In this document: positions 1 to 64,000 of the stretch, one piece after another
How positions within the stretch are numbered: the first letter of the stretch is position 1
Layout of the letters: each line of letters begins with the position of its first letter
Source of the DNA: Ferrimonas lipolytica
GTDB lineage: Bacteria > Pseudomonadota > Gammaproteobacteria > Enterobacterales > Shewanellaceae
Length of the DNA stretch: 64,000 nucleotides
Direction: 5' to 3'
Assembly: GCF_012295575.1 (NCBI RefSeq)
Contig: NZ_CP051180.1
Location: forward strand, 2,232,001 to 2,296,000
The notes under the pieces: model-generated
The model's input: the letters and a program-made list of their open reading frames with translations, nothing else
Told to the model about the DNA's origin: nothing
Database searches by the model: none
Program-made: the position numbers and the translations under genes

Positions 1-377
1 CACTCGATTCACTCAAGGACGAAAAGGCTGCCAAAGCTTGGCTTATCACCATTTTACGGCGTGAGAACGCGCGCCGTTTTGAACGTAAACAGTTCGATTT
101 GTCTGATATAGAAGACCATCAGCTTGCAGATACCACCACCGCTGGGCCGGACCAAAATACCGAAAGCCATCTGCTCCAACAAAAGATGGCACAGTTGCAA
201 CCGGACTATCGTGAACCGTTGATCCTGCAAGTTCTGTATGGCTTTAGTGGTGAAGAGATCGCCACCATCTTAGAGTTAAATCGTAACACCGTAATGACCC
301 GCTTATTTCGAGCTCGTAATCAATTGCGAGAAGCGCTCGAAGTAGACCCGTTAGATGTTGGACACCGCAATGGATGA
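1..377 (+). CDS. ECF-type RNA polymerase sigma factor, C-terminal part (cut by window edge)
   Basis: The reading frame is open from base 3 without a credible start, so the gene begins outside the window. The visible residues start LDSLKDEKAAKAWLITILRR, the end of sigma region 2. Region 4 follows (LILQVLYGFSGEEIATILEL, then NRNTVMTRLFRARNQLRE), the helix-turn-helix that reads the -35 element of target promoters. This is the layout of a group 4 (ECF) sigma factor. The stop overlaps the start of the next gene, a DUF3379 protein, by 8 bases, so the two are probably co-translated as a sigma factor and its membrane partner. The stimulus and regulon cannot be read from the sequence. Confidence 0.88.
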   Translation, partial: LDSLKDEKAAKAWLITILRRENARRFERKQFDLSDIEDHQLADTTTAGPDQNTESHLLQQKMAQLQPDYREPLILQVLYGFSGEEIATILELNRNTVMTRLFRARNQLREALEVDPLDVGHRNG

Positions 378-1071
378 TTTAGAATTCCGCCGGCGCCTAT
401 TTGCCGAGCCCAATAGCCAAGATCCGCAACTGACAGCGGCAACCTCGCTGTCCGAACAACGCAGTCAGCTGCGCGATGAAGTACGCCAACTCGATAGCAA
501 GATCGTCGATGCGCTGAAAATCGATGTGCCAGAGGATCTCGCTGAACGCTTACTGCTGCGTCAAAATTTGACTGTGCATCAGCAATCCAAACGTCGGCAC
601 CGTTGGCAATTAGCAGCCGCCGCATCGGTTGCCTTTGTGGTAGGCATAACCTTTACCCTGATAAGCCAACGCCCTGACAACCTCGGTGCGCACGCCTTTG
701 CCCATGTTGATCACGAAAACGACTTCGTTGCCGAGCTTAATGAACACGTAAGCCTTGCTTCGCTAAACTACAAAATGAAGCCGTTAGGTGGCCAGCTGGC
801 AGCGCTTCCTGGTGATGTGGTTTATGCCAACTACTGCGACTTCCAAGGGGTTCGTAGCTTACACATTGTAATGGAAACACCACAGGGCCGAGTGACTCTG
901 TTTATGATCCCGGAAGAGGGTGGGATGAATTTGCCGAGCACGTTTACCAACGATAAATATAACGGCGTTGGTGTCGACAAACATAATCTTCACCTCGCGC
1001 TGGTCGGCAACAAGCAACAAGAGCTGAAGCCAGTACTGGATGAGTTAAGCCGCAATATGAATGCGATTTAA
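370..1071 (+). CDS. DUF3379-type membrane protein, putative anti-sigma factor
   Basis: The protein has 233 residues from the ATG at 370; a further in-frame ATG at 355 is less likely because 370 overlaps the sigma stop by only 8 bases. The N-terminus MDDLEFRRRLFAEPNSQDPQ resembles the start of DUF3379 proteins, which commonly sit behind ECF sigma factors in Shewanella-like genomes. Residues 1-75 are charged and probably cytoplasmic. One membrane helix follows (about 81-98) and a periplasmic domain of about 130 residues ends the protein. By position and topology it is likely the anti-sigma partner of the preceding gene; that role is inferred. A hairpin terminator follows at 1124. Confidence 0.75.
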   Translation: MDDLEFRRRLFAEPNSQDPQLTAATSLSEQRSQLRDEVRQLDSKIVDALKIDVPEDLAERLLLRQNLTVHQQSKRRHRWQLAAAASVAFVVGITFTLISQRPDNLGAHAFAHVDHENDFVAELNEHVSLASLNYKMKPLGGQLAALPGDVVYANYCDFQGVRSLHIVMETPQGRVTLFMIPEEGGMNLPSTFTNDKYNGVGVDKHNLHLALVGNKQQELKPVLDELSRNMNAI

Positions 1072-1123
1072 CCATTAACTCGGGAACAAAGCAGTGGCGC
1101 TGCTACCGCGACATAGCCACCAC

Positions 1124-1143
1124 AAGGCCTCTACTGAGGCCTT
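1124..1143 (+). terminator. Hairpin terminator after the DUF3379 gene
   Basis: Stem AAGGCCTC / GAGGCCTT with loop TACT, followed by TATTACT. It ends the sigma/DUF3379 operon. The MITE copy beginning at 1150 is inserted directly after it. Confidence 0.6.
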
Positions 1144-1507
1144 ATTACTGCTGTGTGCCAACTAAGTGCTGTTGTTGCTAATACTGTTAAAGCACCGGCT
1201 AGGCGAGTTTTGATACAAGGGCAAAGCACTACCGCCTGTAGGGGACGAATAAAGTTTCATACTGAACTCGACTGCACGCCCATCCAGCCGCTACCTAAAG
1301 TCTGTGTAGAAAATTAAAGTATCATACTCAACCATCGGTCATGCTCATTAGCACCTCAGTATTGAGTAATAAAGATGCATACTCGACCCGATGCTGCATG
1401 TTCGATGGTTATCTAGCCAAGGACCGGATCGTGCCCAAAGGGGACACTCGCCAAGTCCGGGGCAACGACAGCTTTGGCGCCAAAAGGGGTCATTCAGCAG
1501 ATGTAAC

Positions 1508-1530
1508 AAAGCCCGCGTAATGCGGGCTTT
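1508..1530. terminator. Terminator hairpin below the permease gene
   Basis: Perfect stem AAAGCCCGC / GCGGGCTTT with a 5-base loop; usable on both strands. It lies downstream of the minus-strand permease and the small tail reading frame. Confidence 0.7.
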
Positions 1531-1547
1531 GGAACTAGGCATCAGAT

Positions 1548-1787
1548 TTAGCCGCGACGACGGCGCAGACCAGCAATGGTCATCATGCTGAGCAGGTCGA
1601 ACAAGCTAAGGGAACCACTGTCGCTGTCCTTGCCTCCGCCGTCAGGGCCGTCAGGGCCGTCAGGCTTATTGATGTCGGAGTCGTCACCGGTAGCGTTATC
1701 ATCGTCACACCAGTCCACATTGCCGCAGGCGTTAGCACCGCACATGCGGCCAGCACATACGCTCAACGTCCGCGACGCCGTCGCCAA
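1548..1787 (-). pseudogene. Orphan GlyGly-CTERM-like protein tail
   Basis: About 79 codons, open in the same frame as the permease directly after its stop (TAA, CGG, GTA, TTG). The reading has a Cys-rich stretch (VCAGRMCGANACGNVDWC), a Gly/Pro/Asp linker (KPDGPDGPDGGG) and an end GSLSLFDLLSMMTIAGLRRRR. Short linker, hydrophobic helix and Arg cluster is the arrangement of GlyGly-CTERM sorting tails cleaved by rhombosortase. No secretion signal or catalytic domain precedes it, and only TTG (1787) or an internal ATG (1745) could start it. Most likely it is the remnant of a larger exported protein captured inside the mobile element; a real small protein is possible. Confidence 0.45.
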
Positions 1788-1793
1788 TACCCG

Positions 1794-2708
1794 TTAAGCC
1801 ACTAAGTTGTATAACAGTCCGGTTGAAATCGCCATGGTGAATACCACCAGCAGGAACACGGCAATCAACTTATTCTTGAACAGAGACTTCAACAAAATCA
1901 CCTCGGTCAGACTGGCACCGGCACTGCCGACGATCAGCGCAAGCAATGCGCCCATGCTCATGCCTTTGGCGATCAGCACTGAACTCAGTGGGATCAGCGA
2001 CTCAACCGTCAAGTAGAGCGGAATGCCAATAAACGCAGCCACAGGGATGGCGAACGAGTTGTGATCACCGGCGACGCGGGTGATGACTTCGGTTGGTACG
2101 AAGCCATAGACGAACGCACCGACGGCGACACCGATCATCAAGTAGGGAAAGGCTTTCTTAAAGTCATAGAAGGCGTTTTTGCCCACACGAATGAACAGGT
2201 TTTCTTTTGTCACAGCACTGCCACAGGTTCGGCTGCAAGTGACGCTTTCTTCACGGCCATCAAACACGGCGTCTTTGACCTGATCGGCAAAGCCAAACTT
2301 CTCTAATAGGTAGCCTGCGCTGACGGAAACACTTAGCGCAACCAAGAAGAACATCACTGAAGTGTTGAGGCCAAAGTTCAGGGTCAGCAGGCCGAACACC
2401 ACTGGGTTTAGCAACGGACTGGCGATCAAAAACGTCATGATGTTGCCAAACCGAACCTGCGATTTGAACAGGCTTTTTAAAAACGGGATGGTACTCGCGG
2501 AGCAAAATGGGGTAATGGCCGCAAGTAAGGCGGCAATGACGTAGCCCCGTTCGTTGCCCATCAACTTCTTCACTTTTTCGGGGGGTAAGAACTGCTGGAT
2601 CAACCCTACAAAGTAGCTAAAGAGAAAGAATAAGACGGTCAGTTGTGCGCCCAAATAGAAGGACATATAGGCTGCGTCTTTCAGCATGACAATAAATTCT
2701 GCGTTCAT
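1794..2708 (-). CDS. ArsP/YraQ-family permease
   Basis: 304-residue polytopic inner-membrane protein with about eight hydrophobic segments. The family motif AAITPFCSASTIPFLKSLF lies near residues 64-82; its conserved Cys region is characteristic of PF03773 permeases (ArsP, YraQ). ArsP members export trivalent organoarsenicals, while other members have unknown substrates, so the substrate is inferred only. It is transcribed divergently from an ArsR-type repressor with operator-like repeats between them, which supports a metalloid or toxic-compound efflux role. A central loop (about 145-175) contains extra Cys residues (TCSRTCG) that could bind metalloid. The gene lies wholly inside the TGT...ACA element. 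Confidence 0.82.
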   Translation of the reverse strand: MNAEFIVMLKDAAYMSFYLGAQLTVLFFLFSYFVGLIQQFLPPEKVKKLMGNERGYVIAALLAAITPFCSASTIPFLKSLFKSQVRFGNIMTFLIASPLLNPVVFGLLTLNFGLNTSVMFFLVALSVSVSAGYLLEKFGFADQVKDAVFDGREESVTCSRTCGSAVTKENLFIRVGKNAFYDFKKAFPYLMIGVAVGAFVYGFVPTEVITRVAGDHNSFAIPVAAFIGIPLYLTVESLIPLSSVLIAKGMSMGALLALIVGSAGASLTEVILLKSLFKNKLIAVFLLVVFTMAISTGLLYNLVA

Positions 2709-2758
2709 GGTCTACCACTTAATGCGTAAAAATAAGACGATTCGTTTAAGCTTCTATA

Positions 2759-2774
2759 TTTCATGAAACCTTGA
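2759..2774. promoter_or_regulatory. Operator-like repeat, permease-proximal
   Basis: TTTCATGAAACCTTGA, repeated with two changes at 2822-2837, inside the divergent permease/ArsR intergenic region. Likely a binding site of the ArsR-type repressor on the permease promoter side. Confidence 0.5.
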
Positions 2775-2821
2775 ATCAAAAGGTGGGTGAAGTCTATTCA
2801 CTCGAAACTGCCATGTCAACA

Positions 2822-2837
2822 ATTCATGAAATCTTGA
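2822..2837. promoter_or_regulatory. Operator-like repeat, regulator-proximal
   Basis: ATTCATGAAATCTTGA; second copy of the repeat at 2759. It lies about 17 bases upstream of a -10-like TAGAAT (2845-2850) serving the regulator, so bound repressor would cover the -35 region. Confidence 0.5.
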
Positions 2838-2884
2838 TTTGTGTTAGAATGCGGTAACTGCTTGTTTCAACCAGAGGCAAAATC

Positions 2885-3181
2885 GTGGATTCGGTACAAA
2901 GTGCGAAAGTATTAAAAGAGTTAGGTCACCCTGAGCGATTACGTGTTTTTCAGGTGTTGTCGGATGTGGGGTTGGAAGGCATTACCGTGGGTGAGCTGAG
3001 GGATCGGCTGGAGATCAAGGGATCGACCCTGTCGAATTATCTATCCAACTTGGTGGCTGTCGATTTGGTGATTCAAACCCGTGAGGGTAAGTCGATACGT
3101 TGCGTCGCCAACTATGACACCTTCGATGCGGTGTTTTGCTATATCCGCAGCAACTGCGGCAAGATGCCTGCCACCTACTGA
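2885..3181 (+). CDS. ArsR/SmtB-family repressor
   Basis: 98 residues from a GTG start preceded by AGAGG. This is a winged helix-turn-helix of the ArsR type: LGHPERLRVFQVLS leads into the recognition region ELRDRLEIKGSTLSNYLSNL and a wing ending in REGKSIRC. ArsR proteins are dimeric repressors released by metalloids or metals. Candidate ligands are Cys73, Cys85 and Cys91 near the C-terminus; the classic ELCVCDL motif is absent. It is divergent from the ArsP-type permease and lies inside the mobile element, so the pair forms a self-contained inducible efflux cassette. The inducer is unknown. Confidence 0.82.
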   Translation: MDSVQSAKVLKELGHPERLRVFQVLSDVGLEGITVGELRDRLEIKGSTLSNYLSNLVAVDLVIQTREGKSIRCVANYDTFDAVFCYIRSNCGKMPATY

Positions 3182-3638
3182 AGGGCGAACGGTTTCTAAG
3201 GCTCAGCAAGGCTTCAAGGGATCGGAGAAATAGAAATGGCCAATGACCGCTCTATGGCGATAGCAGATATTTAAGGCCGAGGCATTAGTGACCGATATTG
3301 GCCGACAACTGCCTGTGAGTCCCGGTCGGCCCCCTGATGCTTGCTGCATCAAAGTGGACTGAGTATGAATCTTTAATACTCAGTATGAGACTTTATTCCT
3401 CTCCTACACCGCCGTTGATCTTCCGCCGCATTGGAGCAGTTCAGCAAAGCGTTTGGGACTTCGACCTAAGGCAAGGGGGATTCATAAGGGGGCGACGCTC
3501 CCCCCCTAATGCATACAATAATGTGCCGTCGCCACCGCGACATAGCCCCCTAAAAGCACCGAAATCGGTGAAGCCAAAGGCTTGATATAAACCTCAACAG
3601 CTAACTACGACACAGCCCTTATTACTGCTGTGGCAACG

Positions 3639-4121
3639 TCATTGATGCGTAACTTGTACCGATGAGCAGCGGAGCTCCATATCTTGATGCATCACCCCGC
3701 CATCATCGTAAGGCGTTGAGGTTACCTCAAATCCAAACTGACCATAATATTGCTCTAATGCTACCTGAGCGGAGATCTTAATCTTTGCACTAGGGTTCAG
3801 CTTTTGGCCATGCTTCAACCCCTCTTGAATTAAAGCTCGCCCCAATGAACCACCGCGAGCCGCAGGCGCCAGTACGATCCGGCCCAATTTAATCAGTTGC
3901 TCGTCTGGCTGTAGCAAACGCAAATAACCCACTAATTGGCCCTGCTGTTCAACCAGCAGATGCAGTGCTTGCTGATCTTCGCCATCAACGTCGACATACA
4001 GGCTGTTTTGCTCAATTTGAAACACTTGCTCACGCAGTTGCAGTACTGCGTATAGCTGTTGTGTGGTTAGTTGTTCGAACGACATCCACGTCCAAGTCAC
4101 ATCTTGTTGTATACTGGTCAC
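3639..4121 (-). CDS. elaA: ElaA-like GNAT N-acetyltransferase
   Basis: 160 residues. The GTG at 4121 is preferred because AAAGGA lies 7 bases upstream of it; the longer frame from 4157 has no ribosome site. The protein shows the GNAT fold: FEQLTTQQLYAVLQLREQVF near the start, then VDGEDQQALHLLV and LGRIVLAPAARGGSLGRALI. The last holds the acetyl-CoA pyrophosphate-binding R-x-x-G-x-G/A loop. The C-terminal part YYGQFGFEVTSTPYDDGGVMH matches the ElaA family end (QFGF..V...Y.EDG..H). The acceptor substrate is unknown. The stop is 22 bases beyond the MITE target duplication. Name given by similarity of pattern, not by search. Confidence 0.8.
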   Translation of the reverse strand: MTSIQQDVTWTWMSFEQLTTQQLYAVLQLREQVFQIEQNSLYVDVDGEDQQALHLLVEQQGQLVGYLRLLQPDEQLIKLGRIVLAPAARGGSLGRALIQEGLKHGQKLNPSAKIKISAQVALEQYYGQFGFEVTSTPYDDGGVMHQDMELRCSSVQVTHQ

Positions 4122-4242
4122 AATTTTTCCTTTCGTGGGTCTTACCACCAAGTGCATGCAACTATCGCATGGATTGGTTATGGCGATCGGATAGCGATTA
4201 ATATCGACTAAAATTTATCACTACTAACTAGAAGAACTAACG

Positions 4243-5682
4243 ATGCCTGTTTCTACTACCATCACTTTCTTCGCCTATCTCATCATGTTGTTGGTGATAG
4301 GCACGGTGGCATACAAAGCTACCACTACCTCTTCAGACTACATCCTCGGTGGTCGAAAAATGGGGCCAGCCGTTACCGCTTTGTCTGTCGGTGCCTCAGA
4401 TATGTCTGGTTGGCTACTGCTTGGGCTTCCCGGCGCAATCTACATATCTGGATTAAGCGAAGTGTGGATCGGTATCGGTCTGGTTATCGGTGCCTGGCTC
4501 AATTGGTTCTTGGTCGCTAAACGACTGCGGATCTATACCGAATTCACCAATGATTCACTCACCTTACCGGACTTCCTCGAGCGTCGTTTTGCCGATAATG
4601 GCATTTTACGCTTGGTTGCAGCCAGCACTACCTTACTGTTCTTCACCTTCTATACGTCATCGGGCATGGTCGGGGGCGCCATTTTGTTTGAGCAAGTGTT
4701 CTCGCTAGATTACCAAACCGCACTATTAGTGGGCTCAGCAATTATTGTTTCGTACACCTTTGTGGGTGGTTTCTTTGCGGTAAGTTGGACTGACTTCTTC
4801 CAAGGGATCCTAATGTTAATCGCCTTGCTAATGGTGCCAGCTGTGGTGTTCTTTGGTGACGGCAACAACGCCATCGATGCACTCGATCCAGCTATGCTTG
4901 AAATCCTGCCAGAGAGCCTCACCACCATGACGATTATCTCGCTGATGGCATGGGGTTTAGGCTACTTTGGCCAACCCCACATCTTATCTCGCTTTATGGC
5001 CATCGGCTCAACCAAGGATCTACCGGTATCACGTCGCATCGCGATGAGTTGGATGGTGCTTTCCCTTATTGGTGCGCTAGCTACAGGCTTAGCCGGCGCG
5101 GTGATGTTCGCCGATGCACCGTTAGCCAACAAAGAAACCGTCTTTATTGAGTTGTCTAAGGTGCTATTTAACCCTTGGATTGCCGGTGTACTGATTGCGG
5201 CAATTCTCTCCGCCATTATGAGCACCATCGACTCACAATTGTTAGTTTGCTCCTCCGTGGTTACGGAAGACTTCTACCGCAAATGGATCAAACCAAGCGC
5301 GACCGAACGTGAACGCATAATGGTCGGCCGTTTAACTGTTTTAGGGGTTGCGGTATTGGCAACCGTCATTGCCCTAAACCCAGAATCAAGTGTGTTATCT
5401 CTAGTGAGCTACGCGTGGGCTGGTTTTGGCGCGGCCTTCGGTCCAGTGATCTTGTTGTCACTATACTGGCACTCTTACAGTCGCTTTGGTGCGATTGCGA
5501 CGATTCTCGTTGGTGCTGTAACGGTGTTGATCTGGAAGCCTCTCGAAGGGGGAGTTTTCGATCTTTACGAGCTGTTGCCAGGATTCATCTTTGCATCACT
5601 GGCCGGAATAATTGTCAGCCTAATTAAGCCAGCGGAGCAAACAGTTAGAGCAAAACATGCGCAGTTTGAGCAACAGCTCTAG
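4243..5682 (+). CDS. putP: Sodium/proline symporter
   Basis: 479 residues, about 13 membrane helices, solute:sodium symporter family. The PutP signature near residues 34-56 (SDYILGGRKMGPAVTALSVG, then ASDMSGW) includes the Ser/Asp region involved in Na+ and proline binding. RLRIYTEFTNDSLTLPDFLERRF and FGQPHILSRFMAI are also typical. Length fits the family (about 480-500). It imports proline with Na+ across the inner membrane. No putA lies beside it. A perfect long palindromic terminator follows at 5691. Confidence 0.93.
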   Translation: MPVSTTITFFAYLIMLLVIGTVAYKATTTSSDYILGGRKMGPAVTALSVGASDMSGWLLLGLPGAIYISGLSEVWIGIGLVIGAWLNWFLVAKRLRIYTEFTNDSLTLPDFLERRFADNGILRLVAASTTLLFFTFYTSSGMVGGAILFEQVFSLDYQTALLVGSAIIVSYTFVGGFFAVSWTDFFQGILMLIALLMVPAVVFFGDGNNAIDALDPAMLEILPESLTTMTIISLMAWGLGYFGQPHILSRFMAIGSTKDLPVSRRIAMSWMVLSLIGALATGLAGAVMFADAPLANKETVFIELSKVLFNPWIAGVLIAAILSAIMSTIDSQLLVCSSVVTEDFYRKWIKPSATERERIMVGRLTVLGVAVLATVIALNPESSVLSLVSYAWAGFGAAFGPVILLSLYWHSYSRFGAIATILVGAVTVLIWKPLEGGVFDLYELLPGFIFASLAGIIVSLIKPAEQTVRAKHAQFEQQL

Positions 5683-5690
5683 ATGGACGA

Positions 5691-5727
5691 TTAACAAATG
5701 AGGCGCAATTGCGCTTCATTTTGTTAA
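5691..5727. terminator. Terminator after putP
   Basis: Long inverted repeat centred on GGCGCAATTGCGCT with outer arms TTAACAAATGA / TCATTTTGTTAA, giving a T-rich tail. Confidence 0.8.
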
Positions 5728-5892
5728 TGGCAATTAACACCTTAAACACCAATAACTTACATCAAAAAGAAAAAGCTTGACCAACGTCTCGTTTACCTCT
5801 AATTATCATCTGGTCGGATATGTACCAAGACAGCTCAGCCTTAACATTTTCAACCAATAACAACAGCCCTGTTTAAGCTGTAATAGAGACTG

Positions 5893-7233
5893 ATGATGAA
5901 AAAAATGACTAAAATTGCTACTGCTTGCGCATTAGCACTGATGAGCAGCCAATCTTTTGCTGCTGGCTTTTTATTAAACGAGACTTCTGCTTCTGGCCTA
6001 GGCCGTGCGTTTGCCGGTGAAGGTGCTGCCGCTGACGATGCCGCTGTTTTGGCGCGTAACCCAGCCGCGATGGCGTTATTTGATACTGCTGCTCTATCCA
6101 TCGCTGGCACCTACATCGATCCGGGCGTAGACATGAACGGTGTCACCAACCCGTTCGGCGATCCTAACAATCTAGATATCGATGGCGCTGCACCAGAAGC
6201 ATTCATTCCTGCCGCTTACTACATCCGCCCGCTGAACGATAAAGTTGCGGTTGGCTTTGCCGCCTTTACCAACTTTGGTTTGGGTACTGATTTTGATGAT
6301 GACCATGGCGCAGGTCCGATTGCCGGCAAAACCGACATGATCACCATGAACTTCAACGCCAGTGTATCCTACCGCATCAACGACAACTGGAGCGTAGGTG
6401 CCGGTGCCAACGTAGTATACGGCGATGCCGAATTCGAACGCTTTTTAGGTGATACTGCCGACTTTATCAACAGTCAATTGCCTGTTCCATTTGGTCTAGA
6501 AAACACCGACGTTGCCGCGTCAATGAAAGGCGATGGTTTCGGTTACGGTTACAACATCGGCGTGATGTATGAAGTAAACGATCGCCATCGTTTCGCATTA
6601 ACCTACCGCTCCGATATCACCTTAGAGCTTGAGGGTGACTATTACAGCGATCTTCCATCTGGCGCTGGTTTGAACGGCACTAGTGGCGAAAAGATTGATG
6701 GTTACCTCGATCTTGAACTGCCTGCCATCGCTGAATTCTCTGGCTACCATGAGATCACTGATCAGGTAACCCTGCACACTACCGTAATGTGGACCAACTG
6801 GTCTGTATTTGAAGATATTGACGGTCGAGCTGACGGCGATAGCACCTTAACCGGCGGCTTATGTGGCCTTAATCCAGTGGGTTGTGAAGTCAGTGATGGT
6901 GACTCACTGCTACTTAAAGAAGAAAACTTTGAAGATGCGTGGCGCTTCGGCTTAGGTATGACTTACAAAGTAAGCTCTGAAGTTGCTTTGCGTGCCGGTA
7001 TCGCTTACGACGAGACCCCAGTGCCAGAAAACCATCGTTCAATCTCGATCCCAGACTCAGACCGTATTTGGTACTCTATTGGTGCTAACTACCGCATGAG
7101 CGATCAATCTAGCATCGACTTCGCATTCTCCTTCATCGACGGTGAAGAAGTTGAAGTAAATGAATCTGGCTTCGTGCTGGAGTCAGAAGGCAATGCTATC
7201 TTGGTTGCAGCACAGTACAACTACGCATTCTAA
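5893..7233 (+). CDS. fadL: FadL-family outer-membrane transport protein
   Basis: 446 residues. An N-terminal signal peptide (KKMTKIATACALALMSSQS, cleavage after FAA) precedes a mature start GFLLNETSASGLGRAFAGEG. The motif ARNPAAMALF near residues 54-63 is the NPA hallmark of FadL. The rest is alternating beta-strand sequence ending in a C-terminal aromatic residue (QYNYAF), as expected of a 14-strand barrel. The family imports long-chain fatty acids or other hydrophobic compounds through a lateral gate. Two ATGs (5893, 5896) are possible starts. A terminator follows immediately. Confidence 0.9.
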   Translation: MMKKMTKIATACALALMSSQSFAAGFLLNETSASGLGRAFAGEGAAADDAAVLARNPAAMALFDTAALSIAGTYIDPGVDMNGVTNPFGDPNNLDIDGAAPEAFIPAAYYIRPLNDKVAVGFAAFTNFGLGTDFDDDHGAGPIAGKTDMITMNFNASVSYRINDNWSVGAGANVVYGDAEFERFLGDTADFINSQLPVPFGLENTDVAASMKGDGFGYGYNIGVMYEVNDRHRFALTYRSDITLELEGDYYSDLPSGAGLNGTSGEKIDGYLDLELPAIAEFSGYHEITDQVTLHTTVMWTNWSVFEDIDGRADGDSTLTGGLCGLNPVGCEVSDGDSLLLKEENFEDAWRFGLGMTYKVSSEVALRAGIAYDETPVPENHRSISIPDSDRIWYSIGANYRMSDQSSIDFAFSFIDGEEVEVNESGFVLESEGNAILVAAQYNYAF

Positions 7234-7250
7234 GCGTATCTAGTGGCAAC

Positions 7251-7279
7251 AAAAAGGAGACCATAGGGTCTCCTTTTTT
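7251..7279 (+). terminator. Terminator after fadL
   Basis: Stem GGAGACC / GGTCTCC preceded by A-run and followed by TTTTTT. Confidence 0.88.
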
Positions 7280-7503
7280 GCGTTTAGCCAGCGCTAGCGT
7301 TCAATTAAAGCGCTGCTAAGATCACAATATCCAATCACTATTAATCGCCTTCGACCATTATCTCGCTATGATGTGGCAGCTTTAGTTAATCACGGTGGCT
7401 GGTTAGCAACGCTCCGGCTACCCTATGGAAAAGCTCATTAGAAATTGAACCAACCTGATTAGCACCCGCCTAAACAGAAGGCCCCCCTATTCAAGGATTG
7501 AAA

Positions 7504-7848
7504 ATGAAAAATTGGTTAATTGTGGCCTTCGCCACCTTGTTGTCGTTTTCAGCACTCGCTAGCGAACGTGCTACCGAAGCTTGGTCATTGATCAACGACG
7601 GAGCTGTACTTATCGATGTGCGCACCACTGATGAATTTCTGGCGGGACACATCCCCAACGCTCATCATCTCGAGTACAACACCATATCGACAACCATCGG
7701 TAAGCTTCATATTCCAGTAAGCAAACCAATCGTAGTTTACTGCCGCAGCGGTAATCGCAGTGGCATTGCTGAAAAAACGCTACTGAAAATGGGTTATACG
7801 GTACACAATGCCGGTGGCCTTAATGAGCTACTCGCTACCCGCAAATAA
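7504..7848 (+). CDS. Exported single-domain rhodanese (PspE/GlpE-like)
   Basis: 114 residues from the ATG at 7504 (AAGG 7 bases upstream; an in-frame TTG at 7498 is not favoured). A signal peptide (MKNWLIVAFATLLSFSALA) directs it to the periplasm. One rhodanese domain follows: VLIDVRTTDEFLAGHIPNAH, then the active-site loop VVYCRSGNRSG with the sulfur-accepting Cys. The function is periplasmic sulfur transfer or persulfide carriage. Its stop codon lies inside the 9-bp target duplication of a MITE, so whatever terminator followed has been displaced by that insertion. Confidence 0.88.
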   Translation: MKNWLIVAFATLLSFSALASERATEAWSLINDGAVLIDVRTTDEFLAGHIPNAHHLEYNTISTTIGKLHIPVSKPIVVYCRSGNRSGIAEKTLLKMGYTVHNAGGLNELLATRK

Positions 7849-7850
7849 AA

Positions 7851-8071
7851 GGCTGTGTCGTAATTAGCTGTTGAAGTTTATCTTTAGCCTTAGGGGGAGC
7901 TTCGCCCCCCTTTGGAATCCCCCTTGCCTTAGGTCGCAGTCCAAAACGCTTCGCTGAACTGCTCCAATGCGGCAGAAGGTCAACGACGGCAGTGCTTTAC
8001 CCTTGTATCAACACTCGCCTAGCCGGTGCTTTAACAGCCTTGAAAAGAACAACACTTAATTGGTACACAGC
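7851..8071 (-). mobile_element. MITE family 1, copy 2 (internally deleted)
   Basis: Reverse-complement copy of the repeat seen at 56882-57172, about 221 bp. Ends are GGCTGTGTCG and GGTACACAGC, flanked by the 9-bp duplication CAAATAAAA (7842-7850 and 8072-8080). A block of about 70 bp near the right end of the consensus is missing. The left duplication includes the stop codon of the rhodanese gene. Confidence 0.85.
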
Positions 8072-8080
8072 CAAATAAAA

Positions 8081-8302
8081 TCGCTTCATAAAAATGGGTT
8101 GTTGTTCTCATTTATATGAAACGAATGTTGGCGGTGCAAAAATGAAAAAGGTAAAGCACCGCCGGTGGGTTAAGGCGCGAGAGTAAAGACTCAACATGTT
8201 TAGCCACCGTCACCACTGTGATATCGACGCCAACACCACTCTTACTATTAAGGTCGAAAGCTTAACAGTAACTTCAACAGTGAGTTGCGCCCCAAGGCCT
8301 CA
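8081..8302. other. Intergenic, no gene seen
   Basis: No reading frame with coding character and no clear promoter. It separates the MITE from the heptamer repeat at the end of the patatin gene. Confidence 0.5.
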
Positions 8303-8330
8303 GTTAGCGGTTAGCGGTTAGCGGTTAGCG
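8303..8330. repeat. Four tandem copies of the heptamer GTTAGCG
   Basis: Perfect 7-bp repeats at 8303, 8310, 8317 and 8324. The last copy contains the stop codon of the minus-strand patatin gene. Confidence 0.9.
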
Positions 8331-9302
8331 TAGATGCCGAGCCTGTTGCAAGCGCGCAACCTCGGCTTCCAAAATATGCGCCACTCTAGCTACCGCCGCC
8401 TCCCCAGCCTCAATTGCATCGGCAGCCCGTTGAAACTCAATGGTGACAATGTCACCAACCTGAGGTAGCACCACCACCTCTGGTGGATCCCCCATCATCT
8501 TCGAACGCTTATGGCGCTGCTCCAAGATCTCCATCGACTGATGCATAACCGCCAGCGCGTTGGATTGGGCAGCATCGTTACCGCTAAAGCTGTCGGTGAT
8601 GCGGTCAATAAACTCACGCCCAGAAACCAGCAAATCCATAAAGCCACCGCTATGACTTTTCACCGGTACAACTGACGATGCAAGCTCGTCATCTGACTCC
8701 AACGGTTTATCAGTATTAATCCGCACCGGCATTTCACCATGTTGACGTCCATCACCATGCAGATCGACCGCAATCACCATGTCTGCCCCCAACGCTCGTG
8801 CTGCCGATACTGGCACTGGGTTAACCACTGCACCATCGACTAACCAACGATTACCAATCTGTTTCGGCATAACAAAGCCGGGGATTGCACAAGATGCACC
8901 AACCACGTCCTCAAGTTTGCCCTGCTCCAGCCAAACTTCTTGGCCACTGTAAAGATCGGTGGCAACCGCAATGAATGGCATCGTCAGCTCATCAACGCTA
9001 TTAATGCCTATTGCTTCAGTTGCGGCGGCAAACACGCGCTCACCGCCAATTATCCCGCCTCTACGCCACGATAGATCCAATAGGTTAAAGACATCCCAAC
9101 CACTGAAGTTGCAAACCCACTGTTCCAGTTCATCCAATTTACCCGCGGCATAGGCGGCGCCAACAAACGCACCAATGGAACAACCAGCCACTAGATTTGG
9201 TTTGATCCCCAATCTATCGAGCCCTCGCAGCACACCGATGTGAGCCCAACCTTTAGCGGCGCCACTGCCTAACGCGATGCCGATACGGATGTCGTTATCC
9301 AT
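8325..9302 (-). CDS. rssA: RssA-like patatin-family phospholipase
   Basis: 325 residues, soluble. The patatin domain carries the oxyanion loop GIALGSGAAKGWAHIG (residues 8-23), the nucleophile elbow GCSIG (Ser42) and the Asp of the dyad in VDGAVVNPVP (Asp156). This is the RssA/NTE-like bacterial group, predicted lipid acyl hydrolases with cytoplasmic location; the natural substrate is unknown. The C-terminal 120 residues are charged and partly helical, longer than in the shortest members. The last codons run into a 7-bp tandem repeat, which may have altered the terminal residues. Confidence 0.85.
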   Translation of the reverse strand: MDNDIRIGIALGSGAAKGWAHIGVLRGLDRLGIKPNLVAGCSIGAFVGAAYAAGKLDELEQWVCNFSGWDVFNLLDLSWRRGGIIGGERVFAAATEAIGINSVDELTMPFIAVATDLYSGQEVWLEQGKLEDVVGASCAIPGFVMPKQIGNRWLVDGAVVNPVPVSAARALGADMVIAVDLHGDGRQHGEMPVRINTDKPLESDDELASSVVPVKSHSGGFMDLLVSGREFIDRITDSFSGNDAAQSNALAVMHQSMEILEQRHKRSKMMGDPPEVVVLPQVGDIVTIEFQRAADAIEAGEAAVARVAHILEAEVARLQQARHLR

Positions 9303-9487
9303 AATAAATGTCCATTTATTTCAATGTGATAAATATATTCTATGGTTTATTTTTTATAATCCACATGACCTGCCCTCATCCGCACTACCCTTAATTTAAT
9401 ATGAAAGCAATCATACTTTGACAAGGTGTGGTGCAGGTGGTACTTTCGCGCGCTTATTTTTAACCAAATTTCAGGCTCATCCTATCA

Positions 9488-11047
9488 ATGTTTGAACTTC
9501 GCAGTAATCCTGATGCTTCCGCTAAAGCGGATCTGCTCTCCGGTTTAACCGTAGCGCTAGCACTGATACCAGAAGCGGTGGCCTTTGCCTTCGTTGCCGG
9601 TGTCGAACCAATGGTTGGTTTATACGCCGCCTTTATCGTAGGTATTATCACCGCAATCTTTGGCGGTCGTCCGGGCATGATCTCCGGCGCAACTGGCGCC
9701 ATGGCCGTTGTGATGGTCGCACTTGTTGCTGAACACGGGGTTCAATACCTGTTTGCAGCGGTGGTGTTAACCGGCATATTGCAGATCAGTGCTGGCTTAC
9801 TGCGCCTAGGTAAGTTCATCCGTTTGGTGCCTCACCCAGTAATGTTGGGTTTCGTCAACGGCTTGGCCATTGTGATTTTCCTTGCTCAGCTAGGTCAATT
9901 CAAGGTACTTGATGCCTCTGGCAGCATGGTTTGGATGCAAGGCGAAATGCTTTACACCATGCTGGGTCTTATCGCCCTAACCATGGCTATCATCCACTTC
10001 CTACCGAAACTGACCAATGCCATTCCATCATCATTGGCTGCCATTTTAGTGGTTGCTCTATTGGTACATGGTTTAGGGCTAGATACCCCAACCGTAATTG
10101 ATTTCGTTCGTTCGATGACAGGCGACGTTAACTCCACCTTGGAAGGTAGCTTACCAACCTTCGCTATCCCAGCGGTGCCGTTTAACTTCGAAACTCTGTG
10201 GATCGTATTGCCATACAGTATGATTTTAGCCTCTGTTGGCCTGATTGAGTCATTGCTTACATTGACTCTGGTAGACGAATTGACCCAAACCCGTGGTAAA
10301 GGTAACCGCGAGTGTGTGGCTCAAGGCAGCGCAAACTTAGTGTCCGGTTTCTTCGGTGCAATGGGTGGTTGTGCCATGATTGGTCAGTCGATGATTAACA
10401 TCAACTCCGGTGGCCGTTCGCGCCTATCCGGTGCATCAGCGGCAATGTTCCTGCTGGCGTTCATCTTATTCGGTGCAACCCTTATTGAGATGATACCAAT
10501 CGCGGCACTGGTTGGTGTTATGTTTATGGTGGTACTGGGTACCTTCGAGTGGTCAAGCTTCCGCATTGTCAACAAGATCCCTAAGTCCGATGCCTTCGTC
10601 ATTGTGCTGGTATCAGCGGTTACTGTATTGACTGATTTGGCCATTGCAGTATTGGTTGGTGTAATCGTTTCCGCCCTGCGCTTTGCTTGGGAACACGCTA
10701 CCCACATGATGGCGCCAAGCCATATCGATCAGTTCGGTCGCAAGATTTACAAGGTTCAAGGGCCGTTGTTCTTCGCTTCAACCACCTCGTTCCTTGAGCT
10801 GTTTGACGCCAACAACGATCCGGAAGATGTAATTGTCGACTTCGCCGATTCTCGAGTTGCCGATCACTCCGCTCTGGAAGCAATTGATACCTTGGCAGAG
10901 CGTTACCTGCGCGAAGGTAAGCGTCTGCACCTCCGTCACCTAAGCCCTGAGTGTCGTCGCCTGCTGCACAAAGCTGGCAACCTGGTTGAAGTGAACCTGA
11001 TGGAAGATCCTAACTACAAAGTAGCAGTGGACGAATTGGCCGGTTAA
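9488..11047 (+). CDS. SulP-family anion transporter with STAS domain
   Basis: 519 residues. About 12 membrane segments begin with [20 protein letters not shown], the SulP signature near residues 14-33, followed by [19 protein letters not shown]. From about residue 415 a cytoplasmic STAS domain follows ([19 protein letters not shown], then [18 protein letters not shown]). SulP proteins move sulfate, bicarbonate or dicarboxylates; the substrate cannot be decided here. No carbonic anhydrase gene is adjacent. A strong terminator follows. Confidence 0.9.
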
Positions 11048-11072
11048 ACCGCTGCCCTTTCTGTCATGCTAG

Positions 11073-11110
11073 AAAAAATGGCGCTAACCAGTGGTTAGCG
11101 CCATTTTTTT
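11073..11110 (+). terminator. Terminator after the SulP gene
   Basis: Stem ATGGCGCTAACC / GGTTAGCGCCAT with 3-base loop and a run of seven T. A MITE copy starts directly at the end of the T-run. Confidence 0.92.
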
Positions 11111-11375
11111 GCTGTGTCATAGTTAGCTGTTGAGAGTTATCTCAAGCCTGCGGCTGAAGCGGTTGTGATGTTTACAAGGGGCTCTGTCGCGGTGGCGACG
11201 GCACACTCGTATGCATTAGGGGGGAGCTTCGCCCCCTTTGGAATCCCCCTTGCCTTAGGTCGCAGTCCAAAGCGGCAGAAGATCGACGGCGGTAATACTT
11301 TCCTCTTGTACCAAAACTCGCCTAGCCGGTGCTTTAACAACATTGGAAACAACAACACTTAGCTGGTACACAGCC
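11111..11375 (-). mobile_element. MITE family 1, copy 3
   Basis: About 265 bp, reverse-complement orientation. Ends are GCTGTGTCATAGTTAGCTGTTG and the complement of GGCTGTGTACCAGC. The interior shares the segments GGGGGAGCTTCGCCCCC and CTTGCCTTAGGTCGCAGTCC with the other copies. No clear target duplication is visible, so the flanks have changed since insertion. It may have truncated the decayed gene that follows. Confidence 0.8.
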
Positions 11376-11857
11376 GATTAAAACGATAACCATCAGTGCT
11401 ACGGATATCGACCAGTTGAAGTCCTCCGTCAGTACCAGCAACGCACAAATCAACCAAATCTATCAGCCGCTAAGTTCTGCTCCCCAAATTATTGCCACCA
11501 ACGACAGTCGGTTCCAAAGGCTATACCACCGATGTACTGGCCTATGAATGGATCCATGCAGAGCTACCTCATCGCATTGAATTTGTCGCCGAACTGACGC
11601 AGCCCCCGACATGGTTTAGCAAGAGAGCTGCAGCCAAAGTCGATTATCGCGCCACACTGCTGCTGCCAAATAACAGCCTAATCGAAGATGAAATCACTCA
11701 GATTAAGTCGGTGTTTTCATTTAAAGACTTTATCGGCAGTGATCTCCGTTATTAGTCAGCAGCACGGGTTGCCATTGAGCCCTATGAGCCGAAAATGATC
11801 TATGCTGACCTAGAGAGTTCGAATCAAGGCGCAAACTTTGCTGAACTGATTAATTAA
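11376..11857 (+). pseudogene. Decayed gene of unknown identity
   Basis: Coding-like sequence broken by one frameshift and one stop. Frame one reads TDIDQLKSSVSTSNAQINQI until about 11500. A shifted frame then runs from 11492 to a TAG at 11755 (LAYEWIHAELPHRIEFVAEL, then KVDYRATLLLPNNSLIEDEI). After the stop the same frame continues VAIEPYEPKMIYADLESSNQ up to a TAA at 11857. I do not recognise the family. The start is missing, probably lost when the MITE was inserted. Confidence 0.5.
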
Positions 11858-12027
11858 CGGGATTCACTGTGGCTTTGGACAATTTCTAACAATCCAACCG
11901 CCACACCTTATATTAACAAAATCTACATCATTAAAATCTACATCACGAAAAACTAATTAAGGGATTGCAGATAGATGGCTCATCACCTAACTTGAATCAC
12001 TCTCCCATTTGGCAAGGACGGCGCTCA

Positions 12028-12975
12028 GTGTTAGAAAAGCTTAGAGAACTCGATTTTTTTAGTCTAATGGTATTTAAAACCATTAGTGATACTCGCCATG
12101 CCAACGTTGCGGCTCAGCAATTAGCGGTTTCACCATCCAAGGTCAGCCGTTGTTTAAACTCAATGCGGCACCTATTGGACGACGAACTGTTTTACCGACG
12201 CCAACAGGGGCTGTTACCGACGCCACTGGCAGAGCGCTTATATCAACCGGTCTGTAAGGTATTAGCCAGTTACCAACAATTCGAGTCTCAAGTTTATCCA
12301 GTTTCCAATGAACAGCAATCTAAAATAAAAATTGGCGTTTGCTCATTATTACTTCCTGCTTTAGCTCTGCGCTTACATCAATTAAACAATAACTACCTAT
12401 TATCTACTATTGATTTATTTCAATGGAGTAGCGATTCCATTGAAAAAATAAATCAAGGCGAGCTTGATATCGGTGTGTGCTTTGAGCGAAACGATTCAAA
12501 TAATATTACCTATGAAACACTAGGCAACATTAAATCAATGAGCTTAGTCGCCGCTAACAACCACCCAGTCTGGGCAAATATAGATAACTTCTCGTTAGAG
12601 TTAATGTGCGACTACCCGTTCTACTATGTTCCCACACCGGGGCTAAACAAGCGGGTAGATCCAATCGAGGCATACTGCCACCAACAAGGGATAACACCGC
12701 CATCGATTGAAAGCTGCGTAGATAGAGAAGAGCTATACGCCAAACTCCTCACTGGGCCGGGGTTAACATTTTCAGGCCCTAAGGCGATCAGTGACTTCAA
12801 TGCCAACATGCCAGGGCTAAGCGTCTTTGACCTACCGCAACAGCAGGTTGATGCTATCCATGCTTGCGCCTCCTCACCGATGTACCGGTTGGTTGAACGG
12901 ATGCCAATATATCGTCGTTATGACGATGAAATGAGAACAACTATTATTAATATCTTAAAGCAGATGATTAATTGA
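12028..12975 (+). CDS. LysR-family transcriptional regulator
   Basis: 315 residues from the GTG at 12028, which has AAGGA 9 bases upstream and puts the helix-turn-helix at the usual place; a TTG at 11965 would add 21 residues but lacks spacing to a ribosome site. The N-terminal winged HTH reads FSLMVFKTISDTRHANVAAQ, then QLAVSPSKVSRCLNSMRHLL. The effector-binding domain (about residues 90-310) is divergent. It lies 200 bases upstream of, and in the same direction as, the decaheme lipoprotein gene and may control it; that is inferred from position only. An AT-rich inverted repeat (AGCAATTGA...TCAATTGCT, 13017-13045) lies between the two genes. Confidence 0.82.
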   Translation: MLEKLRELDFFSLMVFKTISDTRHANVAAQQLAVSPSKVSRCLNSMRHLLDDELFYRRQQGLLPTPLAERLYQPVCKVLASYQQFESQVYPVSNEQQSKIKIGVCSLLLPALALRLHQLNNNYLLSTIDLFQWSSDSIEKINQGELDIGVCFERNDSNNITYETLGNIKSMSLVAANNHPVWANIDNFSLELMCDYPFYYVPTPGLNKRVDPIEAYCHQQGITPPSIESCVDREELYAKLLTGPGLTFSGPKAISDFNANMPGLSVFDLPQQQVDAIHACASSPMYRLVERMPIYRRYDDEMRTTIINILKQMIN

Positions 12976-13016
12976 TATAGTTGCGATTGAAAATGGAAAA
13001 GAATTTACTCACTAGC

Positions 13017-13045
13017 AGCAATTGAAATTATCAATATCAATTGCT
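13017..13045. terminator. Inverted repeat between lysR and decaheme gene
   Basis: Arms AGCAATTGA / TCAATTGCT with an AT-rich loop. It could be a weak terminator or a regulator site ahead of the cytochrome gene. Confidence 0.4.
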
Positions 13046-13176
13046 GAAATTCTACTTTAGGCATGTTAATGCACAGTTCACAAAGATAAAAACCAATTAC
13101 TTCATAGGCTTTTCTAATGTTCCGTTATCGCTAATAGTTAATTTACTGCGATTGCAGTCAAATAATAAGGAACGTG

Positions 13177-15525
13177 ATGATGAAACGATTCAATAAATCG
13201 ATATTAGCAGTGACGCTAAGTAGTCTACTGTGCATTGCCGGTTGTAGTGATGGCGATGATGGTTCTGATGGTGCTGATGGCGCACCAGGTGCTCCAGGCG
13301 AGCCGGGAAGTTCCATTGGTAACACGACCAGCTCCGTTGCCTCTGCTGCTGATCTCATGCTCACCCTAGCCCCTAGCGACATTGTTGTCACCGGAACCGA
13401 CGCGTTCCAAATTAAGTTCACCGCTGCAGGCACCAATGCTCAAGGGCAGACTGTGCCATTTTCTGGCCTAGATAAAATTGCAATCTACGTTACCAACCAA
13501 GCAGCTAACGATACTGAAATCGGCTCACCACTGTTATGGACTAACCATGCCATGGCTAATGACGCTGGTTACTCGATGTACTGTACTCCAGAAGGCACTA
13601 CAACCTCTTGGGGCGCAGAAGTAGACGCCTGTACCTTAGTAGAGGACGCAGATAATCCAGGCACCTACACCGGTACATGGGAGCACGAAGGCGCAGCACC
13701 GATTATCCTTGCTGATGGCGATGTCAACAATCTTCACCGAGTGATGATTCGTACCTACGACCTCGTCGATGCCAATGGTGACGCCGTTGACAATAAAGCG
13801 CTCTCCGCTGTTTTAGACTTCATTCCAGCTACTGGTGAGCTGGCGATATCTGAAAAAGACAGTGTATCTAACGAATCTTGTATCAAGTGTCACGGCGAGA
13901 TTGATGGTTACCCTGAAGGTGAATACCGCATCTCCAATATCGAAGCACACCACAACTACCAACAAGTTGAGAACTGTATCGCTTGTCACAACCCTGCTAT
14001 CGCCGGCGGTGAAGACGACCCAGCTATCGGTTTTAACGCAGACTTTGGTCCAATGATCCACCGCTTACACGCAGGCCATAACATTGAAGAGATGCTGGAA
14101 GGTGAAGCAGCAGAGATGTTTGGCCATATTGGTTACCCTGCTGAATTAACCGAATGTACTGTTTGTCACGATGGCGAACCAACATGGGCGTTCAACATTA
14201 CAGCTGATGCCTGTGAGTCTTGCCACATTGACGTTGACTTCGCTACCGGCGAAGGCCACTCCCAATACAATCTGGCTCAGTCAGACGACGGTTCTTGTGC
14301 CGAATGTCACGGTTCAGGTGGCTTATCGCCAGCCGAAGCACACAAAATCGGTCGCCGCGACGACATGGTTGCTGCTAAAGCGTTTGTAGTTGAGGTGCAA
14401 AAACTTGAAGTTATCGACAACGGCATTAACGATGACTTTAGCAGCACACTTCGTGCTACTTCTAAAGTCACCATGAATGGCGCGGACCCAGCCGATGACC
14501 TAGATTTCACTCCTTACATGACCAATTCCGATCGCGGTTTGTTGATCGGTAACGTCGATGCCAACGGCACTGTTACTCGTGGCATGGGCATGAAAGTAAC
14601 TACCGGCGGTGGCAACTTCGTTAGCCTCACAGATGGCATTTTGATCACTGAGATGCTGGTAGATGATGCTCGTCTTACCGGCACTCTATACGCTACTGCT
14701 GAAGTTCAGGTTTGTGGTGATGGCACGCAAACAGTTGAATGTGGCTCTGACGAAGCCTTGACTAACCTCGATGGTTCAGATTTTGGCTTTGCCAACGATG
14801 CACCAATTAACTACATCGATCTTGACGGCGGTGAAGCCATTACTGCACGTATCGATGATCCTAGCCGCACTACCATTGATGAAAGTACCTGTAACGCTTG
14901 TCACGACAACCTAACTCACGTTAAAAGCACTCATGGTGCTAGCGACTTCAACCAGTGTATGGATTGTCACAACGAAACCTGGGGCGGTTCTTTCCACTCA
15001 GAAAAAACAGCCCTTCTGGTAGATGACGATGGTGAGTTCCTGTTAGATAATAGCGGTGAGCAGCAGATCATCGAGACACTGGATACCTACGGAACCCGCG
15101 ATCTTGTTACCGTAGCCCACCGTTACCACAGTGGTGCTTGGGATAACGGCAGTGCTGTAGGTGTTTACTTAGTTCAGTACCCTGACGGCACTAACGAAAC
15201 CCATGGCTACTCTGCACCATCTACTGACTGTGAAGCTTGTCATATCGAAGATGTACAATTCTTCGCTGCAGATGGTGGTTTGTTCTCTGGTAAACGTGCA
15301 ATGTCTATTGGTGATGATGAATTCATCTCGCCAGTGTCAGAGGCTTGTCGCTCTTGTCACCAGCACTCTACTGAGTCCGCTTTGGCTCACTTCAAGTCAA
15401 ATGGTGCTTACACACTAAATGACGCCGCAGACACTGAGAACCTGCCAGTAGAAAGCTGCGCCGTATGTCACGCTGAAGGCAAAACCTACGGTGTTGATAT
15501 CATGCACGCTGGTGGTTCCCACTAA
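13177..15525 (+). CDS. OmcA/MtrC-family decaheme c-type cytochrome lipoprotein
   Basis: About 782 residues; AAGGA precedes GTG ATG ATG at 13174-13182, so the exact start is one of three adjacent codons. The signal peptide ends in the lipobox CIAG-C, predicting a lipid-anchored protein. A short collagen-like stretch (GAPGAPGEPG) follows the anchor. Ten CXXCH heme sites are present in two groups: CIKCH, CIACH, CTVCH, CESCH, CAECH, then after a beta-rich segment CNACH, CMDCH, CEACH, CRSCH, CAVCH, from about residue 235 to 761. Five plus five hemes with intervening beta domains is the OmcA/MtrC/MtrF architecture, surface cytochromes that pass electrons to extracellular acceptors. No MtrA or MtrB partner is adjacent. 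Confidence 0.93.
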   Translation: MMKRFNKSILAVTLSSLLCIAGCSDGDDGSDGADGAPGAPGEPGSSIGNTTSSVASAADLMLTLAPSDIVVTGTDAFQIKFTAAGTNAQGQTVPFSGLDKIAIYVTNQAANDTEIGSPLLWTNHAMANDAGYSMYCTPEGTTTSWGAEVDACTLVEDADNPGTYTGTWEHEGAAPIILADGDVNNLHRVMIRTYDLVDANGDAVDNKALSAVLDFIPATGELAISEKDSVSNESCIKCHGEIDGYPEGEYRISNIEAHHNYQQVENCIACHNPAIAGGEDDPAIGFNADFGPMIHRLHAGHNIEEMLEGEAAEMFGHIGYPAELTECTVCHDGEPTWAFNITADACESCHIDVDFATGEGHSQYNLAQSDDGSCAECHGSGGLSPAEAHKIGRRDDMVAAKAFVVEVQKLEVIDNGINDDFSSTLRATSKVTMNGADPADDLDFTPYMTNSDRGLLIGNVDANGTVTRGMGMKVTTGGGNFVSLTDGILITEMLVDDARLTGTLYATAEVQVCGDGTQTVECGSDEALTNLDGSDFGFANDAPINYIDLDGGEAITARIDDPSRTTIDESTCNACHDNLTHVKSTHGASDFNQCMDCHNETWGGSFHSEKTALLVDDDGEFLLDNSGEQQIIETLDTYGTRDLVTVAHRYHSGAWDNGSAVGVYLVQYPDGTNETHGYSAPSTDCEACHIEDVQFFAADGGLFSGKRAMSIGDDEFISPVSEACRSCHQHSTESALAHFKSNGAYTLNDAADTENLPVESCAVCHAEGKTYGVDIMHAGGSH

Positions 15526-15606
15526 CTCCTAATTGGTCGGGGCTTGCTCCGGCCTTTAGGCAACCGTTGCTAGGCGGCTTTCCCTGCTAGAGTCGCTCGG
15601 CAATCC

Positions 15607-15635
15607 AAAGGAAGGACATTTGTCCTTCCTTTTTT
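15607..15635 (+). terminator. Terminator after the decaheme gene
   Basis: Perfect stem AAAGGAAGGACA / TGTCCTTCCTTT followed by T-run. Confidence 0.88.
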
Positions 15636-15701
15636 AGTTGGTACTAAACCTAGCGCCAAGCCTTACTCTGTTACTTAATATTTGCCGCAGTCTATAACGC
15701 A

Positions 15702-15725
15702 AAAACGACGCCGAAGCGTCGTTTT
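15702..15725. terminator. Terminator below dbpA
   Basis: Stem AAAACGACGC / GCGTCGTTTT with CGAA loop, 20 bases past the dbpA stop; bidirectional. Confidence 0.85.
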
Positions 15726-15745
15726 GATAGAGCGAAAACTGATAA

Positions 15746-17131
15746 TTATTTATGCAGTTTTACAATCAAGTTGCGGCCTTTGATCTTGTCGCGTTGCAGA
15801 ATGTGCAGGGCATTTTTAGCGTGCTCACGCTCAATTGCTACGTAGCTCAAACGGTCACCAACGTGGATGTTACCAACCACCTTGCCAGACAAGGTTTTAT
15901 CGGCAGTCAGGGCGCCAAGAATATCGCCAGGGCGCATCTTGCTCTTACGACCAGCGCCGATAGAGATGGTCATCATCGGCGGGGTTAGGTCAACGTGGGT
16001 AACCAAGTTAAGGCTGTCGAACGACTCCCGTGGGATATCCACACCAGCTAAGTCTTCAATCGCCAGCAAGCGCTTGGTTTCGTTGCCGCTGCACAGGCTT
16101 ACCGCTACGCCCTGCTCACCGGCACGGCCAGTACGCCCTACACGGTGGACGTGTACTTCAGGCTCAAAGGCGATGTCGTAGTTCACCACCATCGCCAGCG
16201 ACTTAATATCCAAGCCACGGGCAGCAACGTCGGTTGCTACCAGTACCGAAGCACTCTTGTTACTGAAACGCACCAAAGTACGATCGCGTTCTTGCTGGTC
16301 GAGATCGCCATGCAGTTCCAGTACCGACACTCCTGCGTCATGCAGGTCGTCAGCGACGTTTTGACAGGCGATACGGGTGTTACAAAACACCACGGTCGAC
16401 TCTGGCTGATGCTGTGCCAATAGCGCCAACAGGGCCGTTGGCTTTTGCGCTGGGCTCAGTTCAATCGCACTTTGTTCGATGTCGTTGCTCGGTTCAGAGT
16501 CAATCTTAACCATCACTGGCTGTGACTGAACCTTGGCGGTCATCGCCTCAATCTCAGTTGGGTACGTGGCTGAGAACAGTAACGTTTGGCGCTGATGCGG
16601 CACATCACCCATGATGGCGTTGATGTCATCTTCAAAGCCCATGTCGAGCATACGATCAGCTTCATCGAGCACTAATGTTTCTAAGCGATCGAGGTGCAGG
16701 TTGCCATTTTCTAGATGCTTACGAATACGGCCTGGAGTGCCTACCGCAATATGACAGCCGTGCTCTAGCGAACCGGTTTGGGCACGCATTGGCATACCAC
16801 CGCACAGAGTCAAAATCTTTACGTTTGGCCATGCGCGCGCCAGTTGACGCAACACCTTAGTTACCTGATCCGCCAGCTCACGAGTAGGACACAACACCAG
16901 CGCCTGAGTCTGCATCCGTTTAGGATCAAGGTGGCTCAGCAGCCCTAAGCCAAACGCAACGGTTTTACCACTGCCGGTCTTTGCTTGGCCTACGACGTCA
17001 TCACCACGCAGGATAGCGGGTAACGCTTGCGCTTGAATTGGGGTCATCTCGGTAAAACCAAGTTGATTTAAGTTGTCTACACAAGGCTTAGACAGAGGCA
17101 AAGAAGTAAAGGCAGAGGTCACGATAGGCAT
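15746..17131 (-). CDS. dbpA: ATP-dependent RNA helicase DbpA
   Basis: 461 residues from the ATG at 17131; 16 further upstream codons are open but the family length (about 460) and the Q-motif position favour this start. DEAD-box motifs in order: Q-motif FTEMTPIQAQALP, Walker A AKTGSGKT (50-57), PTREL, DEAD in VLDEADRMLDMGF (156-159), SAT in LLFSATYP, and HRVGRTGRAG. The C-terminal domain (about 385-461, SIGAGRKSKMRPGDILGAL) is the RNA-binding module that recognises hairpin 92 of 23S rRNA. It acts in large ribosomal subunit assembly. Confidence 0.93.
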   Translation of the reverse strand: MPIVTSAFTSLPLSKPCVDNLNQLGFTEMTPIQAQALPAILRGDDVVGQAKTGSGKTVAFGLGLLSHLDPKRMQTQALVLCPTRELADQVTKVLRQLARAWPNVKILTLCGGMPMRAQTGSLEHGCHIAVGTPGRIRKHLENGNLHLDRLETLVLDEADRMLDMGFEDDINAIMGDVPHQRQTLLFSATYPTEIEAMTAKVQSQPVMVKIDSEPSNDIEQSAIELSPAQKPTALLALLAQHQPESTVVFCNTRIACQNVADDLHDAGVSVLELHGDLDQQERDRTLVRFSNKSASVLVATDVAARGLDIKSLAMVVNYDIAFEPEVHVHRVGRTGRAGEQGVAVSLCSGNETKRLLAIEDLAGVDIPRESFDSLNLVTHVDLTPPMMTISIGAGRKSKMRPGDILGALTADKTLSGKVVGNIHVGDRLSYVAIEREHAKNALHILQRDKIKGRNLIVKLHK

Positions 17132-17202
17132 CTCATTATGGTGGGCAGTTAGGCTGCAATTTGAAGCAACCACGAACAAGGGCGGCGACTATAACAAAAA
17201 AA

Positions 17203-17226
17203 GCCCAAAGTGACTGCACTTTGGGC
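17203..17226 (-). terminator. Terminator of the flgF-flgL operon
   Basis: Stem GCCCAAAGTG / CACTTTGGGC followed on the minus strand by TTTTTTTG. It lies just after flgL and before the dbpA upstream region. Confidence 0.88.
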
Positions 17227-17255
17227 GATTCTTATTCGCTTAGTTAGCCATTAAC

Positions 17256-18464
17256 CTAAATATAGTTAAACAAACTCACCGATTGGATCTGAGCAAACGA
17301 TTGGGTAACCGCATTGAGTGCCAATGACTGCTGCTCAAACTTGGTAATGGCAGCGGCATAATCCAGATCCTCGAGGGAGGATTTAGCCGTGGCGTTCACC
17401 AGTTCCATGCTCTCGTGTTGCGCTTGGAAGGTATCTAATGAGCTAAGGTAGTTACCGCTTTCAGCACGAACCACCGACGCCGCCTCTTGGGCACCATCAA
17501 AGTCAGTCAATATCTGTGCAAATTCAGCCTGAGCATTGTTGCCTTCCAATCCATTGGGGCTGCGCAACAGATCGATGGCACTTTGCACGCTGGAAAAGAC
17601 ATCGGTTGTCGGTTGATGGCTAAGGGTAACCGAGTCACCATCCTCCGGGCTGCCACTAATAGCGATTTCACGGCCAGCAATGACCATCGGTTGACTGGCG
17701 TCAAATGGCTGGGTCGGCAGCAGTACGTTACCTTGGTCATCGGTAGCGGTGACGGTGCGGACGCCGCTACCGTCGTCACCAAAGGTCAACTCAATGCCAT
17801 CAATGGCCGGCAGGCTTGGATCAATAATATCCGCTGACTCCACAAAGAAGTCACCGTTCATGGTGGCATTGGCGTAATCGGCGCTGTAATCACCACTGCC
17901 GGTGTTGGCATCCATAAACAGGGTTTGGCCACTCTCACTCACCTGTACGCTGATCCCCTCAGCAACCTGGCTGCTGCGACGGCCTTCGTCGCCAAGATAA
18001 GTGACATCGCCATTGGCGTCAGTAACAAACGGCTTCACATCGCTTTGGTAGCCAGCAAACACATAGTTACCGTTCTCATCCTGGGTATTGCCCAAGGCGA
18101 TGATGCTATTAAGCCCCTCTTCCAGATCCAGTGCCAACGCTTCACGAGCGCTGTCGTCCAAGGCACCATCGTTCGACTGCAAGATCTTGTCGCGCAGGCT
18201 CATCAACAGATCTTCATACTCACCAACGCGAGATTCCTGCTGCGATAAACGGTTATTAGCTAGGGTGATGTTGTTTTGGTATTGGCTTAAACGCTCATCC
18301 TGCTGATTGAGGTTTTCCAGAGCGATACTGGCGACCGGATCATCCGCGGTGGTGTTGATCCGCTTACCGGTTGCAAGCTGCTGCAGCGTTTCATTACTTT
18401 CAATCTGCAACCGCGTCATGCTGCTGGTATTGGAGTTATAAAACTGGCTAGTGGCTAAACGCAT
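17256..18464 (-). CDS. flgL: Flagellar hook-filament junction protein FlgL (HAP3)
   Basis: 402 residues, last gene of flgFGHIJKL. The flagellin-like N-terminus RLATSQFYNSNTSSMTRLQI and the coiled-coil LQQLATGKRINTTADDPVAS, with the conserved ADDP, are typical. The C-terminus (KFEQQSLALNAVTQSFAQIQ) is also flagellin-like. The middle part is acidic and variable. FlgL joins the hook to the filament together with FlgK. The gene follows flgK by 13 bases. Confidence 0.95.
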   Translation of the reverse strand: MRLATSQFYNSNTSSMTRLQIESNETLQQLATGKRINTTADDPVASIALENLNQQDERLSQYQNNITLANNRLSQQESRVGEYEDLLMSLRDKILQSNDGALDDSAREALALDLEEGLNSIIALGNTQDENGNYVFAGYQSDVKPFVTDANGDVTYLGDEGRRSSQVAEGISVQVSESGQTLFMDANTGSGDYSADYANATMNGDFFVESADIIDPSLPAIDGIELTFGDDGSGVRTVTATDDQGNVLLPTQPFDASQPMVIAGREIAISGSPEDGDSVTLSHQPTTDVFSSVQSAIDLLRSPNGLEGNNAQAEFAQILTDFDGAQEAASVVRAESGNYLSSLDTFQAQHESMELVNATAKSSLEDLDYAAAITKFEQQSLALNAVTQSFAQIQSVSLFNYI

Positions 18465-18477
18465 CTGCTAACTCTCC

Positions 18478-20382
18478 TTAGCTAACCGCATTAAATAGAG
18501 TATCGAAGGTTTCCTGAGCAACCGTCATCACTCGTGCTGACGCTTGATAGGCCTGTTGGTGGCGGATAAGATCCGAAGCCTCTTCATCTAGGTTGACCCC
18601 AGAATCTGATGCAACACGGTCAATCGCCTGTTGCTGCACAATCGCCGCCGACTGCGCCGAAACCCCAGCGGCATTGGCTCGACCGGCGTTGTTGGTCATC
18701 ATCGCTTGATAGACGTCGTGCAGGGTTCGGCTACCATCGCCCATCGTCTTCTGGTCGCCAATGGTCGCCATGTCTAATGCATTGCTGTTATCACCGGGGC
18801 CAAACGAGAGATCCAAGCTAAAGGTGTCGCCATCAGCACTGCTAGGGTCAACCTCAAGCAATATGCCATTGAACTCAGCATTGCCATCGGCATTGAGTGG
18901 GTAGGTGGTGCTGTTGCCAGCTTCATCGGTATGGATAAATTGACCATTGGTCATATCCAGCTCAATGGTGAAGCTCTCGCCAGTTGCCGGAAACGACGGG
19001 TCATTCCGGTCGACACTGACGAGGTTCAACGAACCATCACCACTAACGGTATCCAGCTTGTAGCCTGCTGCAGCGATAGACTCGCCCTCTTCCAGCTGCA
19101 CCTCAAGATTGCCCGCCGCACCGCGAGTCGGTTCCAGCTCCCACTTATCACCGGCTGCTGGCGTACCTTGGCCGTCGATACGGATACTGAAACCCTCTTC
19201 ACTATTGAGCTTGCCCGGGTCATTAGGGTCAACGGTAAGCGTGATGGTGTCGCCGGACTCATCGGTCATGCTGTAGTTGCTGCCATCAAACTCTAAGGTG
19301 TAGCTGTCGCCGCTAAGCTGGCTGACATCACCAATCTCAACCCCGATCTGTTTGCTGCCGGTATTGTCACCATACTGCGCTGCTCGGCCAACCATCTGTT
19401 GGCTATCGTTAATATCGGTAAACATGTTTTGACCGACGTTACCATTCAGATCAAAACCTTGCGATTGGCTCTTGTTAAAGGCATCGGCCACGCCAAGTGC
19501 CATCAAATCCAATTGCGAGCGCGCTTCTGACAAGTCGTTGTCGCGGTAATCCATCAGCGCTTGCAGCTGGCCGCCAACATCGGCGTCGGGCATCACGATA
19601 GTTTTGTCACCAGTAGTGCCGGTTAACTGCGTTTCATAATGAATGGGGTCTCCGCCGGTGACGCCGATCTGCATCGACTCTTCACCAGCCACCAGCATCA
19701 TCGAACCGCCAGCCATCACACTCTTGACGCCATTGTCTTGCGAGATAACGTTAACCTGCACGAACTCAGACAACTCATTGATAAGTCGGTCTTGCTGATC
19801 AAGCAGGGTCATGTCGTTGCCCTGCACCGTAGCTAAGGCGGTGTTGATTGAGCCAAGCTCTTCAGTAATGGCATTGATGCGATCGATGGTGCCTTCAATC
19901 TGCTCATTAATTTGAGTCACCTGCCCATCAAGTTGGCTGCTCAAAGATTGATAAGAGGCAGCCAGCTGCTCTGCTGAGGTGAGGGTGTTTTCACGAACTG
20001 CCACGTCCATTGGCATATCAACGATGTTGTTGAGATTGTCGAGCACCGTATTAAGTGAGTCTGGTACCGCCGAGCCAACGTCAGTTAGGATCTGGTCCAG
20101 CTCCGACAACTTAGAGTAGGTGGTGGCCGCTTCTGAGTAAGTCGAGCCCGACAGGGTCAGCTCTTTCTGGGCATATTCGTTATAAACACGGCTGATGTCG
20201 GACACATAGGTGCCTGAGCCAACGAAGCTACTACCATAACGCTCCGAGTCTAATGAGCGTTGCTCAACGGTTTGGCGGCTATAGCCATCGGTACCGATGT
20301 TGGCAATATTATTCGACGTTGTGTTGAGCTGCTGCTGAGCTGCCAAAATGCCACTACGGGCAATGCTCATTAAATCGGCCAT
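18478..20382 (-). CDS. flgK: Flagellar hook-associated protein FlgK (HAP1)
   Basis: 634 residues, on the long side for the family. N-terminal signature MADLMSIARSGILAAQQQLN then TTSNNIANIGTDGYSRQTV, and C-terminal EEASDLIRHQQAYQASARVM, are shared with rod/hook proteins. A large acidic insertion (about residues 330-520, Gly/Asp/Ser-rich) forms the surface-exposed domain. Exported by the flagellar type III system. Lies 14 bases upstream of flgL. Confidence 0.95.
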   Translation of the reverse strand: MADLMSIARSGILAAQQQLNTTSNNIANIGTDGYSRQTVEQRSLDSERYGSSFVGSGTYVSDISRVYNEYAQKELTLSGSTYSEAATTYSKLSELDQILTDVGSAVPDSLNTVLDNLNNIVDMPMDVAVRENTLTSAEQLAASYQSLSSQLDGQVTQINEQIEGTIDRINAITEELGSINTALATVQGNDMTLLDQQDRLINELSEFVQVNVISQDNGVKSVMAGGSMMLVAGEESMQIGVTGGDPIHYETQLTGTTGDKTIVMPDADVGGQLQALMDYRDNDLSEARSQLDLMALGVADAFNKSQSQGFDLNGNVGQNMFTDINDSQQMVGRAAQYGDNTGSKQIGVEIGDVSQLSGDSYTLEFDGSNYSMTDESGDTITLTVDPNDPGKLNSEEGFSIRIDGQGTPAAGDKWELEPTRGAAGNLEVQLEEGESIAAAGYKLDTVSGDGSLNLVSVDRNDPSFPATGESFTIELDMTNGQFIHTDEAGNSTTYPLNADGNAEFNGILLEVDPSSADGDTFSLDLSFGPGDNSNALDMATIGDQKTMGDGSRTLHDVYQAMMTNNAGRANAAGVSAQSAAIVQQQAIDRVASDSGVNLDEEASDLIRHQQAYQASARVMTVAQETFDTLFNAVS

Positions 20383-20395
20383 GACTTATACATCC

Positions 20396-21367
20396 TTATT
20401 GGTTCAAGCGCTGCTGCGTCAGCCGCTGGAACACACTTAAAATCTTGGTGGCGTAATGCGGATCGGTCGCGTAACCCGCTTGTTGTAATCCTGATGCAAA
20501 GCCCGCGGCGTCGGTTGCCTTGAGCGCTTCACTGTAACGGGGTTGCTGTAAAAACGAGACGTAATCATCAAAGCTGGCTTTGAGGTCATCATAAACACGG
20601 AATGAAGAGCGCTTCATCACCGCGACATTGTTTTCAAACTCAAGCGCATTAACTGCTGTTTTTTCACCGTCCCAACGGTTATCGGCCTTAATGTTGAAAA
20701 GATTATGAGAACTTTTGCCTTCATTGCCCGGTAAAATACTTCGACCCCAACCGGTTTCCAGCGCTGCTTGGGCAATCAACAGGTGTGGATCTTTATTAAG
20801 CTTCTTGGCGGCCTCTGCTGCGGCCGGTAACAGCGCCTGCACAAATTCATCGGGCTGGGTGAAGGTAAGTGGTTGCGTTTCAATACCGACTTCGCTGCTA
20901 AGCACACCTAACTCAACCAAACTGTTGTCTGCAGCGGCGGCGACTTCGTCGTTAGCTAGGTCATTGCCGCTTAACTCTCGACTGCCGCGGTTGTGATTGA
21001 CGGTGCGAAGCGGTGACAAGCTATGCTCGTCCAACGTTGCCGAGGCATTGACTTCTTGACCACCACCGAGTTGTAGCACCATCAATTCAGCTAAGCCAAG
21101 CGACCCCTGACTCGACAGCTGTGAGGTCATCTGCTGATCGTGCATCTGCTCATAGAACTGGGTGTTCTGCGAGTTAAATGGGCTATCTTCGTCTTTAAAG
21201 GCAACATTCGCTTCACGCATGCTTTTAAGCATCATGTTAAGAAAGATCCCTTCAAACTGCTGCGCTACTTTACGGAGGCTGGCGTCTGGATCTTGCTGCG
21301 CTTGTTGGCGCAGCTCATCCAGCGAGGCGAGATCAAAGTAATGACTGCTTTGATTAATCTCGTCCAT
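20396..21367 (-). CDS. flgJ: Flagellar rod-cap and muramidase FlgJ
   Basis: 323 residues in two domains. Residues 1-100 are the rod-capping domain (KVAQQFEGIFLNMMLKSMRE). Residues about 165-320 are the peptidoglycan hydrolase domain, with the catalytic Glu in AQAALETGWGRSILPGNEG. It digests the wall so the rod can pass. The start overlaps the flgI stop by one base. Confidence 0.95.
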   Translation of the reverse strand: MDEINQSSHYFDLASLDELRQQAQQDPDASLRKVAQQFEGIFLNMMLKSMREANVAFKDEDSPFNSQNTQFYEQMHDQQMTSQLSSQGSLGLAELMVLQLGGGQEVNASATLDEHSLSPLRTVNHNRGSRELSGNDLANDEVAAAADNSLVELGVLSSEVGIETQPLTFTQPDEFVQALLPAAAEAAKKLNKDPHLLIAQAALETGWGRSILPGNEGKSSHNLFNIKADNRWDGEKTAVNALEFENNVAVMKRSSFRVYDDLKASFDDYVSFLQQPRYSEALKATDAAGFASGLQQAGYATDPHYATKILSVFQRLTQQRLNQ

Positions 21368-22467
21368 CAGATAATAACCAGTTCACCGCGCAAGGCACCG
21401 GACTGCTTAAGTGCCTCTAGAATCGCCATCAAATCCGACGGTGCTGCGCCCACTTCATTGACTGCCCGCACGAGCTCATCCAAGGTGGTGCCGGTTTCAA
21501 ACTTAAACATCCGAGAGTTGTCTTCCTCAACACCCAGTTGAGTATTTGGTACCACCACGGTTTGGCCATTACCAAATGGGTTCGGTTGCGAGATCCCTTG
21601 GCTTTCTGAAATCGTTACCGTTAAGCCACCGTGGGTGATGGCCGTTGGCATCAAGCGCACATCTCGACCAACCACAATGGTGCCGGTACGGCTATTCACA
21701 ATTACCTTGGCGGCTTCATCGGCCATATCAACATGCAGATTCTCAAGTACCGCTAGGTAAGCCACACGCTGGGAGGGATCCCGTGGCGCCGATACCTGAA
21801 TCGAGGTGGCATCTAAGGCGCGAGCAACATTGGAACCCAACAGGCCGTTAACCGCATCAACAACGTGTTTGGCGGTGGAAAAGTCAGGACGATGTAAATT
21901 GAAAGTGAGGTAGTCGCCATTACCAAATGGGCTTGGTACCGCGCGTTCAACAATGGCACCAGATGGGATCCGCCCTACCGTTGGGGTGTTCTGCATTACG
22001 CTGGAGCCATCGGCACCTTCCGCCGAAAAACCAGAGACGATCAATGAACCTTGAGCGATGGCGTAAACGTTACCATCGGCTCCTTTCAAGAAGGTTTGCA
22101 GTAAGGTGCCACCACGGAGGCTTTTAGCGCTGCCAACCGACGAAATAGTGATGTCAATCTGCTGGCCGGGCTTGGTAAACGGCGGCAAGGTCGCGTGTAC
22201 CGCAACCGCGGCAACGTTCTTCATTTTAGGGGTTGAGCTGGCCGGCAGGTTGATGCCGAAATTGGACAACATGGTGGCGAAGCTTTGCTGGGTATAACTG
22301 GTTTGCTCACCAGTGCCAGGCAAACCGACCACCAAACCATAGCCGAGCAATTGGTTGTCGCGCACCCCTTGCAAGTCGGTCACGTCTTTCAAGCGCATCG
22401 CATCAGCAGCTGTACTAAACAGCAGCGATGGCAAGATGATAGACAGGGTAAATAGAGCTTTTAACAT
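21367..22467 (-). CDS. flgI: Flagellar P-ring protein FlgI
   Basis: 366 residues from the ATG at 22467, which has AAGGAG 9 bases upstream; an in-frame TTG two codons earlier is not favoured. A signal peptide ([20 protein letters not shown]) is followed by the family start [20 protein letters not shown]. Forms the periplasmic P ring around the rod. Directly downstream of flgH. Confidence 0.95.
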
Positions 22468-22480
22468 AACCAATATCTCC

Positions 22481-23173
22481 TTAGAACGGCCATAGCGGGC
22501 CGGAGAAGAACTGCGTCAACCAACCTGTTTTTTGTGAATCGGCAAAGGTGCCTGTACCACTGTATTGAATGCGCGCATTGGCAACACGATGGCTATCGAT
22601 GGTGTTATCTGGGTTGATGTCACGCGGGCGGATAATACCGGTGATACGAATAAACTCTTCGCCATCGTTGATGGTTAGCCACTTCTCTCCGCGGATCACC
22701 AAATTGCCATTGCTAAGTAATTGCATCACGTTAACCGAAATGGAGCCTTCAAGACTGTTGGACTGATCGGCATCGGCCTCTCGTGACACCTCATGGCCTT
22801 GATCGTAACCAAAGTCGAGGGTATTGCCGTTAATGGTTACCGCACTACCACCTGCGGTGATGGGCGCCAAAGCACCAGTGCTGTCGCTGCTCAGTTCATT
22901 ACTGGCTGACTTCTTCGCTTTAGTTTCCTCTTCCAGCAACACGGTAATGATGTCGCCAACGCGGTGCGCCTTGATATCAGAGTAAAGTTCACCGCGGTTG
23001 CCACTGTTATAGAGTGAACCCGTTGCCACCACTTGATCCGTTGGCACGTCAGGATAAACCGGCGCATAAAACGGATCGTCCGGCATCGGTGCATTAGGGT
23101 GGGCACAGCCACCTAATTGAAATGCTGCCAACGCCAATATTGTTAGCCGAAGAGTTAGCCCTAAACGCACCAT
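22481..23173 (-). CDS. flgH: Flagellar L-ring lipoprotein FlgH
   Basis: 230 residues from the ATG at 23173, 13 bases after the flgG stop; a longer frame inside flgG is a shadow. Signal peptide with lipobox QLGG-C. Core motifs [20 protein letters not shown] and [20 protein letters not shown] match FlgH. Forms the L ring in the outer membrane. Confidence 0.95.
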
Positions 23174-23186
23174 CTTAATCGCCCTA

Positions 23187-23975
23187 TTACAACTGCTGGT
23201 TAAGGTTGGATAACATCTCATCCACGGTTGAGATCACCTTGGAGTTCATCTCATACACCCGCTGACTTTCGATCATATTCACCAGCTCTTCAGTTACGTT
23301 TACGTTAGAGCTTTCGAGCGCCCCCTGAAGAATTGAGCCCATACCATCGAGACCTGGAGTACCGATAACCGCATCACCGGATGCACCAGTTTGCAAGTAG
23401 AGGTTCTGGCCAATGGGCTCTAGACCGGTTGGGTTGATAAAGTTGGCGATCTCAATTTGACCGACTACCTGATTTTCGGTTTCGCCGTTAAGACGTACCG
23501 ACACCTCGCCATCAGTCGATACGGTAATGCTCTGGGCGTTATCTGGTACCGCAATGCCGGGATCAAGCAGATAACCCGAGCCTGGAGTAACTAGCTGGCC
23601 CTCTTCATCCAATGCAAATTGGCCGTTACGGGTGTAACCGATGTTGCCATCGGGCAGTTGAATTTGAAAAAAGCCGGCGCCGTCCACCATCATATCGAGG
23701 CTGTTGTCGGTCGATTGCACCGTACCTTGGGTGAACACCCTTTGGGTCGCGGTTACCTTGGTACCAGCACCTAGAGTCAAGCCCGCTGGCATCTTGGTTT
23801 CTTGCGAGCTAATGCCGCCTGCTTGGTTAACGGTTTGGTAGAGCAGATCTTCAAATACTGCCCGACTCTTCTTAAAGCCAACCGTACTGGCGTTTGCCAA
23901 GTTATTGGAGATGTTAGCGATGTCAGTTTGCTGCGCATCCAATCCGGTTTTACTAATCCATAGTGCCGAGTGCAT
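23187..23975 (-). CDS. flgG: Flagellar distal-rod protein FlgG
   Basis: 262 residues, the exact usual length. N-terminal LWISKTGLDAQQTDIANISN then NLANASTVGFKKSRAVFEDL, and C-terminal ESSNVNVTEELVNMIESQRV, are the rod-protein terminal motifs. Forms the distal rod. Confidence 0.96.
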   Translation of the reverse strand: MHSALWISKTGLDAQQTDIANISNNLANASTVGFKKSRAVFEDLLYQTVNQAGGISSQETKMPAGLTLGAGTKVTATQRVFTQGTVQSTDNSLDMMVDGAGFFQIQLPDGNIGYTRNGQFALDEEGQLVTPGSGYLLDPGIAVPDNAQSITVSTDGEVSVRLNGETENQVVGQIEIANFINPTGLEPIGQNLYLQTGASGDAVIGTPGLDGMGSILQGALESSNVNVTEELVNMIESQRVYEMNSKVISTVDEMLSNLNQQL

Positions 23976-23987
23976 AGTCTAAATTCC

Positions 23988-24728
23988 TTATACGTCCATC
24001 ATCCGAGAACCCGCTTGGTCGTTCTCTTCGGCTGTTTTCATCAGTTTGATTTGCATATCGAACTGGCGTTGTGCGGCCAACATGCCAACCATCTCTTCAA
24101 CGGGATTGACGTTACTGCCTTCCAATGTGCCTGACTGTAATTGTACGGTGATGTCGGTGGGGTAATTGTCGTTATCTAGGTCGCGAAACAGGCCATCTTC
24201 ACCCTTAGTTAAGTTAGCCACCTCTGGGTTGCTCAGGCGAAGCTGGCCAACCTCTTCAAAGCCATCTGCAGGAGCGCCCTGAGGGCGAACGGTCACCATG
24301 CCATCGACTGCAATCTCAACTTTTTCAATCGGCAGTGGCGCGAAAATAGGGCCAGCTTCACCCAGAACTGGGCGGCCTTGGTTGTTAAGCAGCATGCCCG
24401 TTTCATCGAAACGCAAAGCACCAGCGCGGGTAAGCCCTTCGCCACCGTTACCGTCTTGTACTACCAACCAACCTTGTCCCTTAATCGCCACATCCATTGC
24501 CCGACCGGTAGTCTTTAAGGCGCCGGAATCAAAGTTTGATGCTGGCCGCTCTTCCATCGCAAACACTCGAGTCGGTAGACCTTCGCCGTATGCTTGCATA
24601 CTGCGGGCTTGGTGCATGTCTGCCTTAAAGGCATCACTCTTGGCGTTGGCCAAGTTATTGGCATGAACGCCGAGGGCATTCATGTTTTGCGTTGCACCAC
24701 TAGCCGCAAGGTATAAGAAGTTATCCAC
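23988..24728 (-). CDS. flgF: Flagellar proximal-rod protein FlgF
   Basis: 246 residues from a GTG start. N-terminal DNFLYLAASGATQNMNALGV then HANNLANAKSDAFKAD, and C-terminal GSNVNPVEEMVGMLAAQRQF, fit FlgF. First gene of flgFGHIJKL; a sigma54-type promoter lies about 40 bases upstream (24766-24781). Confidence 0.95.
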   Translation of the reverse strand: MDNFLYLAASGATQNMNALGVHANNLANAKSDAFKADMHQARSMQAYGEGLPTRVFAMEERPASNFDSGALKTTGRAMDVAIKGQGWLVVQDGNGGEGLTRAGALRFDETGMLLNNQGRPVLGEAGPIFAPLPIEKVEIAVDGMVTVRPQGAPADGFEEVGQLRLSNPEVANLTKGEDGLFRDLDNDNYPTDITVQLQSGTLEGSNVNPVEEMVGMLAAQRQFDMQIKLMKTAEENDQAGSRMMDV

Positions 24729-24765
24729 CGTTAGTTTCCATCTAAATAGCGATTAACATATTGAG

Positions 24766-24781
24766 AGCAAAACTTATGCCA
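24766..24781 (-). promoter_or_regulatory. Sigma54-type promoter for flgF operon
   Basis: Minus-strand TGGCATAAGTTTTGCT: GG and GC separated by exactly 10 bases, with TTGC at -12. Between the flgE terminator and flgF. Confidence 0.75.
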
Positions 24782-24852
24782 ATAAAAGAGACTGGTTTTT
24801 GGCGGTTTTGGCGAAAAAGCGCCGCAATAGCGAGTAATGGGGAGGAAACAAA

Positions 24853-24879
24853 TTGCCGCCCAACGATTGTGGGCGGCAA
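24853..24879 (-). terminator. Hairpin after flgE
   Basis: Stem TTGCCGCCCA / TGGGCGGCAA with 7-base loop, followed on the minus strand by TTTGTTT. Separates the flgBCDE and flgF-L transcripts. Confidence 0.78.
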
Positions 24880-24906
24880 CTAAAGTGGAAGGTGAGGCTA
24901 CAGCGA

Positions 24907-26295
24907 TTAGCGGATCTGCAAGATATTATCTGACAGCTGGTTCGATACGTCCAACGCGCGCGAGTTAGCCTCAAAGTTACGCTGAGCAGCAATCAAATCA
25001 ACCAGCTCACTGGTTAAGTCAACGTTAGACTGCTCCAATGCAGCACTTTGAATCGAGCCAAATGAGCCGACACTCGGCTCACCTACAAGTGCTTCGCCAG
25101 AAGCTTGACTCGCTTGCCATGAGGTATTCCCTACCTGAGTTAGGCCCTGCTCATTAGAGAAGCGTGCTAAGGCAACTTTACCCAGAGCTTGGGTGGTGCC
25201 ATTGGAGTATGTGGCATTAATCAAACCATCATCAGATACTTCCACGTTGGTCAAGCGACCCACGGTAGAACCATCTTGCGACAGCGAGGTTACCTCAAAT
25301 ACCGAGGCATATTGGGTTGGATCATCGAAGTTCAGGTTCAATGTTTGAGTGCCATCGGCACCGGCGTCGATAACCCCTGCACCAGTTTGACCAAGCGCTT
25401 CAGTTTGCAGGTTGGCCGGGCTAGTACCGGTAAAGCTACCCAAGTCATCAAAGGTGATAACGAAACCAGTTTGGCCACTGGCAGTGGCTACTGCGCTGTT
25501 GGTTTGGTCAGCAACGCCATCACCATCGGTATCTTCACCGTAAGAGCCTGATACTGGGCCTGGTGGAGTACCACTGTGGTCGTACATATCCACCGGTTCA
25601 TTATCAACGGTGGTAAAACCAACCCATTGGTTGTTGTTATTCAGCGCCGCGCCAGTTGGTTTAATAAAGTATGTGGTCTGAATGTGCGACTCACCCAACG
25701 AGTCGTAAATGGTTACCGAGGTAGAGGAGTTGTAGGTGCTTGGATCTTCTGGATCAAACAAGGCTGGGTCAAGCTCATCCGCCGCCGCCGGTAGGTTCAT
25801 CGACAAACTAACTTCAGTTGTGGCCTCCGGCTGACCAGCGACCTGTGGCAACTGTACCGGTGCGCTGGTGGACAACGACACTGACTGTGCCGTGCCGTCG
25901 GCATTTACTGGCAGCGCCATTAGGTAGTTACCCTGTGAGTCCACCATAAAGTTATCGTCATTAAGCTTAAAGGCACCGGCACGGGTATAGGAGTAATCTT
26001 GACTGCCTAGCTCGCTGCTAGTAACAAAAAAACCACTGCCGTTAATGGCCAGATCCAAGGCGTTATCAGTAAAGCTCATTGAACCTTGGTGAAACTGCTG
26101 CGCAATCGACGCGGTTGCGACACCGCTGCCTACGTTAGTAGACGCGTTACTGAACAATGAGTTGCTGTATACGTCAGAAAACTCGGCCCGCGATTCTTTA
26201 AAGCCGATGGTGTTTACGTTGGCGATATTATTCGATGTGGTACTAAGATCTTTTTGGGCAGCATTGAGGCCGCTAAGTGATACGTTAAAAGACAT
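24907..26295 (-). CDS. flgE: Flagellar hook protein FlgE
   Basis: 462 residues from the ATG at 26295 (AAGGAAGG just upstream); the 18 extra upstream codons are shadow sequence overlapping flgD. N-terminus SFNVSLSGLNAAQKDLSTTS then NNIANVNTIGFKESRAEFSD; C-terminus SNVDLTSELVDLIAAQRNFE. The variable central domain (about 170-350) forms the outer hook surface. It is the last gene of flgBCDE. Confidence 0.95.
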   Translation of the reverse strand: MSFNVSLSGLNAAQKDLSTTSNNIANVNTIGFKESRAEFSDVYSNSLFSNASTNVGSGVATASIAQQFHQGSMSFTDNALDLAINGSGFFVTSSELGSQDYSYTRAGAFKLNDDNFMVDSQGNYLMALPVNADGTAQSVSLSTSAPVQLPQVAGQPEATTEVSLSMNLPAAADELDPALFDPEDPSTYNSSTSVTIYDSLGESHIQTTYFIKPTGAALNNNNQWVGFTTVDNEPVDMYDHSGTPPGPVSGSYGEDTDGDGVADQTNSAVATASGQTGFVITFDDLGSFTGTSPANLQTEALGQTGAGVIDAGADGTQTLNLNFDDPTQYASVFEVTSLSQDGSTVGRLTNVEVSDDGLINATYSNGTTQALGKVALARFSNEQGLTQVGNTSWQASQASGEALVGEPSVGSFGSIQSAALEQSNVDLTSELVDLIAAQRNFEANSRALDVSNQLSDNILQIR

Positions 26296-26305
26296 TTTTC
26301 CTTCC

Positions 26306-26992
26306 TTATCCTTCGGATACCGCCAGAACCTCAGACAATGAGATTCCACCTAAACCTTTGAGGTTCAACACTGTTGGGTTACTTACGCCACCAAGGGTGA
26401 CACTTGATACATGAGCGTATGCGTACGTTGGTATCGATTCTGAACTGCCGCCGGTCATGCCGGTGCTTTCATAAGTGTATTCGCCGGCGGGCAGGCGTTC
26501 GCCGTCTTCATCGGTACCATCCCAGGTGAAATCAACGTTGCCGGTTTCGCCTTCAGTGATAGGGATGGTTTTGACGATTTGACCGGAATCATCCAGTACG
26601 TTGACACTGATTCCGGTGCCGTCATCTGGAACACTGACCACCCCAGAAATACTGCCGGTTTCATCCAAGAACGTTTGGCTAGATGGGATCAGTACTTTTT
26701 GCCCCACCAGTCCTGACGCTTCCAACGCCTGACTGCTTGCCAATGAAGCGTTCATATCATCGATACTCTCGTTCAGCGCTTCGATGCCATCAACGGTAGC
26801 AAATGACGACATCTGCGAGATCATCTCGTCGTTGTCGGTCGGTTCAAATGGGTCTTGGTTAGCCAGCTGCTGTGACAACAACATAAAGAAATCTTCCTGG
26901 CTTAACATGCCATCGTCGGTCTCTTCGACAACAGTCTCATCGCCCCAGTAGATAGAGTTAGTTGAAACGCCGGTTGAGCTAATATCTGACAT
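26306..26992 (-). CDS. flgD: Flagellar hook-cap (hook assembly) protein FlgD
   Basis: 228 residues. The N-terminal LSQEDFFMLLSQQLANQDPF with EPTDNDEMISQMSSFATVDG is the FlgD signature. The C-terminal half contains the FlgD Ig-like/Tudor region (FTWDGTDEDGERLPAGEYTY). It caps the growing hook and leaves it when finished. Ends 10 bases before flgE. Confidence 0.95.
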   Translation of the reverse strand: MSDISSTGVSTNSIYWGDETVVEETDDGMLSQEDFFMLLSQQLANQDPFEPTDNDEMISQMSSFATVDGIEALNESIDDMNASLASSQALEASGLVGQKVLIPSSQTFLDETGSISGVVSVPDDGTGISVNVLDDSGQIVKTIPITEGETGNVDFTWDGTDEDGERLPAGEYTYESTGMTGGSSESIPTYAYAHVSSVTLGGVSNPTVLNLKGLGGISLSEVLAVSEG

Positions 26993-27002
26993 TGATTACT
27001 CC

Positions 27003-27419
27003 TTACCCATTGCCCAGCTGAAGCGTGGCCTTGGCTAAATCCTTAGCGGCAGTGGCAACTTGAATGTTGGCTTGATAACTCCGAGAGGCGGAGATCATAT
27101 TGGCCATCTCTTCCACCACATTGACGTTCGGCTTGTAGATGTAGCCGTCTTGATCTGCCAATGGATGATTCGGATTAAACTCACGTACCAGCGGGTCGTC
27201 GCTTTCAACGATCCCAGCAATCTTGACCGGGCTGGCAGTTTGATCCGCGGTTGCTTGGCTCATTGCCGCTTCAAAAATCGGTTGGCGGGCACGGTAGGTG
27301 GTATCCGCACTGGAGGAAACGGCATTGGCGTTGGCGATGTTAGACGCGGTCGTGTTCAGGCGTACCGTCTGGGCACTCATGCCGCTACCGGCCACATCAA
27401 AGATATTAAATAGGCTCAT
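27003..27419 (-). CDS. flgC: Flagellar proximal-rod protein FlgC
   Basis: 138 residues. LFNIFDVAGSGMSAQTVRLN then TTASNIANANAVSSSADTTY, and C-terminal KPNVNVVEEMANMISASRSY, are FlgC motifs. Follows flgB by 2 bases. Confidence 0.95.
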   Translation of the reverse strand: MSLFNIFDVAGSGMSAQTVRLNTTASNIANANAVSSSADTTYRARQPIFEAAMSQATADQTASPVKIAGIVESDDPLVREFNPNHPLADQDGYIYKPNVNVVEEMANMISASRSYQANIQVATAAKDLAKATLQLGNG

Positions 27420-27421
27420 GA

Positions 27422-27817
27422 TTACTCTCCACGCAACGCTTTTTTCATGCCGCTAAACTTACTGCCAAGAAACTCTAAGCTGGCTTGATATTCCAGTGAG
27501 TTTTGCATAAAGGCATTTCGCTCTTGTTGCAGATCAACGGTGTTGCCGTCGCCTGTGTCTGGTTGCAACGGCACCCGATAAAGCAGCTCGTCTTGCGCAT
27601 CAACTTGATGGGAGATGTGATTTTCATGGCTGCGAGTCATCTGCATTGACTGGCCGTGTTTGGCACTATTAAGCGCCGCTTCGAAATCCAGTTCTTGCGC
27701 CTTATAGCCTGGGGTATCAGCATTAGCGATGTTGCCTGACAACACTTCAGCCCGTTGCGCACGTACGCCTAACGTATGCTGGTGAATGCCAAGTGCGTTA
27801 TCAAAAGAAATGCCCAT
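27422..27817 (-). CDS. flgB: Flagellar proximal-rod protein FlgB
   Basis: 131 residues from the ATG at 27817, preceded by a strong AGGAGG 6 bases upstream; the longer frame would run through the sigma54 promoter. [20 protein letters not shown] then [20 protein letters not shown] and the C-terminal [20 protein letters not shown] are typical. First gene of flgBCDE. Confidence 0.95.
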
Positions 27818-27850
27818 CCGTTGCCTCCTATGAATCGTTATTCCATAAAA

Positions 27851-27866
27851 AGCAAAAGGCGTGCCA
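27851..27866 (-). promoter_or_regulatory. Sigma54-type promoter for flgB operon
   Basis: Minus-strand TGGCACGCCTTTTGCT matches the sigma54 consensus TGGCACG-N4-TTGCW at every defined position, with GG-N10-GC spacing. Its -24 half is also the downstream arm of the cheR terminator. The expected start site is near 27840, about 23 bases before the flgB ATG. Confidence 0.85.
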
Positions 27867-27879
27867 TTTGGCACGCCTT
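27856..27879 (-). terminator. Terminator after cheV-cheR
   Basis: Stem AAGGCGTGCCA / TGGCACGCCTT with TT loop, then TTTGCTTTTT on the minus strand. Shares bases with the flgB sigma54 promoter. Confidence 0.85.
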
Positions 27880-27897
27880 GGGTTTATCGTTAGCGGC

Positions 27898-28728
27898 TTA
27901 TCGCTTGCGATAGACGATGCCGCTGGGGAATCGCAGCATCTCAAATTCATCAGACAACTGCGCCATCGACTCCGACGCACCCAGCATCAGATAGCCGCCG
28001 GGGTTAAGAGCGGCAGCAAATTGCCGCAAGATTTGCCGCTTACTATCAGCTGAGAAATAGATCAGTACGTTACGACAATAGATAACATCAAATTTGCCTA
28101 ACAAGGCATAGCTATCGAACAGATTTAGACGACGAAATGACACCAAACTACGGGTAGCCTGATTCACTTGATGCTTTCCGTCGGGCTGAGAATCAAAAAA
28201 TTGACGGCTTCGTTCCGGCGATAAGCCGCGAGCCATCGCCAGTGAATCGTAACTTCCCGTTTGTGCCTGACTCAGCACCTTGGTATCGAGATCAGTGGCG
28301 ATAATCTCTGGCGGCAGTGTTAATTTGCCTGGATTACGCTGTCGAAACTCTTGCAGCGCCATCGCCAATGAATACGGCTCTTGCCCAGTCGAACAAGCAG
28401 CCGACCAGACACGGGGACGGCGTTTTTGTTTAGCTAATTCTGGCAGCAACTGCTCTTTAAACAACTCAAACGGGTAACCATCTCGAAACCAAAACGTTTC
28501 GTTGGTGGTCATCGCTTCCACCACTTCAGTGTGCAGCGCCGGGGCGTCCGAAGCCAATACCTGTTTAACCAATTCTGCCATGGTGTTGCAGCGATACTTC
28601 ACTAACAACGGTGCCAAACGACTGCGCACTAGATACTGTTTATTGTCGCCTAGCTCGATGCCACTCTTCTTATTTAGAAATTCAGCGAAAGCGCGGTATT
28701 CATTTGGCGCCAACGTTTTATTTGGCAA
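27898..28728 (-). CDS. cheR: Chemotaxis protein methyltransferase CheR
   Basis: 276 residues. The N-terminal helical domain (FAEFLNKKSGIELGDNKQYL) is followed by the SAM-binding domain with TNETFWFRD, VWSAACSTGQEPYSLAMALQ (about 110-129) and DVIYCRNVLIYF. It methylates glutamates of chemoreceptors. Lies 3 bases after cheV, with a terminator behind it, so cheV-cheR form a two-gene unit. Confidence 0.95.
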   Translation of the reverse strand: MPNKTLAPNEYRAFAEFLNKKSGIELGDNKQYLVRSRLAPLLVKYRCNTMAELVKQVLASDAPALHTEVVEAMTTNETFWFRDGYPFELFKEQLLPELAKQKRRPRVWSAACSTGQEPYSLAMALQEFRQRNPGKLTLPPEIIATDLDTKVLSQAQTGSYDSLAMARGLSPERSRQFFDSQPDGKHQVNQATRSLVSFRRLNLFDSYALLGKFDVIYCRNVLIYFSADSKRQILRQFAAALNPGGYLMLGASESMAQLSDEFEMLRFPSGIVYRKR

Positions 28729-28731
28729 TCT

Positions 28732-29664
28732 CTAGCCCTCACAGGTTTCCGCAAGATAACGGTTAACGGTTGCCGCTAACTCGTCGGGATTAAATTTAGC
28801 AATAAACTCATCGGCCCCAACCTTGTTTACCATCGCTTGGTTAAACACTCCGGACAAAGAGGTGTGGAGCACAATTTTTAAGCTTTGCAGTTGGGGATTA
28901 GCACGGATCTCAGCCGCTAGGGTATAGCCGTCCATCTCAGGCATCTCAATATCTGAAATGATCAACGACATCTTCTCAGCAATGTCGTTGCAGCCTGAGG
29001 CGATCTCTTTTAACTGATTCAAAGCGTCAAAGCCATCTTTAGCCAAAACAATATCCAGTCCTAACGGCACTAACGCACGTTGGATCTGTTTGCGAGCAAC
29101 CGCGGAGTCATCGGCAACCATCACCATTCGCTTACTTGGTGCGGTTGGTTTCAAGGTAGCGGCGATCTCGTCACTGATGTCCATCTTTGACGGCACAATC
29201 TCGTGCAAAATTTTCTCAACATCGAGAATCTCAATCAGCTTGTCATTAAGCTCGGTAACCGCAGTAAGGTAGTTGCTTTGGCCGCTACCAGATGGTGGCG
29301 GCAATACGTTTTCCCAGTTGAGGTTAACGATCCGCTCTACCCCACCCACTAAGAAGCCCTGGATGGTGCGGTTGTATTCGGTAATGATGATAAACGAGTT
29401 GCTGGTGTCGGTTACTGCTTTGCCGCCTATCGCCGCCGACAAGTCAATCACTGAAATGGTTTGCCCGCGAATATGAGCAACCCCGCAAATCACCCCTTTT
29501 TGATGGGGTAAGGTGGTGAGCTTCGGGCATTGTAGGACTTCCCGCACCTTAAACACGTTAATGCCATAGGTTTGCCGCCCGTTTAAACGAAATAATAGCA
29601 ATTCCAAACGGTTCTGGCCGACCAGCTGGGTACGCTGGTTAACTGTATCTAGGATACTTGCCAT
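28732..29664 (-). CDS. cheV: Chemotaxis coupling/response-regulator protein CheV
   Basis: 310 residues: CheW domain (about 20-165, with YGINVFKVREVLQCP and VAHIRGQTISVIDL) and receiver domain (about 178-305). The receiver shows the acidic pair in VADDSAV, the phospho-Asp in LIISDIEMPEMDGYT and the Lys in FIAKFNPDEL. It couples receptors to CheA and is tuned by phosphorylation. Beside cheR, upstream of the flg genes, as in Shewanella and Vibrio. Confidence 0.95.
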   Translation of the reverse strand: MASILDTVNQRTQLVGQNRLELLLFRLNGRQTYGINVFKVREVLQCPKLTTLPHQKGVICGVAHIRGQTISVIDLSAAIGGKAVTDTSNSFIIITEYNRTIQGFLVGGVERIVNLNWENVLPPPSGSGQSNYLTAVTELNDKLIEILDVEKILHEIVPSKMDISDEIAATLKPTAPSKRMVMVADDSAVARKQIQRALVPLGLDIVLAKDGFDALNQLKEIASGCNDIAEKMSLIISDIEMPEMDGYTLAAEIRANPQLQSLKIVLHTSLSGVFNQAMVNKVGADEFIAKFNPDELAATVNRYLAETCEG

Positions 29665-29807
29665 GTAATGGTGTCCCTATGTGAAATACACAAATCAAAA
29701 AACAATGGGATGATAGCTGAATGTCGCTATCAAAATGTCGTTATAATAACGCGGTAAATTAAACGCTCCCGCTGTGGGATCACATTTAGCCGATAAGAAC
29801 TCCAATA

Positions 29808-30506
29808 ATGAAGCGTGTTATCCGTAAAGCCATCTGTATCGTCCCGCTATTAGCAGCCTCTGCCACTATAGCGGCTGAACCCAAAACGGCTTTAACGGAA
29901 ATCGAGCAAACCGCAGAACATTATGTGACTTCGCTCACCAATCAACCACAAAATGGTGAAGTAATTGTAAAAGCGAAGCCACTAGACAAGCGTCTCAAGC
30001 TGGCTGTATGTAAACTTCCGCTTGATGCCGAGGGCCCAGATAAACCATCTAAGGGGCGTTACGTTACGGTAAAAGTAAGCTGCCCTGATGAAAATGGCTG
30101 GTCGGTGTATGTGCCGGTGCAATCAAGCACCTACATTCGAGCCGTAATCAGCATCGTCGACTTGCAAGCCGAGAGCATGCTTGATAGCCAAAATATTAGT
30201 GTGGCACTGGTTCCAGCCAGTTCGTTACGTGGTAACTACTTTACCCAAACCGACGAATTGATCGGGGCACGATTAGTGCGACGCAGCAGCCAAGGGCAAG
30301 CGATTAAACGCAACAACGTTTGCCAGGTCTGCAAAGGAGACGTAGTAACCATCTACGCGCGCAGTAATGGCTTTGAACTAAAAACCTCCGGTGAGGCCAT
30401 AGCAAATGGCGCCGTAGGCGATACAATTAGAGTAAGAAACAACCGTTCACAACGGATTATTGACGCTAAGATTATCGCCGTAGGTAAAGTAGAAGTTCAG
30501 CTTTAA
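29808..30506 (+). CDS. flgA: Flagellar P-ring assembly chaperone FlgA
   Basis: 232 residues with signal peptide (KRVIRKAICIVPLLAASATI, then AA). The SAF-like C-terminal domain includes GARLVRRSSQGQAIKRNNVC and GEAIANGAVGDTIRVRNNRS, the FlgA end motif. A periplasmic chaperone for FlgI. First of flgA-flgM-flgN, divergent from cheV. Confidence 0.94.
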   Translation: MKRVIRKAICIVPLLAASATIAAEPKTALTEIEQTAEHYVTSLTNQPQNGEVIVKAKPLDKRLKLAVCKLPLDAEGPDKPSKGRYVTVKVSCPDENGWSVYVPVQSSTYIRAVISIVDLQAESMLDSQNISVALVPASSLRGNYFTQTDELIGARLVRRSSQGQAIKRNNVCQVCKGDVVTIYARSNGFELKTSGEAIANGAVGDTIRVRNNRSQRIIDAKIIAVGKVEVQL

Positions 30507-30583
30507 TTATTTCCTAAAGGTTTTTTTACGCTCGCCGATAGCTTAATTAACCGACACACTCTTATATGACGACGGAGCCTCAA

Positions 30584-30898
30584 ATGGATCTGATCAACAA
30601 AATGTTTGGCGGCAGCCCGCGTCCGGTAACGCAGTCAACTACCGACAACGCACCAAAGGCGCAATCGCCTGTTGAAGCCGCCCCAAAAACCACTAACGGA
30701 GACGAAGTGGTGTTAACTGACCAAGCGCAACAGCTTAAAAAAGCGGAAGCCTCAATGGATGCGGCAAGTGGTATAGATATGGACAAGGTTACCTCAGTAA
30801 AAGCAGCTATCGCTAATGGCAGTTACCACGTTGACCCAGAAAAATTAGCGGCCAACATCAGCAAATTTGAAAGCGAGTTGGACGGTTTAAATGGCTAG
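30584..30898 (+). CDS. flgM: Anti-sigma28 factor FlgM
   Basis: 104 residues from the ATG at 30584 (GGAG 6 bases upstream); an ATG at 30566 lacks a ribosome site. The N-terminal half is disordered in composition. The C-terminal half DKVTSVKAAIANGSYHVDPE then KLAANISKFE is the FliA-binding part. It is exported when the hook is finished, freeing FliA. Overlaps flgN by 8 bases. Confidence 0.94.
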   Translation: MDLINKMFGGSPRPVTQSTTDNAPKAQSPVEAAPKTTNGDEVVLTDQAQQLKKAEASMDAASGIDMDKVTSVKAAIANGSYHVDPEKLAANISKFESELDGLNG

Positions 30899-31322
30899 TC
30901 CAAGCCTCGACAATATGCTTTCGCAACAGCTGACCCGACTGGGTCAGCTGTTGGCGCTTCTAGAGCAGGAAACCGAAGCGCTGGTTAACCGTAATATTGA
31001 TGATATTGAGACCTTGCTGAAACGCAAAGTTGGTCTGCTTGACGAAATCAAGATGGCCGATATCAGCATTAGTCGCCACGGTGACATCAAAACATTGGCC
31101 GAGCAGCCAGAACAGCTAGCGTTGGTTGAACAGTGCAAGCAAGCACTTAGTAGCTGCCATGAGCGCAACAGCCATAATCATAAACAGGCTGAACTGGTTT
31201 CTGCTAGCCTTACCCGCCTGCAACAACTGCTGTTACGCAGCAGCCATAGCAATGCCCTTACCTACACCGGTAAAGGCAATACTCACGTTGGCCAACGTTT
31301 AGGTAGAAGCATAATCGCCTAA
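30891..31322 (+). CDS. flgN: FlgN-type export chaperone for FlgK/FlgL
   Basis: 143 residues, almost wholly helical and coiled-coil: LGQLLALLEQETEALVNRNI, then LLKRKVGLLDEI. Small acidic/helical FlgN proteins escort FlgK and FlgL to the export gate. Overlaps flgM, followed by a terminator. Confidence 0.9.
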   Translation: MASPSLDNMLSQQLTRLGQLLALLEQETEALVNRNIDDIETLLKRKVGLLDEIKMADISISRHGDIKTLAEQPEQLALVEQCKQALSSCHERNSHNHKQAELVSASLTRLQQLLLRSSHSNALTYTGKGNTHVGQRLGRSIIA

Positions 31323-31354
31323 GCCCACACAGTTACAACGTTGCTAACCAAAAT

Positions 31355-31383
31355 AGCGGTCCTTACGAGGGTCGTTTTTTTTT
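31355..31383 (+). terminator. Terminator after flgN
   Basis: Nine-pair stem with wobbles (AGCGGTCCT / AGGGTCGTT) and a run of nine T. The MITE copy begins at the end of this T-run. Confidence 0.65.
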
Positions 31384-31384
31384 A

Positions 31385-31665
31385 GGCTGTGTACCAACTA
31401 AGTGTTGTTCTTTCCAATGCTGTTAAAGCACCGGCTAGGGGAGTTTTGATACAAGGGAAAAGCACTAGCGCAGTTGATCTTCTGCCGCATTGGAGCAGTC
31501 CAGCGAAGCGTTTGGGACTGCCACCTAAGGCAAGTTCCAAAGAGGGCGAAGCGCCCCCTCTACTGCATACAAGAATGTGCCGTCGCGACAGCGTCCCCTA
31601 ACAGCATCGAAATCGGTACAGCCGCAAGCTTGATATAAACCTCAACAGTTAACTGTGACGCAGCC
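31385..31665 (+). mobile_element. MITE family 1, copy 4
   Basis: About 281 bp: GGCTGTGTACCAACTAAG at the left end, CAACAGTTAACTGTGACGCAGCC at the right. The core GATCTTCTGCCGCATTGGAG is shared with the other copies. T-rich sequence flanks both sides, so the target duplication cannot be fixed. Inserted at the flgN terminator. Confidence 0.83.
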
Positions 31666-31708
31666 TTTTTATATCCCCTGCAAGCTCAGCGTAACTTTCT
31701 CCGCCGAA

Positions 31709-31744
31709 AACCAAAACGGCTCTATTGCTAGCGCCGTTTTGGTT
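31709..31744 (-). terminator. Terminator below flgP
   Basis: Stem AACCAAAACGGC / GCCGTTTTGGTT around a 12-base loop, about 45 bases past the flgP stop; bidirectional. Confidence 0.78.
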
Positions 31745-31788
31745 ACAAGCTAAGACAACTCAAGATTGTAAGGGGGATATTATAGCGC

Positions 31789-32241
31789 TTAGTAATAGGT
31801 GACTTTGTTAATGCGCTGCTTCGGCTGTTGCTGATACAGCTCCCATACCCGCCGATAGTCTAGCTCTAACTCTGCCACGTAAGTGTCGTCAACAGGGTAA
31901 GTGCGTACTACCGTTGCCCCTCGAATCACTCCATCAACCTTTACCTTAAAGTTATCGTTCGCTAACACCAGCTGATGCATGTCACTGCTGCCTTCGATGC
32001 GTTGGCCAAACACCTGTTCTGCTAGCTCTCGATACGCATCCAGTTTGGCGGCGCGCATCGCTCGGCGCATCTTCTCTTGTTCGGTTTGACCATGTTGCAG
32101 CGACAGCGGTGCCATGCCGGTTGCCGTTAGCACTGGGAAGGATTCAGGCGCAATGGTTTCATACTCGACATGGGTGGTTAAACTGTAACAGCCACCAAGC
32201 AATAACGTGGTTGCCAGTGCTGCCATCTTTAATGGTTCCAT
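31789..32241 (-). CDS. flgP: Flagellar outer-membrane lipoprotein FlgP (LPP20 type)
   Basis: 150 residues with lipobox LLGG-C after a short signal peptide. The body AMRAAKLDAYRELAEQVFGQ then RIEGSSDMHQLVLAND is the FlgP/LPP20 domain. In Vibrio-type flagella FlgP builds an outer-membrane disc around the basal body. Its start overlaps the end of flgO by 13 bases. Confidence 0.9.
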   Translation of the reverse strand: MEPLKMAALATTLLLGGCYSLTTHVEYETIAPESFPVLTATGMAPLSLQHGQTEQEKMRRAMRAAKLDAYRELAEQVFGQRIEGSSDMHQLVLANDNFKVKVDGVIRGATVVRTYPVDDTYVAELELDYRRVWELYQQQPKQRINKVTYY

Positions 32242-32852
32242 TGCGTTACCTCTCCTTCACCAACTTTTGCGTGTCGAAACAACTTGCCGTGCTCCAGCGT
32301 CACCAACCGGCTTGGTTTATAGTAGTTAGGCAGATCACGCCAATTTACTGACGTTTGGCTGGTAGCAACGACCTTATTGCCATCGAGCGCCAAAATGCGA
32401 GTAAAGATCTGCACGCTGTCGCTGCTGCTTCCCATAGTGGCAACCACAACATGATCAACCTCAAGCGAATTAGGCAACTGTTCGATATCACGACTTAACA
32501 GCAAGTTGCCGCTTTGGGTAACACGAACCACATCGCCGCTGTTAAGATCAACAACGGTAAATCCCTGCTGATGTAATGCACTCAACAAAGCATCACCAAG
32601 CTGCAATGCAAACTGATCACTGTTACCGAAACCATCAAGCGCCACAGGGGTACTAACCGCAACCACCTTGTCCTCAATAGGGTTGTGATGGTTATTGGTT
32701 AATTCATTAGTTATCTGTTTGGCCAGTACGTTCAGCGCGCCTTGAGGCGGCAAGCCGTTGCAGCCATGACGCTCAAATTGACAACCATTGCTTGTACTTG
32801 ATTGCGCACAGCCAACCAATAAGGCTAATACCACCCACATTGTCCACCGCAT
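32229..32852 (-). CDS. flgO: Flagellar assembly lipoprotein FlgO
   Basis: 207 residues with lipobox LLVG-C. The FlgO domain has FALQLGDALLSALHQQGFTV and RVTQSGNLLLSRDIEQLPNS. AGGGGAG precedes the ATG. FlgO with FlgP and FlgT forms the extra outer-membrane-proximal rings of Vibrio/Shewanella flagella. Divergent from flgT. Confidence 0.9.
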   Translation of the reverse strand: MRWTMWVVLALLVGCAQSSTSNGCQFERHGCNGLPPQGALNVLAKQITNELTNNHHNPIEDKVVAVSTPVALDGFGNSDQFALQLGDALLSALHQQGFTVVDLNSGDVVRVTQSGNLLLSRDIEQLPNSLEVDHVVVATMGSSSDSVQIFTRILALDGNKVVATSQTSVNWRDLPNYYKPSRLVTLEHGKLFRHAKVGEGEVTQWNH

Positions 32853-32918
32853 CTCACTCCCCTGCGCTTACGTCACCACAATTGATTACTTACTATCGGC
32901 TTACTGGCAACAAACTTT

Positions 32919-32935
32919 AGGCACAGCAATTGCTT
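32919..32935 (+). promoter_or_regulatory. Sigma54-type promoter for flgT
   Basis: AGGCACAGCAATTGCTT: GGCAC-N5-TTGCT with GG-N10-GC spacing, about 38 bases upstream of the flgT ATG. Confidence 0.72.
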
Positions 32936-32972
32936 ATCTATTGGCATGTTTCTTCTTGGGTAACTCGCTGTT

Positions 32973-34088
32973 ATGTCTATGCGTTCTATCTGTACGGCCT
33001 TAGCCATGCTTATTCCATCGCTCTCTGTTGCCGCACCGATGATTGTCAGTGGTAGTGCTGAGGTATTTAATAACGATATCGCCAATGCCCGCCAACGCGC
33101 CATCGACAACGCCCTTTCTCAAGCGGTTATGGCGCACGGTGGCACCATCAGCATCAATCAACACAGTGCCAATGGCGTGCTGCTAGATGAACAGGTTAAC
33201 TGGAACAGTAGCAATCAAGTTCGCTCGATGGAGCTGTTATCAGAGCAGCGCCAGCAGCAACAGCTGACAGTGGAAATGCGTGTAGATCTTGAGGAAAGCA
33301 AGCTCCAGCGCTGCCGCCATGACGGCAAAGTGAAAGTGATCATTCCCAGAGCTAAAGTACGTTATCGCCAACAACTGATTGCCGGTGGCATCTATCAACT
33401 CGATTCCGCCATCGCCCGCGTTGTCGGTAACACCATTAATGGCGAAAGCAGCGCCGCTTACGCTCAGTCTCTAGATCAACTCAATGTCGACTTTGGGCAA
33501 CAGGATAAAAGCTGGATCACTGAGCTAGCTCGCCAGCAGCAGGGGCAGTATGTGCTTACCATCGACATTGATGATGTCGCGGTCGAACGACCAGAGAAGA
33601 TGTTTGGCTACATTGAGCGAGATGGGGAACGCACCATCGCCATGACCGCCAATCTTTACGACGGTTTTAATGGCCAACACGTATGGCAACAGCGCTATCG
33701 CGGCAGCGGCAATTGGCCCTATGAGCGGCAAGAAAGTGCCGATACGGCCACTGAGCGTTTCTGGAACACCGAGTTTGGAGAGCAGATCCAACTGCAAGTG
33801 CAGCAAATGAGTGAACAGATCAATACCACCCTAACCTGTGCCCCCATCCGAGCTCGTATCATCAATATTCAACAACAAAGCGTACAACTGGATATTGGTG
33901 AGCAAAGTGGCCTGAAGGTTGGTGACACCATGGTGTTAACGCCACAGCAGCAGCAATGGGGGTTTGCCAGTGGCGTTAGCTTGAAGCTAACCCAAGTTCG
34001 CGCCAATCAAGCGCTCGCCCAAATTGTCGATTACAATGACAGCATGGGAGTACAAATCGGTGACTGGGCTGAACGAAAACCGCTATAA
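32973..34088 (+). CDS. flgT: Flagellar H-ring protein FlgT
   Basis: 371 residues with signal peptide (RSICTALAMLIPSLSVAA). The N-terminal domain starts SGSAEVFNNDIANARQRAID, as in FlgT. The middle domain and C-terminal beta domain (IGEQSGLKVGDTMVLTPQQQ) match the three-domain layout of the H-ring protein that surrounds the LP ring. Divergent from flgO-flgP. No terminator is evident before the tRNA. Confidence 0.92.
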   Translation: MSMRSICTALAMLIPSLSVAAPMIVSGSAEVFNNDIANARQRAIDNALSQAVMAHGGTISINQHSANGVLLDEQVNWNSSNQVRSMELLSEQRQQQQLTVEMRVDLEESKLQRCRHDGKVKVIIPRAKVRYRQQLIAGGIYQLDSAIARVVGNTINGESSAAYAQSLDQLNVDFGQQDKSWITELARQQQGQYVLTIDIDDVAVERPEKMFGYIERDGERTIAMTANLYDGFNGQHVWQQRYRGSGNWPYERQESADTATERFWNTEFGEQIQLQVQQMSEQINTTLTCAPIRARIINIQQQSVQLDIGEQSGLKVGDTMVLTPQQQQWGFASGVSLKLTQVRANQALAQIVDYNDSMGVQIGDWAERKPL

Positions 34089-34166
34089 ATGGTTGTTTTT
34101 AAAGCAAACAAATAAAACTTCTTTGGAAAATAAAAGCAGCTCCGTTAGAATGTGGGCTGCTTCCAC

Positions 34167-34242
34167 CTCCCTATAGCTCAACAGGATAGAGCATCCGCCT
34201 CCTAAGCGGACGATTGGGGTTCGAGTCCCTATGGGGAGGCCA
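34167..34242 (+). tRNA. tRNA-Arg (anticodon CCT)
   Basis: 76 bases fold as a full cloverleaf. Acceptor is CTCCCTA / TGGGGAG with discriminator G and encoded CCA. The anticodon stem TCCGC / GCGGA encloses the loop CTCCTAA (anticodon CCT), and the T arm is TGGGG-TTCGAGT-CCCTA. Its 3' end is the attachment site of the integrative element that follows. Confidence 0.95.
34228..34242 (+). repeat. att repeat, left
   Basis: CCTATGGGGAGGCCA inside the tRNA-Arg gene; identical to 44644-44658. Confidence 0.9.
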
Positions 34243-34658
34243 CCACCAAGTGACTTAAAATATTTATTTTTATCCATTTAGGCAGTGACACTCACTCACA
34301 CCAAGCCTTCTTTTTCGAATGCTGTATTAGGTTGTGGGTCAAGTTGATACCAATGCTTACAACCCTTCTTTATAGTCAGATTCTACTGACCAAATGCCAC
34401 CTCAAATGTCTACCACTGAAATCGGTATTACTGAACAAACTGGCGTTGTTACCTAAATCGATTGAAGCCGAGATGCGGTGGAAGGTTTCTCCCAGAAGCA
34501 TTCATAAACGCAGTTTTTTGTATTATTTAAAAATGCATAACGATTCAAACCCCACCTAACTCCGCATCTGAAACTAGTGGTGCAGAACATCACACCGCTA
34601 TATTCGTTAGTTTATTCGGTATAATGTAACCATATCAGAATAAAACCATAACAATTAC
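34243..34658. other. Left end of island, no gene seen
   Basis: AT-rich sequence. The only open frame (34332-34559) has no ribosome site and a composition rich in Leu, Lys and Ser without a recognisable domain. Confidence 0.5.
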
Positions 34659-35396
34659 TTAGATTATGCAAGCTTCTTTCGCTTTATAGATAAGTTCTGC
34701 CTTAGTCTTTGCTTTTAATAAACCCTTCGCTTGGTCTAGGTGGTAGTTAACACCTCGTTCAGTTAAGTACATTGAATCACTTATCTGCTTTAAGCTCATC
34801 CCTTCAGTGGTTCGTCTTATTATCTCGATAGTTTTCTCTCCAAGAGCACCAGCTCGTATAGTCGGATTAATAATAGCTGGGTATTTCCTGCTGAAGTAAT
34901 ATAAAATAAGTTCAAGATCAGTGTCGATCGAAAGTTCTTCGTATTTTTTTATAAGATTTTCAGTATTATGGCATTTTGAGGCGATAGCGAATACCCCTAA
35001 AAAATCATCACCTTCTTCTTGAATTGTTACGAAAAATAAACCATCAAAACCATTATCACCAAAGCTCTTAGTTAATTTTTTATATAGCTCATCTTTAGTG
35101 CCAAACTGGAACCAACTGTTCAACGAAGTACACCCTTTCGGCCATTTTCCCTTCTGCACGTCACTGGCTACTGCAAGTTTATTTTTCCGCGCACAGGTAA
35201 TGATTGACACCATATTATTCCTCAATGTATCTGAGGTGCCTATAATGGGGTATTTAACATATTTGTCAGCTGCTTTTTGGGATGACATAGGTCTATTTTT
35301 GAAAGAACTCATCCCTGTCTCTGGGTATATTGCAAAGGCGGCCTCTAAGAATTCGTACCGCTGAAGTTTAGATTTTAACAAATTAGACAATATCAT
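34659..35396 (-). CDS. LuxR-type HTH regulator of the island
   Basis: 245 residues from the ATG at 35396 (AGGTGA 5 bases upstream); an ATG eight codons earlier (35420) has a poor site. The C-terminal LuxR helix-turn-helix spans about residues 185-243: IEIIRRTTEGMSLKQISDSM then YLTERGVNYHLDQAKGLL. The N-terminal 170 residues could be a divergent autoinducer-binding-like sensor domain (WPKGCTSLNSWFQFGTKDEL, then DGLFFVTIQEEGDDFLGVFA). It lies directly downstream of the tetraheme lipoprotein, on the same strand. The regulator at 52444 has the same layout and a similar HTH (YLT.RG..YH). No luxI is nearby. Confidence 0.75.
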   Translation of the reverse strand: MILSNLLKSKLQRYEFLEAAFAIYPETGMSSFKNRPMSSQKAADKYVKYPIIGTSDTLRNNMVSIITCARKNKLAVASDVQKGKWPKGCTSLNSWFQFGTKDELYKKLTKSFGDNGFDGLFFVTIQEEGDDFLGVFAIASKCHNTENLIKKYEELSIDTDLELILYYFSRKYPAIINPTIRAGALGEKTIEIIRRTTEGMSLKQISDSMYLTERGVNYHLDQAKGLLKAKTKAELIYKAKEACII

Positions 35397-35493
35397 TACT
35401 TCACCTAAACTAACATTCATACTGAATACCCATACTTAATTATCTATTGGCCCAAGATCTCATTCTATTTTGCAAGAAAGCGGTCAAAGTAAT

Positions 35494-35527
35494 CTATGCA
35501 TTATTCTTACTTACGAATAATGCATAG
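35494..35527 (-). terminator. Hairpin between island cytochrome and regulator
   Basis: Perfect 13-bp arms CTATGCATTATTC / GAATAATGCATAG with an 8-base loop. AT-rich and without a T-run, so either partial terminator, RNA-processing site or operator. Confidence 0.5.
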
Positions 35528-35568
35528 TATATGTTCTAATAGATTAGGAACTTGTGAAAAGTCAATGC

Positions 35569-37758
35569 CTATTTATCTATCTCGCGCTGGAATCCGTGGC
35601 ATGTTCCGCAAGCATAAGGGTCTGGAAAGGTTTTACTCAAAGAGTAATCACTATTATGGCTACTAAACCACATATCTTCATACAGCTTGGTTTGTTGAGC
35701 GAGCTTTGTATCTCTGTCTGTATACTGTGGGTGAGTACTAGCAGTGCGAAGATTAGACACATTTTCTTCTGCTGGTACGAATTTGGCTAAACTTGCATCA
35801 CCGTGATTCTTCATCAACATGCCCCCATCATCATTGTAGGTGTTGTGGCACCAGAAGCAACGAGCACTTCTATTATGAGCTTCGGGGGCTCCGTTATTAC
35901 CATGACAGGTTGCGCAATAGTATGGCTGAATATTGTCAAACCCATCAGTCGTATTAGTAGGCCAGCTCTGACCTCCATGGCCCAATGAATTTTTTTCATC
36001 GTTGTGGCATTGTGAACAGTCCGCAATTTTCCAGCCAAAGTGAGTTTCGTCCACTATCGGAGCATTGCCTATCTTACTCTCTGTAGTAGCCATTTCAAGT
36101 GGGCGAAGTGTTGCAGTTTCCGTAACAACTTCAATGCCTTCCCCCTCGGGAAATTTATCGAAATCATAAACACCATCCATACCATAACGCTGCAATTCAT
36201 TTTCCGCCAATCGGACTTCAACCACCTTATCTTCATTGAGGATTATGTCATCTATGTAAAACAATTCTTCTGATTGAAGTGCAATAAGTGCCATATACTC
36301 AGGAGGGTATCTTATGATATTTGCCCCAGCAACTTCACCCAAGTTATTACCACCAATACCGAGAAATGATTGAAATTCTCGCTGGCAAATTTCGTCATCA
36401 ATTTCACCTTCATTTTTTTCGGTAGGCGTTCCGTCATGTTTAAAGTCGCATCGTGGCGTAGGAATCATCGCAAAATCTTCGGCGGCAGCTAATTCTCCCT
36501 GGTATGGATTTGCAGCTATCCATCCATCATACGGTCCAGACCAAGGATCGTGCATAAGAGCAAAGTTATTTACGATTGCGCCCGAACTAAGAACCCGCCA
36601 CCAAGTGAATCTAAAATCCAGATCTCTAGCTTCTGCTAACGATAGCCATACATCCATCGACGTGATTACTCCTGGCTGAAAAACATCACTTCTCAAGTTC
36701 CAGGCCTTTACTTCAACATCCATTTCTTTAATTTCTGGCGCATCCGCTCGTAGTAGGAATTCTTGTATTCCCATATCTCGTGAACCAGCGTGCAATATAT
36801 ATGGCACCACATATTTACCATCGTTGTTTGCCAATCGTTCTTGCTCTTGTTTCCAAACCCAGTGGCGTCGATTGGTTAAGACCTCATCGTGAGGAAGAAA
36901 ACGGATTTGCTGCGCTTCCCTTAACCAGAACTGGTCCATTCTTTTATAGTTGTAATCGTGTCTTAACCCGCCGTACATGCGGTTTTCCCCACGGGATTGA
37001 ATAAAGCCAAAGTGCCAGTGCTCACTGTCAAAGTATTCGCCATCTGCATCTGTATCTACGCCCTCCGTACATATGTCATCTAGGTCTTCGTCGATACACT
37101 CACTAAAGTCACCATCGCCATTTCTGTCCCACGATATATGAAATTCATATGTGTCGTATTCTGAATCAGCGGGTTTTATTATGTTCTCAACCCCACCTTC
37201 CCAACGCATGTCGTCTCGAGTACCTACTACGTAGCGCAGCAGATCGAAAACGTTGTAGTGACCGTCAACAAAGATATCTGGACGGGAGGTACCTGCACCT
37301 AACCCGTCGGGATTGGTTGCAAGCCACGCTTTCATTTGCTCCATATCAACATCGTAGATAGGCCCGATTTCTGTATTTGATACCCCCGCATCAGTCGCAT
37401 CCCGAATATTGACGTTGCCATCACCGTTGGCGTCGTAACTTACTTCTTCACCCGCTTCGTTCTCATATAGCAAGTTGTCTGCATATCCTTGCCCAACCAT
37501 AGCGTGTCGTAACATACCTGCTGTAAGCCACGGTTGAACATTGTCTACAACCCGTCCTACAGTAACTTCTACCGTACCTTTTAAAGTTGAATCATAGGAA
37601 CTGAAGTCTATTTCTGGTGTTTCGATGTAACTCCAAGCGGGGTTTTGGTCTGCTGCTGGGGTATTACTTTGTGTTGGGATTTCCGCATCGTCGTTTCCAC
37701 ACGCAGTCAGTCCCAGTAACAGCGGCAGTACAAGTGCCGTGAGTTTTCCACTATTCAT
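35569..37758 (-). CDS. Large lipoprotein with C-terminal tetraheme cytochrome domain (island copy)
   Basis: 729 residues. Signal peptide with lipobox GLTA-C predicts a lipid-anchored envelope protein. Residues about 30-560 form a large domain I do not recognise, containing Ca-loop-like DANGDGNVNIRD and DRNGDGDFSECID. A motif occurs twice (RPDIFVDGHYNVFDLLRYV and RSDVFQPGVITSMDVWL). The C-terminus has four CXXCH sites: CSQCH 581, CATCH 615, CFWCH 634, CGTCH 717. A paralogue lies at 49924-52074 with identical 34- and 19-residue spacing of the first three hemes and the shared KNHGDAS segment. Likely a periplasmic or surface electron carrier or oxidoreductase; substrate unknown. A LuxR-type regulator follows. 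Confidence 0.85.
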   Translation of the reverse strand: MNSGKLTALVLPLLLGLTACGNDDAEIPTQSNTPAADQNPAWSYIETPEIDFSSYDSTLKGTVEVTVGRVVDNVQPWLTAGMLRHAMVGQGYADNLLYENEAGEEVSYDANGDGNVNIRDATDAGVSNTEIGPIYDVDMEQMKAWLATNPDGLGAGTSRPDIFVDGHYNVFDLLRYVVGTRDDMRWEGGVENIIKPADSEYDTYEFHISWDRNGDGDFSECIDEDLDDICTEGVDTDADGEYFDSEHWHFGFIQSRGENRMYGGLRHDYNYKRMDQFWLREAQQIRFLPHDEVLTNRRHWVWKQEQERLANNDGKYVVPYILHAGSRDMGIQEFLLRADAPEIKEMDVEVKAWNLRSDVFQPGVITSMDVWLSLAEARDLDFRFTWWRVLSSGAIVNNFALMHDPWSGPYDGWIAANPYQGELAAAEDFAMIPTPRCDFKHDGTPTEKNEGEIDDEICQREFQSFLGIGGNNLGEVAGANIIRYPPEYMALIALQSEELFYIDDIILNEDKVVEVRLAENELQRYGMDGVYDFDKFPEGEGIEVVTETATLRPLEMATTESKIGNAPIVDETHFGWKIADCSQCHNDEKNSLGHGGQSWPTNTTDGFDNIQPYYCATCHGNNGAPEAHNRSARCFWCHNTYNDDGGMLMKNHGDASLAKFVPAEENVSNLRTASTHPQYTDRDTKLAQQTKLYEDMWFSSHNSDYSLSKTFPDPYACGTCHGFQREIDK

Positions 37759-38099
37759 CTCTTATCCTCGCCAGTCATACTGGCTACTTTTTGTTATTTC
37801 CCTCCTATATTGTGTCGCCCTAATGGATATGAGATACACTGTAATAAATGTAACAATAATAAAGATAGTAGTGATAAATGTGATATTGATCCTGTCGATA
37901 CAAGATCGGTAACACATTAAGCAGTGCCAAGGCAATGGCTTATAAAGGGTATTCTCCCAAACCAATAAAAGACGAAGTTAAGGTCCGCATTTCCAATTAT
38001 CTAGTTAGAGTTATATAGTCGGCTTGTTCAAGAACGGTGATAGTGAATTGTGTAGTGGTCTGATTACTGGAAAGTAATCAGTCGAAAGGATATCGACCC
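37759..38099. other. Upstream region of island cytochrome and small gene
   Basis: AT-rich, divergent control region. It holds a perfect 9-bp inverted repeat at 38060-38081 next to the small gene; nothing else clear. Confidence 0.5.
38060..38081. promoter_or_regulatory. Inverted repeat, possible operator
   Basis: CTGATTACT-GGAA-AGTAATCAG, 19 bases upstream of the GTG at 38100. Confidence 0.4.
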
Positions 38100-38423
38100 G
38101 TGTCAGCAGATGCTCAGAATAATGATACTGAAATTGTGATGGATGAAGAATGGCAAACAAAGGTTGAAAACCTACTTCGAACACAAAACCATCACCCAAA
38201 CTTCTCAGAGTTTTTCTCAAAAATTTCCCATCAATTCGGCTTCAATTCATTGGAAGAATTGATGTGCCACACCGAACATCAAATCTCAGCAGTTGAATTA
38301 GATTTTTCATCGGCCTCTTGCAAGCATGATGACCTCATCGAAAAACTTAAAGCCGCATACTTAGAATTCACAAGATTGAACTCTGTAATAGGTCTGAAAA
38401 AAGTGGCTGTGCAAAACCTTTAA
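38100..38423 (+). CDS. Small acidic/helical protein of the island, unknown
   Basis: 107 residues from a GTG with AAAGGA 9 bases upstream. Two blocks are visible: FFSKISHQFGFNSLEELMCH and a helical C-terminus (DDLIEKLKAAYLEFTRLN). The first resembles the N-terminal motif of the neighbouring restriction enzyme (LSQSYGFSSWYECKSHY), a block often seen on plasmid- and phage-borne proteins. No function can be given. Confidence 0.55.
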   Translation: MSADAQNNDTEIVMDEEWQTKVENLLRTQNHHPNFSEFFSKISHQFGFNSLEELMCHTEHQISAVELDFSSASCKHDDLIEKLKAAYLEFTRLNSVIGLKKVAVQNL

Positions 38424-38443
38424 ATAGCACCAAGGAGTGAGCA

Positions 38444-38521
38444 ATGGCTGTTTACTCTATTGAGCAAGGTACCCGTAACGTAACAGGTACCGGCCCAGTT
38501 AACGGGGTTGATGTCTATTGA
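38444..38521 (+). CDS. 25-codon leader-like reading frame before rep remnant
   Basis: ATG with a strong AAGGAG 6 bases upstream; reads MAVYSIEQGTRNVTGTGPVN then GVDVY and stops. Its end overlaps the ATG (38511) of the replication-endonuclease remnant, suggesting translational coupling. It may be a real small gene or the frameshifted start of the endonuclease. Confidence 0.4.
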   Translation: MAVYSIEQGTRNVTGTGPVNGVDVY

Positions 38522-39559
38522 CGAAAGCGAAGATCCTATACGATGCAGTCAGCTGCCGTTACGGGTTCACCAAGCAATCTACGACGCAACCCTGTTGGTT
38601 CCACCACAGCTTGTCAAAAATGTGGAGCAACACGATCGAGGATTTGTCTCACAACTGTTGCGGGGTTTTCCACTCGACCTACAACTGTTGTTTATAACGA
38701 ACTATCACAAGCAGTCGTCACGGCGAGAGCAAAATACCTGGCTGCGGAAATGTATCCCGCATATTACTAACAAGCTCGACACGCCCCCTCCTAGCCCAGC
38801 AGGTGGTCAAACCCATCTCCGAAAAATATGGGCACAAACTCGTTCTTCATTGCATCGGCAGCAATTACAACCTTATGGTTTTCGAATTGGTGAACCACAG
38901 CACTGCGGCTCACCACACTGGCACATGCTGCTGTTCGTCACTACGCTCTAAAAGTCGATGACAACAAAGTAGAGGCAGCTGAGCTGCTGTAGTGCTTATC
39001 GATAAGAAAAAAGGAACGGGCTGCAGGATACATCGCTAAATCCATATCTAAAGGGATCGACGGTTCGGATCTAGATTGTAGTGTCTACGGGGAAGAACCT
39101 ATCAAAGCCGCAGATCGCGTTCGAGCTTGGGCTTCCTGCTGGGGCATTCGTCAATTCCAACAGATTGGCGGTGAGTCTGTAGCGGTTTGGCGTGAGCTGC
39201 GCCGTTTGAAAGCTCACATGGTAGCCAAAGGTTCGCAACTGGCACAGACATGGCATGCTGCAGACAGCGGCGAATGGTGCCAATACCTAACGGCGGTTCG
39301 TGGCGAGAGTCACCCAACTACTAACTTAGCTAAGGACAGTCAGATACCTTTAGTTGGCCGCTTAACGATAGCGCCACACTACCAAGCCGTGTTTGACACC
39401 AATACTGGTGAGGTCAAGACCTGCCGCTACGACGGCAGCTTTCGATATGCTCTGAAGGGGCTGAACTGCGAGGGGCTAATACTGATAACCCGCCTCCACG
39501 AATGGCGACAGGCTAAAGCTGTTGATCTTGGCTCTGCTAACTTGGAGTTCTGTGAATAA
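38511..39559 (+). pseudogene. Phage replication endonuclease (P2 GpA-like, HUH), broken
   Basis: Two blocks in different frames. Block 1 (38511-38951) reads EDPIRCSQLPLRVHQAIYDA, then LRKIWAQTRSSLHRQQLQPY and GFRIGEPQHCGSPHWHMLLF; PHWHMLLF is the two-histidine HUH motif of rolling-circle initiators of the GpA family. Block 2 (about 39012-39559) reads [16 protein letters not shown], then [20 protein letters not shown] and [12 protein letters not shown], the conserved downstream part carrying the Tyr-type region ([10 protein letters not shown]). Sequence between the blocks and much of the family N-terminal domain are missing. The gene is dead but shows the element descends from a P2/P4-like phage or satellite. 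Confidence 0.8.
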
Positions 39560-39603
39560 GTGTACTGAAATTTATAAATGACAACATCCATTAGCAGGAT
39601 AGC

Positions 39604-41022
39604 TTAAACCTCAGTTTTCAGACAGTGATGTATTGGCTCTGGGAACAACAATGACAAATCCCGTTTGTTAATTTTAAACAAAGGGCCTTTTTCACTAACT
39701 TTATCGGTTTTACCTGAGCGCTTGATAAGGTGATCCATCGTGATCTTACCATCGATAATTAATGGAATTAGTTGAGTCAAGATAGGTGCTTTTGTATGGA
39801 CTAGCGAGCGTAGATGAAAATACTCAACTCCCTCTTCAAACCAGCTGTCAGCTTCAATCCAAAATGTCTCCGAGTGCTTTTCAAGCAATCGCTCCTCAAG
39901 CAACTTGCTAGGCCATGTCGCAACAGACTCGCCACTATTGTGAACTTCTTCAAGCCAATCGCAATCGTAATCATATTTGAAGTACAAACCCTGAGAGTTA
40001 GGCTTGGTTGCACTAACAGTACAATAGAGTTTGAAATCACCATTATCGCGGGTGTATCCATATCGTTCTAAAATTTCAGCGCTTCTCTTACATGTGCTTT
40101 TTCGCCAGTCAGCAACTTGGGCGAACAGAGTGGTTCTAGTTCTATTGCCTCGGCCAGACTTTAACTCAATACCTTTGTAATCTGGTTTTTTGCTCGAATT
40201 AGCCTCAATTCCTAAAAGTGACTCCAGCGTGTATCCAATTGCGGTATCACCTTTACGCTCTGCCTTGAACGGAGTCACTGCCAATTTTTTAAGTGCAGCC
40301 AAAAGCTCTTCAGCGACTCGGTTGTTTATAGATGTCCACGTTCGAAGGTGTTTGCCGACATGACTATGGTCAGATTTAAATTCACCCTCTAGGAAAGACT
40401 GGCTAAGGTTTAGAAGATAAGCGCAATCATCAATCACAATGATCGCGATAATATCCCCCGCCAGAGCAAACCCACCTAATTTTCTGAACCACATTCTTGG
40501 ATCCCCTTTTTTGGTTTTGGGGCGATACAAGCTAAGCTTAGAACTAATGCAGTTTTCCACACCTAACAACTGAGCTGATTTAATAACTTTGTGTTCTGAC
40601 CCCTGTTGCTGCTCAGAGTAATCATGAAACCCTTCGAGTCGAAAGTGAGATCGAACAGGGAAAGTTGCATCCAATATAGACTTTTTCAACCCTGTCACAG
40701 TCGGCTCAAATACTGAGTACTCAATAGCTAATTTGGTTAAGAAACGTTTATTGGCTTCGACGTGCTCATCATATTCTTGAGCTTCAGGCACAGCTATCGC
40801 AGCCTCATCTATAGGCACATATTTATGTGAGACTTCAGCAATCTGCCATGTTGATGAATCCTGCCTGTCATAATGTGACTTACATTCATACCAACTTGAA
40901 AAACCGTACGATTGGCTTAACTGCTCGTATGCTTGATGAAGTTCTATTCCTAGTATGTTTTTCAAAGATTTTGCTCGCTGTTTAAAGCGTTTCAATGAGG
41001 GCAGACTCTTATTTTTATTCAT
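39604..41022 (-). CDS. MvaI/BcnI-family type II restriction endonuclease
   Basis: 472 residues. The central motif GYTLESLLGIEANSSKKPDY with KGIELKSGRG gives a PD-(D/E)XK site at Asp281, Glu286 and Lys288, as in MvaI/BcnI enzymes, followed by RTRTTLFAQVADW. These enzymes cut CCWGG/CCSGG-type sites as monomers; the specificity here is not shown. An N-terminal extension (residues 1-60, KRFKQRAKSLKNILGIELHQ then AYEQLSQSYGFSSWYECKSH) is extra to the short classical enzymes and is a block shared with accessory proteins of plasmids and phages. Divergent from the methyltransferase, as expected of a restriction-modification pair. Confidence 0.83.
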   Translation of the reverse strand: MNKNKSLPSLKRFKQRAKSLKNILGIELHQAYEQLSQSYGFSSWYECKSHYDRQDSSTWQIAEVSHKYVPIDEAAIAVPEAQEYDEHVEANKRFLTKLAIEYSVFEPTVTGLKKSILDATFPVRSHFRLEGFHDYSEQQQGSEHKVIKSAQLLGVENCISSKLSLYRPKTKKGDPRMWFRKLGGFALAGDIIAIIVIDDCAYLLNLSQSFLEGEFKSDHSHVGKHLRTWTSINNRVAEELLAALKKLAVTPFKAERKGDTAIGYTLESLLGIEANSSKKPDYKGIELKSGRGNRTRTTLFAQVADWRKSTCKRSAEILERYGYTRDNGDFKLYCTVSATKPNSQGLYFKYDYDCDWLEEVHNSGESVATWPSKLLEERLLEKHSETFWIEADSWFEEGVEYFHLRSLVHTKAPILTQLIPLIIDGKITMDHLIKRSGKTDKVSEKGPLFKINKRDLSLLFPEPIHHCLKTEV

Positions 41023-41404
41023 GCCTAACAGACCATATTGATAGATACAAAAAAGACCATCTGGTGTAACTACTAAGTAGCTGCCGACTTAAGGTAGCCA
41101 CGCAATGTTGACCCATAAGGGTGCAAAATCGAGCGCATGCTCAAATATCAACCACCAGCAAATAAATAGATACCACCGAAGACGAAGGCGTGTAAGAAGC
41201 AAGCACTCACTGCAAACCTCCTGATAAACAGGAATATCTACAGAGAGGACCTGATGGGGTCTTTTCGAGGACTGAGGGCTACTCTCATTAGCCTCCACGG
41301 ACAGTAATTACTCGAAACGAAGCTGTCAAACCAGAATCACCTGGACTTCTGGCTCATGCTTCATTAAACTGACGTATCATAAACTGAGGAAAAAGGATCC
41401 TGAC
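41023..41404. other. Divergent control region of the restriction-modification pair
   Basis: 382 bases between the two starts. No controller (C) protein gene and no convincing small gene; the one open frame on the minus strand (41089-41298) has no ribosome site. Confidence 0.5.
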
Positions 41405-43003
41405 TTGAATCATATTGAGCTATTCGCTGGTTGCGGCGGACTATCGCTAGGTCTAGAAGAAGCTGGTTTTGAATTATTACTAGCCAACGAGCTTTCCCCT
41501 ATGGCCGCTGAATCTTTTGCTTTCAACATCTTAAATGAAAACCTTGGCACAGACGCTTGTGAAGGTCTGCCCCGATTAGCCGAAGAATCTACCTCGAATC
41601 GCAATAAGATGGCCTTATGGCTCAACAGTCAGCATAAAAAGCTCAAACCTCGACTTCGGGAAAATCCCTTTGAGTATCCTGCATTCGATGATCCTGCTGG
41701 ATATAGTGACATGCCAAAAGACTGGTCAGCCCTCAAAGGGAAGTTGATTATAGGCAGTATCACTGAGCTCAATCGCTTGATTGATGCTACTCCGAAACTC
41801 TCAGAGTTATTGAATACGGGGTTTAATGCCCCTAATCATCTAGACCTAGTTTCTGGAGGTCCCCCTTGCCAAAGTTTCAGCATGGCCGGTAAGCGAGAGA
41901 AGGATTCTGATAAGAATACGCTTCCTTGGCAGTTTGCGGATTTTGTAAAGCACACCCAACCGAAGGTTGCTTTGCTCGAAAACGTCACAGGGATTTTACG
42001 CCCATTCAAAGATGATGAGGGTAATCAATTTCACGCCTGGTATGAGGTCGCGAAGGTATTTGGCCTGATTGGCTATGTGCCCCTGTGTTTGCATATTAAT
42101 GCTAGACACGCAGGAGTGGCTCAAAACCGTCCGCGCTTCATTATGCTTGCCATCAGACAGAACTATGTCAATACGGCTATATCTGAGCTCGATGCCGAGT
42201 CCAAGGCGCTGTTTTCTGAGTCATTAATGTTTTACGAAACAGTCCAGAAGCAAAGAGCACAACTACCATTTGGTCATCTGACGGTCTTAGATTCATCAAA
42301 GCACAAATCAGCATTTCAAACCGAGTTACTAGCTCCTCTCGTGAGCTCTGATGAACACTCAGTAATGGACGCTATCAACGATCTCAAACAGAACAATCCA
42401 AGTAAGCAATCTAACTTTGTGGGATCGTTGAACCAAAAATTTAATTTTTTGCCAAACAGAAACGAACTTCACAACCACGAATTTCGCTCTAATGGGGAGA
42501 TAGTAAAACGTAGATTTAGATTATACCAAGTCCTTCAAGACATCGATGACAGAGCCGTAACTCAAGCAGTTTTTGAGGTTTTACGAGGCAATAGTGATGA
42601 GTTAACTAATATTTCGTGGAGTCGTCTTAAAGACTTTGAATATCGTATCGAAGCAGAAGCATTGAAGAAATTCCATACCAAGAAAGAAATGGAAGATTAT
42701 TTAATGGCTCACCCCACAAAGAAACAAACTCAAAAGGCTCTAGTTGCAAGTAAACCTGCACCAGCGGCCCTCTCAATTCCTGACGACGCTTGCCACTATG
42801 ACAAGGATGAACTGCGCGTCCTTACCGTTAGAGAGATGGCACGGATTCAGTCTTTCCCAGATAACTTTGTATTCCGGTCAAAAGTCACGACAGGCGGCCA
42901 AATGAGAAAATTTGAAGTGCCACAATACACTCAGGTAGGAAATGCTGTCCCTCCGTTGCTAGGACTAGCCTTGGGTCAAGTAGTTAAACAACTCATTAAA
43001 TAG
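41405..43003 (+). CDS. DNA (cytosine-5-)methyltransferase
   Basis: 532 residues from a TTG with AAAGGA 7 bases upstream. C5-methyltransferase motifs in order: I IELFAGCGGLSLGLEEAGF (4-22), IV GGPPCQSFSMAGKR with catalytic Cys155, VI LLENVTGIL (Glu192), VIII HAGVAQNRPRFIM, IX/X RMARIQSFPDNF and YTQVGNAVPPLLG. A stretch of about 110 residues between motifs I and IV is longer than usual. It should protect the sites cut by the neighbouring enzyme. Confidence 0.93.
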   Translation: MNHIELFAGCGGLSLGLEEAGFELLLANELSPMAAESFAFNILNENLGTDACEGLPRLAEESTSNRNKMALWLNSQHKKLKPRLRENPFEYPAFDDPAGYSDMPKDWSALKGKLIIGSITELNRLIDATPKLSELLNTGFNAPNHLDLVSGGPPCQSFSMAGKREKDSDKNTLPWQFADFVKHTQPKVALLENVTGILRPFKDDEGNQFHAWYEVAKVFGLIGYVPLCLHINARHAGVAQNRPRFIMLAIRQNYVNTAISELDAESKALFSESLMFYETVQKQRAQLPFGHLTVLDSSKHKSAFQTELLAPLVSSDEHSVMDAINDLKQNNPSKQSNFVGSLNQKFNFLPNRNELHNHEFRSNGEIVKRRFRLYQVLQDIDDRAVTQAVFEVLRGNSDELTNISWSRLKDFEYRIEAEALKKFHTKKEMEDYLMAHPTKKQTQKALVASKPAPAALSIPDDACHYDKDELRVLTVREMARIQSFPDNFVFRSKVTTGGQMRKFEVPQYTQVGNAVPPLLGLALGQVVKQLIK

Positions 43004-43014
43004 CCGCTCGTCGA

Positions 43015-43040
43015 TGTGGCTGTATTTCAACGGCCACATA
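43015..43040 (+). terminator. Hairpin after the methyltransferase
   Basis: ATGTGGC / GCCACAT stem directly past the stop; no strong T-run, so low confidence. Confidence 0.4.
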
Positions 43041-43201
43041 GAAATTCAGACACGAAATACGTATCGGTTACTAACCTGCTACGCCTTACCGTATATGTTG
43101 ACCCCTCACGGACTTGACCCGTGGACCGAGCGAAGTTATGCACCAACGCCCCCTTCGCTCAACTGCTTACCAAGCTCTGCCATCAGCGCAATCTTCTGCT
43201 C

Positions 43202-44470
43202 TCACGTTAGCGAATCCAGCCCCTGAGCAGGTACAACATCAGCTTGTGCCTGCTTCTGCCCATCAACAATAGCGCCTGTCACCGAATCTAGTTCCGCTCG
43301 TACCTGCTCAAGCTGCAAATGAGCATAAGTGCTAGCTGTAATACTTATATCGCTGTGGCCAAGCAATTTGCTAGCCGCTTGTAAGCTGCCACCGCGCATG
43401 ACGTTCCAACTAGCGATGGTTCGCCGCAGATCGTGGATGGTAACGTTCTTACTGCGATCTGAGCTATAAAGCCCAGCACGATTAGATATACGATTCCAAA
43501 ATCCACTAGCCCCTGATTTATCTACCACATGGCCACTTTGCGTTTGCTGGGATGGAAAGACAAAGGTTTGCCCTGCTTCGGCCTGTTCACTGCGACGCTT
43601 TAAGATTTCCATAGCCTTATCAACTAACGGGACAGCATGAGGTCGCTTGGCTTTCATCTTGGTGGTTGGTATCAACCAAACAGCGTTAGCGTGGTCAACT
43701 TCCTGCCATTCCATACTAAATACACAACTTTTGCGTTGCCCAGTGAGCAGCAACATCATCACCACATCTTGATAGATCGCAGGCTCTTGCTCTAGTGAAG
43801 CCATTAGCGCCTGCATTTCATCTTGATTAAGGATTCGTTCACGCTTAATCGAGGCGACCTTTTTCACTTTCGCAAACGGATTCGCTTCACTTTCAGCAAA
43901 CATCGACTTCAAAATAGTCAAACACTTATTGTGAACGGAGGGAGTTCGCTCGATAAGAATCAGCTTAAGTAAATTATGCGCATAGGCTCTGTCTATATCA
44001 TTCGCTTGTAGGCGACCAACACGATGCTTTAGGTGAGTGTTCCAATTACTCTTAGAGTCTTTGAGCGACTTCTCTCGCCGTTCGCCGCTCTTAATCTTAA
44101 GTTCAAATTCGGCAACGTAGATATCGAACAGTTGCTGCATTGACAACGACAGCACCTTTGGGCGTTCAGCTTCAGCGAGCTGATGCCGCTTTACTTCATT
44201 AGGGTCAACCCCATCCATCACCTGTAATGCGAGCTGCTTGGCCTTCTTACGAGCGTTTTCAACGGAAAGTTGCGGAAACTGCCCTATCGTAACGTGCAGA
44301 TCTTTGCCATTTTGGCACCGTCGGTAGCGGTAATATTTTGATCCAGAAGGCATTACTTCAAGCACCAAGCCTGTAACCGACTCTCGATGCCCTTCATCTT
44401 TGATGCGAAAACGAGCCTTTCGCGGCAAGATCTGCTCCAAACTGCGCTTGGAGAAGGCGATTTCTGACAT
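43202..44470 (-). CDS. int: Tyrosine-recombinase integrase of the island
   Basis: 422 residues from the ATG at 44470 (GGAGG 10 bases upstream). N-terminal DUF4102-type arm-binding domain (KDEGHRESVTGLVLEVMPSG, then YRRCQNGKDLHVTIGQFP). The catalytic domain has LTGQRKSCVFSMEW (first Arg), HDLRRTIAS (His and second Arg), LLGHSDISIT and the Tyr in STYAHL. Family members integrate into tRNA genes; here it abuts attR. The stop TGA after GLDSLT is followed in frame by 21 more coding-like codons (EQKIALMAELGKQLSEGGVG) before TAA, so the tail may have been cut by mutation. Confidence 0.93.
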   Translation of the reverse strand: MSEIAFSKRSLEQILPRKARFRIKDEGHRESVTGLVLEVMPSGSKYYRYRRCQNGKDLHVTIGQFPQLSVENARKKAKQLALQVMDGVDPNEVKRHQLAEAERPKVLSLSMQQLFDIYVAEFELKIKSGERREKSLKDSKSNWNTHLKHRVGRLQANDIDRAYAHNLLKLILIERTPSVHNKCLTILKSMFAESEANPFAKVKKVASIKRERILNQDEMQALMASLEQEPAIYQDVVMMLLLTGQRKSCVFSMEWQEVDHANAVWLIPTTKMKAKRPHAVPLVDKAMEILKRRSEQAEAGQTFVFPSQQTQSGHVVDKSGASGFWNRISNRAGLYSSDRSKNVTIHDLRRTIASWNVMRGGSLQAASKLLGHSDISITASTYAHLQLEQVRAELDSVTGAIVDGQKQAQADVVPAQGLDSLT

Positions 44471-44643
44471 ATTTAGATGGCCTCCCTCTATTTCGGCACC
44501 GTATTTGTGCCGACTATGTGCCGACCTCGGCACACATCGAGGTTAAATTTAGACCATTCCCGTTAACGTCGCAATCAATTAACTATCTGTTATATAAACA
44601 GTAATTAGGTTGTGTTAATTACCGTTAATGTCAAAAAATGACT

Positions 44644-44658
44644 CCTATGGGGAGGCCA
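44644..44658 (+). repeat. att repeat, right
   Basis: CCTATGGGGAGGCCA, identical to the tRNA-Arg 3' end at 34228-34242; right end of the island. Confidence 0.9.
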
Positions 44659-44693
44659 ATTCTGCATATTCCCGTCAACAACTACCATTGTCG

Positions 44694-45404
44694 TTACGAC
44701 TGATGATAATCACGCTCTACTTTTTGCAAGCGCCCTAAGAAGCCATCAAGGTGTTGGCGCATTTCTCGCTCAGCCGCATCTGCATCGCCGTTGGCAATGG
44801 CATCAATAATACTTTGATGCAAACCGGCAGGATGGATCTTATCGGTATCCGGTTCAAACTGGGTCGCGATACTAAAGATCAGTTCGAGCAGCGACTTAGC
44901 AATCGCCCCTAACAAGCGGTTAGGGCAATGGTCGGCTAACAGTACATGAACCTTTTGACGCGCATGAACGGTCTCAGGGTATTCAATAATGTCTTCACCA
45001 TCAGCTGCCTGCTGCAAAGCTCGCACCAGTTCCGGAGTTGCAGTTTGAGCAGCCAACCGTGCGACCTGCGGCTCAATTAAGATTCGAGCATCATAGATCT
45101 CATCGAATGACATCTGCCCCAAGCGAAACAGATCATGGCAGGCAGAGCTAATGACGCCAAAGTTTAACGTCTGTACAAAGGCCCCACCGGTGGCCCCCTG
45201 CTTAATCCGCACTAAACCAGAAGCTTCTAATCCTTTAATCGCCTCGCGGATTACGGTTCTGCTAACTTGAAATTGTTCAATTAGCTCTCGCTCTGACGGC
45301 AACTTATCACCAGCTTTATAACGGCCATTGAAGATAACCTTACGCAGCTGTTCTAGCACCTCTTCAGATGCTCGCCTGTTGTTAATCGGTTTAAATCCAG
45401 TCAC
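44694..45404 (-). CDS. FadR/GntR-family regulator
   Basis: 236 residues from the GTG at 45404; the longer open frame lacks family similarity. GntR winged HTH: VLEQLRKVIFNGRYKAGDKL then PSERELIEQFQVSRTVIREA. The all-helical FCD effector domain (about 90-230) has DARILIEPQVARLAAQTA, DCPNRLL-like metal/ligand region (ADHCPNRLL) and HQSIIDAIANGDADAAEREM. FCD regulators commonly sense organic acids. Divergent from the flavoprotein reductase operon and probably its controller; TTGTTAACAA-type sites lie between. Confidence 0.85.
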   Translation of the reverse strand: MTGFKPINNRRASEEVLEQLRKVIFNGRYKAGDKLPSERELIEQFQVSRTVIREAIKGLEASGLVRIKQGATGGAFVQTLNFGVISSACHDLFRLGQMSFDEIYDARILIEPQVARLAAQTATPELVRALQQAADGEDIIEYPETVHARQKVHVLLADHCPNRLLGAIAKSLLELIFSIATQFEPDTDKIHPAGLHQSIIDAIANGDADAAEREMRQHLDGFLGRLQKVERDYHQS

Positions 45405-45468
45405 GGCTCTTATCTGTAATTCAGTTCTAACCGGCGAGTATACAACAATAAAAGGGCAGCAAACCCTA

Positions 45469-45478
45469 TTGTTAACAA
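45469..45478. promoter_or_regulatory. GntR-type operator candidate 1
   Basis: Perfect palindrome TTGTTAACAA, of the FadR-family form (T-N-G-T-N3-A-C-N-A), in the divergent region. Confidence 0.5.
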
Positions 45479-45611
45479 CACTAAGGTTGCCCCCTGCCGC
45501 TACTAATGAGCCATTTTGCTTGGATTTTTTATGCCACAAGCTCTCCGCCGCAAAAAAAGGCGACAATATTAAGGCGTCCCCAGCTCAAGTACTGGTTATA
45601 TAAACGTCGCA

Positions 45612-45625
45612 ATTGATCTACATCA
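45612..45625. promoter_or_regulatory. FNR box
   Basis: TTGATCTACATCAA is an exact match to the FNR consensus TTGAT-N4-ATCAA. It lies between the FadR-type regulator and the flavoprotein operon, predicting anaerobic control. Confidence 0.7.
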
Positions 45626-45765
45626 AAGATTGAGCATTCCAAGCGGCGACCATCCCTTCCTGGTTCCAATCAGAGTTCTTTCAATGCGGCCAAGTAAAAA
45701 AACAAAATACTGAAATGTAAGGATTTATTAAAATTTCAATTACGCTTGACGTGAACAACTTTCGA

Positions 45766-45775
45766 TTGTTAACAC
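45766..45775. promoter_or_regulatory. GntR-type operator candidate 2
   Basis: TTGTTAACAC, one change from candidate 1, closer to the flavoprotein gene. Confidence 0.45.
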
Positions 45776-46018
45776 CGTTTGCACGCTAATAATCACAGCA
45801 ACTTATCATTCGTGAGCCACTACGCGCATCCGTAACAAGCCCCTTTCTGCTCATACGTTATATGTCATACATTTAACGTATTGGGCGTGGCGCTGATTTT
45901 CTCATCATCAATTAGTCTGCTTCATGCCTGTTAACCCAAGAAAACCAGAGATGTTTTTAGCCTCTATGTCTGCCACTGAGGATTTCAGTGGCAGCGGCGA
46001 AAGCAAAAGGAGTAAATA

Positions 46019-47686
46019 ATGAGTAACAAAAAATCTCAGGAACAACAGGCTGTTGATCAGTACACTGCCAGTGTCCTGCAAAATGGTATCTCCCGCCGTA
46101 GCTTCCTATCTCGCGCTGCACTTGGTACTGGTGCTGTCGCTGTAGGTGGCATTAGCGCCACTGCACAAGCGGCACCTGCCACCGCAGTTGAAGTGGCTAA
46201 TATTGGCGGCGCTAGCTTGGGCTTCTTGCCTAAGCCACAAACAATTTTAGATTCCCAAATCGCATCGACCAAGACCTTCGACGTCGTGGTTGTAGGTGCG
46301 GGTGCATCTGGTGTTCCTGCAGCTCTTTCGGCACATGAAAATGGTGCCAAAGTTGCGGTACTGCAAAAGCAATCCATCATCGTGTCCCAAGGGAATACCG
46401 GTTCTGGCCTCGACTTAAAGAAAAGCGACAAAGCCGGTGTTGAAGCGTTGGTTAACCGTTTAATGGCCGACAGCGCACACCGCTGCAGCCCAGAACTGCT
46501 GCGTGAATGGGCTTACAACTCTGGTGAAGCGGTTTCCTGGGTTATTGACCGTACCAAGAAAGGCGGCGGCCAAATCGTTGACCAAGGTACCGGCCCACAG
46601 CATGGTATCCACGGTATTACCGAATACCCGTTGAACTTTGTAACCTCCTACTGCGGCCCTAAGCCATACACCACCGGTGACGGCATGCGCGATCTGGGTA
46701 AGTACGCAGCCAAGCAAGGGGTAGAGTTCTTCTTCCAAACACCAGCACAGCAATTGATTCAAGATGCTTCCGGTCGAGTTATTGGCGTTATCGCGCGCGA
46801 TGCCGAGGGCAAATATCACAAATTCATGGCTAACAAAGGCGTGATCCTGGCCTCTGGTGACTACCAGAACAACAAAGCAATGTGTGATTTCTTCATTCCA
46901 GACCTGAAGAACTTTGAGCGCAAGCAAATGGATCGTACCGGCGATGGTTTTTCCATGGCGTACTGGGCAGGTGGTGTAATTGAGCCGGTTGGCCATACCA
47001 AGATGCTGCACGACTTTGATGCAGGCCCTGCATCCATGTGTGACATGCCTTTCCTAGCGGTTAACCGCAGTGGTGAGCGTTTCGTGAACGAAACCGTAGC
47101 CATGTCATTGATGAACAACTACCTGCGTGATGAGCACAATGCCGGCCATTACTCACAGGTGTTTGACTCTAACTACATGGAACAAGCCAAAGACTGGCCA
47201 GGTCGCCTCTACTCTCCGGAGGAGATGCGCAAATACATGCCGGACGATCCGACCCCGAAAAAAGGCGTTTACGCTTCGCAAACCAACACCCATGTTGCCG
47301 ATACGCTCGAAGAGTTGGCTGAAAAACTAGAGTGTGATCCGAAGACTTTTGTCGCCAACGTTAAGCGCTACAACGAGCTGTGTAAAACCGGTAAGGATGA
47401 CGATTTCGGCAAGCCTAAATCGAAGATGGCGCCGGTACTGAAGCCACCGTTCTACGGCATCCACCGCCGCATGCGTATCTCTACCTTGTGTTCCGGCATG
47501 CTGGTTAATAAAAACCACCAGGCGATCAACTCTGAAGGTGAGCTAATCGATGGCTTGTTTGTTATCGGCAACATGGCCGCGGGTTTCTACGGCGGTGTGG
47601 ATTACCCACTGACGGTATTCGGTCTATCACTAGGCCGCTGTTACACCTTCGGTTACTTGGCTGGTAAATACGTCGCCAAGCTGTAA
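46019..47686 (+). CDS. Tat-exported FAD-dependent reductase, fumarate-reductase-like
   Basis: 555 residues, AAAGGAG before the ATG. Tat signal SRRSFLSRAALGTGAVAVGG (25-44), so it is folded and cofactor-loaded before export. FAD-binding Rossmann start FDVVVVGAGASGVPAALSAH (GAGASG 93-98), glycine-rich second FAD region VSQGNTGSGLDLKK, C-terminal FAD contact GLFVIGNMAAGFYGGVDYPL. It belongs to the FrdA/KstD-like flavoprotein family used for periplasmic reduction of unsaturated acids (fumarate, urocanate, methacrylate). The HTMGG active-site motif of true fumarate reductases is replaced by STLCSGM, so the substrate is probably different. It lacks its own heme domain; the next gene supplies one. 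Confidence 0.85.
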   Translation: MSNKKSQEQQAVDQYTASVLQNGISRRSFLSRAALGTGAVAVGGISATAQAAPATAVEVANIGGASLGFLPKPQTILDSQIASTKTFDVVVVGAGASGVPAALSAHENGAKVAVLQKQSIIVSQGNTGSGLDLKKSDKAGVEALVNRLMADSAHRCSPELLREWAYNSGEAVSWVIDRTKKGGGQIVDQGTGPQHGIHGITEYPLNFVTSYCGPKPYTTGDGMRDLGKYAAKQGVEFFFQTPAQQLIQDASGRVIGVIARDAEGKYHKFMANKGVILASGDYQNNKAMCDFFIPDLKNFERKQMDRTGDGFSMAYWAGGVIEPVGHTKMLHDFDAGPASMCDMPFLAVNRSGERFVNETVAMSLMNNYLRDEHNAGHYSQVFDSNYMEQAKDWPGRLYSPEEMRKYMPDDPTPKKGVYASQTNTHVADTLEELAEKLECDPKTFVANVKRYNELCKTGKDDDFGKPKSKMAPVLKPPFYGIHRRMRISTLCSGMLVNKNHQAINSEGELIDGLFVIGNMAAGFYGGVDYPLTVFGLSLGRCYTFGYLAGKYVAKL

Positions 47687-47702
47687 TAAACCGGCCAGTA
47701 GC

Positions 47703-47720
47703 GGACGGGCGAGACCGTCC
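47703..47720 (+). other. Intercistronic stem-loop
   Basis: GGACGG-GCGAGA-CCGTCC between the reductase and tetraheme genes; no T-run, so probably message processing rather than termination. Confidence 0.45.
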
Positions 47721-47758
47721 ACTTCATCTCCGGCTAGTTGTCTTTAAGGGATAAAACA

Positions 47759-48121
47759 ATGAACAAATTTAAACTGCACAATCTGGTGCTCTCTATTGCG
47801 CTATGTGTGTGCGCAAACCAAGCAGTGGCGGCTGATGCCAGCTTACTTGATGAAACCCATGCCACCATGGGCATGACATGTGTTGACTGTCATGGTGAGG
47901 CAGATCGTCAACCTGTTGTCACTGCCAAGTGTACCGAGTGTCACGATGTAGCCGACTTGGCTGAAGCCACTGCCGTTACCCCAAGCGTAACTGCAACTAA
48001 TCCGCACGACCATCGCCACAATGGTACCGCCACCAACTGTAACGCTTGCCATAACGTGCACAAGCCATCAGTCAATGTGTGCGGTGATTGCCACTTACGC
48101 TTCGAACTTGTGGTGCCTTAG
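47759..48121 (+). CDS. Periplasmic tetraheme cytochrome c
   Basis: 120 residues; AAGGGA precedes the ATG. Signal peptide (LHNLVLSIALCVCANQAVAA) then four CXXCH sites at residues 41, 58, 94 and 108 (CVDCH, CTECH, CNACH, CGDCH) plus extra His for bis-His ligation. Size and spacing resemble the heme domain of Shewanella flavocytochrome c. In the same order as the FAD reductase it is the likely electron donor, as in two-gene methacrylate-type reductase systems; electrons would come from a menaquinol oxidase such as CymA, not in this window. Confidence 0.88.
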   Translation: MNKFKLHNLVLSIALCVCANQAVAADASLLDETHATMGMTCVDCHGEADRQPVVTAKCTECHDVADLAEATAVTPSVTATNPHDHRHNGTATNCNACHNVHKPSVNVCGDCHLRFELVVP

Positions 48122-48142
48122 CCACAACTCAAGTAACACCTC

Positions 48143-48178
48143 TGCCATTACGGAGCACTCTTCTTGCCCGTAATGGCA
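48143..48178 (+). other. Intercistronic stem-loop before the porin gene
   Basis: Perfect 11-bp arms TGCCATTACGG / CCGTAATGGCA with 14-base loop and no T-run. Possibly stabilises the upstream message or tunes porin expression. Confidence 0.5.
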
Positions 48179-48250
48179 ACCTACCAATGTTAAGACTAAT
48201 TGATGGTGTTTAGCTGCACTAGGGCACCGTCATGCCTAAAGGATTTAGAT

Positions 48251-49489
48251 ATGAACAAGACCATTATTTCGGCTCTGGTGATGAGTGCCCTTACTGCCCC
48301 AGCCTTTGCCGCTGATTCAGTTAGCAACATATTTTCCGATGGTTCATTAAAGGGACAATTTCAGTTATTCGACTTCCAGCGCGACTTTGATGGCGAAACA
48401 ACCGATCGTCGTGACACCTCATTTGGTGGCCTGTTTTACTACCGCTCAGGCGAGGCCGAAGGCATCAGCTTTGGTGGTGCTTTTGCATCTGCCAACCCTA
48501 TCTGGGAAAACAGCGATGCCGTTTACGGGTTAGTGGCCGGACCGGTAGGACAACAAGGCGATCGAGAGGCGGTAAACCGTTTACAAGAGTACTTTGTTAG
48601 CGGCAACTGGTTTGACACCAAGGTAACCGTTGGTGCTCAAGAGCTATTCACACCAATGATGAGCATCTTCCCATTACGCGCCATTCCGTTTACCTATCGG
48701 GGTGCGAGCATCAAAAACACCTCCGTCGATAATTTAGCCATCACCGGCTTATATATCGAAGACTACATGGGGTGGACCAATGACGAATTTGCGGATTTAG
48801 CAGATGGTGTTGCCGGTGAGTTTGCTCGTAAAGGCGTTATGGTCGACGTTGAAGACAGCCCAATGTACGGACTCGGGCTCGATTACACCATTCCAACTGA
48901 TGTGGTTAAAGCCAAGACCAGCCTATGGTTCTACACCATGGACGACGTTTATGAGCAGTACCATATCAAGCTGAACTTAAGCGGTGATATTGGTGACGTT
49001 AACTGGTACTTCAAACCTTCATACCTCAAGCAAGACTCTACCGGTAAGCTCGATCAAACCGCTGCTAGCTTCGACACCTACCAAGCTGGTTTCCACCTAG
49101 GTATGAAATGGCAAGGCTTTGATGCCACCGTAAAATACGTTCAAACCGGCGATGATGATGTTCTTACTCCGTTTGGCGATGAGAAGGTAATCATTCAACA
49201 GGTTATCCAATCCGCTCGCGCAGACGAAGATGCTTACGGAGCGCAGTTGGCTTACCGCTTTGCTCCTAACACCGCCTTAGACGGCGTTAGTGCTTACGTA
49301 AACTATGCCAAATATGAGATAGATAACGCTCAAGACGACATTGACGAAACTGACTTCTCTGTTCGCTACAACATGAACAAGTGGGTCGATGGCCTAAGTG
49401 TAAGAGCGCGTTACGCCATTGTTAACCAGGACAGCGGTGACGACCTGACCGATATGCGCTTCTACGTTTATTACAAGTTCGCTATCTAA
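48251..49489 (+). CDS. OprD-like outer-membrane porin
   Basis: 412 residues from the ATG at 48251 (AAAGGA upstream). Signal peptide NKTIISALVMSALTAPAFAA. Sequence of alternating beta strands starting SLKGQFQLFDFQRDF and ending in MRFYVYYKFAI. The pattern (LKG..R.F..., GGLFYYRSG, YEQYHIKLN) fits OprD-type substrate-specific porins. Third gene of the reductase operon, so it probably admits the organic-acid acceptor. A terminator follows. Confidence 0.8.
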   Translation: MNKTIISALVMSALTAPAFAADSVSNIFSDGSLKGQFQLFDFQRDFDGETTDRRDTSFGGLFYYRSGEAEGISFGGAFASANPIWENSDAVYGLVAGPVGQQGDREAVNRLQEYFVSGNWFDTKVTVGAQELFTPMMSIFPLRAIPFTYRGASIKNTSVDNLAITGLYIEDYMGWTNDEFADLADGVAGEFARKGVMVDVEDSPMYGLGLDYTIPTDVVKAKTSLWFYTMDDVYEQYHIKLNLSGDIGDVNWYFKPSYLKQDSTGKLDQTAASFDTYQAGFHLGMKWQGFDATVKYVQTGDDDVLTPFGDEKVIIQQVIQSARADEDAYGAQLAYRFAPNTALDGVSAYVNYAKYEIDNAQDDIDETDFSVRYNMNKWVDGLSVRARYAIVNQDSGDDLTDMRFYVYYKFAI

Positions 49490-49543
49490 GCTTTACCTGT
49501 TATCAATCTGCCTAACTTTAACAAGCGGTATTGAATCAAATAA

Positions 49544-49569
49544 AAAGGGCTGCCATTTGGCAGCCCTTT
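49544..49569 (+). terminator. Terminator of the reductase operon
   Basis: AAAGGGCTGCCA / TGGCAGCCCTTT with TT loop, followed by ATTAT. Confidence 0.82.
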
Positions 49570-49923
49570 ATTATCAACATTAATGTCGTACCACTGTGAT
49601 GCTTCACTAACCTATTAGTGGCTTAATACCGCTATCAATTGAACGCTAAACAACGTTAATTTTGTCATTTGAGTGCTAAATGCCTATCGATAAAATCGAA
49701 TTGATAAAGCGATTGCTCAGAGTAAAAAAGGTTATCCGGGTAAAATATCCCCTTAAAACGCCTCAATTCCCCATACCCAATAGTAAGTATGCGTGATGCT
49801 CTTCTAGGTTCATCCAACACTATGAGTAGCTACACTGAAAACCTATTTTGACCTTACTAGCATGGCCAAGACTCAAATGAGTCGACCATGTCTAAGATAA
49901 GACAAGATAAGGATTTTTTAACG
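49570..49923. other. Upstream region of chromosomal tetraheme lipoprotein
   Basis: About 350 bases with no gene. No FNR box or strong promoter consensus seen; AAGGA at 49909 is the ribosome site. Confidence 0.5.
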
Positions 49924-52074
49924 ATGATGAACAAGAATTCAAGCATTGGACGCCTGAGCAAGCCAGCACTCGCGTTAATGCTGCTGCCGCTTTTGAACGC
50001 CTGTGGAAGCGACTCAGATAATAAAGAGACCCCAGTGGTGCCAGAGGTACCAGTAGTGCCAGTGGAGCCAGAAACACCGGAAATCCCAGGAATTGCTGAC
50101 TTACCAGCTGAACTAGCTGCAAAATTTGACCTTCTTGTTGAAGCGCCAAAAAGTGAGTTCGACGGCACTATGGATATTTACCTAGGTCGTTGGTACCCAT
50201 GTCAAACAGCACACTTAAACATGTGTGATGAAGAAGCTGCTGCTAAAGACAGCTATACAATCAAAGCGGTTGGCGAAGAAGGTTTCGAAGGCAACACTAA
50301 GTACAACCTGAATACTCCAGATAACAGCAAGTACCACATGGAGATTAATGCTGAAGCATTACTTGCATGGAAAAGTGAGTCTATTCGTAGTGATATCTTC
50401 CAACCGGGTCACTTTTCTGTTTTAGACGTCATGATGTATATTTCAGAGCAACGTGAGGACTTTGAAGTTTCTGATGTTGTCTGGAACGAAGCGCGTCAAG
50501 CTTACGATTACAAGGTATCTTTCGATGCTGATGGTGATGGTAACTTCGACACTGACGAAGCGACGCATTATACCCAGTGGAAAGATTACAATAAGAGCCC
50601 GAACTGGGGTGTTTCTTTCTTCCATAGTGGTGGCAAAATGCTAAGCGAAGCCGCTTCTTTTGAAACCGTTTATGACCGTCTAGGGGAAATGCTGGTTCGT
50701 CACCAAGTAGAAATTCGTATCATGCCAATGAGCCCTGCTTACATGGAGCGCATGTGGCAATCTCATATCGATGAAGTTGAATTCAAAAAAGCCAATGACG
50801 GCAAAGTAATGCTGACTAACGTCCTGATCGATATGGAAGATACCGATGGCTATAAAGACGAGCATATTATACCGGTCGCGACAAACGTTGAAGTAAAGGC
50901 GTATAACTTACGTACTGATGTCTTCAAGCCAGGCGTAATTACTCAGCTTGATTATATTATGTCTGCTGCAGCAGCATCTGCGACTACTGGCGAAGCTGAC
51001 TTTGGCTTCACTTACTGGCCGACATTATCTACTGGCACTCAGTTGGGCAGCTATGTAATGAACCGGATTGATCATCCTGAAACCGGTCATAAAATTGGTG
51101 CTGGTGGTCTTCGTGCTGACGGCTTTGATGGCTGGAACTATGCAGCAGGTATGGATGAATATACCTTAGATGTCATGCTTCACAGCCAAGGCTCTGTAAC
51201 AGCAGCGCAATTTGTTGCAGATGCTGGCGGAGAGAACTTTGCTCAAGAATGTGAGTGGCTTCGTGAAGATGATGGCAGCATCACTGAAGTAAAAGCACAA
51301 GAATGTATTGACCATTGGTCTGGTACCTTCGGTGGTAACAAGCTTCACATTGCGATGGATCAAATGGTCCGTAACCATGGTATGAACTACATCTACTTCT
51401 CTTGGGTTAAGAAGATGTTCTGGCTTTATGGTGCAACTGAACTGAACTCCGTAAACCAAGACCGTGTTAATGGCAATGAGTACCTTTTCCCAACTCCAGT
51501 ACGCGAAGCTGTAGTAATTGCTGACATCAGCAAAGCAGTTGCGCCACTTTCTGACACCCACTTTGGTTGGGGTATTGCGGATTGTGCACAGTGTCACAAT
51601 GAACAGAAAGATCCGTTAGGTCATGGTGGTTCTTCGTGGCCATTAGCTTCTGGAACTGAAGTTACCGAGATCCAGCCATTCCATTGTGCATCATGTCACG
51701 GCAATAACGGCGCAATGGAAGGCCATGGCGAAACATCTCGTTGTTTCTGGTGTCACTCTGAAGATTATCTGATGAAGAACCATGGCGATGCGTCTACATG
51801 GGTTGATTTCAGCACGGTTGAATGTGGTGAAGAATCTAACCCGAGTCCGTATTGGAACGCAGAAGCATATGGTCCTATAACAGTAGGTGGCATGGGCTCA
51901 TGTTCTGATAACAGAAGCTTCAAATTTGCTAACAAGGAGCTGTGGGATGGCTCTACCTATAAAGACCAACCAGCAGGGGTTACACGCACTGTTGGTAACA
52001 GCGATTGGCACACCTCTGATACGTTCCCAGACACATACAGCTGTGTAACTTGTCACGTTAACCCTAAAAAATAA
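49924..52074 (+). CDS. Large lipoprotein with C-terminal tetraheme cytochrome domain (chromosomal copy)
   Basis: 716 residues from the ATG at 49924; an ATG at 49888 would add a charged 12-residue leader before the signal peptide. Lipobox LLNA-C. A Pro/Val/Glu linker (PVVPEVPVVPVEPETPEIP) follows the anchor. The unrecognised central domain has a Ca-loop-like DADGDGNFDTDE and the duplicated motif IRSDIFQPGHFSVLDVMMYI / LRTDVFKPGVITQLDYIMS. Hemes: CAQCH 554, CASCH 588, CFWCH 607, CVTCH 707. HFGWGIADCAQCHNEQKDPL parallels HFGWKIADCSQCHNDEKNSL of the island copy. Followed by its own LuxR-type regulator. Function unknown; probably anaerobic electron transfer in the cell envelope. Confidence 0.85.
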   Translation: MMNKNSSIGRLSKPALALMLLPLLNACGSDSDNKETPVVPEVPVVPVEPETPEIPGIADLPAELAAKFDLLVEAPKSEFDGTMDIYLGRWYPCQTAHLNMCDEEAAAKDSYTIKAVGEEGFEGNTKYNLNTPDNSKYHMEINAEALLAWKSESIRSDIFQPGHFSVLDVMMYISEQREDFEVSDVVWNEARQAYDYKVSFDADGDGNFDTDEATHYTQWKDYNKSPNWGVSFFHSGGKMLSEAASFETVYDRLGEMLVRHQVEIRIMPMSPAYMERMWQSHIDEVEFKKANDGKVMLTNVLIDMEDTDGYKDEHIIPVATNVEVKAYNLRTDVFKPGVITQLDYIMSAAAASATTGEADFGFTYWPTLSTGTQLGSYVMNRIDHPETGHKIGAGGLRADGFDGWNYAAGMDEYTLDVMLHSQGSVTAAQFVADAGGENFAQECEWLREDDGSITEVKAQECIDHWSGTFGGNKLHIAMDQMVRNHGMNYIYFSWVKKMFWLYGATELNSVNQDRVNGNEYLFPTPVREAVVIADISKAVAPLSDTHFGWGIADCAQCHNEQKDPLGHGGSSWPLASGTEVTEIQPFHCASCHGNNGAMEGHGETSRCFWCHSEDYLMKNHGDASTWVDFSTVECGEESNPSPYWNAEAYGPITVGGMGSCSDNRSFKFANKELWDGSTYKDQPAGVTRTVGNSDWHTSDTFPDTYSCVTCHVNPKK

Positions 52075-52105
52075 TCGCCGAATAATAATCAATTAATTGA
52101 TTTAT

Positions 52106-52140
52106 AGAGGCCCTAGCGAGCTAATTGCTGGGGCCTTTTA
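52106..52140 (+). terminator. Terminator after tetraheme lipoprotein
   Basis: AGGCCC / GGGCCT stem with inner AGC/GCT pairs and TTTTA tail. Confidence 0.7.
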
Positions 52141-52443
52141 ATCTAGACTATCGACAAACTATTGCCCTAACAGGGCTTGCTCCCCAAAAGTGTGTAACAT
52201 GCTACATACAATAGGAAATGGCACAATTTTTGTGAGCAAGAACACAAATACCCCCCACCACCACTACAAATGATTTTCCGTTCAAGCCTACTTATTCACT
52301 TAATTCAACCAAACTAAATAATTGATGAATTTGCTTAGGTGGTAGCAATCCCACTTTCAATATTTTGCCGTTGCTGCGGCTAATTAATGTATTTAACCTT
52401 AACTCTATCTTTAGAGGTAGTTGAGGCTATTTGAGTAATAACT
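52141..52443. other. Upstream region of LuxR-type regulator
   Basis: About 300 bases, AT-rich, no gene or clear operator. Confidence 0.5.
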
Positions 52444-53226
52444 ATGGACCGTAATAACACGATCGAATTCGAAGAAGATAATCCATCAATTAACCGAGAG
52501 GAAATTGAACAAGCGCTATCTGACTTCGCATCAGCAAACGGCCTTACTGATCTATTTTATTGCTACGATATTTGCGCCAACACTGAAATTAATCAAAACG
52601 ACGATCCCGATAAACTCTGTAACCGATTTAAGAAGCGTGCTCGGATATTTTTTAGTTCAGAAAATGGCCGCGACTATTTTAAAACGGTGATCATCGGCTA
52701 TGTACTCAAAGACCGACATCTACGCGCCAAATTTGAAAAGAAACTGTTCCAACGTAACTATGTCCGCGAGTGCGTTTGCGCTTACGATAAACTGGCTGGC
52801 GGAGCAAGTAAGACAGAGGAGCTGCACGAGAATTTTGGGTACCAAAAGAAGTTTGAATTGGTTATGCCCTGCCCTCGCAATAGTCACTTCTTCGCCCGCT
52901 TTATTATCATGACCAGTAACCATGATATGGATGAAGCTGGTGTACTGCGTGAGTTAAAGCCAAAGCTAGTCGAACTGCATAAAGATTTTGCCAATCAATA
53001 TATTAGCAGTATCAACCCAGTTATCGATTATCAGTACATCAAGGCAAACTCGTTACGTGTATTAGAAAGCCTAGCCAAGGGGCTCAGCCGCAAAGAGGCC
53101 GCTGAGAAACTCTACTTAACAGTACGTGGTATCGACTACCATATCGAACTAATGAAAACCGCTTTAGCGGCTCCTAACATTCCCAATGCGATCTACAAAG
53201 CCTGTGCGTTGAGCTTAATAAGATAG
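52444..53226 (+). CDS. LuxR-type HTH regulator (chromosomal copy)
   Basis: 260 residues. C-terminal LuxR HTH about 198-256: LRVLESLAKGLSRKEAAEKL then YLTVRGIDYHIELMKTAL. The N-terminal 190 residues have the size of an autoinducer-binding-like domain but only weak similarity. Same position, behind a tetraheme lipoprotein, and same layout as the island regulator at 34659; the HTH and last residues (Y/L-I-Y-K-A) are similar while the sensor halves are strongly diverged, suggesting different signals. Confidence 0.75.
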   Translation: MDRNNTIEFEEDNPSINREEIEQALSDFASANGLTDLFYCYDICANTEINQNDDPDKLCNRFKKRARIFFSSENGRDYFKTVIIGYVLKDRHLRAKFEKKLFQRNYVRECVCAYDKLAGGASKTEELHENFGYQKKFELVMPCPRNSHFFARFIIMTSNHDMDEAGVLRELKPKLVELHKDFANQYISSINPVIDYQYIKANSLRVLESLAKGLSRKEAAEKLYLTVRGIDYHIELMKTALAAPNIPNAIYKACALSLIR

Positions 53227-53234
53227 TATTGCTT

Positions 53235-53262
53235 AATCACCTCAGTAACTCACTGAGGTGAT
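53235..53262. terminator. Terminator hairpin between convergent regulators
   Basis: AATCACCTCAGT / ACTGAGGTGATT with 5-base loop, just past the LuxR gene. Confidence 0.72.
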
Positions 53263-53319
53263 TAATAAAACGGCTATTGCAACGACGACCAAGCAACAGC
53301 AATCTCTGCCAACGAATGG

Positions 53320-54267
53320 CTACTCCGGCCACTCGTGCTCTGCCAGCACTCCACTATTAATCAGCTTTAACCTGATAAAACTAACCTGCTCCTTAAGTCG
53401 GTCGCGGATAAGGCGAATAGCCGGTGAGATCATCTGTCGGCTCGGCAATACCAGCCACAACTCCGTACGCGGAATGGTGTAATCGGTCATAAACCGTTGG
53501 ACTCGTCCCGCCAGCAGGTCCTCTGCAACATCAATGGCTGACTTCTTAGCGATCCCCGCCCCATCAATACACCAGCGCCGAACCAAATCGCCATCATTAC
53601 CGGCACGATTACTGCGCATCTTTACCTTATAGGTTTTGCCTGCACGGGTCACAACCCACTGGTCATTTATCACTTTATAGAGTTTATACAACAGCGCATT
53701 GTGCTCACCGAGCTCGGTGGGGTTGGTGGGCACACCATGTTCGGCGATATATTGCGGTGAGGCACACAACACATGGGGGATATTGCAGATCTTAAATCCA
53801 TAGAAGTTGGATTCCTCGGCCGCGCCCTGCGCCATCGCTCGCAACGCCACATCCACCCCATCACGATAGAAATCCACCTGACTGTCACCGACATGAAAAC
53901 GGATGGCTAACTCTTGGTGTGCTGCCATTACCTCGTTCAACAGGCGCCGCATAAGGTGGCGACCCATTTCCGATGACATCGCCATACGTACCTCACCATT
54001 TATTGCTTGAGGGTCATCATTGAGTGCCTTTTGCCCCTGTTTCAATAAGTCCAGTGCCTGTTGGCAAATGGGCAAATATTGTTCACCAGCGGCGGATAAT
54101 CGCAGTTGTCGTGTGGTCCGCACAAACAACTCTGCTCCCAACTCTTTCTCAATCCGCTTTAACGCAATGCTGGCGGCAGAAGAGCTCATATCTAAATGGT
54201 TGGCTGCTGCCGTAATCGATTGATGCTCTGCAATTTTTAGTACCACATTAAGATCAGTTGTATTCAT
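53320..54267 (-). CDS. LysR-family regulator
   Basis: 315 residues from the ATG at 54267 (AAGAGAG upstream); eight earlier codons are open. HTH: VVLKIAEHQSITAAANHLDM then SSSAASIALKRIEKELGAEL. Substrate domain about 90-300. It belongs to the CrgA/AaeR-like subgroup by its conserved C-terminal pattern (IDGAGIAKKSAIDVAEDLLA, then LVLPSRQMISPAIR). Divergent from the DUF4437 gene and probably its regulator. Confidence 0.85.
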   Translation of the reverse strand: MNTTDLNVVLKIAEHQSITAAANHLDMSSSAASIALKRIEKELGAELFVRTTRQLRLSAAGEQYLPICQQALDLLKQGQKALNDDPQAINGEVRMAMSSEMGRHLMRRLLNEVMAAHQELAIRFHVGDSQVDFYRDGVDVALRAMAQGAAEESNFYGFKICNIPHVLCASPQYIAEHGVPTNPTELGEHNALLYKLYKVINDQWVVTRAGKTYKVKMRSNRAGNDGDLVRRWCIDGAGIAKKSAIDVAEDLLAGRVQRFMTDYTIPRTELWLVLPSRQMISPAIRLIRDRLKEQVSFIRLKLINSGVLAEHEWPE

Positions 54268-54572
54268 CGGCTCTCTTGGTTGTTGTGCCAATCTGCGGCG
54301 TCTACTGAGGCTTTTTGTTATTATCCACGATTTCGCGAAAGTATCTTAAAGATTACCCCGTTTATCGAATTAATCTACTCTAATAAAATGCGTAGCAACA
54401 CTGCCCAGTAGCAATTTGATTCAACCAGCCACAACAGGAATGGTCGGCAACCATGAGTTCATTTAGTTAGCCCAACTGAGGTTCAGCTAGATCAACTTGC
54501 CCGAATCAATGCCAATGCTGAGCCGAACGAACATAGACTCTCTTTGATTTTAGTTATTACGGAATGCCCATC
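54268..54572. other. Divergent region between LysR and DUF4437 genes
   Basis: About 300 bases. No LysR box pair could be fixed by eye. Confidence 0.4.
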
Positions 54573-55376
54573 ATGCGTACATTAAAACTGACCGCTATCG
54601 CTGCTCTATTTACAACACTAGCTTTGCCAGCCATCGCTGCCGATCACACCGTTATCTCTACCGATAACATCGACTGGGGCATGCTCAACCCTGCCCGTGG
54701 CGACGCGAGCCCGAAAGCCGCTGATCTATGGGGCGATCGCACCAAAGATATGGCTACTGGCATGCTGGTGAAGTTTCAAAAAGGGTTCTCTTCACCACCA
54801 CACATTCACAACATCAGTTACCGCGGTGTGGTAATTGAAGGGTTGATGCACAACGACGACAAACACGCTGACAAAATGTGGCTACCAAGTGGCTCTTTCT
54901 GGACTCAACCTGCTGGTGAAAGCCACATCACCGCCGCCAATGGCGAAGACAACCTAATCTACCTAGAGATCGACAGTGGTCCCTACTTGGTGCAACCAGA
55001 AGAGCATGCATTTGATAACGGCGAACGCCCAATCAACGTTGATGAAAGCAACGTATTTTGGCTGAATGTGAATGACGCCACCTGGCTGGACTCTGGTCAT
55101 GCACAAATCGCATACCTATGGGGCGCACCGGAAGCGGCAAATGGCAGCTTTGTAAAACTGCCTGCCGGTTTCAACGGCAGCATCGGCAATGCCAAAGGCT
55201 TAAAAGCGGTGGTGGTAAAAGGGACGGCAAGCTACCGTTGGAATGAGGAAAAAGCGCTAACCAAGCTAACACCAAGCAGCTTTTTTAGCTCAGATACACA
55301 AGGCCAACACATTATTAAAACCGAATCCGAAGTGGTGCTGTACGTGAAGTCCAACGGCCAGTTCAGTGTGAAATAG
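54573..55376 (+). CDS. Exported DUF4437 cupin protein
   Basis: 267 residues from the ATG at 54573 (GGA 9 bases upstream; an ATG at 54564 has no room). Signal peptide RTLKLTAIAALFTTLALPAI then AA. Two cupin-like halves. The first holds KFQKGFSSPPHIHNISYRGV, with His ligands, and MWLPSGSFWTQPAGESHITA. The second is LWGAPEAANGSFVKLPAGF. The PARGDASPKAADLWGDR start is typical of DUF4437. Probably a periplasmic metal-binding or small-molecule-binding cupin; reaction unknown. Confidence 0.82.
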   Translation: MRTLKLTAIAALFTTLALPAIAADHTVISTDNIDWGMLNPARGDASPKAADLWGDRTKDMATGMLVKFQKGFSSPPHIHNISYRGVVIEGLMHNDDKHADKMWLPSGSFWTQPAGESHITAANGEDNLIYLEIDSGPYLVQPEEHAFDNGERPINVDESNVFWLNVNDATWLDSGHAQIAYLWGAPEAANGSFVKLPAGFNGSIGNAKGLKAVVVKGTASYRWNEEKALTKLTPSSFFSSDTQGQHIIKTESEVVLYVKSNGQFSVK

Positions 55377-55391
55377 GCAGTCGATAAACAC

Positions 55392-55424
55392 AAAAAGCGG
55401 CAAGTTAAGCACTTGCCGCTTTTT
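55392..55424. terminator. Terminator between DUF4437 and rhodanese genes
   Basis: AAAAAGCGGCAAGT / ACTTGCCGCTTTTT with 5-base loop; bidirectional, serving both convergent genes. Confidence 0.92.
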
Positions 55425-55425
55425 A

Positions 55426-55480
55426 GGCTGTAATGCCAACCAACTAACGGTATCTATCCAATACTGTTAAACGATTAGGC
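55426..55480 (+). mobile_element. MITE family 1, degenerate left-end fragment
   Basis: GGCTGTAATGCCAACCAACT, then TATCCAATACTGTTAAACGA follows the left end of the repeat (GGCTGTGTACCAACTAAG, CCAATGCTGTTAAAGCACC). About 55 bp remain. It starts directly after the T-run of the terminator. Confidence 0.6.
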
Positions 55481-55489
55481 TATCAGGCG

Positions 55490-56641
55490 TTATTGACCAA
55501 CGGTGTAGCTGCCATCTGCAGCGTAACTGATGCTGCTGTCGAGGTATTGTACTTTGGCCTTGTTGGCGTAGTTTGTTTCGGCCTGAATGGTAGCGTAAGC
55601 ACCACCGGCTCGAGCGCCACTGGCACAAACCAATACCACCCGACCACTGGCTGGTAATTTAGCCAAGGCTGCTTCAGATTTGTAGATGAAGTCCTCATCG
55701 AATACATGCACCGCACCAGGCAAATGCCCAGCAGCGTATTCCTCTGCAGTACGTACATCAACAATGGTAACGTTACCGGCAGCCATCAATTGAGTCAGCT
55801 CTGCAGGCTCAATTGTTTCAGCAAGACCGGTTTTAGCCGTTTGCATACCAGCAGAGCCTTGACTGCCCCACATCGGTAAACCCGCTTGTTTCCATTCAGG
55901 TGAGCCAGCCGCGTATACCGACACCTTGGAGTAACCTTCGTCGATGGCCATCTTGGCACTCTGATGGCTTAGCTGGCAGTGATAGCCTCCACAGTAAAAC
56001 ACCACCATGGTCGACTTATCACCAGGAAGGAGATGTTTTTTACGGGGGAACTCTGCCTTTGGCAACGATACCGCCCCTGGAATGAAGGCTTGTTGAAATT
56101 TCATCGCTGGGCGTGAGTCAACTAACACAAACGGTTTGTTGCTGGTTTGCAGCTTTTGTAAACCCTTGGTCTCAATGATGCTGTAATTACCCGCTTGAGC
56201 CCAACCCGGACTGCCTTCGTACCATACTTTTACTTTGCTGAAACCATTGGCCATTGCCATCTTTGCTGCCGCTGGGCTAAGTGGACAGTTCAAACCGCCA
56301 CAGTAAAACACCAAAGTCTTATCTTTTGGCAATGTTGCTAGTTGTTGCTGCATCTTCGCTTTGGGGATGCTAATTGCTCCGGGAACATGACCAGCCAAGA
56401 ACTTGGTGGCTGGGCGCGAGTCGATAAGCACGTAATTGTCCGCATCTGCACCAGCTAAAATGTTCATCACTTCAGCTGTAGTAAGGCGTAAAGCTGGGTC
56501 TTGAGGTACAGCGCTTTTGAGCGCATGCGAAGATTGATCTTGAGCTACGGCAGCGGAGTCAGTCACGGTAGTGGTGCTGCAACCCGCAGTTAACGCCACT
56601 GCCAAGCTTACAGCGGCTAAACGGCCAAAGTGTTTCATCAT
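55490..56641 (-). CDS. Lipoprotein with three rhodanese domains
   Basis: 383 residues. Signal peptide with lipobox LTAG-C. Three rhodanese domains: about 50-150 (DNYVLIDSRPATKFLAGHVP, active-site FYCGGLNCPLS), 155-260 (PFVLVDSRPAMKFQQAFIPG, FYCGGYHCQLS) and 275-375 (VTIVDVRTAEEYAAGHLPGA, VLVCASGARAGGAY). All three retain a Cys at the loop start; the first two carry a second Cys (CGGxxC) that could form a disulfide. An envelope-anchored sulfur or persulfide handling protein; partners not visible. Confidence 0.88.
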   Translation of the reverse strand: MMKHFGRLAAVSLAVALTAGCSTTTVTDSAAVAQDQSSHALKSAVPQDPALRLTTAEVMNILAGADADNYVLIDSRPATKFLAGHVPGAISIPKAKMQQQLATLPKDKTLVFYCGGLNCPLSPAAAKMAMANGFSKVKVWYEGSPGWAQAGNYSIIETKGLQKLQTSNKPFVLVDSRPAMKFQQAFIPGAVSLPKAEFPRKKHLLPGDKSTMVVFYCGGYHCQLSHQSAKMAIDEGYSKVSVYAAGSPEWKQAGLPMWGSQGSAGMQTAKTGLAETIEPAELTQLMAAGNVTIVDVRTAEEYAAGHLPGAVHVFDEDFIYKSEAALAKLPASGRVVLVCASGARAGGAYATIQAETNYANKAKVQYLDSSISYAADGSYTVGQ

Positions 56642-56881
56642 TCATCCTTCATTATTACTTTATTGTCTTATGACGCGTCGAACGCCACAACATTAGCGAC
56701 AACTAAATTAAACGAGGCAAATGTAAGACGCTGAGAGGTACAGCACACCACAATAAGATTCAGCGTTTTTTACTGCTCAAAAAACATAAAAAAGTCTAAA
56801 AAAATTATCGCCGCAACGATTAATTATTGACAATGCATCACGCTGTAAGTCTCCTCACTTGAAACAACAGCGCTATATATG

Positions 56882-57172
56882 GGCTGTGTACCAATTAAGT
56901 GTTGCTCTTACCAAGGCTGTTAAAGCACTGGCTAGGCGAATCGCGATACAAGGGTAAAGCACTACCGCTATTGATCTTCTGCCGCATTGGAGCAGTTCAG
57001 CGAAGCGTTTTGGACTGCGACCTAAGGCAAAGGAGGATTCCAAAGGGGGCGAAGCTCCCACCCAATGCATACAACAATGTGCCGTCGCCACCGCGACATA
57101 GTCCCCTAAAAGCGCCGAAATCGGTGAAGCCGAAGGCTTAAGATAAACTTCAACAGCTAACTACGACACAGC
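56882..57172 (+). mobile_element. MITE family 1, copy 5 (intact reference copy)
   Basis: 291 bp from GGCTGTGTACCAATTAAGTG to GCTAACTACGACACAGC, inverted ends of about 23 bp with mismatches. Flanked by the 10-bp duplication GCTATATATG (56872-56881 and 57173-57182). No coding capacity; the open frames through it are repeat artefacts. Confidence 0.88.
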
Positions 57173-57217
57173 GCTATATATGTAGCGTCATATGGCATTA
57201 GCCACACCTACATTTTA

Positions 57218-57236
57218 CTTTTATTATCATTTAATT
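57218..57236. promoter_or_regulatory. Possible Fur-like site
   Basis: TTTATTATCATTTAATT region upstream of the TonB receptor gene; it contains one ATTATC half of the Fur hexamer pattern. Weak. Confidence 0.25.
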
Positions 57237-57450
57237 AGCGCAGCTACCGATACGGTCATTGCTAGTCGTTGTTAACACAACGCAGTGCTCGATAGTGCTC
57301 ATTTATCAGAGCTAGCTCAACTTGGCTGCGACCGATTGTCGCACTTTGCGGATCTGTCATTGTCTGTTTGAAGTCCCTTCGCCACTATGCAGAAAACTCT
57401 TTTGGCGCTCCTCTCCCCTAGGAAGCTACATACTGCAATTGGACTGTACT

Positions 57451-60117
57451 ATGCGTTTTAATCCTGCTTTATCGTCTCTCATCGTAGCCATTGGCGCGGC
57501 TCCTATAACGGCGCTGGCGGCAACAAACACCGCCGTAGAACCAATTGAACGCATGGTCGTTACCGGTAGTCGGATCCAGCGAACAGAGACCAGCTCTTAC
57601 GCCCCAATCACGGTATTTGATGCTGCGGATATTGAAGCAACAGGGGTGACTTCGGTAGAGGCGTTATTGCAGCGGATGTCGGCTTCCGCCGGCTTTGCTG
57701 GCAACCAAACCAACGCCTACTGGACCGACGGCGGCTATGGCTCAACTCAGGTCAATCTGCGTGGCATCGGTGTTAACCGCACGTTAGTACTGCTGAATGG
57801 TCGCCGCATGGTTAATAGTGGCACCGGTGCCAACGCCTCAGTGGATCTCAATACTATTCCCCTAAGCATTATCGACCGTGTTGAAGTATTAAAAGACGGT
57901 GCGTCTGCCATCTATGGTGCTGATGCAGTTGCTGGGGTGGTCAACATCATCACCCGAGATTACGTCGATGGCTTTGAGATCTCTGCCCGTGGCGGCCAAA
58001 CCGATCACGGTGATGGCGAAGAGGTTAACCTCGATCTCACCTTTGGTACCATTAGCGACAACAGCAGTGTCTATGTCGCCATGAGTTACGACAAAACCGA
58101 AGAGGTTAAGATGACCAGCCGCGCAGAGTGTCCATTGGCGGAGGTTGATGGCGAGCTGGTTTGCAGTGGCAGTTCCCACATTAGCGAAGGGCGCGGCCAC
58201 TATCTTGATAGCGATGGCAATCCTGTAGGGGATTCAGTGCTGTTGCTCCCCGATGGCAGCAAACCTTATAGCAGTGACGACAGCCTTAACTACTTTAAAT
58301 ACTTTAATGCGGTGCAGCCAATTGAACGATTTAACCTGTTCAGCGCCGGTGAGATAGACATCAACCACAACCTCACCTTCTTCGCTGAAGCGATGTATAC
58401 CCGCCGCGAAACTGAGATGACCGCAACCCCACAAACCGTGAAAAACGTGGTGATCCCCAGCTGGCACGAATCAAACCCGACTGATCAGGACTTTCTGTTA
58501 GAAAGCCGCCGCTTGGGCGAAGCACCACGAGACTTCTATGTAGAAACCGATACTTGGCGAATTGTTAATGGGCTCCGTGGCGAGTTAGGCGATAACTGGA
58601 GCTGGGACGCAGCGATCAACTGGGGGCGTAATACCGGCAGCTTCGAGGTAACCAATGTTATCAATAACACTAACTTGGCCAATGCCACTGATTACGACAG
58701 TTGCAGTGCCGATCCAGCCGTTCCTTGTGCCAACTTTTGGGGGCAAAACTCGCTTACTGATGAGATGCTGGATTATCTGTTGGTCGATACCAAAGACAGT
58801 GGTGGCAATGAGCAACTCAGTTTTACTACTAACATTACCGGCGACCTGTTTGAACTGCCTGCGGGCATGGTTGCTATTGCAGCCGGCTTTGAACATCGCC
58901 AAGAGGAGGGTTGGAGCGACCCCGATGACCTCACCGTAAGTGGCGAAGCCAACACCGCCCAGCAAGATGCCATTGACGGTGACTACCGTGCTAATGAGGT
59001 TTACCTTGAAGCGAACGTACCGCTATTGGTTGATGCACCACTGGCACAAAAGCTAGAGATGACTGCGGCGCTGCGCTACTCCGATTTCGATACCTTTGGC
59101 GACGATACCAACTACAAGCTGGGGCTGCAGTGGCAGCTTAATCAGGTAGTGACTCTGCGCACCACTAAGTCAACCGCCTTCCGAGTACCAAATATTCCCG
59201 AGCTATTTGGTGGGATCTCGCAAGGCTACATGAACACCACCGATCCTTGCTCCGATTGGACATCATTGGACCCAAACTCCAACCGCTACGCTAACTGTCG
59301 TGCCGCTGGTGTGCCAAGCGACTACCAGCAAGATGGCACAACCTTGACCGATCGCGGCGGTAACCCTGATCTGAAGCCAGAAGAAGCAGACACCTTAACC
59401 GTCGGCTTAGTCATTAACGTACCGGGGATCGACAGCTTAAGTTTTACCGTTGATTACTACGACATTGAGATTGAGAACGCCATCAACTCAGTTAATGGTT
59501 CAAGCAAGCTCGCCGCCTGCTACGACAGTGCCGACATGAGCCACCCATTCTGCTCTGACGATCAGTTTAGCCGTGACCCAGTAACCGGCGAGGTAACCTA
59601 TCTGCAAACCCAGTTGGGCAACGCCGCCACAGAAACCGTATCGGGCATCGATTTTGGCGCCTTCTTCGCCCATAGCCTCGCCGGATTCGACACCAATACC
59701 ACCCTAGAGCTGAGCTACTTGGATGAATACAGCATTCAAACCTACCAAGGGGCACCAGTTGAACATCGCGAAGGCACCATCGGCTATGACGGCAGTTACA
59801 CCAAATGGCGTGGTAATCTTTATTTCACCGCAGCGAAAAATGAGTGGCAAGGCAGTTATAACGTGCAGTATATCGGTGGTGCTGATGACCAATACGCCAA
59901 TGAAGGTGATATCGGCGACTCCGTCGGCTCAGTGTTTTACCACAACGTCCAGTTGAGTTACGACATCAACCCGCAGATCAACCTAATGGCCGGCATCGAC
60001 AACCTGTTTGATCGTGATGCGCCATATCATCAGAGCTATACCGACGGTAATACCAACACCATGACCTACGACTTACTGGGTCGACGCTACTACGTTGGTA
60101 TTAAGATGATAATGTAA
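57451..60117 (+). CDS. TonB-dependent outer-membrane receptor
   Basis: 888 residues from the ATG at 57451; the 43 earlier codons carry no signal peptide. Signal peptide RFNPALSSLIVAIGAAPITA then LAA, TonB box region EPIERMVVTGSRIQRTETSS, plug domain with VNLRGIGVNRTLVLLNGRRM and VEVLKDGASAIYGADAVAGV. The 22-strand barrel ends in LGRRYYVGIKMIM. The plug/NRTLVLLNGRR pattern belongs to the large receptors of Alteromonadales and xanthomonads for siderophores or glycans. The two PepSY membrane proteins downstream suggest iron rather than carbohydrate. Confidence 0.92.
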   Translation: MRFNPALSSLIVAIGAAPITALAATNTAVEPIERMVVTGSRIQRTETSSYAPITVFDAADIEATGVTSVEALLQRMSASAGFAGNQTNAYWTDGGYGSTQVNLRGIGVNRTLVLLNGRRMVNSGTGANASVDLNTIPLSIIDRVEVLKDGASAIYGADAVAGVVNIITRDYVDGFEISARGGQTDHGDGEEVNLDLTFGTISDNSSVYVAMSYDKTEEVKMTSRAECPLAEVDGELVCSGSSHISEGRGHYLDSDGNPVGDSVLLLPDGSKPYSSDDSLNYFKYFNAVQPIERFNLFSAGEIDINHNLTFFAEAMYTRRETEMTATPQTVKNVVIPSWHESNPTDQDFLLESRRLGEAPRDFYVETDTWRIVNGLRGELGDNWSWDAAINWGRNTGSFEVTNVINNTNLANATDYDSCSADPAVPCANFWGQNSLTDEMLDYLLVDTKDSGGNEQLSFTTNITGDLFELPAGMVAIAAGFEHRQEEGWSDPDDLTVSGEANTAQQDAIDGDYRANEVYLEANVPLLVDAPLAQKLEMTAALRYSDFDTFGDDTNYKLGLQWQLNQVVTLRTTKSTAFRVPNIPELFGGISQGYMNTTDPCSDWTSLDPNSNRYANCRAAGVPSDYQQDGTTLTDRGGNPDLKPEEADTLTVGLVINVPGIDSLSFTVDYYDIEIENAINSVNGSSKLAACYDSADMSHPFCSDDQFSRDPVTGEVTYLQTQLGNAATETVSGIDFGAFFAHSLAGFDTNTTLELSYLDEYSIQTYQGAPVEHREGTIGYDGSYTKWRGNLYFTAAKNEWQGSYNVQYIGGADDQYANEGDIGDSVGSVFYHNVQLSYDINPQINLMAGIDNLFDRDAPYHQSYTDGNTNTMTYDLLGRRYYVGIKMIM

Positions 60118-60132
60118 TTCAATACCTTAGCC

Positions 60133-60156
60133 AGTGGCTCTGGTTCCAGAGCCACT
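60133..60156 (+). terminator. Hairpin between receptor and PepSY genes
   Basis: Perfect 11-bp stem AGTGGCTCTGG / CCAGAGCCACT with TT loop; no T-run, so probably an attenuator or processing site. Confidence 0.5.
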
Positions 60157-60198
60157 GCTTCAACAGCAATAACAATTTACGGCTTAAAGCTTGACCCT

Positions 60199-60894
60199 AT
60201 GTCAAAATTAACAAAATGGATGTCGATGCAGCAATTGCATCACCGTATGATGCTCGTGCTCGCACTGCCAATGTTGATCTGGATTATCAGTGGCAGCTAC
60301 TTTGTGTGGATGGATTTGGGCTACATTCGGGGCGATCATTACCGCCAGCAGCCACTTCAACTCAACTCAATTCAGCTTAACTACCCACTCGCAAAAGTCT
60401 TGGCGCAACACCCTAACGCAGACCAAGTTGAGCTGGTGACGGTCGCCCAACACCCCTTTTATTTGGTTACCACCGACCGACCTCTACTTATCGATGCGAT
60501 TAACGGTAAAGTGCTACCCCAGCTCTCGGCACTGCAGGCGCAAACGGTAGCACAAGCCAATATGCCCAGTGATGCTACCGTAACAACCGTCACCGCCATT
60601 CAGCAAGACCCGCCAGCTGAGCTGAGCGCCCGCCACCTACCGGTATGGCAAGTGAGTTTCGACGATGCGGTCTCCAGCACACTTTATGTGTCGATGCAAA
60701 GTGGTGAAGTGGTTAGCCGTCGCCATCACTTTTGGCGACTGTTCGACTGGTTCTGGCGCTTCCACATTATGGATTACGACGACGGCGTCGACATCGATAA
60801 CGCTCTGCTACTGACCACCTCAATTTTCAGCATTGTGGCGGTTCTGGCCGGTATTTGGTTGCAGCTGAAGCGATTGCAGCGAGGGCGAATATAA
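60199..60894 (+). CDS. PepSY-domain membrane protein A
   Basis: 231 residues. N-terminal helix (MMLVLALPMLIWIISGSYFV), periplasmic PepSY-like domain (about 50-180, with PVWQVSFDDAVSSTLYVSMQ and SGEVVSRRHHFWRLFDWFW), C-terminal helix (LLLTTSIFSIVAVLAGIWLQ). Reduced form of the PepSY-TM proteins that act in ferric-siderophore reduction or uptake. Stop and next start overlap (TAATG). Confidence 0.8.
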   Translation: MSKLTKWMSMQQLHHRMMLVLALPMLIWIISGSYFVWMDLGYIRGDHYRQQPLQLNSIQLNYPLAKVLAQHPNADQVELVTVAQHPFYLVTTDRPLLIDAINGKVLPQLSALQAQTVAQANMPSDATVTTVTAIQQDPPAELSARHLPVWQVSFDDAVSSTLYVSMQSGEVVSRRHHFWRLFDWFWRFHIMDYDDGVDIDNALLLTTSIFSIVAVLAGIWLQLKRLQRGRI

Positions 60895-61628
60895 TGCCGT
60901 TACTCAATACTCGGGGCTTACGTTGGTGGCATCGTTTTGCTGGTACCTTAGTCGCTATTCAGTTGCTCCTCTGGTTGCTTACCGGGATCTATTTTAACCT
61001 AACCCCACACGATCAACTTAAGGGGATGGCCTATCACTGCGGCCACGAGATGCCGAGCCAAAAGTTACCGTTATCGACTTTTGCGTTAGTTGAGCCTAGC
61101 CAGTTGTTGGCCAGCTACCCAAATACCGAACGAGTTTCGTTGACGCTACTTGCAGGCAAACCCCACTACCTCCTAACCCACCAACAACGTCGTTATCTGC
61201 ACCAATGCCAGCAACAAACGCTGTTGGATGCGCAAACCGGTGCAGTGGCGCATATTGATAAGCTGCTGGCAATGACACTAGCCAGTGATACGTACATGGG
61301 CCCAGGCACTGCGTTCGCTGCTACACAGGTAGCAGGACAAGCCTCAGAATGGCCCAAGCAATGTAATTTACTGTGGCGAGTCGACTTTGATGATGCCCTG
61401 CAAACTCGGGTTTACCTCGATGCCAGCAGTGGCCAGTTAGTCGGCCATAAAAACAGTGATACCGACATTGCCGATTGGATGTTCCGCTTACATTTTATGG
61501 ATTACTTTAATCAGGGCAGCTTCAACAACCCTTTTACGTGGCTGTTCTCATTGATGTCTTTGCTGTTGGTTGGCAGCGGCTTGCTCAGTATCTCCGATAA
61601 CTGTCAACGGCAGCGTTACCGCCGTTGA
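60894..61628 (+). CDS. PepSY-domain membrane protein B
   Basis: 244 residues from the ATG at 60894, overlapping the previous stop by one base. Same layout as its neighbour: helix WWHRFAGTLVAIQLLLWLLT, PepSY-like periplasmic domain ending LLWRVDFDDALQTRVYLDAS then SGQLVGHKNSDT, motif MFRLHFMDYFNQ and C-terminal helix. The shared RxHxMDY motif (WRFHIMDYDD / FRLHFMDYFN) shows the two arose by duplication. Probably works with the TonB receptor. Confidence 0.8.
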   Translation: MPLLNTRGLRWWHRFAGTLVAIQLLLWLLTGIYFNLTPHDQLKGMAYHCGHEMPSQKLPLSTFALVEPSQLLASYPNTERVSLTLLAGKPHYLLTHQQRRYLHQCQQQTLLDAQTGAVAHIDKLLAMTLASDTYMGPGTAFAATQVAGQASEWPKQCNLLWRVDFDDALQTRVYLDASSGQLVGHKNSDTDIADWMFRLHFMDYFNQGSFNNPFTWLFSLMSLLLVGSGLLSISDNCQRQRYRR

Positions 61629-61725
61629 CAGAAGAGCGAGCTCGAGGTGAGGTAGAACAATGCCTTGATGTTGGATTACGCGAGGCTAGTCTCGACCTAA
61701 TCAGTGGGTATTGAGCAGAGGATAG

Positions 61726-61743
61726 AGCCGGCCATTGGCCGGC
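61726..61743 (-). terminator. GC-rich palindrome below the aldo/keto reductase
   Basis: GCCGGCCA / TGGCCGGC; no T-run on either side, so uncertain. Confidence 0.35.
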
Positions 61744-61762
61744 CAACCCTAGTACCTGTCAA

Positions 61763-62713
61763 TTACCACCACAACTGGTCAAGGGTGTAAGGGCTGCCTT
61801 CGCCTGTCCAGATCTCGCCGGTAATAAATCGAGCGTCTTTATTGAGCTTGCCGATGAGCTCCATTTCAGTGTTGCTGAGCTCGATATCAATGGCATGGAA
61901 GTTCGAAACCAAGCGCTCCTTATGAACCGACTTAGGGATAACACTGGTACCACGGTGAATTGCCCAAGCGATCAAGATTTGCGCTGGGGTAGCACGGTGG
62001 TAGTGAGCGACCTCATTAATCACCGCATCTTCCAATAATGTCGGTGCACCACTGGCTTGCAACGCAGCGGGACGGTCTTTGGAGCCCAACGGCGAGTACG
62101 CAGTCAGGTGAACGTTGTTAACCTGACAACACTCAAGCAAAGCCCTTTGCTGTAAGTAAGGGTGGCATTCAACTTGGTTCATCTCTGGCTTTATCGTCGC
62201 TTGATTACACAATTGAGTGAGCCGATTGGGCCCAAAGTTGGACACACCGATATGTCGTACTAACCCCTCAGCGTGTACTTCTTCCAGCGCTTGCCAGGTT
62301 TCGATGATCGGAACGTCTTTGAGGCTAATAAAGTCGCTACCAGATTCGGGCATCTGCAAGTCCGATTTTATCGCCACCGGCCAATGGATAAGGTAGAGAT
62401 CGAGGTAATCGGAACCTAAGTCAGACAGGGTCTTTTTTAACGCAGGAAGCACATCTTCAGGGTAATGATCGGCGTTCCATAGCTTTGAGGTTAACCACAG
62501 TTGTTCACGCTTTATCTGCCGCAGTTGGGTACAGCGTTTTAGCGCCACACCAACCTCGTGCTCATTGCCATAGATCGGCGCACAATCAATATGGCGGTAG
62601 CCAATTTCAATGGCATCGCTAACCGCTTTAGTTACCTCACCCGGAGCGGATTTCCATGTGCCTAACCCAACGATAGGCATGTGGTCGTTATTATTAAAAG
62701 TAAGGGTTTGCAT
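61763..62713 (-). CDS. Aldo/keto reductase
   Basis: 316 residues from the ATG at 62713 (GGGAGAG 3 bases upstream). Catalytic tetrad Asp43 and Tyr48 (HIDCAPIYGNE), Lys77 (LTSKLW), His110 (LIHWP). NADPH-binding end motif IPKSVHKERLVSNF. TIM-barrel NADPH-dependent aldehyde or ketone reductase of the AKR superfamily; substrate unknown. Single gene. Confidence 0.92.
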   Translation of the reverse strand: MQTLTFNNNDHMPIVGLGTWKSAPGEVTKAVSDAIEIGYRHIDCAPIYGNEHEVGVALKRCTQLRQIKREQLWLTSKLWNADHYPEDVLPALKKTLSDLGSDYLDLYLIHWPVAIKSDLQMPESGSDFISLKDVPIIETWQALEEVHAEGLVRHIGVSNFGPNRLTQLCNQATIKPEMNQVECHPYLQQRALLECCQVNNVHLTAYSPLGSKDRPAALQASGAPTLLEDAVINEVAHYHRATPAQILIAWAIHRGTSVIPKSVHKERLVSNFHAIDIELSNTEMELIGKLNKDARFITGEIWTGEGSPYTLDQLWW

Positions 62714-62799
62714 GGTCTCTCCCACCATCAACATTGGATGCACTGCATCCGTTGTACGCCTATGGTGGTGGGGAATCATTGACATTAGTCAACTTCAAC

Positions 62800-63131
62800 T
62801 ATGGGAGAGTAATAAAGTCTCATACTGGACGGCACGGAAGGGGACATTCTACGTTCTTAAAAAAAGGCCGCAAAATAATAACGCATTCACGCAGTGACCA
62901 ATGACACAGATAGGTTGGTGTATGGCGTCACAGAGAGCCAGCTAACTATCTATCAGTGTCGCTACCAATATTAAACGAAAAGATGAGGCTGCATGGGGTA
63001 GCTGTAGTCTCACCTATACTAGCTCTGCTAGTAGTCTTTGAAAAATAGCGCCGCTGACACGCTAAAACTTCCGTTCAGCGACTCGATGTGCATCGCGTAT
63101 TTCGAGTATGAGACTTTACTGCTCACCCACA
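62800..63131. mobile_element. 332-bp TGT...ACA non-autonomous element
   Basis: Inverted 27-bp ends at 62800-62826 and 63105-63131 (23 of 27 identical), sharing TAAAGTCTCATACT with the ends of the 1237-3408 element. Flanked by the 5-bp duplication TCAAC (62795-62799 and 63132-63136). No gene inside. It contains GGGGACATTCTACGTTCTT near the left end. Confidence 0.82.
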
Positions 63132-63235
63132 TCAACGCATGGCGCGGGCACAGCTAAATGAGCGATTTATGGTTCGGGGGTAAGTCGAAAACGAATCAAA
63201 GACGATTACTCCCCGCCGAAACAACAGCGCTGCCG

Positions 63236-63907
63236 TTAGAAAACCTTGGCTTTGTTGAAGAGTATATCCAGCTCATTGAGCGTTATCTTGCCTCGCTGGA
63301 TGGATATCCACTTACGTTGCTCAAACAACTTTAGGGTTTCGTTGACTCGCGGTCTCGTCATGCCAACCAGTTGACTGAGCTGCATTTGCGAAACGGCAAT
63401 AGTGCCGTCTTCTAAACCGTCGATTTTGCCGTTCAGCTTTTCATAATAGTTGATCAGGACTCGAGCTAACCGTTTCTCTCTATTGTACAAGCCAGCACAT
63501 GAAGCTCGTAGCCACTGCACGGTGATCAAACGAGACGCATGGAACAACAAGGTATAAACCTCAGGATTTGACTGAGCTAACTGCTCAACCTTTTTCCGAG
63601 GAAAATAAAGGATCTTTAGCGGAGCCAACTCAATAAATATGGGGTAATAGTTCACCTCACTGAAGATGCTGTTTGAACCCATCCAGTCGGTTGCACCTAA
63701 AATGGCTGACGCACTAAAGTTTGAATCCGGCGGACGAACACTTACCCCAACACCACCCTGGGAGATGTAATACAGGCCATCCATTTTCCAGCGATTACCG
63801 TCGATTTTGTGTTCTTCAAGATCAACGATCTCTACCGCGCACTGACACAACCCCTGTTTAACAATATCGCTCAATTCACACGGCCAAACGATCTCATTCC
63901 AATTCAT
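63236..63907 (-). CDS. Crp/Fnr-family regulator
   Basis: 223 residues. Cyclic-nucleotide-binding-type barrel (about 15-120, including GLYYISQGGVGVSVRPP), dimer helix, then HTH_Crp (TIAVSQMQLSQLVGMTRPRV then NETLKLFEQRKWISIQRGKI). The [4Fe-4S] Cys set of FNR is absent, and cAMP-contacting residues of CRP are not evident, so the ligand is unknown. Upstream sequence runs out of the window. Confidence 0.85.
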   Translation of the reverse strand: MNWNEIVWPCELSDIVKQGLCQCAVEIVDLEEHKIDGNRWKMDGLYYISQGGVGVSVRPPDSNFSASAILGATDWMGSNSIFSEVNYYPIFIELAPLKILYFPRKKVEQLAQSNPEVYTLLFHASRLITVQWLRASCAGLYNREKRLARVLINYYEKLNGKIDGLEDGTIAVSQMQLSQLVGMTRPRVNETLKLFEQRKWISIQRGKITLNELDILFNKAKVF

Positions 63908-64000
63908 CTATTGGCCCTTCTCACCTATTCTTTCGATTCGCATTGAAAGTATGAAATATGTACTCCAATATTTGAGGCGGCAATCTACCACAGAGATCAA
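63908..64000. other. Window end, upstream of Crp/Fnr gene
   Basis: No gene seen; probable promoter region of the regulator. Confidence 0.4.

Follow-up and report, generated by a model that had tools for sequence, protein, structure and literature searches.

LuxR solos such as QscR and SdiA, and plant-signal solos such as OryR, share an acyl-homoserine lactone (AHL) receptor fold and a LuxR-type helix-turn-helix (HTH) and have no LuxI. The words Ferrimonas and Shewanella do not occur in the main text of a survey of LuxR solos (PMC10134790), which lists W57, Y61, D70, P71, W85, and G113 as AHL contact residues and whose table places a single solo, LuxR3 of Pandoraea, next to a gene for cytochrome c oxidase. 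In two further reports, LuxR and MarR regulators flank the rdhA2 cluster of Desulfoluna (PMC7031245), and the cgr locus of Eggerthella comprises Cgr1, Cgr2, and a putative LuxR-type protein, Cac3 (PMC5953540). The text of a further article (10.7554/eLife.50845) does not contain the term LuxR, and titles and abstract openings of the matches listed from the open-licence PMC literature do not describe the pairing of lipoprotein and regulator analyzed here.

Two pairs in the window and the island carrying copy A

The window, a 64,000-nucleotide stretch of Ferrimonas lipolytica DNA, contains two pairs (copies A and B) of a tetraheme lipoprotein with four CXXCH motifs and a LuxR-HTH protein. The coordinates bear out the initial annotation that this module occurs twice here in one order, lipoprotein and then LuxR-HTH protein on the same strand. 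The copy B lipoprotein (49924..52074, + strand, 716 aa; likely start at 49924 in an ORF open from 49888) has the lipobox LNACG. Its predicted model contains two N-terminal repeat units with approximate limits (50281..50673 and 50791..51183, both + strand), the second being the region predicted to resemble a transcobalamin beta domain, and the two match each other in hhalign over 35 columns (E 2.2e-8). The four haem-binding motifs read from the sequence (51583..52056, + strand) lie at 51583-51597, 51685-51699, 51742-51756, and 52042-52056; prediction is poor for the tetraheme half of the model, where pLDDT is mostly <50. The regulator of LuxR-solo type (52444..53226, + strand, 260 aa) has a sensor at approximately residues 14-190 and an HTH at approximately residues 192-260, and the gap between the two genes holds a stem resembling an intrinsic terminator (52106..52138, + strand; -24.1 kcal/mol, z -4.95) followed by TTTT. 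The flanks of copy B, compared between 44500-49900 and 53200-57000, share no direct repeats of at least 15 bases.

Copy A (lipoprotein, 35569..37758, 729 aa; regulator, 34659..35420, 253 aa; both - strand) is cargo of an att-flanked 10.4-kb island at a tRNA-Arg (CCT) gene (34167..34242, + strand). The tRNA site, direct repeats, and integrase of an integrative island are all present: the last 15 bases of the tRNA gene (34228-34242) form one att repeat, and an exact copy of this 3' end (44644..44658, + strand) lies just past a tyrosine integrase (43202..44533, - strand; Phage_integrase and Arm-DNA-bind_3). Restriction-modification genes are also carried, namely an MvaI/BcnI-family restriction endonuclease (39604..41022, - strand) and a C-5 cytosine DNA methylase (41405..43003, + strand). 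In seven relatives the gene upstream of this site and the tRNA-Arg are both retained; among the seven compared, the exact 15-base att core occurs once in the nearest relative and is absent from the others, and the first nine ORFs of each relative's site locus include no match to the window's island genes.

Along their full length the two lipoproteins share 28% identity (214 bits in BLASTP, E 7e-64), and a recent simple duplication of A to give B was rejected on this value and their separate tree branches; in the lipoprotein tree copy B forms a long branch of unsure placement. Alignment of the two regulators is restricted to the C-terminal 72 residues (32%, E 8e-12), and their sensor halves are therefore divergent, as had been claimed. 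Several copies have a 290-base repeat nearby; it was considered as a possible carrier and dropped, being present elsewhere in the window too.

Pairing and inheritance in the genome and genus

Constant pairing had been named beforehand as the observation on which the module would stand or fall, and it held: 58 of 62 lipoprotein matches in the 14 Ferrimonas genomes searched have a regulator within 2.5 kb, and among the matches listed a regulator lies within 332 bp of the lipoprotein gene at 16 of 17 named Ferrimonas and Shewanella loci. The whole genome encodes 13 full-length lipoproteins with 12 adjoining regulators, giving 12 pairs, so that "twice" describes the window and not the genome; the distance to a lipoprotein ranges over 27-627 bp for the 12 clear regulators. 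The order common to copies A and B likewise does not extend to the other pairs, as gene order differs from pair to pair in this genome and the genus survey. Lipobox motifs are present in 58 of the 62 lipoprotein-family ORFs of at least 450 aa from the retrieved loci (57 of the 62 ORFs being distinct), and the cysteines and histidines of the haem motifs are invariant in the 13 paralogues of this genome and in 23 relatives.

Lipoprotein matches were found in seven of the 14 genus genomes, a count that leaves out an eighth (G394) whose match to the A3 profile (E 7e-7) covers the leader region alone, positions 2-63. Among the seven lipoprotein-free genomes, three contain a single regulator match each (E 4.8e-15, 8.4e-6, and 2.3e-4) and the other four contain none. 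The A3 search of 68 genomes gave no matches in the 54 sampled from outside Ferrimonas, which does not amount to absence because genomes were sampled and at most 18 candidates were scored in each; Shewanella members nonetheless exist in the named scan.

Pairwise distances of the partners correlate (r 0.26, near-identical orthologues kept in), a value reached in none of 2000 permutations. The nearest neighbor is concordant between partners in 19 of 49 pairs and discordant in 30; for copy B, the lipoprotein is nearest to that of L045 and the regulator to that of L056. In the lipoprotein tree the 13 copies of this genome need nine label changes, at least seven of them forced, and in one case the strongest inter-genus match is limited to the lipoprotein gene (86% DNA identity). 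The claim that the module is transferable thus holds for copy A on its island and is suggested for the other copies by the label changes, whereas "two-gene unit" is too strict a description in view of the variable order, the terminator-like stem in copy B, and the match restricted to one gene. The stem and the variable order also indicate that adjacency may reflect joint inheritance more than co-transcription. A search for a shared operator using palindromes and 9-mers found nothing common to 14 upstream regions, that of L099 being placed approximately.

The regulator family extends beyond the lipoproteins. Of the strong regulator matches, 76 in total, 55 neighbor lipoproteins, 10 have a reductive dehalogenase within 4 kb, and 11 have neither; decaheme OmcA/MtrC-like proteins or flavoproteins are found at a distance of 1.3-3.0 kb from six of these 11, and three (L082, L089, and L090) have no respiratory neighbor by the profiles used. 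Reductive dehalogenases, a cobalamin enzyme class, occur in five of the seven lipoprotein-bearing genomes and in none of the seven others (Fisher p 0.021, relatedness ignored), and the same LuxR family is found near 10 of the 16 in the genus. One lipoprotein copy of this genome adjoins genes for a TonB receptor, an ABC ATPase, a FecCD permease, and a Peripla_BP_2 protein, which we read as cobalamin uptake genes.

Domain make-up and predicted folds

The model of regulator B (pLDDT 80.5) is predicted to fold like QscR, SdiA, and TraR, that is, to include an autoinducer-binding-domain fold, which supports the earlier proposal that the module has its own signal receptor. It matches QscR in Foldseek (E 5.3e-8) and in VIA (Z 12.8, 198 residues, 9.7 Å rmsd), the LasR ligand-binding domain at Z 11.1 over 141 residues and 4.1 Å, and HTH structures at Z >12 and approximately 1 Å. 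By hhalign the match to SdiA runs across 128 residues; alignment of the wider regulator profile A4 with SdiA is confined to the HTH. The C-terminal HTH belongs with LuxR-HTH proteins (GerE, PF00196), for which copy A scores 27.3 bits, above the cut-off of 23.5, and copy B 19.5, below it; in a scan of 21 regulators with an E limit of 1, GerE matches all of them, the best at 7.3e-14. No protein of the whole genome matches Autoind_bind (PF03472) at E ≤0.1, the control being matched in three of 14 genomes and above cut-off in one. The reported lack of luxI was confirmed to the extent that PF00765, with a cut-off of 24 bits, scores at most 14.6 bits in the whole genome; this family gave no positive in 14 control genomes. 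By the predicted fold of regulator B, and not by sensor sequence family, the regulators are classed as LuxR solos, having an AHL-receptor-like sensor and an HTH without LuxI.

Mean pairwise identity among the regulators is approximately 16% in the sensor part versus 37% in the HTH part, which is consistent with the different inducers suggested earlier. In an alignment with SdiA of 51 regulators of 230-299 aa, drawn from 68 distinct proteins and uncertain in this diverged region, the W57 position (TraR numbering) is W in none, Y61 is Y in one, P71 is P in 11, D70 is D in 34, and W85 is aromatic in 45. The motif WxxxYx8D, present in SdiA, occurs in none of the 68. The AHL contact residues of quorum-sensing LuxR receptors are thus not conserved as a set among these five positions; plant-associated LuxR solos also lack W57/Y61-type residues. 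Loss of key lactone contacts suggests that the regulator probably binds a small molecule other than an AHL, although AHL-like ligands would be compatible with the largely kept W85- and D70-type positions. Eavesdropping solos might detect foreign AHLs and turn on surface cytochromes in dense, mixed communities, as the predicted fold, these two retained positions, and the exogenous AHL ligands of solos given in the survey (PMC10134790) would allow. Such eavesdropping is unlikely, however, given the missing W57 and Y61 equivalents, the missing motif, the genome lacking a PF03472 match, and a variety of sensors beyond what a few AHLs seem to need. A link of the pairs to AHL quorum sensing is not supported.

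No curated family exceeds its cut-off on the window lipoproteins. Family profiles recognize no catalytic cofactor besides haem in the lipoprotein, FAD_binding_2, the FAD-binding domain expected of flavocytochrome c reductases, being found in neither the window copies, the 23 A3 members, nor a scanned set of 10 lipoproteins, and the best PDB sequence against the lipoprotein profile (E 0.048) is matched in the haem-motif stretch of a cytochrome. Dockerin_1 matches, probably representing Ca-binding-type loops, were seen in six of 23 relatives (best E 6.9e-7).

The N-terminal half is predicted to resemble a transcobalamin beta domain weakly. In VIA, the top structural neighbors of its model are the beta domains of intrinsic factor, haptocorrin, and transcobalamin (the highest Z being 8.4 across 109 residues at 2.9 Å), after which Z falls to 4.5, a Z near 8 being, according to the tool's own note, the level of common arrangements. 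Foldseek gave no E <0.001, its best rows being other proteins at E ≥0.077. DUF4430 (PF14478) matches two of 23 relatives weakly (best E 0.021), exceeds its cut-off in none of the 14 genus genomes, and was placed on none of the lipoproteins; membership was rejected because the cut-off was not reached. With these resemblances, the uptake genes beside one copy, and the regulators flanking reductive dehalogenases in mind, the lipoprotein could be viewed as a surface binder of a cobalamin-like or other ligand rather than a reductase, its tetraheme part reducing or releasing the ligand and the modules supporting cobalamin-dependent organohalide respiration. We consider this improbable, since a Z near 8 is common, Foldseek ranks other proteins on top, DUF4430 stays below its cut-off, and reductive dehalogenases are missing from two of the seven genomes with lipoproteins.

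The lipoproteins might instead be ordinary surface cytochromes, paralogues that reduce metals or shuttles, and their regulators might answer redox or general anaerobiosis rather than specific chemicals. This would suit a genus that carries MtrCAB (PMC8805035) and the weak matches to MtrC/MtrF domain II/IV, which 14 of the 23 relatives show at E 0.0032 or above, but we give this account little credence because haem motifs number four and not ten, the NCBIfam decaheme family TIGR03507 matches neither window lipoprotein while scoring 304.8 bits on the window's own decaheme protein, and sensors so much more varied than their HTH would be needless under a common cue.

A proposed respiratory role and comparison with known systems

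With moderate confidence, we favor the explanation that the regulators are LuxR solos sensing non-AHL chemicals, each turning on its own respiratory reductase or electron-transfer lipoprotein; we infer the ligand, the substrate, and the regulation from the computed features. Every pair would then serve anaerobic respiration as a module of its own. The lipoprotein, which combines a repeated N-terminal region with a tetraheme electron-transfer domain at its C terminus, is probably anchored in the outer membrane; it would either be a terminal reductase itself or form the part of such an enzyme that binds substrate and delivers electrons. Its smaller partner is a LuxR-type transcription factor in which the predicted AHL-receptor fold persists and key lactone contacts are lost; the ligand would most simply be the electron acceptor itself or a related compound, and the ligand-bound regulator would then control the neighboring gene. 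A more specific proposal, speculative although less doubtful than the alternatives above, is that outer-membrane tetraheme lipoproteins with transcobalamin-like beta-grasp domains for substrate binding are an undescribed family and an expandable set of acceptor-specific surface terminal reductases, each switched on by a LuxR solo re-tuned from AHLs to its acceptor (e.g., a halogenated or aromatic compound of the sediment), with the quorum-sensing fold now serving these marine bacteria as a general respiratory substrate sensor.

If the favored explanation is correct, a LuxR fold known mainly from cell-to-cell signaling became a sensor of respiratory substrates in Ferrimonas and some Shewanella, with a dozen or more dedicated sensors in some genomes, and a haem lipoprotein family unnamed in the profile libraries used would gain a function. 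Screening the pairs for inducers would then lead directly to unknown electron acceptors used by bacteria of marine sediments, perhaps with organohalides among them, since every sensor is tied to a single reductase-like gene.

The second N-terminal domain of the lipoprotein is like the transcobalamin beta domain and DUF4430 in predicted arrangement, without sequence membership. Reductive dehalogenase genes, having one regulator each, likewise combine a respiratory gene with a nearby regulator, but the haem lipoprotein of the present pairs shows no signatures of a reductive dehalogenase. The Eggerthella cgr locus is similar in that its reductive system is specific for a substrate and includes a multihaem protein with a LuxR-type regulator nearby; it belongs to a different phylum, and its enzyme is a flavin enzyme. 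The OmcA/MtrC decaheme outer-membrane cytochromes are also multihaem lipoproteins of the same genera with weak domain II/IV matches, whereas the lipoproteins here have four haem motifs rather than ten, an N-terminal half with no recognized relation to them, no TIGR03507 match, and a dedicated regulator. In contrast to the described LuxR solos, the regulators here number a dozen divergent copies in a single genome, where each has a tetraheme lipoprotein as its neighbor; in relatives the neighbor may instead be a reductive dehalogenase.

Lipoprotein-regulator pairs in the window and the genus

The initial annotation described a lipoprotein gene followed on the same strand by a LuxR-HTH gene, twice in the same order, with divergent sensor halves in the regulators. 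Both pairs are confirmed in the window. Copy B comprises a lipoprotein at 49924-52074 (+) with regulator B downstream on the same strand at 52444-53226 (+), and copy A a lipoprotein at 35569-37758 (-) with its regulator likewise downstream at 34659-35420 (-). Both lipoproteins are ∼720 aa long and carry four CXXCH motifs towards the C-terminus; in full-length comparison they are 28% identical. Since each is followed by a same-strand LuxR-HTH protein and the regulators match only C-terminally, being alignable in the last 72 residues, the observation is right, divergent sensor halves included. The description as occurring twice holds for the window but not for the genome, where the module is a many-membered family and not a duplicate; the finding is genuine and goes further than first described.

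A search of the whole genome (4.13 Mb, single contig) yields 13 full-length lipoprotein paralogues. Clear regulators number 12, and every one of them has a lipoprotein at a distance of 27-627 bp; the 13th lipoprotein is arranged tail to tail with one of the paired lipoproteins. An additional 178-aa ORF having the haem part only, without a regulator nearby (locus L044, 8168-8704), is either a remnant or a stand-alone carrier, and two further weak regulator matches (E 0.3 and E 7.2e-4) lie elsewhere. Among 14 genomes of this genus the lipoprotein is present in seven, giving 62 merged matches, fragments included, of which 58 have a regulator within 2.5 kb. The four unpaired matches are the 178-aa ORF and three second members of doublets, with a regulator 2.77-2.78 kb away. 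In the 58 pairs the regulator is downstream on the same strand in 26, upstream on the same strand in 24, divergent in six and convergent in two. The seven lipoprotein-free genomes have no regulator match in four cases and one each in three (E 4.8e-15, 8.4e-6 and 2.3e-4).

A scan of named genomes, some of them among the 14, gave at least 20 loci. A full-length relative was found in 17, all Ferrimonas or Shewanella, and among the matches listed 16 of these have a regulator at most 332 bp from a lipoprotein gene, the distance in L047 being 2.8 kb. In three other named loci the match, among those listed, is confined to the region around the haem part; L062, one of the three, has a small tetraheme gene next to a flavoprotein relative. 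One relative carries a tandem array of four lipoprotein-regulator pairs (L084, 5587-17032). No description of the pairing was found in the open-licence literature, by title or abstract opening.

Pairwise distances among the lipoproteins correlate with those among their partner regulators (r 0.26, with none of 2000 permutations as high), in a test that is not phylogenetically clean because orthologues were left in. The nearest neighbours of the partners agree in 19 of 49 pairs and disagree in 30, copy B being among the latter. Mean identity is 16% for sensor parts, 37% for HTH parts, 30% for lipoprotein N-parts and 44% for haem parts. A strong terminator-like stem lies 3' of the copy B lipoprotein gene, so regulator B probably has its own promoter.

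Island context and possible acquisition

Copy A is flanked by the last 15 bases of tRNA-Arg(CCT) (34228-34242) and an exact copy of them (44644-44658), an att-like pair of repeats, and the stretch between the repeats also holds a tyrosine integrase, an MvaI/BcnI-type endonuclease and a C-5 methylase. The order of the upstream gene at 32973-34088, which we take to be FlgT-like, and tRNA-Arg is kept in seven relatives, where the island genes had no match among the first nine ORFs per locus. Because only the nearest of these relatives has the exact 15-base core, once, the empty-site comparison is informative mainly there. The gene at 32973-34088 is 43-62% identical to its counterparts in the seven lipoprotein-free genomes and 35-37% to those in the six other lipoprotein-bearing ones; this grouping of the genome with lipoprotein-free relatives is a hint, from a single gene, that it may have acquired many of its lipoprotein copies.

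In a tree of 57 lipoproteins, built by a quick method and having long branches, the 13 rows from this genome need nine changes, of which at least seven fall on starred branches; with shuffled labels the mean is 11.8, indicating some clustering as well. One lipoprotein gene of a Shewanella genome has a counterpart with 86% DNA identity in a Ferrimonas genome, the match stopping at the gene, and a second lipoprotein gene nearby gives a 72% match. The lipoprotein genes at L100 4342-6369 and L101 4908-6935, from one genome, are 95% identical to each other, in a match that extends just ∼50 bases past the gene, and 86% identical to a Shewanella one. Separately, a repeat of ∼290 bases occurs whole or in part at window positions 56883-57175, 31375-31674, 3408-3623, 11111-11374, 7844-8080 and 1138-1241, these copies being 73-90% identical to those in L034; it also turns up around further loci in the genome, and in one case (L034, 10172-10474) it separates a lipoprotein from its regulator.

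Lipoprotein anatomy and respiratory surroundings

Of the 62 family ORFs of at least 450 aa in the loci retrieved (57 distinct), 58 have a lipobox, and in 51 the cysteine is followed by G. Glycine at this position is compatible with outer-membrane sorting, which these proteins would fit. No Pfam or NCBIfam family scores above cut-off in either window lipoprotein, Cytochrome_C7 being nearest, and DUF4430 is weak in two of 23 relatives, with none over cut-off. The region N-terminal to the haems contains a repeat (hhalign E 2.2e-8, 35 columns). The AlphaFold model is mostly good for residues 55-490 and poor in the haem half. Its top VIA-align 2 matches are the beta domains of intrinsic factor, haptocorrin and transcobalamin (Z up to 8.4, 109 residues, 2.9 Å; following rows Z 4.5), and Foldseek alone gave nothing below E 0.001. 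The predicted likeness to a transcobalamin-type beta domain is a lead.

The genus has 76 strong regulator matches. Of these, 55 are found beside a lipoprotein and 10 have a reductive dehalogenase no more than 4 kb away, which leaves 11 near neither. One of these 11 adjoins an RdhC-like gene where the contig ends, and six have decaheme OmcA/MtrC-like proteins or flavoproteins at a distance of 1.3-3.0 kb; L095 has such genes with the regulator ORF uncalled, and none was seen near the regulator in L082, L089 and L090. Seen from the other side, a regulator lies no farther than 4 kb from 10 of the 16 reductive dehalogenases. These enzymes occur in five of 14 genomes, all within the seven lipoprotein-bearing ones (p 0.021, ignoring relatedness). 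The genome's own reductive dehalogenase, ∼7.5 kb from one lipoprotein, lies with RdhC-like, ABC-transporter, binding-protein and decaheme genes (L128, 9524-17684; labels partly our own). Relatives of the ABC-transporter genes adjoin lipoproteins in Shewanella benthica and Shewanella sp. TC10, and those of the binding-protein and decaheme genes lie beside a lipoprotein in S. benthica.

Just 5' of copy B, a FAD_binding_2 flavoprotein, a small tetraheme protein and an OprD-type porin stand in a row (46019-49489), a respiratory cluster separate from copy B. Elsewhere in the window, 13174-15525 encodes a decaheme OmcA/MtrC-family lipoprotein (TIGR03507, 304.8 bits) with a LysR-like gene, so labelled from sequence, upstream. 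In L075 (5282-6689) two tandem regulators precede a LysR-like gene and a decaheme OmcA/MtrC-family lipoprotein.

Our best reading is that the pairs, whose association and distribution the computation establishes along with the predicted fold, are acceptor-specific respiratory modules under dedicated LuxR solos, each of which would control one module; we infer their ligand, regulation, localisation and enzymatic role.

Regulators compared with AHL receptors

The model of regulator B (pLDDT 80.5) matches QscR, RhlR, SdiA and TraR over the full length (Foldseek best E 5.3e-8). The full-length VIA match (Z 12.8, 198 residues) has an rmsd of 9.7 Å, probably owing to a different placement of the two domains relative to each other; against the ligand-binding domain of LasR alone the match is Z 11.1 over 141 residues at 4.1 Å. 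The regulator profile from this genome aligns with SdiA across 128 residues and the wider profile in the HTH only. Four of the 12 regulators are short (182-196 aa), their starts falling inside the aligned sensor.

AHL-receptor contact residues, including W57, were taken as they appear in the list in PMC10134790. When 51 regulators were aligned with SdiA, no regulator had W at the W57 position and a single one had Y at the Y61 position; 34 had D at the D70 position and 45 an aromatic residue at the W85 position. At these four positions regulator B has D, T, D and F and the copy A regulator N, S, K and W. Because the W57 and Y61 positions are changed, and the genome has neither a PF03472 match nor a LuxI over cut-off, we read the regulators as LuxR solos with a non-AHL ligand.
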